Under the pieces are notes generated by a model. The model was given only the letters and a program-made list of their open reading frames with translations, was not told the DNA's origin and ran no database searches. The position numbers and the translations under genes were made by a program. DNA of 35,897 nucleotides from a virus: IMG/VR virus record IMGVR_UViG_3300009009_000030, positions 1-35,897 of that record; one strand, 5' to 3'. This document shows, one piece after another, positions 1 through 35,897 of the stretch. Numbering within the stretch: position 1 is the stretch's first letter; each line of letters opens with the position of its first letter.

Positions 1-1
1 G

Positions 2-1939
2 TATGGCCGTGTAGCTACCCCAGCATCCCCATTTTTGATTGGTCTTGTGCCTGACACAGATACTGATGGCAATGTTCTTAATGATGGAACAGGCCTTGTT
101 TTCTCACTTCCTACAGTACCTGTTACTGGTAATGGAGCTGGCACTCCTACTGATAGTCCTTCTGACATCATTGTTTATGTTGGAACTACATGGGCTACAG
201 CTACTGTACGACAGGTTCAAACAATAACCGGTAATGTAATCAAATTGGTAGGACCTGCTCCTTCACATACAGCTCCTGGAGTTGGTGAAAAAGTTTTTGT
301 AACTTATTATGAGAATAACATTGTCGATGATTCATGGACAATGACTGTTCGAGTTCCTGGAGCTACTGGTGTAGGAAAGTATACTGTAGGGTCAACACTG
401 CATGGTAATGCTCTTCAGGTTAAGCAGAATGGCGGGACAGTGTCCCCTGTTTATGCAGGCTCTGGTGCAGATAATGTAGAGGTTAACCCTCTTGTTGCTT
501 CTGTGGAACGGGTCACAGTTACTTTTGATGGTGTCGGTGGTTTCGCAGTTACTTCCGCTACTGGGCCTCTTTTCACACCAGGCACTGGACGTACCGGTTC
601 TGTTATAACGAACAATCAGAATAAAGGTTATCTTGGAAAAACATACATTGATCCTACTACTGGATTTAGAGTAGCTTTTCAGAAAACACCTTTTGCTCCT
701 ACTGTTGGTCAATATATCACATATGACATAGGTGATCCTACAGCATCTGGAGTACCGTCCCTATATATCACAAACGATACTAATATCGTTAAAGTCTTGC
801 CTGGGATAAATCTTACTATCAGTTCTTCTACTGGTAGTTATGCGGATGATACAGCTACTGTCGATACATACAACAAAAGCGGTAATGAGCCTAATGTTGG
901 TGATATCTATTACGTTACATTTGATAAAGCAAAGACTGATTACACCACAAGATTCCTTACAAATATGCGTGATGTAATTAGGTATTTTGGACCTGTGGAC
1001 ATCAATAACAAGCTGTCTATTGCAGCTAATCTTGCTTTTATGAATGGAGCAAGAGCGGTAGCACTAAAGCAGATTGTACGTGCTTCGGGTCAACCGGATG
1101 CGAGCGTACAAGCTTATATCGATGGTATTGATGCTTTTAATGAGCCTATGCCTAATGGACTGCGTCCTTCATTGATTCAGCCCTTGTCGACAGATGCTCA
1201 AGTTCATAGTTATTTGAAAACATCTAATGCTATTCAATCTAGCATCAGATATCGTAACGAACGTACCAGTATCATAGGTTTTGCTGTTGGCACTACTTCT
1301 GATCAGGTAATTCAAAGATGCAAGAATATTGCTTCTGAGAAAGTTACCGCGCTCTATCCAGATGGAGCTATCATAGGTATCACGGACACGTTTGGTAATG
1401 AGGTTGAGTACATAGTTGATGGTTCGATAATCGCAGCAGCTGTAGCTGGACGCGATGCATCGCCTGTTAACGACATTGCTACTCCGCTTACCAATGCGAC
1501 AGTGGTAGGTTTCAAAAGGCTTTACAGACGTTTGGACAATGTTACTGCGGCTCTGGTGGCTAACTCTGGATGCACTGTTCTCGAGGAACAAACTCCTGTT
1601 ATCAGGATTCTTATGTACCTGACAACTGACATGTCTACGGTACTTACTCGCGATCCTCGTATCGTGGAAGTTAAGCACTCAATTCAGCAAGGTATTCGTG
1701 TCGCTTTGAATCGTTATATTGGAGCCAAAAATCTGCCAAAGATGCAGCCTCAAATAAGAGATACGGTTGGATCTTATTTCAAGCAGCTCAAGCAGAATGA
1801 GATCATTGTAGATTTCACTGGAATCAATGTTAAACAGGACGACAGCGATCCTAGCACAGTTAATGTGGAAGCATATTATAGTCCTGTGTTCCCGCTGAAC
1901 TGGATAGTTGTAACACTTAACCTGAGACAGAGTCTGTAA
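2..1939 (+). CDS. Tail sheath protein, 5' end missing (partial)
   Basis: The frame is open from base 2, so the gene begins before the window; the first in-window initiator-like codon (TTG at 35) is probably internal. 645 residues are visible. The C-terminal third has the contractile sheath signature: a segment beginning VNDIATPLTNATVVGF, then LTTDMSTVLTRDPRIVEV, a long helix (IQQGIRVALNRYIG) and a final beta segment ending in NWIVVTLNLR. This is the conserved sheath core that polymerises around the tube and contracts at infection. Roughly residues 30-320 of the visible part form a Thr/Val/Gly-rich beta region, probably a surface insertion, which makes the protein longer than simple sheaths. 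The next gene but one is the probable tube, which fits. The family call is from recognisable sheath-core motifs and position; no database comparison was made. Confidence 0.88.
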   Translation, partial: YGRVATPASPFLIGLVPDTDTDGNVLNDGTGLVFSLPTVPVTGNGAGTPTDSPSDIIVYVGTTWATATVRQVQTITGNVIKLVGPAPSHTAPGVGEKVFVTYYENNIVDDSWTMTVRVPGATGVGKYTVGSTLHGNALQVKQNGGTVSPVYAGSGADNVEVNPLVASVERVTVTFDGVGGFAVTSATGPLFTPGTGRTGSVITNNQNKGYLGKTYIDPTTGFRVAFQKTPFAPTVGQYITYDIGDPTASGVPSLYITNDTNIVKVLPGINLTISSSTGSYADDTATVDTYNKSGNEPNVGDIYYVTFDKAKTDYTTRFLTNMRDVIRYFGPVDINNKLSIAANLAFMNGARAVALKQIVRASGQPDASVQAYIDGIDAFNEPMPNGLRPSLIQPLSTDAQVHSYLKTSNAIQSSIRYRNERTSIIGFAVGTTSDQVIQRCKNIASEKVTALYPDGAIIGITDTFGNEVEYIVDGSIIAAAVAGRDASPVNDIATPLTNATVVGFKRLYRRLDNVTAALVANSGCTVLEEQTPVIRILMYLTTDMSTVLTRDPRIVEVKHSIQQGIRVALNRYIGAKNLPKMQPQIRDTVGSYFKQLKQNEIIVDFTGINVKQDDSDPSTVNVEAYYSPVFPLNWIVVTLNLRQSL

Positions 1940-1963
1940 ACAGAAGTAGTAACCATTCAATTT

Positions 1964-1970
1964 AAGGAGA
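1964..1970 (+). promoter_or_regulatory. Ribosome binding site for the 1978 gene
   Basis: AAGGAGA lies 7 bases before ATG 1978. It is a near-perfect Shine-Dalgarno sequence in the 38-base gap after the sheath stop codon and fixes the start of the next gene. Confidence 0.8.
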
Positions 1971-1977
1971 TATCTGT

Positions 1978-3204
1978 ATGGATCGCATAGCATTAGCAAA
2001 AAGGTTAGAAGGTTTCTCGAAAGTGTTTGCCGCTAACACTCCCTATCATAGAGAATTGAGAGCTATGGCAGAAGTTCTTTCGAAAGCTGACGATGAAAAG
2101 TTTCAGTCCATTCTGAGTAATGATTTTACTCCAGAAGAGAGAGACGCTTTCTTGTCGCCTACGCACACTCCGTATCAACGAGGACAAAATTTAGGTCCTC
2201 AGATGGGCGGACCTAAGCATAATTCAATTTATGAAGGGTTGTCTAGCGATATTAAGAAGAAACTTCAGCAGATAGCTCCTGCAGCTATTACTATTCTTCA
2301 AGAGGCCCAGGCTCCAGCAGGTGCAGTTGCTCCTGTTCAAGCAGCTGAAGAAGAAAAAGAAGCATTTTTGGCCCCGACACATAATCAGTATCAACAAGGA
2401 CAGAATTTAAGTAAGCAGACTTTCGGACCAAAACATACTTCTATTTATGAGGGTCTCTCTAATCAGATTAAAAATGAACTTAAACGAGTTGCTCCCGCAG
2501 CTATTACTATTCTTCAAGAGGCCCAGGCTCCTGCGGGACTTGAGACAGCAAAGCCTTTTGATCCAAGTCCAGCACAAGGTGTAAAGCCGATTCCTGGATT
2601 AACAAGAGAAGAGGAGACCGCCATGTCAGCTGAAGCTTCCACTGGTATGTTCTGGAACAAAGCTGCTTCTGATGCCATTCTTAACAACCTTCTACGAGAT
2701 GTTGTTGGTATGGATAAAAAGCAGATTGAGGATACAGGGCGTAAACTTGATAAAGGTCAGATACCTGACGGAACACACAATGGTGAGAAAGCCGATACTT
2801 TAACGCCTGAACAGACTCCAGATCAGAAAGATGTTCTCAAGTCAGATATAGTTGAGAAGTCTCATGGTAAAGTTCAGAAGGAAGCCGCTTCTGAAGATAA
2901 AAAGGAAGATAAAGATTCCTGTGGTGATAAAAAAGAAGATAAGGCTGCTTCTACGTGCGAAAAGAAAGAAGACTCTGAAGAGTTAGAAGATAAAGAAGCT
3001 TCGCTCGAAGATGTTAAAGCACGTCGTGAAAAGGACAAGCAGAAGAAAATTGAAAAAACGGTTGAAGAGCTTGCAAAAGCTAAGAAGCCTGTTGATAGTA
3101 AAGAAGCTAATGAGTTGTTCGAAGGCATTGAGTTAGGATCTCCTATGGAGGATGTTACTATCGATGCTGCCGAAGCAGATAAACTGAGCAAACTCTTTGT
3201 ATAA
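1978..3204 (+). CDS. Unrecognised acidic virion-region protein with a 72-residue tandem duplication
   Basis: 408 residues, preceded by a strong Shine-Dalgarno. I do not recognise the family. Residues 1-55 look helical. Residues 56-127 and 128-199 are two copies of one unit, each starting (D/E)AFL(S/A)PTH and ending in AAITILQEAQAPAG. Residues 200-270 hold a mixed segment. From about 290 the protein is highly charged and low in complexity (KEDKDSCGDKKEDK and similar), with a short ordered tail ending DKLSKLFV. The long K/E-rich region resembles scaffold or core proteins and disordered linkers in composition only. Its place between sheath and tube suggests a tail or assembly role, which is inference. 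Two Cys occur in the charged region (DSCGD and STCEK), unusual for a low-complexity linker. Confidence 0.75.
   Translation: MDRIALAKRLEGFSKVFAANTPYHRELRAMAEVLSKADDEKFQSILSNDFTPEERDAFLSPTHTPYQRGQNLGPQMGGPKHNSIYEGLSSDIKKKLQQIAPAAITILQEAQAPAGAVAPVQAAEEEKEAFLAPTHNQYQQGQNLSKQTFGPKHTSIYEGLSNQIKNELKRVAPAAITILQEAQAPAGLETAKPFDPSPAQGVKPIPGLTREEETAMSAEASTGMFWNKAASDAILNNLLRDVVGMDKKQIEDTGRKLDKGQIPDGTHNGEKADTLTPEQTPDQKDVLKSDIVEKSHGKVQKEAASEDKKEDKDSCGDKKEDKAASTCEKKEDSEELEDKEASLEDVKARREKDKQKKIEKTVEELAKAKKPVDSKEANELFEGIELGSPMEDVTIDAAEADKLSKLFV
2143..2574 (+). repeat. Tandem duplication, two 216-base units
   Basis: Unit 1 is 2143-2358 and unit 2 is 2359-2574, in phase with the reading frame (72 codons each). 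The 3' parts are identical over 35 bases (2281-2315 and 2497-2531, offset exactly 216), while the 5' parts are diverged but alignable at protein level. Confidence 0.9.
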
Positions 3205-3205
3205 G

Positions 3206-3211
3206 AAGGAG
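3206..3211 (+). promoter_or_regulatory. Ribosome binding site for the tube gene
   Basis: AAGGAG lies 7 bases before ATG 3219, one base after the upstream stop codon, so the start is well fixed. Confidence 0.8.
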
Positions 3212-3218
3212 CTGATAT

Positions 3219-3947
3219 ATGGCGGCAAGAGATAGAGATACCTACGTACATCGTTTTGGAGTTACACCCGAAACCACTTCGGTTATTAGCAGCAAGAATA
3301 AAATCTATGCTATACCCGCAGATGGTCAGACGACGCTTTTCCAGATCGGTGTTGTAGCAACATTTGATCCTTCAGAGTCACGATCAATAGAGCCAGTTCG
3401 TGGAATTGGTTATGGCGACCATGTGGCGGAGCTTGTGCCTGGGGTTACTGAGCCTATGACACTAGCGGTTACCCGTACTGCTCAGTATCTCTCGATGATC
3501 TATCAGGTTTTCGGGTATAAGGGCGGTATTGACGGGATAGTGCGCTCTCTTCGTCACCACAAATGGCCTTTTGATGTGGTACAGGAAGTTGTTATTAGCC
3601 GATTGGTTGCCAGCGTGGATCAGGACATGGCTCGTAACATAGCTAGTCAGTCTGATTTCGTTAACAGTATCAATCCTCAGAATTTTGAAGCAATTCTAAC
3701 CTATTATGAGGGTTGCTGGATTTCTGACTATAGTGCTTCCTATGCAGCTGATGCGGCACTTGTTCAGGAGAATGTGACTATTAATGTTACCGATATTGTA
3801 GCTAATCCTGCAGCGGTCTACGATGAGTTGAATAAGAACTTGTTCAATGACGGATCGCGATCGAAGATTATGGGAGTAAGCTATGAAGTTAATACGGGAG
3901 CTCAGATTGTGGTACCATCTGGCTCTATCGTTCAGGGTGGAATCTAA
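3219..3947 (+). CDS. Probable tail tube protein
   Basis: 242 residues with a strong Shine-Dalgarno. Size, position directly downstream of the sheath region, and a globular beta-rich sequence without signal peptide or membrane segment fit the inner tube protein, which stacks as hexameric rings under the sheath. Visible landmarks are an N-terminal segment with the motif ATFDPSESRSIEPVRGIG, a helix-like region with MTLAVTRTAQYLSMIYQVFG, and RSLRHHKWPFDV. The segment EAILTYYEGCWISDYSAS followed by VTINVTDIV fits the late beta strands of tube proteins. A terminator-like hairpin begins 10 bases after the stop, so the sheath-tube block may end a transcript here, as expected for genes needed in high copy. 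I rely on context and overall pattern, not a decisive motif; another virion protein is possible. Confidence 0.68.
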   Translation: MAARDRDTYVHRFGVTPETTSVISSKNKIYAIPADGQTTLFQIGVVATFDPSESRSIEPVRGIGYGDHVAELVPGVTEPMTLAVTRTAQYLSMIYQVFGYKGGIDGIVRSLRHHKWPFDVVQEVVISRLVASVDQDMARNIASQSDFVNSINPQNFEAILTYYEGCWISDYSASYAADAALVQENVTINVTDIVANPAAVYDELNKNLFNDGSRSKIMGVSYEVNTGAQIVVPSGSIVQGGI

Positions 3948-4141
3948 GGTACTGAGCGGGGAGAGCTCCCCGGGATTAGTTTAAATTTACATAAGATAAC
4001 ATATATAAAATCGGTCCTATAAATAACATAAAATATTTATCTTAGATTGCTTCGATAATCCCCTATTGCATATCCCTGCTTTTGCATTGATCTATTAATA
4101 TTTTCGGCTATATCTATAAACATATCCAAAAGGAGATCCAG
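3948..4141 (+). promoter_or_regulatory. 194-base AT-rich intergenic region with promoter-like elements
   Basis: After the hairpin the gap is strongly AT-rich. It holds ATATATAAA (4001-4009), TATAAATA (4018-4025, identical to the T4-type late promoter core octamer), and the 13-mer ATCTATTAATATT (4090-4102), which recurs before the gene at 30388. It also has an 8-bp inverted repeat, TAAGATAA at 3992-3999 and TTATCTTA at 4037-4044, enclosing a second one, ATAAATA at 4019-4025 and TATTTAT at 4034-4040. A strong Shine-Dalgarno (AAGGAG, 4130-4135) precedes ATG 4142. I saw no ORF or tRNA fold here. Promoter activity is inferred only. Confidence 0.5.
3957..3972 (+). terminator. Hairpin, probable transcription terminator
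   Basis: CGGGGA-GAGC-TCCCCG gives a perfect 6-bp GC-rich stem with a 4-base loop, 10 bases after the tube stop codon. A T-containing but not pure T tract follows (ttagtttaaattt), so it could be an imperfect intrinsic terminator or an mRNA 3'-end stabiliser. Confidence 0.6.
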
Positions 4142-4705
4142 ATGGCGCTGTCTGACGTTTTTCAAGCTATTCAGAAAAAGCTCAATTTCACTAAAACAGC
4201 TGAAATTGATGGTATCGTATTTGAATTAGGTTTATTGACTTTTGATGAAGAGCTAAAATCAGAGGTGATGCCCCAGGAAAACCTAGAGCCCCTCGTATAC
4301 TTCAATCAGAGCCGTTTACAGACGCTATCTTATGCCATTAAAGCCATTAATGGAGAAGCTGTTACTGCAGTAGTTGAGATTAAGACAGGGGATAAAGTAG
4401 AGAAAAAGCAGGGTTCGCTATATGTTAAAGAGCTGCTTAACACTTTGCCTCTAAAACTTATAGAGCATCTTTTTGATATCTATGTCGATTTGAAAGAGGA
4501 GCTGGACGGTACTATTGATAATAGTATAAAGTACAACTGGTTTAAAACACCTGAGCAACGTGAAGAAGACGAGAAAAAACGAAGAGCTGGATCGAAGGAT
4601 GAACCTTCTTCAGAAGAGTCTGTAGACTCAACAGAAGATGATGCGTCTGATATTAAGTTTAGAGAGATTCCAAAAACTCCTGAGGATGAAAAAACCGAGG
4701 AATGA
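4142..4705 (+). CDS. Probable tail assembly chaperone, first ORF
   Basis: 187 residues, strong Shine-Dalgarno. It lies between the tube and the tape measure, where contractile and siphovirus tails encode the chaperones that coat the tape measure during assembly. The N-terminal 130 residues are globular with IDGIVFELGLLTFDEEL, LSYAIKAING and a helix KELLNTLPLKLIEHLFDIYV. This sort of layout, small and ending in an acidic tail, fits first-ORF chaperones. The last 50 residues are charged and Ser/Asp/Glu-rich. The stop codon overlaps the next start (ATGA at 4702-4705). A run of six A followed by C at 4689-4695 lies in the only window where a -1 shift could join the two frames. Assignment rests on synteny and general pattern. 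Confidence 0.62.
   Translation: MALSDVFQAIQKKLNFTKTAEIDGIVFELGLLTFDEELKSEVMPQENLEPLVYFNQSRLQTLSYAIKAINGEAVTAVVEIKTGDKVEKKQGSLYVKELLNTLPLKLIEHLFDIYVDLKEELDGTIDNSIKYNWFKTPEQREEDEKKRRAGSKDEPSSEESVDSTEDDASDIKFREIPKTPEDEKTEE
4689..4695 (+). promoter_or_regulatory. Candidate slippage site (A6C) joining the two chaperone ORFs
   Basis: The -1 frame has a stop (TGA, 4687-4689) just upstream and the 0 frame stops at 4703-4705. A -1 shift can therefore only occur within about 15 bases, and that stretch contains AAAAAAC. The heptamer is not in canonical X-XXY-YYZ phase (codons read GAA AAA ACC), so only single-tRNA slippage on AAA would work. Plausible, not shown. Confidence 0.35.
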
Positions 4706-5772
4706 GTTTAACAGTTGTACAGGCATACGATAACATAGAGAAAATCATTACACATGGTTTCCTTACTGCGGGAGTATCATATGCAGGTCATCACTTTCTA
4801 TTGAAAAGCATGACTGATAAAGAATATGGTAATTTAGCCCTATATAGAAGAGATGACGATGTTTTTGCAGATATCCTGTATCATCTCTCTTTTTGTACCG
4901 TATTTATTGATAGTTCTAATTTTCTTGAAAATAGGTTTATACGCATTCCGCAGCTAGTCCAGTTTTATTCGACACTGCCTGTGGTTTTTGTAACAAAAAT
5001 AAAAGATACTATTCAGAAATTGAATAAGCATTATCTGAATTCTCTCAGTTTTCTCGAGGGTTTTTGTTATACGGATAAATCAAGGTATCTATGGCGTATA
5101 TTGAATTTAGAGAATAGAGATCATTATCTTGGGATTGCTGGATTAAGTAATGTAGGAATGAACTCAGTTCAAGAGAACTGGATTGTCATAAATAAACGTC
5201 TTGATGAAGAAGAGCTGTACAGCAAAGACCTTAACCTGGCGTTACTCATTTCTTCGGCAATGAATCCAAAAGGTACGAAAGTAATTTCAAGAAATTACGA
5301 CACACAGAAAAAAGAGCTTGATGAGCTTCGTAAAGATATTGCTGAATATGGTTATGATCGTAAACGTGTGACAGAACAAAAGAAAAAATCTGACTGGTCT
5401 GCCCCTGTAAAAAGTCGTGAAGATCTGGTACGAGAGCTTTACAGGCAGATGGAAGGTAAAAAGGACAAGCACGATCTTTTTATAGAGGAGTGGGTAAGAA
5501 GTCAGCAGTCTATGGCAGAAGAGGCTAAGAAGCAGGCTGAGGATAGACAAAAAGAGTTTCGTGCAAAGATAGATGCTTTAGATATGTCTTCTACTGAGGG
5601 ATCGAAACCTATTTCAGCTTCTGAGTTACGTAAGATATTAGCCGATAAGAAAGAGCTACAGAGGGACGCACCTATTCAGGAATTTATGACCGCAGCAGCT
5701 CAGAATGAGTCGAGTGAGCGTTTTTTAAAGAAAATTAGTTCTACTGTGATAAGAGCGAGTAAAGAGGATTAA
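4702..5772 (+). CDS. Probable tail assembly chaperone second ORF or tail assembly protein
   Basis: 356 residues, overlapping the previous stop by 4 bases (ATGA), so translation is coupled or possibly reached by frameshifting. Residues 1-185 look globular and contain aromatic-rich segments such as FCTVFIDSSNFLENRF and SRYLWRILNLENRDHYLG. Residues 200-356 are helical and highly charged, with DWSAPVKSREDLVRELYRQ, then a stretch KDKHDLFIEEWVRSQQSM and a coiled-coil-like region. It ends 3 bases before the tape measure gene. The location between chaperone and tape measure supports a role in tape-measure folding or tail assembly. It is long for a second chaperone ORF and I cannot name a family, so it may instead be a baseplate or tail protein. 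Confidence 0.55.
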   Translation: MSLTVVQAYDNIEKIITHGFLTAGVSYAGHHFLLKSMTDKEYGNLALYRRDDDVFADILYHLSFCTVFIDSSNFLENRFIRIPQLVQFYSTLPVVFVTKIKDTIQKLNKHYLNSLSFLEGFCYTDKSRYLWRILNLENRDHYLGIAGLSNVGMNSVQENWIVINKRLDEEELYSKDLNLALLISSAMNPKGTKVISRNYDTQKKELDELRKDIAEYGYDRKRVTEQKKKSDWSAPVKSREDLVRELYRQMEGKKDKHDLFIEEWVRSQQSMAEEAKKQAEDRQKEFRAKIDALDMSSTEGSKPISASELRKILADKKELQRDAPIQEFMTAAAQNESSERFLKKISSTVIRASKED

Positions 5773-5775
5773 TAT

Positions 5776-8700
5776 ATGGCGACAAATTTAGATGAAAAAA
5801 AAGAATTTGAATCTACCATAAAGCTTTTAGAACAAAAAGCGGCAAAAATTCGCGAAGTCGGGCGCGCTGAGATGGAGCTTAATAAAGCTATTAAATATGG
5901 TTCTAAGATTCGTAAAGATACTAAACGCCTTGATGATGCGCTTTATCAGGCTACCTATAATTTAGAGCGTCGTCATAGTAGTCTTAGGGATAGTGTTGGG
6001 AAGTTAGGCAAAGAAAGAGAGAAACAATCTCGTTATACCAAATTACTGACAGTAGAGTCCAAGAAGCTCGACAAAGTAATTGCTACTGCTACTAAGAAAA
6101 AAGACATTAAAAAAGCTACTGCAATGCAGAAGAAATTTAATGATAAAATTAAAGAAAGTAAAAATCAAGAAAAGGCGCTTGCGGGTCAACAGAAGAAGCT
6201 GTCAGCTGGTGGAATAAAGACTATATGGGCTTCTAAAAAACTAGCAAAAATTAGAGATGATTTGAATAAGACCTCCGATCTCTCTATAAGGGATGAGGCC
6301 GATCTTAATAAGGAATACGAAGAACGTTTATCGTTAGAAAGATCTGCAATAGATGCGATGAAAGAGCTCGGGGAAATTGATGGTAGTCAAGCAACCCGAA
6401 TGAAGAAAGATTTATTATCTGAAAATAAAATTAGAGAGACTAAAAACAAGCTAATACAAGAAGGATCTGAAGAGCTTAAACGTGCCCAGGCGTATAAAGA
6501 AAAAATAACAAAACTTAAAAGGACAGGCACCCCTAAAGAGATTAGTGAAGAGATTCGTTCAAAGCATGGTGATGTAATGGGCGCAGCAGGTAAAATGTTT
6601 ACCGCTAAAAGTACTAAAGAGCGGCTTGCTGCGGCTAAGGAACTCGTTCAATCTAATGATGACTGGAAAAATTTAAAAACTACCATGCTTGGTACCGGTA
6701 AGGCTTCTAAAGGGCTCGCAGGTACTATCAACCTATTAGGTATGGCTTTTCAGACGCTTGGAAAAATGAATTGGATAGCACTTATTATCAGTGCTGTAGT
6801 AGCTGTGGGTAAAGCAGTGAATGAGATGGATAAATTTATTAAACAATACAATCAGTCCTTTTCTAAGATGTATGGTCCTACAGTAGCTATAAAAAATGTA
6901 CGCGGCAGCATGAAAGATTTTACAGATGCTGTATTTGATATGAACCGCAATCTAAAATATGGCTTAAAAAGTGAAGAGATAATGGGGCTCTTTGATGCAC
7001 TTTCTGCAGGAGGGCTATCACTCGGGGGCGTTGGGCAGCGGGTTAAGGGAGGATATAATGAAGTTATTGAGCAGTCTTTTAGACTGAGCAAGGACTTTGG
7101 TGTTAGTATGGAAGAAATGGGGGGCATGATATCAGAGCAGATGATGGATTTGCGTTCATCATTAAGCGAGGTATCTGGTAAAATGAGGACGCTAGCATAT
7201 GATGCCTCTGTAGCAGGAGTAAAGTCTACTAAGTTCTATGAGGCAGCTATGGCTGCGGCTAGCGGTTTAAGTTTCTATGGTAACTATATTGATAATGCTT
7301 CTGCCCGTCTGCGCGATTTTGTTAAGTCAGGTTCTATGGGTTTAAAGGATGCTGCCAAGGAAACTCAAGCACTGACAGATACCTTTAAAAACATGACATT
7401 TGAGCAGCGAGTTGCTACTATACAGATGGCAGGAGGCGCTGGTAAGTGGCGTAAGATGTTTGAGGAGAAATCTAAAGCAGCCGCTAGTGAAGCGCAGCGC
7501 CTTAAGGATGAAGTTGCTATGATGAAGGCGAAAGCGGCTGGTATCACGAATAGCGCTAAAAAAGAACAAGCTTATAAAGATATTGCTGCTAAAGAAGATG
7601 CGATTAAATCTGAAGAAAAAGTCAAGATAATGACTGAAATGTACTCCAAAGCTAATGAAATGGGGATGGCAGCGGGTCTTGAGTATTTATCTGAAGAGGG
7701 TCCAGCAGCAGTCCTTTCAGCGCTAAATTCTGTAGGTCAGATAGATTTATTTGACCCAAATAATTTTGAAGCAGCGGCTCGTGCAGCTTCTAAAATTTCA
7801 GGAATGAATAAGGAGACTTTGCTCGGAGTTGTTACCAGCATGAATATGGCGCTGGTGAAGGCTAGAGAGTCTGCCGCAACTCTTAAAAATGAACTTAAGG
7901 ATGTTGGTCCTGATGCTATGAAGTCTGTGAAGGATATTGTAGGGACTTATATAGATGCAGCCAGAGGTGGAAAAGCCATAGATTTCGACAAACTTACGGG
8001 AGACCTTAAAACCTATTTATCTGATGATAAAATAGGAGGATTAATAGACCAGATTAAGACTAATGGCTATCTAGTCGAGGCGGTTCTTAGTGGAGCGGCC
8101 ATGAATGAAGCTACTTTCAAGAAGGTAGCTGAAGAAAAAATAGCTAAACCTATACTATCTATGAGCGGTATAGGCGTAGATGAGCGAGATAAGAGGATTG
8201 ATGAGCTCGTTAAAAATACAGTGTCTTTGGACGATATAGTAGGCATAAGCAAAGAAAACGCTACCTATCTAGTAGCTATTAGCGACCCTATGCGTGCTAT
8301 GGCTAATTTTTCCTTTGCCACAGCTCAAGGTGTAGGCAAGATATATGGATTACTTGCACACTGGGGAGATACTTCTTATCAAAATAATGAACAATATGCT
8401 GCTACAGGTGAAGGAAAGTATTTAACAAAATCTATAGAAGATATGCAGTATACTTCGATGCGTTTGGAGGATGCAAAACAGCGTGGGGATAAAGAAAGTC
8501 AAAATAAATTTCAGAAACAGTTAGATGTATTAAACAGTAATATTGCTTATTTGACAAAAGATCGTCCTGAGATAGTCCCTCAGCTTAAAGTAGCTACTCA
8601 GGAAAAGGCAGCAAAACGCGCTAAAGGGGAAATACAGCAGATTCAAAGTATTTCAGATTTTAAGGATGATATAGCTGATCTAATGGCTAAAAAAGCAACA

Positions 8701-9117
8701 AAAGTAGGCATAGAAGCAGCTTTTATAGATACTGAAATAGCTAAAATACAGGATAAAATTAGTAACTTGGAATTTGTTTCTGGTAATAAGACCAACTATC
8801 AAGGTCCTCAGATAGGGCCGGCTCCTAGTGGTGTCGCTCACGATTTTATGGCAATGACGGCAGGGTACCAGAATATAAAAAAGGGTGATCTAGTCATAGA
8901 TTCTGGAAGTCTGGCAAAAGGTATATCTGCAGGATCTGGGCAGCTCATAGGAAAAATGGGGGCCTCTGCTAGTTCTGGGGCAACTACGGTAACAGTCCCA
9001 ATTACTCTATCTGTAGGATCTGTTAATGGTGATGTAGATGACATGCTGAAAAAAATTACTCCTGCTATCGAGCAGTCGTTCACAAGAATGTTTTTCGATA
9101 GGCAGAAAAGAAAATAG
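5776..9117 (+). CDS. Tape measure protein
   Basis: 1113 residues, starting 4 bases after the previous stop with AAAGAGGA ahead of the ATG. The protein sits inside the tail tube, sets tail length and is ejected before DNA. Residues 1-300 are almost wholly charged coiled coil (Lys/Glu/Arg heptad-like). A hydrophobic segment follows at about 331-347 (MNWIALIISAVVAVGKA), then long Ala/Met/Gly-rich helices (for example EAAMAAASGLSFYG) and further coiled coil to about 1000. A Ser/Gly/Thr/Val-rich C-terminus resembles other tape measures. It is the longest gene between tube and baseplate genes, as expected. At about 0.15 nm per residue the length predicts a tail of roughly 165 nm if no processing occurs. 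No peptidase or lytic domain is visible within it. Confidence 0.88.
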   Translation: MATNLDEKKEFESTIKLLEQKAAKIREVGRAEMELNKAIKYGSKIRKDTKRLDDALYQATYNLERRHSSLRDSVGKLGKEREKQSRYTKLLTVESKKLDKVIATATKKKDIKKATAMQKKFNDKIKESKNQEKALAGQQKKLSAGGIKTIWASKKLAKIRDDLNKTSDLSIRDEADLNKEYEERLSLERSAIDAMKELGEIDGSQATRMKKDLLSENKIRETKNKLIQEGSEELKRAQAYKEKITKLKRTGTPKEISEEIRSKHGDVMGAAGKMFTAKSTKERLAAAKELVQSNDDWKNLKTTMLGTGKASKGLAGTINLLGMAFQTLGKMNWIALIISAVVAVGKAVNEMDKFIKQYNQSFSKMYGPTVAIKNVRGSMKDFTDAVFDMNRNLKYGLKSEEIMGLFDALSAGGLSLGGVGQRVKGGYNEVIEQSFRLSKDFGVSMEEMGGMISEQMMDLRSSLSEVSGKMRTLAYDASVAGVKSTKFYEAAMAAASGLSFYGNYIDNASARLRDFVKSGSMGLKDAAKETQALTDTFKNMTFEQRVATIQMAGGAGKWRKMFEEKSKAAASEAQRLKDEVAMMKAKAAGITNSAKKEQAYKDIAAKEDAIKSEEKVKIMTEMYSKANEMGMAAGLEYLSEEGPAAVLSALNSVGQIDLFDPNNFEAAARAASKISGMNKETLLGVVTSMNMALVKARESAATLKNELKDVGPDAMKSVKDIVGTYIDAARGGKAIDFDKLTGDLKTYLSDDKIGGLIDQIKTNGYLVEAVLSGAAMNEATFKKVAEEKIAKPILSMSGIGVDERDKRIDELVKNTVSLDDIVGISKENATYLVAISDPMRAMANFSFATAQGVGKIYGLLAHWGDTSYQNNEQYAATGEGKYLTKSIEDMQYTSMRLEDAKQRGDKESQNKFQKQLDVLNSNIAYLTKDRPEIVPQLKVATQEKAAKRAKGEIQQIQSISDFKDDIADLMAKKATKVGIEAAFIDTEIAKIQDKISNLEFVSGNKTNYQGPQIGPAPSGVAHDFMAMTAGYQNIKKGDLVIDSGSLAKGISAGSGQLIGKMGASASSGATTVTVPITLSVGSVNGDVDDMLKKITPAIEQSFTRMFFDRQKRK

Positions 9118-9122
9118 GGTTT

Positions 9123-9965
9123 ATGGCAGATACTACAATAGCTAATGTAAAAGCTACCGAGGATGCTACACAACTACCTAATACGCCTCAAGCGTCAGCT
9201 GCGCCTCCTACGGGGATAGACGTATTGTCTGCTGCTCAGACTAAAAATGGAGTAACCATACAAAAGGTACGCTTGGAGTCCTCAGATATGTCGAGGTTTA
9301 TTGAGCTACGTCCGCCTATTAGAAGACTGCCAGATGAGACTCCGATATATATTGAGATGATAGATTCAAATTTTCAGCCCTGCGCCATTCAGGTATCAGA
9401 TGGTACCATTATACAGGCATTAAGATTAGCCCCTAACCCTGATTCTATGCTTATTAATTCTTCAAAAATTGTGAATAAATACAACACTATGACTCGCTGG
9501 GTAGAGACGCATTGGGGAGATGAGCTTGATACGGTAAACTTTTCTGGGAGTACCTTCTCTCTGATGGCTTTTAATGCAGCCGATATTAGTCCAGGATTAT
9601 CCGTAGTGAATAGGCAGACTACAGATACATATAAAATGTTAAAAGAGTTGATCAGATTTTACAGGACTAATGGTTCTTTATATCAGGACTCTGTGACATA
9701 CGTTCCTGAGAATGAGACCTCATTTGAGACTGCAAATCAATATTCTCCAACTGTAAAATTTCTCGACACATACCCAGAGTTTAAGAATAGGCACCCTAGA
9801 GAGGCTACTATACGCGAGAGACTATATATACGAATAACCTTTGATTTTGTTTCGTTTGTGGGCTACTTCGAAGCTTTCGATTTTACAGAGGATGCTTCTT
9901 CTCCATATAGATTTACATATAGCGCTAATTTTAAGTCTGAGAGAACTAAATTTATTTTAGGGTAA
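9123..9965 (+). CDS. Tube-like baseplate ring protein, paralogue 1
   Basis: 280 residues, starting 5 bases after the tape measure stop with AGGG as a weak Shine-Dalgarno. The first 40 residues are Ala/Thr/Pro-rich and probably flexible. The core aligns by eye with residues 50-215 of the next protein: LRLAPNPDSMLINSSK with LTLMVNPKDLYVSQSQ, a shared Trp-Gly (131-132 here, 98-99 there), the helix KMLKELIRFYRTNG with NMLSIVSFFKNNG, and the final strands PYRFTYSANF with PYRLDYNLEF. The pattern NP...T/R.gW...WG...sG.T is seen in phage baseplate proteins of the gp48/gp54-like class, which form rings between tube and hub. Duplication of such ring proteins is known in contractile tails. The specific equivalence is inferred from position after the tape measure and before the hub. 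Confidence 0.65.
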   Translation: MADTTIANVKATEDATQLPNTPQASAAPPTGIDVLSAAQTKNGVTIQKVRLESSDMSRFIELRPPIRRLPDETPIYIEMIDSNFQPCAIQVSDGTIIQALRLAPNPDSMLINSSKIVNKYNTMTRWVETHWGDELDTVNFSGSTFSLMAFNAADISPGLSVVNRQTTDTYKMLKELIRFYRTNGSLYQDSVTYVPENETSFETANQYSPTVKFLDTYPEFKNRHPREATIRERLYIRITFDFVSFVGYFEAFDFTEDASSPYRFTYSANFKSERTKFILG

Positions 9966-9969
9966 ATAT

Positions 9970-11277
9970 ATGCCAATAATCGATGTACAAAATACCGTAG
10001 ACACGCTTTTAGCGCTATCTAAAAGGGAAGGCGGAGACCTCCATTATGAGAATAAGCAGTCTCTGAATTCTTTTTCAGATTGGGCTACAGCCTCTACGAT
10101 ACCGTTCGATTTCATACCATTTAGAATATCTATCTTTGATACTGAAATCAACGAGGATATGGTATCTCTAACACTGATGGTAAATCCTAAAGATTTATAT
10201 GTATCGCAGTCTCAAGTAATTGATAGTGCTTATTCGAGGGCAGGTTGGATAAATACCTTGTGGGGTAATCAGCAGGGACTACTCACAGCAAGCGGTATGA
10301 CCGCTGGTTTTTATTATACGACTCCACAGAAGAGTGGAGGTCTGACTAATTTCTACAGAAGAAATAGTCTCGCTTATTTGAATATGCTATCGATAGTATC
10401 TTTTTTCAAAAATAATGGATACTATTTCATGGACGGCATGGAGAATCCTACTCTTTTTAAGGATGGGACAAGTCGGGTCATCAATGTTATGGATACAATC
10501 AGGATCTCTTATGATGGGTCTGATTATTTGGGTTCTTTTTCTTCTTTTTCTATAAACGATGTTGCAGCTAATCCATATCGTTTAGACTATAATCTAGAAT
10601 TTAATATCTCAAGTTTTGGGACAGATCTTCAGGGCATAGAAGGTCATATAAAAAAAGAAGGTAATGATACAGTAAACAAGGTTCAGATATCTATACAAGG
10701 ATCAAACACAAGATTTGATCATACTGTTCTTTTAAATTCTGATGAGCTTAATACCTATTTTCCTCCTGATGCAGTACCCGCTAATGCTCCTATTTCCTAT
10801 AATAATGCCGTAGATGGAACGACACCTAAAGGAGTTACGCTTTCTATAAAAAAGGTACCAAAAGCTTGGGGCACGCTAATTCAGAAATACGCAGATATCT
10901 ATAAAGTTGATCCTAATTTGATTGCGGCAGTTATTGCTCAGGAATCTCGTGGAAATCAATATGCTACATCTAAAGATAAGTATGGGAATCCATTGGCTAA
11001 AGGTCTTATGCAGATGATAGACTCTACAGCAGCTGATATGGGCGTTACTGATCCATACGATCCAGAACAGAGCATCAATGGCGGCACAAAATATTTAAGT
11101 CGTCTTCTTAAAAAATACAATGGAGATACTACATTAGCTCTTGCAGCATATAATGCCGGACCAGGTAACGTAGACAAGTATAAAGGGGTTCCGCCATTTG
11201 CTGAAACTCAAGACTATGTCGTAAAAGTAAACTACTACCATGACTATTATGGGTCTGCGAAAACGGAAAAAGACTAA
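9970..11277 (+). CDS. Tube-like baseplate ring protein fused to an SLT lytic transglycosylase
   Basis: 435 residues. Residues about 45-215 are a tube-like domain paralogous to the preceding gene. Residues 216-290 are a linker, and about 297-430 are a soluble-lytic-transglycosylase (SLT, goose-lysozyme-like fold) domain. SLT motifs are all present: IAAVIAQESRGN with probable catalytic Glu325, GLMQMIDSTA (345-354), LAAYNAGPGNV (391-401) and PPFAETQDYV (408-417). This enzyme cleaves the MurNAc-GlcNAc glycan bond, forming anhydro-MurNAc, and would open the peptidoglycan locally as the tube penetrates. No signal peptide is present, as expected for a virion enzyme. The fusion puts the enzyme in the ring directly above the hub. 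It starts 5 bases after the previous gene and ends 3 bases before the hub gene. The enzyme call is strong, the ring call moderate. Confidence 0.88.
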   Translation: MPIIDVQNTVDTLLALSKREGGDLHYENKQSLNSFSDWATASTIPFDFIPFRISIFDTEINEDMVSLTLMVNPKDLYVSQSQVIDSAYSRAGWINTLWGNQQGLLTASGMTAGFYYTTPQKSGGLTNFYRRNSLAYLNMLSIVSFFKNNGYYFMDGMENPTLFKDGTSRVINVMDTIRISYDGSDYLGSFSSFSINDVAANPYRLDYNLEFNISSFGTDLQGIEGHIKKEGNDTVNKVQISIQGSNTRFDHTVLLNSDELNTYFPPDAVPANAPISYNNAVDGTTPKGVTLSIKKVPKAWGTLIQKYADIYKVDPNLIAAVIAQESRGNQYATSKDKYGNPLAKGLMQMIDSTAADMGVTDPYDPEQSINGGTKYLSRLLKKYNGDTTLALAAYNAGPGNVDKYKGVPPFAETQDYVVKVNYYHDYYGSAKTEKD

Positions 11278-11279
11278 TT

Positions 11280-13790
11280 ATGTCAGAAATAAGATCTGGA
11301 ATATTTACCTCTAAAGAGTTCAGCTATCGTAAAAACGTGCTGAAGATAGCTCCTGATGCATTCATTACTATAAATGATGCGCTTACTTCAAGAGTGGTCG
11401 CACCTATGCAGGTTAGCGGTACAAAGGATTTCAATATTCGCGGAGGCATTACGAGCATTAGCGTGAATAGTGCTGTGAGCCCTGCAGGATCTTCTAGGGC
11501 AACATTTGAGGTTATGGCCCCTACTTATAAGGGTCTTCATGAAGATTATTATATAACACTTCCTAACGGGGTTAAGGTCCCAATTTTTACTCCTATGATG
11601 GAAGTTAAGATCTACATGAAAGGAAGGTTCCTTGAAATTGAGAATAATTACGTACCCCAGTACTACCCAGTATTCTGGGGGATGATTACTGGAGTTCAAG
11701 AAGGCTATAGTGGCGGGACATCAACATTTTCTATTACGTGTGAGGATCTCCTGACCTGGTGGAAACATCAGAAGATAAACGTTCAGTCGTCTGTAATAGG
11801 AGCCTATTATGGCGGTGCCACTATGAATAGATTCCCTAGTGTTTTTCAAAACATGTCCGCATGGGAAATTATTGTAGCACTATTTTCAGATACTTTTTTT
11901 ACGCAGGTAGATGAAAAAACAGGACAGCAAGCTTTTTATAATTTTATCTATCCGAAAGCCTCCAATACCATGTTTTTTCCTGCGACTAAAGATCTAGAGA
12001 GTACATGGGGCCCCTTTGCTAAAGATGTTATCCAATACTGGAATAGACGCTTCGGTTTCGGAGTTCTTACTAGCGGGACTAATTCAGATATTGCAGCGAG
12101 TTATGCCAATATCCCGCTCGAGATGATGGGTTTACAAGGAGGACTTAAAACAGATGTAATAACAGGCATCGCTGAAAGAGTGCTAAAAAGATCAAAAGAG
12201 AGTGTTGAAGTTGAGATGCAGACTTCTAGGACAGCACGTCTAGACCTGGATTTTAACTTGTTAGCTATAGTACAGCCCTACGGATTATTTGATTTATTTG
12301 GAGACGGTGCTGAATCCCAAATTAATTCTAAACTAGAATTAGCAAATAGTGTGTGCGAAAAAACTAATATGGAGTTTTTTGTAGATACTAACGGTCATTT
12401 TGTATTTAAACCTCCCCTATATAACTTAGATGTAGCCACAGGACAGGTTCCGTATTATAGAGTTGGTCCTGAGGATATAATTAACTATAATACAAGTTTT
12501 GATTCAAACGCTATTGTAAACTATCTGGTAGTTACAGGGCCTTTATGGCAACAGTTAGATATGGAAGCTATAGGTTTACACGCAGATTTCGAGTCTATTA
12601 AAAGATTTGGTATACGTTCTGATCAGATGACGATATCTTACGGTAAGAATGCTGAACAGTTAAAAATGATAGCGGTTGCGGAGATGACTAGAAGAAATGG
12701 CCAAGCATTCACAGCAAACTTATCTATACCACTTCGTCCAGAAATGCGTTTGGGCTATCCAGTGTACCTCCCCCATTTGGATACTTATTATTATGTTACA
12801 GGGATCACACATTCATTAGCATTTGGGTCTAGTGCTCAGACAGATTTATCACTGCAGTTTAAAAGAGACCGAGTTTTTGAAGACGGGACCTCAGGACTTC
12901 CTGATACACAGCTATGGGATGTACTGAGTAGTTGTGTGATGCGAGAGGCTGCTAAAGAATTACGCGACCCGAACTATCTCGACTCTTTGAAACAAAAAAT
13001 GAGTCCTGAGGTATATACACAGTATATTAAAGATCATTATGGAATAGATGCTTCAGTAGTTGATAGTAAGACTATTGTAAATGATATGGCAAAAGAGAAT
13101 GGACGTAGAGAGGTTAATCTTTTTTCTGGTCCGGGAATGCTGGGGTACTGGAAACTTGATAGAGCCGCTCTTCTAAGCTCTGCTGATGCATTATCCGGAG
13201 ATATAAAAGAAAAGCAGACTCCTAATGCGATAATATCTAATGAACTAGTTATGATTACAAAAGATTCTGTACCTTATACAGATAAGAATGGTTATAGGCA
13301 CATAGGAGCATTTCCTTTTGGCGCTAATTTAGTTCTCATGAAAAATGGTAAAATGTGGGATAGTTCTGACTATGTTCAGAATCAAGGGGCTGCAACACAG
13401 ACGCAACTCAATAGTACTGGAAATTTATCGCAGACTAATGATGCATCTAGTAATGTTACTTCCCAGGGCGGGGCTATTGAAGTAGCTACCACGGGTACTA
13501 CTGGAGAGCCTAATGAGACAAAAGAGACTACTATAGAAAAAACTAAGAATAAGATACAAGAAACAAAAAATAGAGAAGAAGCGGGGATTATGACCCCGGA
13601 TAATCTTCAAAAGACCTATAAAAGTCGAGAAGATGGGTATTATAAAAATGCGAGTTTAGCGGGTATCAATTCTGCGCAGGCTGATGCTACCGCAGCAAGA
13701 ACACAATTAGATGCGGGCAATGTTATGGCAGCTATCAAGAGTACAAGTCAACCTACACCTCAATCAATATTTTCCCCTAATACCTTATGA
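11280..13790 (+). CDS. Baseplate hub protein, gp27/gpD-like, with long C-terminal extension
   Basis: 836 residues. The N-terminal 520 or so residues have the look of phage hub or late-control proteins: a barrel beginning with APMQVSGTKDFNIRGGIT, the segment VFWGMITGVQEGYSGGTSTF followed by ITCEDLLTWW, then NSVCEKTNMEFFVDTNGHFV and, at the end of the second barrel, TYYYVTGITHSLAFGS. These are typical of the proteins that form a trimeric hub carrying the spike. Residues about 525-836 are extra: helices, an Asn/Thr/Gly-rich linker (about 700-745) and a charged KNKIQETKNREE region. The stop overlaps the spike start by 4 bases, consistent with coupled production of hub and spike in equal amounts. 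Its Shine-Dalgarno is weak, suggesting coupling to the upstream gene as well. Confidence 0.78.
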   Translation: MSEIRSGIFTSKEFSYRKNVLKIAPDAFITINDALTSRVVAPMQVSGTKDFNIRGGITSISVNSAVSPAGSSRATFEVMAPTYKGLHEDYYITLPNGVKVPIFTPMMEVKIYMKGRFLEIENNYVPQYYPVFWGMITGVQEGYSGGTSTFSITCEDLLTWWKHQKINVQSSVIGAYYGGATMNRFPSVFQNMSAWEIIVALFSDTFFTQVDEKTGQQAFYNFIYPKASNTMFFPATKDLESTWGPFAKDVIQYWNRRFGFGVLTSGTNSDIAASYANIPLEMMGLQGGLKTDVITGIAERVLKRSKESVEVEMQTSRTARLDLDFNLLAIVQPYGLFDLFGDGAESQINSKLELANSVCEKTNMEFFVDTNGHFVFKPPLYNLDVATGQVPYYRVGPEDIINYNTSFDSNAIVNYLVVTGPLWQQLDMEAIGLHADFESIKRFGIRSDQMTISYGKNAEQLKMIAVAEMTRRNGQAFTANLSIPLRPEMRLGYPVYLPHLDTYYYVTGITHSLAFGSSAQTDLSLQFKRDRVFEDGTSGLPDTQLWDVLSSCVMREAAKELRDPNYLDSLKQKMSPEVYTQYIKDHYGIDASVVDSKTIVNDMAKENGRREVNLFSGPGMLGYWKLDRAALLSSADALSGDIKEKQTPNAIISNELVMITKDSVPYTDKNGYRHIGAFPFGANLVLMKNGKMWDSSDYVQNQGAATQTQLNSTGNLSQTNDASSNVTSQGGAIEVATTGTTGEPNETKETTIEKTKNKIQETKNREEAGIMTPDNLQKTYKSREDGYYKNASLAGINSAQADATAARTQLDAGNVMAAIKSTSQPTPQSIFSPNTL

Positions 13791-15802
13791 TAAACCAAAA
13801 TATACCAAGACTCCCCGGGCGTCAGATCGCTTTAGGAGAAAAACCTACATTAAGCGCCATTGCCCAGGATTATACGACCTTCGTGGCAGGCTCTGTTCTG
13901 TCGGTAGACGAAGAGAAACTATGTGTATCTGTAAAACTTCGCGGTAATCTAGGGGTACTGCAGAACGTATCTATTTCTCAACCGTTTGCGGGTAATTCAA
14001 GTTTCATTTTAGGAGTGCCTGAAGTAGGCTCTTTAGTTTTGGTAGGGATGCAGGGTAATAATGATAGTTTCATATTGACCTATCTTCCGAACTATACGCA
14101 TGGTTTGGAAAACAGAAATGTCAAAATGCATCCTGATAATGTTATTACTGCAGATCCAAATGAATTGTTTTTTAGAGTAAAGAAGTTAAAACGAGGAGAA
14201 GTAGCTTTAGGTAGTTCAGGGGGTATGGAATTATTCCTTGGGGACTATTTTAGACTTGATGACCGGTTCGGAAATAAGTTTATACTTAGGAGTGATGAAA
14301 ATTCTTTACTGAGTACTGCATGCAATAATAGTGTGTTCAGTAGTGGTGTGTGGACTAACTCTGGGATAATAAAAAGAAATTCAATCGATCCCTCTATTAT
14401 AAGTGACTTGCCTAATATTATCCGTGTCCCTCTCCTAAATGGGCGGTATGGGTACTCTATGAAACCGGGCGGGTCTGACCCTAATGTTGACCCCTACTTC
14501 ACTGAGTACTTGTTGGAGGTCGAGGATAAGGGATATGCTCAGCCTCCACAGAATGATATGAATGGAGACTCCAATAGGACTATTCGTAGACCTATCGCAA
14601 TTTTTTCTATGGGTAATTTTGTAGGGAATAATCCGTCTACAGGATCCTATGGGCGCATGCTCAAGCCTATGCTGTTTCATGATGTTGATGATATTGTTGG
14701 AGACTTCTCTTTAGACCCCGCTCTCGGCGGCGAGATCGACACATACGGTATCGCTATGAGTTGGTTCAAACCAGAGCGCACTAATGCAGAAATAGGAGCA
14801 TTCTACGGCGTGGATAAAGAAGGGCATTTTTTCCATTATTTACCAGCTGCTACGGCAGGCGGTCTTGGAAAAGGTAGGTCGATGTCCATCTTGGCTCGAG
14901 GTAGTAAAAAAGAGGTATGGGGTAGTGATACGCGCTACGCGACTTCATGGGATATGACGACTACTGGCGGTATCGTATGGCGGGTAGGGGCACATAATGA
15001 ACGAGACGGGAGTCCACACAGCAACAGGAGCATAGATACCAGGACAAGTAGCTCTGTATTTTACATGTACGGGACTCAAGTAGTGCCAGAAGTAAAACAT
15101 TTTGATAAATCTGATATTGAAGTCACTAATCTACGCGATTATTTTAAAATTGAGAAAATTGGCGGTAGAGAGCGTCACGAGGTATCGAGTACTCGTGAGA
15201 CGATCGTAAAAGGATCAGATAAACTCCGTATTGAGGGCGCGCGTACAGAGCAGATAATTGGAGCAAATACTACGAGTATAGGTTCGAATATGAACATCGT
15301 GGTAGGAGATGCTTTTACTGAGAAGGTTACTAAAGAAAAGCAGGAGACCTATGGTAATAGAAAAACTACGATCACAAGCGGTAGTTCAGAGCTGATTATA
15401 AAATCTCTCAATGGTAATATCAAAGAAGAAATTGTAGTAGCAGGTAGTCGGACAGTAAAGATAAAACTTGGGGATATTAGAGAGACTATTGTTACTGGCG
15501 GTAGAACCTTCAAAACTACCGCAGGAAATTACAAAGTTCAGACTACTACAGGTAACATTCAGCTGACTACTAAAGCAGGAAAATTGTCTTTTCAGACTAA
15601 GGTTGGGAAGGCTGAGATAAAGTCTACTACTGGAATAAGCATTAGGACCAATCCTGTTGCTAATGTAAATATCCAGGGCGGGGCTATAAAGCTTAAAGGA
15701 AAAACGGCTGTTATGGGCGGTGTTATAACGTCTAAGACGCACAAAGACTATATTACTGGAGCCTTTCTTATGGGCTCTAAATCAGTGAGTGCCTCTATAT
15801 GA
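13787..15802 (+). CDS. Baseplate central spike, gp5/gpV/VgrG-like
   Basis: 671 residues, ATGA overlap with the hub gene. Residues about 25-115 form a probable OB-fold (FVAGSVLSVDEEKLCVSVKL, then VPEVGSLVLVGMQGNNDSFI), typical of spike N-termini that dock on the hub. Residues 115-455 are an extra region with Gly, Asp and aromatic residues. From about 460 to the end come short repeated beta strands rich in Thr/Val/Lys/Gly (RETIVKGSDKLRIEG, REQ-type turns, then TTTGNIQLTTKAGKLSFQTK), the pattern of a trimeric beta-helix needle. No lysozyme domain is inserted, unlike T4 gp5; the wall enzyme is on the gene at 9970. The C-terminus lacks an obvious metal-binding HxH tip, so a separate tip protein may be used. 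Confidence 0.85.
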   Translation: MINQNIPRLPGRQIALGEKPTLSAIAQDYTTFVAGSVLSVDEEKLCVSVKLRGNLGVLQNVSISQPFAGNSSFILGVPEVGSLVLVGMQGNNDSFILTYLPNYTHGLENRNVKMHPDNVITADPNELFFRVKKLKRGEVALGSSGGMELFLGDYFRLDDRFGNKFILRSDENSLLSTACNNSVFSSGVWTNSGIIKRNSIDPSIISDLPNIIRVPLLNGRYGYSMKPGGSDPNVDPYFTEYLLEVEDKGYAQPPQNDMNGDSNRTIRRPIAIFSMGNFVGNNPSTGSYGRMLKPMLFHDVDDIVGDFSLDPALGGEIDTYGIAMSWFKPERTNAEIGAFYGVDKEGHFFHYLPAATAGGLGKGRSMSILARGSKKEVWGSDTRYATSWDMTTTGGIVWRVGAHNERDGSPHSNRSIDTRTSSSVFYMYGTQVVPEVKHFDKSDIEVTNLRDYFKIEKIGGRERHEVSSTRETIVKGSDKLRIEGARTEQIIGANTTSIGSNMNIVVGDAFTEKVTKEKQETYGNRKTTITSGSSELIIKSLNGNIKEEIVVAGSRTVKIKLGDIRETIVTGGRTFKTTAGNYKVQTTTGNIQLTTKAGKLSFQTKVGKAEIKSTTGISIRTNPVANVNIQGGAIKLKGKTAVMGGVITSKTHKDYITGAFLMGSKSVSASI

Positions 15803-15860
15803 TGTATGAGAGGGCTATGCGCGAGTTACGGATATATAAACTTTTTATGATGGAGATTCT
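15803..15860 (+). other. 58-base gap with AT-rich element
   Basis: Contains ATATATAAA (15832-15840), the same 9-mer as at 4001-4009, followed by a short T run and the Shine-Dalgarno of the 15861 gene. Possibly a promoter -10-like element; no hairpin of note. Confidence 0.3.
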
Positions 15861-16478
15861 GTGCCAATAGCAGGACCCGCTATATCAAGCGCTATTCTTG
15901 GACAGTTTGCTGCTAGGAAATTTACTGGTAGAAATGCTATAGACATAGCTAGTGCTGTAGGTTCTGCGGTAGCTAACTATATAATACTACCTAACCTTGT
16001 GTCGTGCACACTGTCGGGTACTGCAGGTCCTGTAGGTAGTATAACGAGTATAGCGGCTGTAGGCCTTGAGCCGACGGCTATGAGCGGATTGATGACTTCT
16101 AAAGCTTTGAGCAAGAAACTTACAGGGAGAGACGCATCAGGATTATTTAGCGCGATTTCTATGGGGTTATTTCAAGTGATGTCAACGATGTTTCTTACAG
16201 GGTCTTCGATAGGGTGTGCCGTTGGGGCCGGTATAGGTAAATTTACGGCTGTATCAGCGCCAGCTCTGTCTAAACTTATTTTAGCTCAGTTGACGCTTAA
16301 AAAAATTATAGGTAGAGATGCCATTAACCTTGCTGACTGTATAGCATTCGGTCTTGTAACGCAGCTGAAATCATCTGTGACTATTTCGGTAGTGGTAGTA
16401 GGAGCTCCGGCACCAGTTCCGCCAGTAGGTCCGATTCTGGTTGCGGGAATCCCGTCGGTATTCACTAAAATTAGTTGA
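15861..16478 (+). CDS. Unrecognised hydrophobic protein of three internal repeats, next to the spike
   Basis: 205 residues with GTG start; GGAG (15852-15855) is 5 bases upstream and no ATG alternative is better. The sequence is Ala/Gly/Ser/Ile/Leu-rich with very few acidic residues. Three units share the pattern (K)(F/L/I)(T/I)GR(N/D)A followed by a hydrophobic helix-like segment: GRNA at 23-26, GRDA at 89-92 and GRDA at 151-154 (spacing 66 and 62). The end is Pro/Val-rich (GAPAPVPPVGPILVAG). I do not recognise the family. Being immediately after the spike gene, it could cap or chaperone the spike, or be a membrane-active component delivered with it. A 58-base gap precedes it. It could also be a classical membrane protein, but no signal peptide or positively charged flank pattern was seen. 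Confidence 0.72.
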   Translation: MPIAGPAISSAILGQFAARKFTGRNAIDIASAVGSAVANYIILPNLVSCTLSGTAGPVGSITSIAAVGLEPTAMSGLMTSKALSKKLTGRDASGLFSAISMGLFQVMSTMFLTGSSIGCAVGAGIGKFTAVSAPALSKLILAQLTLKKIIGRDAINLADCIAFGLVTQLKSSVTISVVVVGAPAPVPPVGPILVAGIPSVFTKIS

Positions 16479-16490
16479 TAAAGGATTAAC

Positions 16491-19400
16491 ATGGGCTCGG
16501 AGATTTTTAAACTTAAGTCGTTGTATATGGAAGACACAGTAGTGCGTGGCGCTCGTATCAATCTTAAGAACGCCAAGAACACTAAAACTGTACAAGTAAA
16601 TCCAGGTGAAGATCCTATTGTAAAAACAGGAGAGACTGGAGTATCTTCAGAATATGTTGTCCAGACATCTTTGATCGGTAATGATCTGAAGGGATACGGT
16701 ACTTTTACAAATAACAGTGATATCGTGCGGGACTATACAGGGCCTCAGAATGTAGCACATGGTGATATTATACGTCTTGATACGGATGTTACATTCTACA
16801 ACGTAACAGGTATGCAAGGTACCGATGTGTATCTGGCTGAAAAGTTTGTAAAAAAGAATACTACCGATCCGAGTGTGCAGTCTGGGGTCGCTACAGTAAG
16901 AAAGGTTAAGCTAGATAGCGTAAAGTATGAGTCGGTAAAAAGTGACGGCACCCAGAATATTATATCATATGACAAGGATAAAACTGATTGGGGAGTTACT
17001 GGAATAAACTTTTCAGATCCTAAAATAGCTCCTAGTAATCAGGTATCATTTGAGACTGGCATGACTCTGCAGTTTATGCCAGGAGCGTCTTCAAGAAAAG
17101 AGGACCTCACTACTGTAGGCAGTGTCTATAAAACTATTGTAGATAATAATACATCAGCTATTTCTGATCTCAGCCTCAGCCCTCTACCTTATCCGCATGA
17201 GAGCCTCAAAGTATACGCGGGTACTGTGTCGAGTGCTCCGACATTATTAGTAGAGCATGAAAATTATGTTGTAAATTACAGCCAGAGTCCAGAGTACAAG
17301 TTTCCTCGCCCTCCTTATGAGGAGCGTCCTGTAGCTTACCTCAAGTTCCTCGACAAGATTACTGAAGAAGTTCAGGTATCAAAAATTGATGGAACTTTTG
17401 AAGGCAACTTATCTATACAGAAGAAAACTATTGTTTCTGGAGGAGCTGACCTCGTACATCCTATTAAGGATATTATTCCTACAAGTTCTTTTGTAATAAA
17501 GGTGGCAGACTCAGATAAAAGAACCAATACTGATTATGTACCCGATTACGCAGCAGGTTTAGTTACTTTCGTAAAGCATAAAAACTCTGAAAGTCTTATA
17601 GGAGCTATATCCTACGTACAGAGATTAATGTGGGATGGGATTAGTGTTATAAAGGGTGTCACAGAAGATCTAGTCCAAGATACTTCTAATTTAGTCATCC
17701 CAGGAGTATCTGGCTTGCCCGGCGTAACTGGCATAGTATACTATGAGGATACGGATCAGAACAATCTTGTAAGAGATATCGACTATATCCTTGACCCAGA
17801 ATCCGGCTCCATAGGATTTACCTCTCCTCTAAAAGACTCTGAGTCTGTTTTGGTCTCCTACTATGTAGAGGGAGAGGACGTCTCCAATGAAAGAGTCCTT
17901 TTGACAGATATGCGGGCAAACAAGTACCCAATTATCACAAGCACAGTGACGTTAACCATGCAGTATAAAACTTTCGAAGAAAATAAAGAGGTTACAAAGA
18001 CAAAGGTGCTTGCTGAGGGTGAGGATTATACCCTGTCGTATATCACTGGTAGAATATTTTTGAATTCATTAGCTAGCGATGAGGAGGTACTATCCCTTGA
18101 GATTAGTTATACTCCTATGGCGGCTGTCAACTGTGTTATGCAGACAATCCCCGGGGATAGCCTAAACTATAGAATAAGAATCATTGATGATGTGGTTAAG
18201 ATAGTAGATCCAACAAAACTGGTTTTTCAGATCAACAATCCGCTTATATCGATACCACAGAAGAAAACGTTCCAGGATGAGATTACTACATCAAATTATG
18301 ACTTTTTGAGTCCTATCCTTCCTGATAGCCTGGTATCCATTACTAATGAGAAAGGGCCCGTCTCGTACGATGTCTCAGGATATACCTACACAGACGTGTC
18401 CAGGCAGATTAAACTGGATGAGTCTTTGGCAAGTAATCTTCCTGATATCGATGATACGATATCAGCTACGTATAGTTTTGAGGCAGAACGTTTGCCCTAC
18501 GCACCGGCGCTACTTATAAACGTCATTTTTAATCCAGGAGAATCGAGTTTTGTCATAGAGGGATTTGATCGTACAGATGTGCTAAAATCCGGCATGGTAA
18601 TAAGAATAGACAATTTTGATCCGGAAAACATTTTTTATTTCAAGATAAAATCAGTTACATATTTGCACAACAACACAGTAGTCACTTTATATGGATCCTT
18701 TTCAGAGACTATTATTAATCCGACATTCTATCTGTTGGATGATGCTATTGCATGGCAGAGCCTGCCCTCTGAGACTATCGTAGATACTACTGCGGCTGTA
18801 GGGTCTGATGCTTTTGTGATAGATGGTAGCCCTCTTCAGATAAAACAGAATATCAAAAAAGATTCTCTACTTATGGTTAATGAGGCTCAAATCTATACGG
18901 TTACTGCGGTCACGACAACTGGCACGCAGTCTATCATAGGAGTGTATCCGCCACTTCAAAGCGAGTTATCTGGGACAGTACAGTACTCGGCGCTGCCTAC
19001 GCATTCTAATGGAGATGATACGCTTGATGCACAATATTTTGCATTGACAGACCCAACAGAGCCAGCATTTACATTATCGTATAAAGCTCCAGAGGGATTT
19101 GAAGGCAGCGCTAAATTACTAGTGGATAAAACTAATATTGTTATTTTTGAAGCAATTCGGGGCATGGTAAATCCGGAACCTTATATTTTTAAAATATCTG
19201 ATTATGGCAGTGTGTATGAATTAGCTAAAACTATTCAAGGAACCAAGTCGACATTTCACACTAATGTTCCTCTATTAAATGTTCCAGACTACAGTCCTTT
19301 TACGATATCTCCCGATGGGAGTCTCGAGGAATATTATTTAGCTCAAGGGACGTATAGCCCAGAATGTATCGTACCGTTTGAACAAGATATATTGGTAGAT

Positions 19401-22400
19401 CTCCCGTACGCGTTTCAGATCACTCCGGATCTTTTCAAGTGGACATTACTTCAGGCTTTCGCTAACCAGCCATCATTTATAATTAAAAAAGTTGATCGTA
19501 CCGAAACTTTTTTGGCGGGTAACATTTTAGCTTTTCAAAATAAATGTGATGGAGCTGTATATTTTTATGAGGTAGCTAAATCAGAGCTTGTTGATGATAA
19601 AGTTGATTCATCTATAAAGAATACGTTAGTATCTTTACAAGAGGAGTTCAGAACAAATCTACTAGATCCAACAGTATTTAAATATGATAGTGTATTGTGG
19701 CAGCCGCTTCAGAATGATATCGCGGATATTGATTACGAAAATTCCAAAGTTACCTTCGGAGGATCTGTTCAAGGTAACCTGCGAGAAGGTACAGTTTTAA
19801 AATTTGCAGATAAGTATGTATACCAAGTCAAGGCTACAGAAGAGACCGTAAATAATTTTACCCTTACCCTGACGCCTTCTATTAATAGTAGTGTTCGAAT
19901 GGAATCCTATTTTGGGTACGTTAAACAGAGCTCTGTTCCTATATATCTAAATGAAGTAGGTCCACAGCCTTTTCTGTCTGTTATATATACAGCTCCTACA
20001 GCACATACAGGGAGCGCCTCTATAAAAGTCGATGCTGACGGTGTTTACCTTAAAGAGACTGTAGATAACTTTCATGAGAAGCAGACCGTGCTCCTATTTA
20101 GTATGTTCAATAATTTTATGGAGTTGGTTAAAGCTATTAATGATGTTAAGTCGTATATAGACACCAGTACTCCATTTGCGGCAGCAGTGCCTGACTCCTA
20201 TGGGGCTATACTAGCTAATGATAAATTTGATATGTATAAGTTAAGAAATACTGGAGATCAGTACATAGCACTTCCTAATGTATTGTTAATTGTAGCGGCT
20301 GCTTTTGAGATTTCCTATACGGCTCCTGCGGGATATGTGGGCAGCGCTACAGTTACTGTATTGCCAGAAGAGCTTGTTCTTACAGAAACTATAGAGAACT
20401 ATCTTACCGAGCCTGTAACCGTTAATGTTGTACGTATTCGTTACAACAGTGCTCAGAGTATAAATCATCTCGCTAGTAATATATTAGCGGAAGTTCCTTC
20501 CCTGGTTGCCGGTGGAGGATACCCGTATAGTGCTACCCTAAATAATACTCAGTTATTTCGTGCTGGTTTCTGGGATGTCACGCATATTACTTCATTAGAT
20601 AACGCCCCCCAGAGTACCCCTACTAATGTTTATGGAACAGTAGACGGAGCTTATTGGTACGGTCTAGGAATTTTGAATGAGCATCGTATGGTCCAGGGTA
20701 CCGATTATGAGATAGAGACCGGCGCTGTAGCACTAACTACGCCTATTATCCCATTAGATCGATTCCGATTTAACTACTTAGGCCTTTGGAATCTATCGGA
20801 GTATGAGGGATCCTCTATCAAGTGTACCTGTCGGTATTTTACAGATCTAGCTGTAGGTTCAAGAGTAGATATCTATATGGATTTTTTGAATATCGATCAG
20901 TTTTATTTGCAGAAACTAACTGAAAAGAAATTTACTGAGATTGTAGTAGCCCCGCAGATTCAGGAGTTGCTAGATCAGAAAGGTAGCGGAGGAGGTCAGG
21001 GTAGTGACAACGGAGCAAATAATAATAGCACTCCGGCATATCAGGGCGGCTCTGTAGATCTTTACTATGCGCTACGTGATGAAGAAATTAAGAAACAGCT
21101 TTACATTAGATTTTACCATTGGTATAAAGAACGCCTCAGAGACCTCTCTGCAGAACTCCAATTAGGTATGGGTTTTAAGTTTGGGCATAGTAATGCTTTG
21201 GGACTTGATCATAATAATCAATATTCTCTAGAGGATCAGTATGTAGAGAATGAGGACTATACTCTTACGACTGATACTGATATCAAACAGATTAATAATG
21301 GTTTTTCTAAGTTTTTTCCAGTAGGCTATGATAGCCAAGCTCCTATGTACTATCCGAGATTTGGGGCTGAGTCTATTGGGTATAATGATGTGTACTGCTG
21401 CAACATTCAGTATCGAAAAAACGGTGTTATTGTTACTGAGGGTTTCGTAAAATCCGATAATCCATACTGGAATCGCGACTTGAATTTTATGGTATGGAGT
21501 GATGACTCAGTAGCGGCTAATAAGAACCTTGTAGGATATTATGAGGTAGAAGTTCCTGTAGCAGATCGAACAATAGATGCTAGTACTTATACTTTTTTGC
21601 GCAGGATTGATGTGGGAGATAAGATTAGACCGACTCAGTTCAATAGCTACTATGATATTGCCTCGATACAATCTCCTGCCGGAAAAACTTATGAATATCT
21701 AGTATTAAATAAACCCTTATCTGAGCGGGGTGTAAAGACCTATATCCTGAATGACCTTGACCCTAAAAAAGAACTTAAAAATGAGGATGGGGTTAGTATA
21801 TCTTCATATACGTCTTTTGATACCTTTGTAGAAAGTCTTCCTCCAGATGGGTATCAGATTTACGTAAAGCGTCAGGATAAAGAGCCCTTTCCTATGTCAG
21901 ATGACTACGGTAATTTAGGGGCTTCTGCGTATGGCGAAAATATTGAAGGTTTAGTCAGAAACACCCGTCGCATCAAAAAACCTTTTTTACAGGCTCTCTT
22001 GAGACTTCTATTTCCTGTATCTTTTGCAGCGACAACTCCTCACAAAAATTTCAAAATATGGGTTAAAAAAGATTCTGAGTCTGACTGGGACGTGCTCGGA
22101 CAGATCGACCTCAAAAAATTGACTTTTAAAGAAGAACGTAACGCCGATGATGTTTTAGATGCTCTACGCCATGATTTCAAAGAAGTTTTTATAGTTCCAA
22201 GTCTACCTCCTGTAACTGTTTATGATATAGATGATGATATAGAAAAAGGTTTTCAGAAATATTTCTATCTTTCTATGGAGAGAGTCTATGATGCAGACAG
22301 TCCTGGCGGATATTACGATGGATTTGTTTTACGTGCTAGAAATAAAGAGTGGTGGTTCAAGATAACTAATGGCGATGGCATGGCTATTATAGATGATTAT

Positions 22401-25400
22401 GGATTCTCAGCATCTAAAGAGTATAAAAACTTTTATGATCCAGACAATATCTATAAGAGACTACTACTGGAGAAACAGGCATGGGAAACAGAAGCTTTGA
22501 TATTAAAGGATTTGTATGATCATAGCGATAAAATAGCGCGTGCTTTTGATCAAGGCAATTTGAATCGTACTAATAGCAAGTATCAGAACTATCTGGCTAA
22601 ACCAGAAGGAAGTACTAAAAACGGTATCTCAGATATCCTCATGACACGTATCCCTGCGTACGAAAAGCAGCTTCTTTATTTGATCAGTTCTACCGGACCT
22701 GTGTATCAAACGCTATATCCTGATTTTGTGCATCCTGAGGATAGCGCATCACCTGCGATAGCTCTTACTTTTAAACAGACGTCGCAGGCCTTGAGTATAT
22801 ATAATGGGGCATACAATAAAGAACAGTTCTACAAGAACCTTAACAATAACAATAATCTGACGTGGCGTAATGACTATGTAAAATGGGCTCTGAGTCTAGA
22901 GCGTGGTTTGATATATCAGAAAGATGCTCGAGATATGTCAGATGCTACTGCTCAAACGATAACTGTGGGACTTAGGGAACTCCCAGCGTTAGCTGTAGGA
23001 TTACTGGAAAACACAGTTTACACAGTAGAATCTCCAGCAGTGTCAGTTAAGTGGGACAGCTCCGGAAAAGTAATAAGTTTTACAGTTACCTTGATTAAAG
23101 TTCAGGGGACTGAAACTCGTATCGAGGGTCTTAGTATAGATTTCCCTCTATACAAGCATGTCACGTCTGGTGCTATTACTTCTTTGGTGTATAAAACTCT
23201 CAATGAGGTATGCTCTGATATCTCCAGTTATACTTTTGGGACTACAGGACCTAGACTATTCACGTGTAGCAATGTTTTTGAGCATTATGAAAATAGTATA
23301 GTTAATAATATGCTAGAGGTTTCAGCGTTGCCTATTGATCCAGTTTCTGGGGCTGTCCTCTCTGTAACTACTGTAGCAGATGCACGCGACTCGGACTCAA
23401 GAGTCCTCTTTTTAGATAAAGGAATTGAGGATAGGGTATACACGCACAATATTAGAGAGCTTCCTGGTTTTACTATAAAATATCTTGGTGAATATTATTC
23501 ACAGAGCGCAGACCCAGAAGCTTTTATAGTGCTTTCTGATACCGCAGTATTTCAGGATCTTAGTTATGGTGTTTTTTTAGATAATGGATACAAGAAAAAA
23601 ATCATTATTACGGGCACTACTATAGATAGCACTTTGTTAGAGATCGAGTTTAATCTATATGATAGCGTCAATAGCGTATACAAAACTTTAGGCTCATTAG
23701 TTTCTGAGATAAATGCCTATCGCTATGAAGGTGTGCAAATTTTTGATGCACAGGTGCCGCACATAGCTCCAACTATTTCTGCGGAGACGGTAGTTTTGAA
23801 TGATGCTTTTATTACCGCGGCATTTTCTTCAATAGGCAATATACAATGTACTACATATGCCCATGTAAATATGTCTTTGGATAATATCGATTCAGAGATA
23901 AATCAGGGTATATTTAGAATTTTTTATGCATCTGATTTTAAGAAGAAACTTGAAATTAGCTTTAGTTCAATTATTGTGGACGGTTCTGTTATAAAGACTA
24001 ATCCAGATCAAATTTCTGAAACATTTGTTTTTGATTTTCAAAATAGTGATTTATCCTTTAAATCGATCTTGGAGTTTTCGGAGGAGTTATCAGCATTTAA
24101 GTATAAGCAAAAAGCCTTGTTCGAGGCTATCCCGGTATATCAGAAAGATGAAGGTTCCGGGCTATCTACACGTTATGTTGTTGTCGAAAATCTAAATCGT
24201 TTTATAGGGTTTGATAAGGTAGAAAATATTTATGTTGATACCTATGTACAATCTATAGCCCCAACATCGAGTAATCGAGATGTTGCTAATGTACAGAATG
24301 CCTATTTTGCGCATCCATTCTATACCTCAAACGGTAATCCAAAAAAACTGCCTATTGAGGGGATACCGGTACCAGGGGCATGGGATACTCTTACGAATGA
24401 ACCCGTGTTAGAGCTCCAGTGTATCGGAGGCGTTGATTGGGAGATTACTTATAATGATTTTGAGAGTGGTTCTTACAAAAGCTATACACCGACCCAGATA
24501 GTTAATATCATAGATACTCAAGGATTCATTACTGAGGCACAATACGACACTGTGCGTACAGTAGAAGACCAGCCTGTAGTGTCTATTATAAAAGAGCTGG
24601 TACTCACAAGAAAAAGTTCTTTAGGAGATACCGTATTTACCGTAAATCTTAGACAGTACGATACAATTAGTAAATTGGTTTTGGCAATAAATGCCCTTAC
24701 TGTTAAAGATGCTCAAGGCATCAATACTAACGTATTTTTCGCAAAGTTGCTAGGGAGTACTTCTATTCAAGGTGCCTATAAAAGCTATGAATTGAATGCC
24801 GTGTACGTTCCTATTATTCGTAGTTTTTATGTGACATATGAAAATCAAGACGGGACAGTCAGAACAGAGTATAAACCAAATCATCTAATTGGGTGGTCGC
24901 TAGAGTCTTCAAAATATTCTTCTGTGCAAAAAACCACACTAATAATGTCGGAAAAGAGATACAGCACTGGAAATGCTTACCAATATAGGCTCAGCGCGCC
25001 TGAGGTAGCTTATCAGGATACTCTTGTAAATAACCCGCAAGGTTTTAGGCGCGATATTCTAGCTTTTGATATATACTGTTGGGATGACGACGGATACTAT
25101 GAAATAAAGGATAACTGGATATACTTTAGAAGCGCTCAAGTAGGGTATGAGTACTCTTCCGATCTCGGGCAACCTGACAAGACTTTAGGATATGGGATAC
25201 CTCTTGCAAGTTCTGGACACAGCTCTACGAGCGCTACAGAGAGTTTAGTGACACTCATCAATAGGATAAATAGTAATGGAATAGTCAGTAAAAAGTTCCA
25301 CGCTAACCTCAAGTTTACACGTAGTGATATTAATGAGCCAGGATTTTTTGAGTACGGATATCTTCCAAATTTTCATACCACTGTTCCAAAGTCTGTGCTG

Positions 25401-27008
25401 GATAATATCTATTTAAGAGATGATAATGTATTAACTCTGCGCCCTGGGACTGGTTATTCTTTTCTAGGAGCTTCCTATAACGTTAATAGTGCGGCGCGTA
25501 CAATAGATCTCATGAGTAACTGGAGTTATACATATGATTATTCAGTGACTTTTGATTTTTCAGCGCTAGCATATAGTACTGTAGGAGGGTTAGCTTCAAG
25601 TATCAACAGTGAGTTAGTGCCCAATATAGTTAGTTCAGTATTTGAGGCTAATATCGTTGGTACCCACTCTTCTGATAGTAGCTCTACAATACTCGCAGAC
25701 AAGGGCCCTGTTGCAGAGATTACCGAGGTTTTAACAGTTGATACGCTTTTAAACTATGTCATAGTTAGTAGGAGTGATTGGTATGTAGACGATATTGTTA
25801 CATTCACTACTACTGGAGCTTTACCTGCTCCACTTGTTGCAGGCACTCCATATTATGTAGTCAATAAATCAGTAGTCGGGCCTGTAATAAATCTTCAGGT
25901 TTCAACATCTTTTGGCGGGCCCTCTATAAATATCACCTCATCAGGTAGCGGTATTCAGAACATTCATAGAAAATACGTTGACCTATTAGTTGATCCATTA
26001 TCTGTAGTCCAACCAGCCCTACAGATACGCGTTAGAAATCTTGCTGGAGTAAATTATGCTATATCTAATGCTAGGTATGATATAGCAGATAATCAATCAA
26101 GTTTAACTCTAACCTGCTCTATACGATATTTTGACACGTTCTCTTTAACTGGTCAAGATTATAGTACCCTCACTATCGGTGAATTAGGGGATCTGTTAGG
26201 AAGTCTTCAGCATTATGTTGCTTCCATATTTCCGCCATTGTTCAATTCTACGGTGGTTAATGACTTTTATACGCTCAAAGAGGCTACTCGGATGTTAACT
26301 GCTGCAGGGACTATAGATCAAAACACCTATTTGGCAGCGTCTTTGCATGATCTAGTAGCAATAAATCTTCTGAATATGAGTAGTCAAGCTAACACAGTAG
26401 GGTTTACTAACTATATTCAAGCGATCTCAACAACCACATATGATGCACCTATTCCGATTGATAGGGATCTCAACAAATGGGTAGACGAGGCTTTATATGG
26501 CAACTATAAAAAAGGCTTTATCGCATTAGATATTCTTCCTATAAAGATACCCGGGGTATCATACGGTATTCCTAACGTATATCCTCAGACCCAGCTTTAT
26601 TCAGACAATATTCCAGCTCATGTTTTTTTCGGAATCCTAGGTGATATTAGTTGGGTGCAGATCTCTGATAAAAATCTGCATGCGCAATTGAACTATGTTA
26701 AGGAGCGTCTAGGTATGCCATGGAAAAATGACCTAGGCATAGTTGTTCCAGATTATTACACCCCTGAGCAATTCAACGTGAATAATCCCTACGCTATTGA
26801 TCTTGATAATTTTTTAGGGTATTTACGTACGGTACGCTATAATCAGATCAAAAATAGCGTGATTAATGAAGCACTTGTTAAAAATAAGTATTTCTGGCTA
26901 TACATGAAATTTCATAAGGAGTTTGGATGCGATCAACGTGTGATAGCTCTGAAAAAACAGATATCTCAGAAGGAACAGGATTCGGGTCTTCTGGAAGATC
27001 TGAGCTAA
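16491..27008 (+). CDS. Giant virion protein (3505 residues), beta-rich modular, probable baseplate or fibre component
   Basis: One open frame of 10.5 kb, starting 13 bases after the previous stop with AAGGA (16481-16485). I do not recognise a family over its full length. Residues 1-850 are beta modules with repeated hairpins (RDIDYILDPESGSIGF, EDYTLSYITGRIFLN). Three diverged units at about 860, 1161 and 1272 begin (S/I)Y(T/K)AP followed by GSA. A Gly/Ser/Asn linker lies at about 1496-1520. Residues 1520-2160 are less repetitive and partly helical. From about 2200 to 3220 a motif like YxTxxxLVxxINA recurs. Around 3110 there is a LPAPLVAGTPYYVVN segment of a type common in phage structural proteins. 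The end (3300-3505) is helical and globular. No signal peptide. Its place among spike and wedge genes suggests a baseplate-attached structure; function unknown. Confidence 0.9.
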   Translation: MGSEIFKLKSLYMEDTVVRGARINLKNAKNTKTVQVNPGEDPIVKTGETGVSSEYVVQTSLIGNDLKGYGTFTNNSDIVRDYTGPQNVAHGDIIRLDTDVTFYNVTGMQGTDVYLAEKFVKKNTTDPSVQSGVATVRKVKLDSVKYESVKSDGTQNIISYDKDKTDWGVTGINFSDPKIAPSNQVSFETGMTLQFMPGASSRKEDLTTVGSVYKTIVDNNTSAISDLSLSPLPYPHESLKVYAGTVSSAPTLLVEHENYVVNYSQSPEYKFPRPPYEERPVAYLKFLDKITEEVQVSKIDGTFEGNLSIQKKTIVSGGADLVHPIKDIIPTSSFVIKVADSDKRTNTDYVPDYAAGLVTFVKHKNSESLIGAISYVQRLMWDGISVIKGVTEDLVQDTSNLVIPGVSGLPGVTGIVYYEDTDQNNLVRDIDYILDPESGSIGFTSPLKDSESVLVSYYVEGEDVSNERVLLTDMRANKYPIITSTVTLTMQYKTFEENKEVTKTKVLAEGEDYTLSYITGRIFLNSLASDEEVLSLEISYTPMAAVNCVMQTIPGDSLNYRIRIIDDVVKIVDPTKLVFQINNPLISIPQKKTFQDEITTSNYDFLSPILPDSLVSITNEKGPVSYDVSGYTYTDVSRQIKLDESLASNLPDIDDTISATYSFEAERLPYAPALLINVIFNPGESSFVIEGFDRTDVLKSGMVIRIDNFDPENIFYFKIKSVTYLHNNTVVTLYGSFSETIINPTFYLLDDAIAWQSLPSETIVDTTAAVGSDAFVIDGSPLQIKQNIKKDSLLMVNEAQIYTVTAVTTTGTQSIIGVYPPLQSELSGTVQYSALPTHSNGDDTLDAQYFALTDPTEPAFTLSYKAPEGFEGSAKLLVDKTNIVIFEAIRGMVNPEPYIFKISDYGSVYELAKTIQGTKSTFHTNVPLLNVPDYSPFTISPDGSLEEYYLAQGTYSPECIVPFEQDILVDLPYAFQITPDLFKWTLLQAFANQPSFIIKKVDRTETFLAGNILAFQNKCDGAVYFYEVAKSELVDDKVDSSIKNTLVSLQEEFRTNLLDPTVFKYDSVLWQPLQNDIADIDYENSKVTFGGSVQGNLREGTVLKFADKYVYQVKATEETVNNFTLTLTPSINSSVRMESYFGYVKQSSVPIYLNEVGPQPFLSVIYTAPTAHTGSASIKVDADGVYLKETVDNFHEKQTVLLFSMFNNFMELVKAINDVKSYIDTSTPFAAAVPDSYGAILANDKFDMYKLRNTGDQYIALPNVLLIVAAAFEISYTAPAGYVGSATVTVLPEELVLTETIENYLTEPVTVNVVRIRYNSAQSINHLASNILAEVPSLVAGGGYPYSATLNNTQLFRAGFWDVTHITSLDNAPQSTPTNVYGTVDGAYWYGLGILNEHRMVQGTDYEIETGAVALTTPIIPLDRFRFNYLGLWNLSEYEGSSIKCTCRYFTDLAVGSRVDIYMDFLNIDQFYLQKLTEKKFTEIVVAPQIQELLDQKGSGGGQGSDNGANNNSTPAYQGGSVDLYYALRDEEIKKQLYIRFYHWYKERLRDLSAELQLGMGFKFGHSNALGLDHNNQYSLEDQYVENEDYTLTTDTDIKQINNGFSKFFPVGYDSQAPMYYPRFGAESIGYNDVYCCNIQYRKNGVIVTEGFVKSDNPYWNRDLNFMVWSDDSVAANKNLVGYYEVEVPVADRTIDASTYTFLRRIDVGDKIRPTQFNSYYDIASIQSPAGKTYEYLVLNKPLSERGVKTYILNDLDPKKELKNEDGVSISSYTSFDTFVESLPPDGYQIYVKRQDKEPFPMSDDYGNLGASAYGENIEGLVRNTRRIKKPFLQALLRLLFPVSFAATTPHKNFKIWVKKDSESDWDVLGQIDLKKLTFKEERNADDVLDALRHDFKEVFIVPSLPPVTVYDIDDDIEKGFQKYFYLSMERVYDADSPGGYYDGFVLRARNKEWWFKITNGDGMAIIDDYGFSASKEYKNFYDPDNIYKRLLLEKQAWETEALILKDLYDHSDKIARAFDQGNLNRTNSKYQNYLAKPEGSTKNGISDILMTRIPAYEKQLLYLISSTGPVYQTLYPDFVHPEDSASPAIALTFKQTSQALSIYNGAYNKEQFYKNLNNNNNLTWRNDYVKWALSLERGLIYQKDARDMSDATAQTITVGLRELPALAVGLLENTVYTVESPAVSVKWDSSGKVISFTVTLIKVQGTETRIEGLSIDFPLYKHVTSGAITSLVYKTLNEVCSDISSYTFGTTGPRLFTCSNVFEHYENSIVNNMLEVSALPIDPVSGAVLSVTTVADARDSDSRVLFLDKGIEDRVYTHNIRELPGFTIKYLGEYYSQSADPEAFIVLSDTAVFQDLSYGVFLDNGYKKKIIITGTTIDSTLLEIEFNLYDSVNSVYKTLGSLVSEINAYRYEGVQIFDAQVPHIAPTISAETVVLNDAFITAAFSSIGNIQCTTYAHVNMSLDNIDSEINQGIFRIFYASDFKKKLEISFSSIIVDGSVIKTNPDQISETFVFDFQNSDLSFKSILEFSEELSAFKYKQKALFEAIPVYQKDEGSGLSTRYVVVENLNRFIGFDKVENIYVDTYVQSIAPTSSNRDVANVQNAYFAHPFYTSNGNPKKLPIEGIPVPGAWDTLTNEPVLELQCIGGVDWEITYNDFESGSYKSYTPTQIVNIIDTQGFITEAQYDTVRTVEDQPVVSIIKELVLTRKSSLGDTVFTVNLRQYDTISKLVLAINALTVKDAQGINTNVFFAKLLGSTSIQGAYKSYELNAVYVPIIRSFYVTYENQDGTVRTEYKPNHLIGWSLESSKYSSVQKTTLIMSEKRYSTGNAYQYRLSAPEVAYQDTLVNNPQGFRRDILAFDIYCWDDDGYYEIKDNWIYFRSAQVGYEYSSDLGQPDKTLGYGIPLASSGHSSTSATESLVTLINRINSNGIVSKKFHANLKFTRSDINEPGFFEYGYLPNFHTTVPKSVLDNIYLRDDNVLTLRPGTGYSFLGASYNVNSAARTIDLMSNWSYTYDYSVTFDFSALAYSTVGGLASSINSELVPNIVSSVFEANIVGTHSSDSSSTILADKGPVAEITEVLTVDTLLNYVIVSRSDWYVDDIVTFTTTGALPAPLVAGTPYYVVNKSVVGPVINLQVSTSFGGPSINITSSGSGIQNIHRKYVDLLVDPLSVVQPALQIRVRNLAGVNYAISNARYDIADNQSSLTLTCSIRYFDTFSLTGQDYSTLTIGELGDLLGSLQHYVASIFPPLFNSTVVNDFYTLKEATRMLTAAGTIDQNTYLAASLHDLVAINLLNMSSQANTVGFTNYIQAISTTTYDAPIPIDRDLNKWVDEALYGNYKKGFIALDILPIKIPGVSYGIPNVYPQTQLYSDNIPAHVFFGILGDISWVQISDKNLHAQLNYVKERLGMPWKNDLGIVVPDYYTPEQFNVNNPYAIDLDNFLGYLRTVRYNQIKNSVINEALVKNKYFWLYMKFHKEFGCDQRVIALKKQISQKEQDSGLLEDLS
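19068..20420 (+). repeat. Three diverged protein repeats in the giant gene
   Basis: Units begin at 19068 (residue 860), 19971 (1161) and 20304 (1272). Each has the order Phe, two beta residues, Y(T/K)AP, G, GSA, then a hydrophobic strand and an E(T/A)(V/I) turn. Repetition is visible at protein level only. Confidence 0.6.
26916..26921 (+). promoter_or_regulatory. Internal ribosome binding site inside the giant gene
   Basis: AAGGAG lies 5 bases before ATG 26927 within the coding end of the 3505-residue gene, and decides the start of the overlapping 79-residue gene. Confidence 0.65.
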
Positions 27009-27166
27009 AAGATGTTCCTGGTTGGAAAATAGTAGAAGCCGGAAGTAGTGGGAGTTTCTCAAAAGATTTCGCTGCCCCGGTTCTTACTGCGCTAGTTAAA
27101 TTAGTGACCAAAGAGTTACATGTAATGGAGACTCAGATTAATAAGGAAAAAAATCATGGGCGTTAG
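26927..27166 (+). CDS. Small overlapping protein, 79 residues, unrecognised
   Basis: Begins inside the last 82 bases of the giant gene in another frame, fills the 147 bases that otherwise have no gene, and ends 11 bases into the next gene. An excellent Shine-Dalgarno (AAGGAG, 5-base spacing) precedes the ATG. The N-terminal 27 residues (encoded in the overlap) are Ser/Thr/Glu/Gly-rich; the rest, DVPGWKIVEAGSSGSFSK followed by an amphipathic helix FAAPVLTALVKLVTKELHV and a charged end, looks like real protein. It could be a small baseplate or assembly factor, but the family is unknown. Reality is supported by the ribosome site and by the absence of stops in the gap. Confidence 0.68.
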   Translation: MRSTCDSSEKTDISEGTGFGSSGRSELKDVPGWKIVEAGSSGSFSKDFAAPVLTALVKLVTKELHVMETQINKEKNHGR

Positions 27167-28886
27167 AGTAAAATTTGATATGCTACCGGAGTTCGTAAGG
27201 CCTAAACTTGATGACCTTGATGTTACTACGGTAACTATTTCTGATCTTCTTCCAACATCTAATCTTGGAAAAAGCTCAGATATAGTGAAATCATCGCAAA
27301 AATCTCAACCTAATGATCAGCAGAACTCTTCTAAAGGATACCACTGGAAGAGCTGGGAACTTAGTTTGAGTTTGTCTAATATGGAGTCCGCCGCAAAAGC
27401 GATAGAGACTTTTTTGAAGCAGCTAGATAAGCTAACAAAAGTTATTACACAACTTCTTAAGGTAATGAGGCTACTGAGTGGTAATGTAAAGTCCATAGCT
27501 ATATTTCTAAAATTTACTATAAAGATAATATCTAAAGAACTTAAAAATTTTCTTGATTCATTCACGTCTACTGGTATATACATGAGCGTTATAGCTCCAA
27601 ATTTTGACAAGAAATTCCCTAAGTATACCATACCCGTATTTGGAGGATTCCGAGAATTTATTACACGTGTTAATGCTACGTGTTCTAATAGTTCTGATCC
27701 TGATGCCCCTCGTTTCGATAATCCTAAAGATAAAGTCGGTGGTGTAGTTATAGGAATGTTGGGAGGCACTAATGATCCAAAGTTTTTGAGCGATCTTATA
27801 GAAAACTTTAGAATACTTAGTGAATTTTTTGGTTTTCAGAATCCTATGCCGACTCCTCCTAAAAATTTTAGAGTTGTTGCTGGATTTTTTAGTAATCCCG
27901 ATCGCGCAGGAGACAAGGCGGTAGGCGTACGCCTTACATGGGATCGACCAGATACTCCAGTATCTTCGTACATCGTATATCGAGCTACAAGTCCAAAAGG
28001 TGTCCTTAAAGACGCAAAACAAGACGGTTCGGATGTTGTGGTTAGAGTAGTAGGAGAACCTATTACTGAGCTTAAGGACGCCAATGCTAAGCTTTTTTAT
28101 CGTTATACAGATTTTGACGTAGACCCCGGGACTCGCTACTATTATAAAGTTTACAGTGTTGTTGGTGATAAGTTTTTTGAGACAAACCCTATTCTTGAAG
28201 ATATTAAGAGTCCTATAGCTACGCCTCTTGTTACTGTGGTTCCTAGAGAAGTCATACCACTCTCGGAGCTTGCCAAGTATACCACTCTAGGCATAAATGG
28301 AGAGCTTTTGTCCCCCTTTGATTTTGAAGGTGAGTGGCAGTCTATTACTGTTAGAAGGCTAGTAGGTAAAGCACTTGATGGAATTTTTAACCAGATCGAC
28401 GCATTAGCTGATAAGCTTGTTGGATTAGTGGATACGGGCAGCAGCGCTACTACCGCTTATTTAGATTTTTATGCAAAAAGAGTCACGGCGCTATTAGATA
28501 CAGTTACTCGGTTTAGGGCTATTGTAGAAAGGCTCATGGCATTTAATCTTCGCGGATCTTTTATGGTTTTAAATCTAGATGTGCAGGAAGGCGGGATGGC
28601 CAATTTTGTGCGCCGTTTTAATCAAGCATCTAGTATAGACAATACTCAAAATGGCGTAAAACAGCCAGGAAATAGCCCACTGGCTACTACTCAGAATAAC
28701 GGCATCTCAAAGTATACTGAACAAGGGATAATGTTTGGAATAATCATTTTATACGGTTTTCCTGAGATAACGACCGAGCGTCTATTGGAGGTTGTTCCTC
28801 CTAACCAGGTTAAGGATTTAGAAAAACGTATAAAGAATACCGAGACAGCTATTAAGACTCTTTTGAAATTGCTTGGATTGGAGTGA
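27156..28886 (+). CDS. Baseplate-region protein with fibronectin type III-like domain
   Basis: 576 residues, ATG preceded by AAGGA (27143-27147). Order: residues 1-65 Ser/Asp-rich and probably extended; 66-145 hydrophobic and amphipathic helices (MESAAKAIETFLKQLDKLTK and a following Leu/Ile/Lys-rich stretch); 145-230 mixed; about 232-350 an FN3-like beta sandwich (VRLTWDRPDTPVSSYIVYRA, later YRYTDFDVDPGTRYYYKVYS, with the Trp and Tyr positions expected in FN3); 380-576 helices with Leu/Val repeats. FN3 domains are common on phage tails, where they mediate protein or surface-carbohydrate contacts. Neighbours are giant protein and wedge genes, so a baseplate-periphery role is likely. The helical parts may pack against its neighbours. 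I cannot name a family for the remainder. Confidence 0.72.
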   Translation: MGVRVKFDMLPEFVRPKLDDLDVTTVTISDLLPTSNLGKSSDIVKSSQKSQPNDQQNSSKGYHWKSWELSLSLSNMESAAKAIETFLKQLDKLTKVITQLLKVMRLLSGNVKSIAIFLKFTIKIISKELKNFLDSFTSTGIYMSVIAPNFDKKFPKYTIPVFGGFREFITRVNATCSNSSDPDAPRFDNPKDKVGGVVIGMLGGTNDPKFLSDLIENFRILSEFFGFQNPMPTPPKNFRVVAGFFSNPDRAGDKAVGVRLTWDRPDTPVSSYIVYRATSPKGVLKDAKQDGSDVVVRVVGEPITELKDANAKLFYRYTDFDVDPGTRYYYKVYSVVGDKFFETNPILEDIKSPIATPLVTVVPREVIPLSELAKYTTLGINGELLSPFDFEGEWQSITVRRLVGKALDGIFNQIDALADKLVGLVDTGSSATTAYLDFYAKRVTALLDTVTRFRAIVERLMAFNLRGSFMVLNLDVQEGGMANFVRRFNQASSIDNTQNGVKQPGNSPLATTQNNGISKYTEQGIMFGIIILYGFPEITTERLLEVVPPNQVKDLEKRIKNTETAIKTLLKLLGLE

Positions 28887-28889
28887 TTG

Positions 28890-30347
28890 ATGTATAATCT
28901 CAGGACTGATGCATACCATTCTCAGGATACTATAGGAGAACTACAGTATCTTATTGATCTCTCTACAAACAATAAAGAAGAGCTCGATTACTCTATACTG
29001 TACGTTCAGAATAGAATCGTTAATCTTAATCATATACTTAAAGGCGTTCGAGAAGAATTACTTGATTTTCTTGAAAAGCACCAACTGTCTCCTGAAGCCT
29101 TTCCAGTTATTTCTAGGGTACTATGCGACGATGTAATGCCCGATACGGCTCCTGAGCAGAATATAGGTGCTGTCGATGTAGAAAAAGCCATGAAAAAGAA
29201 TATCCCTAATGAGACTTTTGATTTACTGAAAATACGAATAACAGTACATGTTACGGTTGAGCTAAACGACCGAATAGACTACGTGAGAAAACTTAAACTT
29301 AATATGGCTAAATACTGCGCAGATTTGGCTAAACTTTACAAAGCTAAATCTGATTACTCGGAAAAAGAAAATAGTTTCGGAGAGTCCTATAAAGAAATTA
29401 GGACCGATTTAGAAAATTTTGTAGCACTGCATAAGAGCCTGGGAGAATTTAAGTATCTTTTTACAAACACTCCGGGCACGTATACCATGGACCACAGTGT
29501 TAAACTTCAAGACAGCAAAACTGGACAGTATGGAGTTTATTATATAGGTAAGAAAAAATCTATAAAGAATCAAGCGGATAAATTACAAGAAAATTTCATT
29601 AATGTAAATAGGTATGACGCGGTATCAGCACTCACCAATGACATAGCAGTAATAGCTGAAAAACTAAAAGACATCTCCAACTATTTTAGCGAGCAGGGAG
29701 ATACGCCGTCTAACAGCATTTTGCCTACACAATATGTTGATGCATACGACATCAAGAGCGATGTTATACGTATGGTGACTTCTCTGATGCTGAGTGTATC
29801 TGCTATGGTAACAAACACTAAAGCTGTCTTGGATGCCGTGCGGGGGACTACAGGACTCGGTAATAGAGACCTAGAAGGTATATACAATTTAGCTATAGAA
29901 ATCTCTAAATCTCCGGCTAACTCGCGTAAGATCGAGCAGCAGGAATTTAAAGACATTACAGAGACCAATAGAACTTTTTTAGTACAAGCTCAGAAAAAAG
30001 CAGAGAGTTTTAAAGGATACCTGCAGCGCGGTGTTAAAGCATTAGACGAAGTTTTTCTTAAAACGCAGAGGGATCTTCTAGTTAGAATGTCTTTTTTGGG
30101 GTATCCTAAAGAGTCTATTAAAGGAAGAACCGAAACATTAGAGAATCATGTGAGAGAGAAGGTTCGAGCTAAATTTGGTTTTGTGCCCTTTGAAGATGAG
30201 CAGGTAGTGATGAATCAAGATGGTTCTTACTGTTTCGTTAAAAAGTCTGAATTAGATCCTGCTACGGTATCTAAAGACAACTTTAAACCTGGAATAAGGA
30301 AATCTGATGCGGAGGCTGCAGGTTTAGTTAAAGCTGCGTTGAAGTAA
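28890..30347 (+). CDS. Unrecognised helical virion-region protein
   Basis: 485 residues from ATG 28890. A TTG at 28887 is in frame, but GGAG (28880-28883) is 6 bases from the ATG and only 3 from the TTG, so the ATG is preferred. The protein is mostly helical and charged: STNNKEELDYSILYVQNRIV at the start, a central region with KLNMAKYCADLAKLYKAK, and long Lys/Glu helices before a C-terminal globular part (FGFVPFEDEQVVMNQDGSYC). No signal peptide or membrane segment. It lies 3 bases after the FN3 gene and ahead of the gp25-like gene, so a baseplate structural or assembly role is likely by position. No family recognised. Confidence 0.7.
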   Translation: MYNLRTDAYHSQDTIGELQYLIDLSTNNKEELDYSILYVQNRIVNLNHILKGVREELLDFLEKHQLSPEAFPVISRVLCDDVMPDTAPEQNIGAVDVEKAMKKNIPNETFDLLKIRITVHVTVELNDRIDYVRKLKLNMAKYCADLAKLYKAKSDYSEKENSFGESYKEIRTDLENFVALHKSLGEFKYLFTNTPGTYTMDHSVKLQDSKTGQYGVYYIGKKKSIKNQADKLQENFINVNRYDAVSALTNDIAVIAEKLKDISNYFSEQGDTPSNSILPTQYVDAYDIKSDVIRMVTSLMLSVSAMVTNTKAVLDAVRGTTGLGNRDLEGIYNLAIEISKSPANSRKIEQQEFKDITETNRTFLVQAQKKAESFKGYLQRGVKALDEVFLKTQRDLLVRMSFLGYPKESIKGRTETLENHVREKVRAKFGFVPFEDEQVVMNQDGSYCFVKKSELDPATVSKDNFKPGIRKSDAEAAGLVKAALK

Positions 30348-30362
30348 ACTTTAGACTCCATT

Positions 30363-30375
30363 ATCTATTAATATT
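30363..30375 (+). promoter_or_regulatory. 13-mer ATCTATTAATATT, candidate promoter element
   Basis: Identical to 4090-4102 in the large intergenic gap. Here it lies 12 bases before ATG 30388, in a 40-base gap with no Shine-Dalgarno. Function is inference; the short spacing would give a very short mRNA leader if it were a -10 element. Confidence 0.3.
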
Positions 30376-30387
30376 CCTGCTCTATTT

Positions 30388-31134
30388 ATGTCTTATGATA
30401 TTAAACTGCAAAACAAGTGTGATCATAGGATAAACTGGGAACAGTATCCTTTAGGATCAGATCTGAAGTCTGTTAAAATGGCCTATCCTGTAGCGTCTGT
30501 TTCAGCTCTTTCGCTGCGTATAAATAACGTAGTGATAGATAAGAATCAATATACGGTAGCTACAATTAGGAAACCTTTGTCTTTGTCTGTGGTTTCAGAG
30601 CTCCGTCTGAGATATAAGGTTAAGGACTGGATACCTCTTGTTGAGGTGAACTATACAACTTTTTCTAATGTATGCCCGAAATGCCTGGGATTAAACACAG
30701 CTGATGATTTATTGTACGGCCCTTCTGGGGATTATAAGTTAGTAAAGAAAGAGTACTTACTACTTCAAAGTGTTGAGAAAGTTATAGTAACTAAAGTGAG
30801 CAGTAATCCTTTTCATGGCTGGTACGGAACCGGACTGCACTCGCTAATAGGGTCCAAGACACTAGATTTTTCATTTATAAAAACAAAGATCATAGAGCAA
30901 GTTTCTTCCGCTATTGAGATGTTGAAGAATCTGCAAAAACAGCTTGTAGCTTCAGGTCGACAAGTAGACCCCGGAGAACTTTTTGGGCAGCTATTAAATA
31001 TAGATGTCCAGCAATCTCCGGATCCGACGATTATTATGGTAAACGTTATTTTTACGTCCCAAAGTAATCAAACGTTGGAGTTCTCGCAGTTGATTGACCT
31101 GTCAACTACAAGAGAAAGAGTGGCATTCGCATGA
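30388..31134 (+). CDS. Baseplate wedge protein, gp25-like
   Basis: 248 residues. The C-terminal 125 residues match the gp25/gpW pattern: YLLLQSVEKVIVTKVSSNPF leading into HGWYGTGLHSLIGSK, then a helix with QVSSAIEMLKNLQKQLV, and final beta strands TIIMVNVIFTSQSNQTLEFS. In T4, gp25 nucleates the sheath on the baseplate and binds gp6 in the wedge core. Residues 1-95 are an added beta domain. A CPKC motif lies at 96-99 and C11 and H13 are near the N-terminus, a possible metal site. No Shine-Dalgarno precedes the ATG, and the only in-frame alternatives are unattractive. It overlaps the next gene by 4 bases (ATGA), which matches the gp25-gp6 neighbour relation. Confidence 0.72.
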   Translation: MSYDIKLQNKCDHRINWEQYPLGSDLKSVKMAYPVASVSALSLRINNVVIDKNQYTVATIRKPLSLSVVSELRLRYKVKDWIPLVEVNYTTFSNVCPKCLGLNTADDLLYGPSGDYKLVKKEYLLLQSVEKVIVTKVSSNPFHGWYGTGLHSLIGSKTLDFSFIKTKIIEQVSSAIEMLKNLQKQLVASGRQVDPGELFGQLLNIDVQQSPDPTIIMVNVIFTSQSNQTLEFSQLIDLSTTRERVAFA

Positions 31135-34100
31135 TAGAATCTCCTGTAATTTTAATTCCTATAACAAACTGGACAGCTACTGGATCTTACACCTATTCGT
31201 CATCCGCTCCCGTGCAGATGATCTCTGGTGATATTCCTTTGGTGCCTGCTGAAATTGAGCCCAATACTACGCTTTTAATTCAGTATCGATATCGTATTCA
31301 AAATACCTCTGGGCCTGGATCTTTTACCGCATTTTCTTACTCCGGGGTTACCGTAGGAACTGTTATTGCATCAGCATCTGCCATACCTTGGTCATTTAAT
31401 AGTGAAAATATAATAGACTTAGCTATTGGCGATATCTTACATTTTGAATTCAAAACAGTACGTATAAGTAGTTTCTATGGAGAAGTCGGTCCGATATTAG
31501 AGCAGAGCAGTGTTGTACCTCTCATAGTGAATATTGTTACAGAAAATGATATTAAAGCCTCTGCAAATCCAGTTACAGGCGTAAAACTAAAGAGATACAC
31601 AGATCATATTAAAGTAATGGTCCCTTCTGCGGGTATTACCTTAAATACTAATACAGAGTTTGCTGGTTGTAATTTCTATATGAGCCTTACTGCTGGAGGC
31701 GGGTCTTCAGGGTATGTCTTGATGAATGATGTGCTAGTCACAAATGTGGACGATGCTGAAACAGAAGAAATTACCGTAGAGGATAGTAATTATACTGATA
31801 CAACTAATGACCTTCAAATTCAGACTATAAAGACGCATCAATTCTCAAATACGTTCTACACGTTCATTATTAATAAATCAGTTATTGCCAGTATGGTACA
31901 AGCTGGAAAGATACCTAATATTTTTCTTTCTGATGGTCAGACGCTCAGCGAAGACGTTGTCTATTATTTTGTTGAGACTGTGACGGTATTTGACAAATCG
32001 TTTAATGAGACTGTTGAGAGTACCTATTCGATAGAGCTTGAAGCCGCATTTCTTCGCTACTCGACTGATTTTAGGAACCTTCCGAAGAGAAACCGCAGTG
32101 ATATTTTGTTTTCTATCTCTCGGGATGCCATGCTCAATAATAGTACTATCAACGTTATCCCAGGGTCTGTAATTCGGGATATTTTGGATCCGGTGGCTTT
32201 AGAATTTGAGAAGTTCTACGTTATTCAAGATTTCATTTTTGCGACACTATCACTCGATACCCTACTAGCGTATGATGATCAAGACGGGGATGGAATAAGT
32301 GATCCCGTATCCCTTAATGCTAGCAAAAGCGCCCTAATGAATGCTCTTGGGATAACCGATCCTATAAATCTTCAATTGTTGATTGACCAGCAGTTTGATA
32401 AATGGGGAGCTAATTTCAATTTAGTTAGAAAAAAGTCAAGCAACGCTATCGGGACTGCTTTGTTTTTTACAGAGATCAGACCGAGTCAGAATATTCTTAT
32501 TCCAGACGGTACGGTCATATCTTCTAAAGCAGACCTTGACCAGAGCGTATCTTCTATCAGTTTTAGCACCAACGGTAGCCAGATAATCGATACAAGTAGT
32601 TTAGATCACTACTATAATCCTACTATGAAACGCTATGAAATATTAGCGAATATTAAAGCTCAGCTGCCTGGTAGCTCTGGTAATGTACCGGCGGGGACTA
32701 TCACTATTACTAAGAGTCTTATTCCGACTATACAGGTTACTAATAATGCTCCGACACAGTATGGTACAGATCGAGAGTCAAATTTAGATCTTGCTAATAG
32801 AGTCAAGATTGCAAAAATATCTTTTGATTCTGGTACTGAGGGCGGATATGCTGCTACTGCTTACGATGTTCCAGGAGTACTCCAGGCGCGGGTACAGAAA
32901 GCTGGAGACCCTCTTATGGTGCGTGATTATGATACCCAATCTAAAAAGCACCTAGGCGGTAAAGTAGATGTATATATAAAAGGAACAAATGCCGTTCAAT
33001 TTGTGGATCAGGTAGCATTCAACTACGAGTATCCTACAGATACCTATGGTAACAAAATTGGAGAGCAATTCTCTGTTATTAATGCTTCAGAGTATATGTT
33101 TAGGGCTAAGAATCCAAAAGTTAACTCTGAGAGCCCGATCGTATCTGTTAGTCGCATTAGAAATGTTACTCGATCCAAAGACTACTCTATTGTAGGCATG
33201 CAAATATCTGGTGATGGAAATGTTGTAATCCTGGATAAAAATTTCGATAATCTTAATATCGGAATAGCTACTATGGATGTCGTGGAGGTAAGCTATCTCT
33301 ACAGAAGTTCTAACAGTATAGTATTAGCTAGTCAGCCTGTTGAGAGTTTAGTTTCTGTTGTGTCATCAAGCGGGGTTGTAGTGGATTCCTCTAAATACAA
33401 GCTAGTTAAAATGGAGGACCCTCTTCAGAATGGAAGATCAAGCATTGCTCAAGATGCTGTAAAATTCTTTTTCAATGAGAATGACAGTATTCCATATTTT
33501 GTTCCAATAACTGGTGAAGATCATAACATGCTATTGGATACGCCTGCTCGACTCCTTTTAAAAGGCGTAGATATCGCTACTATTGTAGTTTATCCAGAAG
33601 GTGGATCAGGAGCCCCTTACCTAAAAGATATTGACTATTCTATAATCAACGGCAGCGAGACTGCTTATACGTACCTGAGCCTTCTTAATAATAGCAAAAT
33701 ACGCCATGGCGATACTGTAACGGTTAACTATAATGCTAGTGAAAATTTCAGTATTACCTATGTTCATAACGGCCTAGTCGATCAGGTTCAGGCAAAAGTA
33801 GAAAAGATGCAGCATTCCTGTGCTGACGTTATTGTCAAGGTAGCTGTAGAGAATTTTGCTGACATCAGTTTTAGAGTCGTTAGAAAAACGGGCACAGATC
33901 CTAGTCTCCTTAAATCTCGCCTGCAGACCGCTGTAGCTAATTATATGGCTGGACTTAAAATGGGTGAAGGTTTTTCTCAAGGCACTCTCGTTAGTATCAT
34001 TCAAAAGGTACCGGGCGTGAGTGAAATTAAGCTTCCTTTGATTAGGATGATGAAGCGTAATAGCTCTTTTATACCTTTAGATGATTTAGGTACTCTGGCT

Positions 34101-34502
34101 TTTGAAGTGTACCAGAGAACAAGCGGAAATGGGATAACTTCATACAGAACTGTTAATAGTGTTCTAACATATCGTACTTCTAATGGCGGCGGAGATTCTA
34201 ACCTATTTAGAGGCGTCTATGAGAATAACCTATTGCTTACTATGACCGCCTCTGTAGGAGAAGTTTCAAAAGCAGCTGGTCAAGCTTATATTCTTTCTGA
34301 TGGTAGATTGATCGTAAGTACTACAGATGGAGCGCCCCCGCAGTCTAAGCATTATAAAGCATCTTATTATACGTATTATCCTGCAGATGCTAATCCTGTT
34401 GAGGATCTTACTACAAGTGAGATTGAGTATTTGAACATCGATAGTCTAAGTATGAAAGATATCGAAGTGATCGATGAAAAAGTAACTAAAAGAGGACTTT
34501 GA
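31131..34502 (+). CDS. Baseplate wedge protein, gp6/gpJ-like (Baseplate_J)
   Basis: 1123 residues, coupled to the gp25-like gene by an ATGA overlap. Residues 1-310 are an added beta region. About 315-720 fit the Baseplate_J core: LPKRNRSDILFSISRDAM, then VIPGSVIRDILDPVALEFEK, NILIPDGTVISSKADLD, LPGSSGNVPAGTITITK, RVKIAKISFDSGTEGGYAAT and VPGVLQARVQKAGD. This family forms the dimeric wedge scaffold and, with gp25, connects hub and sheath. The C-terminal 400 residues have beta-hairpin modules (YLKDIDYSIINGSETAYTY, TVTVNYNAS), then SFRVVRKTGTDPSLLKS and KVPGVSEIKLP. A Ca-type loop DQDGDGISD is at 383-391, unusual for this family. At twice the length of simple J proteins, it is clearly elaborated. 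Confidence 0.85.
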   Translation: MIESPVILIPITNWTATGSYTYSSSAPVQMISGDIPLVPAEIEPNTTLLIQYRYRIQNTSGPGSFTAFSYSGVTVGTVIASASAIPWSFNSENIIDLAIGDILHFEFKTVRISSFYGEVGPILEQSSVVPLIVNIVTENDIKASANPVTGVKLKRYTDHIKVMVPSAGITLNTNTEFAGCNFYMSLTAGGGSSGYVLMNDVLVTNVDDAETEEITVEDSNYTDTTNDLQIQTIKTHQFSNTFYTFIINKSVIASMVQAGKIPNIFLSDGQTLSEDVVYYFVETVTVFDKSFNETVESTYSIELEAAFLRYSTDFRNLPKRNRSDILFSISRDAMLNNSTINVIPGSVIRDILDPVALEFEKFYVIQDFIFATLSLDTLLAYDDQDGDGISDPVSLNASKSALMNALGITDPINLQLLIDQQFDKWGANFNLVRKKSSNAIGTALFFTEIRPSQNILIPDGTVISSKADLDQSVSSISFSTNGSQIIDTSSLDHYYNPTMKRYEILANIKAQLPGSSGNVPAGTITITKSLIPTIQVTNNAPTQYGTDRESNLDLANRVKIAKISFDSGTEGGYAATAYDVPGVLQARVQKAGDPLMVRDYDTQSKKHLGGKVDVYIKGTNAVQFVDQVAFNYEYPTDTYGNKIGEQFSVINASEYMFRAKNPKVNSESPIVSVSRIRNVTRSKDYSIVGMQISGDGNVVILDKNFDNLNIGIATMDVVEVSYLYRSSNSIVLASQPVESLVSVVSSSGVVVDSSKYKLVKMEDPLQNGRSSIAQDAVKFFFNENDSIPYFVPITGEDHNMLLDTPARLLLKGVDIATIVVYPEGGSGAPYLKDIDYSIINGSETAYTYLSLLNNSKIRHGDTVTVNYNASENFSITYVHNGLVDQVQAKVEKMQHSCADVIVKVAVENFADISFRVVRKTGTDPSLLKSRLQTAVANYMAGLKMGEGFSQGTLVSIIQKVPGVSEIKLPLIRMMKRNSSFIPLDDLGTLAFEVYQRTSGNGITSYRTVNSVLTYRTSNGGGDSNLFRGVYENNLLLTMTASVGEVSKAAGQAYILSDGRLIVSTTDGAPPQSKHYKASYYTYYPADANPVEDLTTSEIEYLNIDSLSMKDIEVIDEKVTKRGL
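34492..34497 (+). promoter_or_regulatory. Ribosome binding site for the 34505 gene
   Basis: AGAGGA lies 7 bases before ATG 34505, inside the end of the gp6-like gene; it fixes the start of the last, partial gene. Confidence 0.65.
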
Positions 34503-34504
34503 AA

Positions 34505-35897
34505 ATGGCTACTAATCCAGGCGATAACGTTTCTACATCCTATGGCGGTATGTCGAATGCTTTTGATAAAGTAGTATTCCAACCAGGAAAACCAGTACTT
34601 GCCTCTGAGTTGAATCTAGCTCAAGAGTTAACTGAAATATTAACTCAAAAGTCAACGGCACATCTTCCTTCTGGGTGGCTCAGCTATCGTCCATGTTTTA
34701 CAGCTGAAGAGCTTGGGAATAGTTTTTACTCTCAGAGCCCTGAAGGAGCAAAACCCGAAGTAGCTCTAGTGAATGGATGGCCTATATATGTCACAAATAC
34801 AAATACGCCCTTACGGCATATTAACCAGATAGCATTCAATGACAATGCTTTGAGGTCAGGGTCTCGGGTAGATGGCGTATTCCTTGAAGTATGGCGTTCT
34901 GAGATTAGCCCCCAGACCGATACTAATGAGGTGCAGAATGTTATAAAACCTCAGCCCATATCGAAGCTGAGTAATCTAAATGGTGTATGGATGTTTAATG
35001 AGACGGCAGGTTGGGCTGTAGGAGATAATGGGACTATCCTTAAGACTATTGATGGAGGTAATAATTGGGTAACCATTAATACGCCAGTCAATGTTAATTT
35101 TCGTAAAGTACAGTTCTCGAATCTTGAAATTGGATATGCCATAGCGGAAAAGGGTATTATTATTAAGACCCTCGATGGAGGAAACTCATGGTTTGCTCTA
35201 GAAACTCCAGTAACAGATAATCTCAGGGACCTCTATGTAATAGATGGTCAGAATATATGTATCGTAGGAGATAACGGCACTGTACTACTTGCGATAGATG
35301 GCACGCACTTTAATCTTGTATCGCAAACTTCAGGAAGTACTGCAAATTTAAATGGTGTGACTTTTTTTGATGTATCCGTTGGGTGGGCTGTAGGAGATAA
35401 TGGCACACTGCTTATGAGTAAAGATGGCGGACATTCGTGGCAGAAGTATAATGTTAATAATTCAGCTACCGGCGCATTGGTTACTGAGAACCTTTTATCG
35501 GTAGCATTTTATAATCTTAACGATGGTATTATAGCGGGTACAAGTGGTTCTATATTCAGGACATCAGACAGTGGTTTTACATGGGCTAATATGTCTTCTA
35601 GAATATGGTCAGATGGAGCTTATAAAACCATACAGGAAATTTTTCCCGGTCAGGCTATCGATTTCAAAAAAGTTTTTATACGAAATGAATTCACAATAAG
35701 ATTTGTGATTGGCGTTTACGCAGATTCTCGTAATTTTTTCAAGAATCTGGTATATAAGATTTCTCCGACTAACTATCCTAACTCGTTAGTACTTGAATTT
35801 ACGGGTACTAGTGATAATATTAATTATATCAAGGTGCTCGATTTAGATCAATATGCTACTGCTGAAGATCTGCGGGATGCTATAAATCAGCAGACCA
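34505..35897 (+). CDS. Tail fibre or baseplate appendage protein with Ycf48-like repeats, 3' end missing (partial)
   Basis: 464 residues are visible and the frame stays open to the window end. The N-terminus has FQPGKPVLASELNLAQELTE, a pattern I associate with phage virion proteins that attach to the baseplate. Residues 55-157 form a beta domain. Residues about 158-363 hold five 34-residue units of the Ycf48/HCF136/BNR type: for example GWAVGDNGTILKTIDGGNNW and GWAVGDNGTLLMSKDGGHSW. These form beta-propeller blades that often bind proteins or carbohydrates. The visible end has DLDQYATAEDLRDAINQQ, the motif that recurs in the giant protein. A fibre, receptor-binding or wedge-peripheral role is likely, but not shown. 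Confidence 0.78.
   Translation, partial: MATNPGDNVSTSYGGMSNAFDKVVFQPGKPVLASELNLAQELTEILTQKSTAHLPSGWLSYRPCFTAEELGNSFYSQSPEGAKPEVALVNGWPIYVTNTNTPLRHINQIAFNDNALRSGSRVDGVFLEVWRSEISPQTDTNEVQNVIKPQPISKLSNLNGVWMFNETAGWAVGDNGTILKTIDGGNNWVTINTPVNVNFRKVQFSNLEIGYAIAEKGIIIKTLDGGNSWFALETPVTDNLRDLYVIDGQNICIVGDNGTVLLAIDGTHFNLVSQTSGSTANLNGVTFFDVSVGWAVGDNGTLLMSKDGGHSWQKYNVNNSATGALVTENLLSVAFYNLNDGIIAGTSGSIFRTSDSGFTWANMSSRIWSDGAYKTIQEIFPGQAIDFKKVFIRNEFTIRFVIGVYADSRNFFKNLVYKISPTNYPNSLVLEFTGTSDNINYIKVLDLDQYATAEDLRDAINQQT
34976..35593 (+). repeat. Five Ycf48/BNR-like propeller repeats
   Basis: Units of 34 codons begin at 34976, 35099, 35222, 35348 and 35492. The core is (A/V)GDNGT(I/V/L)L followed by DGG and a Trp; unit 3 lacks the final GG-x-x-W and unit 5 has GTSGSIF with SDSGFTW. 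Six or seven blades would be needed for a closed propeller, so more may lie elsewhere in the protein. Confidence 0.75.

Follow-up and report, generated by a model that had tools for sequence, protein, structure and literature searches.

The window analyzed here, a 35.9-kb (35,897-nt) fragment of a viral contig, carries an uninterrupted gene for a 3,505-residue protein (positions 16491–27008, forward strand) that belongs to a family encoded in the baseplate cluster of huge phages. Protein size alone is not unique; the point of interest is that this family is conserved, unnamed, and size-plastic. As a tentative synthesis, which we hold to fall just short of an even chance, the family would be an undescribed conserved baseplate component of a broad assemblage of huge contractile-tailed phages, with a length (1.7–3.8 thousand residues) that evolves via beta modules duplicated, gained, or lost between fixed anchors, and with giant forms arising independently at least twice, perhaps bridging different cell-surface layers.

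The giant gene runs from ATG to TAA through 3,505 codons with zero internal stops, takes up 29% of the window, and has a predicted product of 392 kDa with a pI of 4.7. When the window was mononucleotide-shuffled 50 times, stop-free runs reached 268 codons at most; the remaining two same-strand frames across the gene contain 261 and 404 stops. The sequence AAAGGA lies 5 nt upstream of the ATG, and GC3 (0.327) is inside the range of the neighboring genes (0.294–0.399). The first-pass annotation, which had described a single 3,505-residue gene open for 10.5 kb, with a good ribosome site and with codon use like that of its neighbors, is borne out. When the window was compared with the related contig L007 in 500-codon blocks, pN was 0.21–0.34 and pS 0.74–0.85 in seven of seven full blocks; since pN is below pS in all of them, purifying selection acts over the entire gene, with its length kept as protein. 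That the frame is instead an assembly artifact or open by chance is negligibly probable and stands refuted by the same full-length ORF recurring in independent contigs from many metagenomes; selection in every full block also speaks against it, and no support for this reading was found.

The surrounding genes form a contractile-tail cluster, from the sheath through gpJ plus a YCF48-propeller protein truncated at the window end. Its order is sheath (35–1939; Phage_sheath_1C, E 8.9e-10), tube-position ORF (3219–3947), chaperone- and tape-measure-position ORFs (the latter at 5776–9117), SLT transglycosylase protein (9970–11277), hub, spike, 205-aa protein, and the giant, followed by a 576-aa protein, a 486-aa protein, a gp25-like protein, gpJ, and the propeller protein, where the names hub, tube, and tape-measure are based on position and weak matches. 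Among these forward-strand neighbors, the tail spike (13787–15802) was assigned as gp5-like from synteny and a weak Gp5_trimer_C match (E 4e-4, below the cut-off), the gp25-like wedge protein (30388–31134) from synteny and a weak phrog_43 match (E 0.062, clearer in a distant homolog at E 4.3e-5), and the gpJ/gp6 wedge protein (31131–34502), which served as the phylogenetic marker, from Baseplate_J (E 2.6e-21). By synteny, the 205-aa protein (15861–16478) invariably stands between the spike and the giant gene or its counterpart, and the 576-aa protein (27156–28886) comes next after it in nearly all relatives. The earlier placement of the giant between spike and wedge genes holds. The protein does not fit a tape measure, which would be mostly helical and directly follow the tail chaperone genes; the giant is beta-rich in the models and lies downstream of the spike.

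Three further observations concern these neighbors. The 205-aa protein is hydrophobic, with three repeats around “GRDA”, and its length of 205 is retained in most relatives; Pfam and PHROG scans of it returned no match. A small forward open frame (26918–27163), which overlaps the 3′-terminal part of the giant gene, ends at the 576-aa gene; the C-terminal part of its product (PxWxxVEAG...KEI...) is found at the equivalent place in L001, L002, L003, L006, L007, L017, and L019, and more weakly in L016, so that the frame probably encodes an unannotated small protein. Directly after gpJ, the YCF48-type beta-propeller (34505–35897, forward; PF14870, E 2.4e-20) has an N-terminal region in common with proteins of LR745208, Tunturi_5, and phage G.

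Scans of IMG/VR recovered homologs of the giant as one full-length ORF of 3,179–3,779 aa in at least 13 distinct viral contigs, L121 (3,590 aa) and L122 (3,616 aa) among them, with best segments 32–58% identical to the window protein. The homolog is always a single ORF with unchanged neighbors, and gene order from hub to gpJ is identical. The largest of these contigs measure 210 and 258 kb, which marks the carriers as relatives of jumbo phages; a host search yielded no match to the giant gene in genome contigs. Conservation within this giant family peaks at the N-terminus and at aa 1400–1625, 1976–2060, and 3376–3475, and is lowest in segments of variable presence: 1150–1390 (missing in L006), 2326–2600 (missing in L016, L017, and L019), and insertions at aa 2039–2044, 2708, and 3134.

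A gpJ profile search found 80 loci. The order spike, 205-aa position, slot, 576-aa protein, one further gene, gp25, and gpJ is kept in phage contigs of up to 512 kb. Half-size proteins occupy the slot in some of them (1,781 aa in L119/L067, 1,762 in L133/L056, and 2,371 in L120/L062), and these 1,762–2,371-aa homologs match the giant with HMM E-values down to 2e-87. In profile–profile alignment (hhalign, whose E-values here are pairwise and not database values), the half-size protein of L119 aligns with aa 3–1590 of the giant at probability 100 and E 4.6e-64, and the C-terminal tail at probability 85. More distant slot homologs from jumbo phages, 1,677–2,115 aa long, align with the half-size proteins at probability 98.3 and with the giant at 92, or 96.1 for module A alone; for two of them (L081 and L085) the giant HMM gives a direct match at aa 674–853. 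A helical hairpin can be aligned by eye across the giant, half-size, and distant groups, and with a tail HMM built from giants and half-size proteins the distant C-termini outrank nearly all decoys, each match being weak singly (E 0.036–1). The window protein shares with this slot family its gene place, between the 205-aa and 576-aa proteins and upstream of gp25–gpJ, as well as the module A core, the helical hairpin, and the C-terminal tail. One slot protein matching the distant profile, in the 485-kb uncultured phage LR745208, is itself 3,642 aa long (HMM E 7.6e-104). The gpJ matches also led to the same baseplate cassette in L135 (WJJK01000031.1), a 33-kb contig binned in a Candidatus Altiarchaeales archaeon MAG, which is possibly a host clue or possibly a case of mis-binning.

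Along the forward-strand giant gene, conserved parts alternate with repeated modules. A conserved N-terminal beta region (aa 1–660; 16491–18470), also present in half-size homologs by alignment with L119, precedes module A copy 1 (aa 667–930; 18489–19280), of which profile comparison places aa 667–850 in common with the distant jumbo-phage homologs. Copy 2 (aa 969–1230; 19395–20180) is an internal duplication (hhalign probability 99.3, E 4e-20), and self-comparison of profiles reveals a partial further copy (aa 1268–1392; 20292–20666) that falls largely in the stretch missing in L006. The conserved helical hairpin, with a Gly/Asn-rich loop (aa 1465–1570; 20883–21200), is supported by alignments and by helices 511–528 and 555–589 in the model of the distant homolog L072, and a second strongly conserved stretch (aa 1985–2145; 22443–22925), recognized in alignments, is predicted to be helical, at low pLDDT. 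Six related modules then follow, each tied to at least one other at probability 83–97 in profile–profile self-comparison: B1 (aa 2164–2285; 22980–23345), which has a confident beta model resembling sheath insertion domains; B2 (aa 2342–2425) and B3 (aa 2476–2572), both within the optional block at aa 2326–2600 (23466–24290); B4 (aa 2701–2758; 24591–24764), with an insertion of 79 aa at aa 2708 in L001, L005, and L007; B5 (aa 2985–3073; 25443–25709); and B6 (aa 3185–3274; 26043–26312). The conserved C-terminal tail (aa 3444–3505; 26820–27005), shared with half-size and distant homologs in profile comparisons and corresponding to a helical bundle in the L072 model, closes the protein. The beta core, helical hairpin, and C-terminal end are retained in giant, half-size, and distant forms alike.

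Judging from these sequence comparisons, the extra length of the giant comes from internal repeats and optional beta modules. The first-pass annotation had raised two possibilities, a giant appendage or a multi-domain wedge fusion, and the second is not supported: half-size relatives keep the same neighbor genes, and a search for the extra segments among the other genes of the relatives examined matched no separate gene, which argues for growth by duplication and insertion rather than by fusion with neighbors. The idea of one giant, modular, beta-rich baseplate-cluster protein finds support at the level of the gene and of a conserved family, and an appendage in the form of an arm is possible. 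In the gpJ tree, the giants fall into a single clade (100/100) whose sister is the half-size clade (97/100), and LR745208 groups with the distant clade (92/85) on a long branch. Since its 3,642-aa form thus belongs to another lineage, giant size arose at least twice, and the simplest reading would be at least two enlargements from about 1.7–2.1 thousand residues.

Database searches gave the family no existing name. Pfam and PHROG scans of the window protein yielded nothing under E 0.016, PDB searches with its sequence or with profiles brought up no meaningful match, and tblastn of aa 1–2999 against 50,697 phage records gave none. Alignment with hhalign to ORFs from the gpJ regions of T4, phage G, Tunturi_5, and LR745208 was likewise negative, the LR745208 slot gene lying outside the compared region, and no description of the slot family was found in the open-access literature. 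An AlphaFold model of aa 1391–2325 of the window protein had a mean pLDDT of 46.8, with module B1 (pLDDT around 80) as its sole confident part. The model of aa 485–1677 of L072, built from 23 sequences, was better (mean pLDDT 79.7, pTM 0.53) and lays out a chain of beta modules, the helical hairpin, and further beta modules, with a helical bundle (pLDDT around 90) at the C-terminus. Both models agree with the earlier description of the modules as beta-rich. In Foldseek searches with the window-protein and L072 models, no known structure matched over the full protein, nor was any T4 wedge protein matched. Matches to CorA, FliD, and ligand-gated channels were rejected, since they reflect the likeness of long helices or beta-barrels, in parts of low confidence or over scattered ranges.

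Gene context leads us to infer that the giant protein is present in the virion, where it is probably a framework or arm protein at the periphery of the baseplate, with the conserved parts anchoring it and the modules lengthening it. The N-terminal beta region, module A core, hairpin, and C-terminal helical tail would act as a framework docking on the wedge (gpJ, gp25, and the 576-aa protein), in as many copies as the symmetry of the baseplate dictates. Between these conserved parts, the repeated beta modules would string together into an arm or platform at the cell-facing periphery, bracing fibers and meeting the cell surface, and contact of the arm with that surface could be passed on to the wedge and from there to the sheath. 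Position, copy number, docking by the conserved parts, surface contact by the modules, and signal transfer are all our reading of gene context, conservation, and models.

The beta modules fit a fiber role equally well, as such modules are also present in fibers and spikes. A giant receptor-binding tail fiber or adhesin, encoded in the baseplate cluster by chance and attached to the baseplate without being part of it, would account for modules like those of tailspikes and tail tips, for a weak 62-residue match of a half-size homolog to PHROG tail fibers (phrog_1980, E 1.3e-5), and for the recurrence of one small distant-family module in ORFs that lie downstream of gpJ. We consider it unlikely, since the strongest conservation is spread over the two ends and the middle rather than confined to one attachment end, the gene keeps its place between spike and wedge whereas fiber-like genes come after gpJ, and Pfam and PHROG scans found no beta-helix, trimerization, or chaperone-domain match. 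Conservation that runs unbroken over module borders speaks against a polyprotein processed into several virion proteins, as do modules of variable length among which no recurring conserved junction resembling a cleavage site was seen. Head proteins are processed in jumbo phages, and the sheer size of the product invites the idea, which we nevertheless regard as decidedly improbable.

Also improbable, to about the same degree as a fiber, is a counterpart of T4 gp7 (or gp10), which would make the protein a subunit of the wedge core, in a bundle with gp6, carrying extra domains. The slot lies near gpJ and gp25, its conserved helices could join a core bundle, and the window offers no other obvious gp7; yet neither hhalign to single T4 sequences, a weak comparison, nor the profile search of PDB chains found a link. 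Moreover, the distant relatives encode, in addition to the slot protein, a separate protein of 266–273 aa directly after gpJ, a frequent site for gp7-type genes, which weakens the gp7 reading. Profile comparison linked this gp7 candidate to none of the window proteins and to no PDB chain. At three loci (L078, L083, and L088), GIY-YIG-like ORFs seem, by eye, to be inserted at the 5′ end of this 270-aa gene, as if homing endonucleases target it.

Tails of huge phages are poorly annotated, and the slot family, which is syntenic and alignable and was missing from Pfam and PHROGs in the scans made here, marks the baseplate cluster in contigs of up to 512 kb. It also illustrates that a baseplate-cluster protein can double in size via module duplication while its gene neighbors stay unchanged. 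If the arm reading is true, the number of modules should vary with the envelope or surface layer to be crossed by the phage.

Among known systems, the closest structural likeness of module B1 is to sheath insertion domains. Chains of phi812, presumably the sheath, match the B1 model with Z 8.9–9.6 (best for residues 151–251 of 9euf_P: Z 9.6, rmsd 2.7, 97 aligned), followed by phiCD508 (9gb5_e, Z 8.0) and, more weakly, by residues 128–238 of the P1 sheath (Z 4.2–4.9); unlike in those phages, the domain is here one repeated module of a far larger protein, at about 11% identity. Single L072 modules align with LKA1 gp49, K1 lyase, the Mystique tube, and the lambda tail tip (Z 7–11 over 68–81 residues), although no alignment of L072 to such tailspike, tail-tip, or tail-tube structures spans more than one module. 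T4 gp7 and gp10, wedge-region proteins from a baseplate cluster, are likewise large and made of several domains, but gp7 has 1,032 aa and the T4 gene order is unlike that of the window. The slot protein of LR745208.1, an unannotated record, has the hairpin and the C-terminal motif, with homologs of the 205-aa and 576-aa proteins nearby; it differs from the window protein in being linked to it only via intermediate families, in having been enlarged separately, and in a gene that does not adjoin gpJ.
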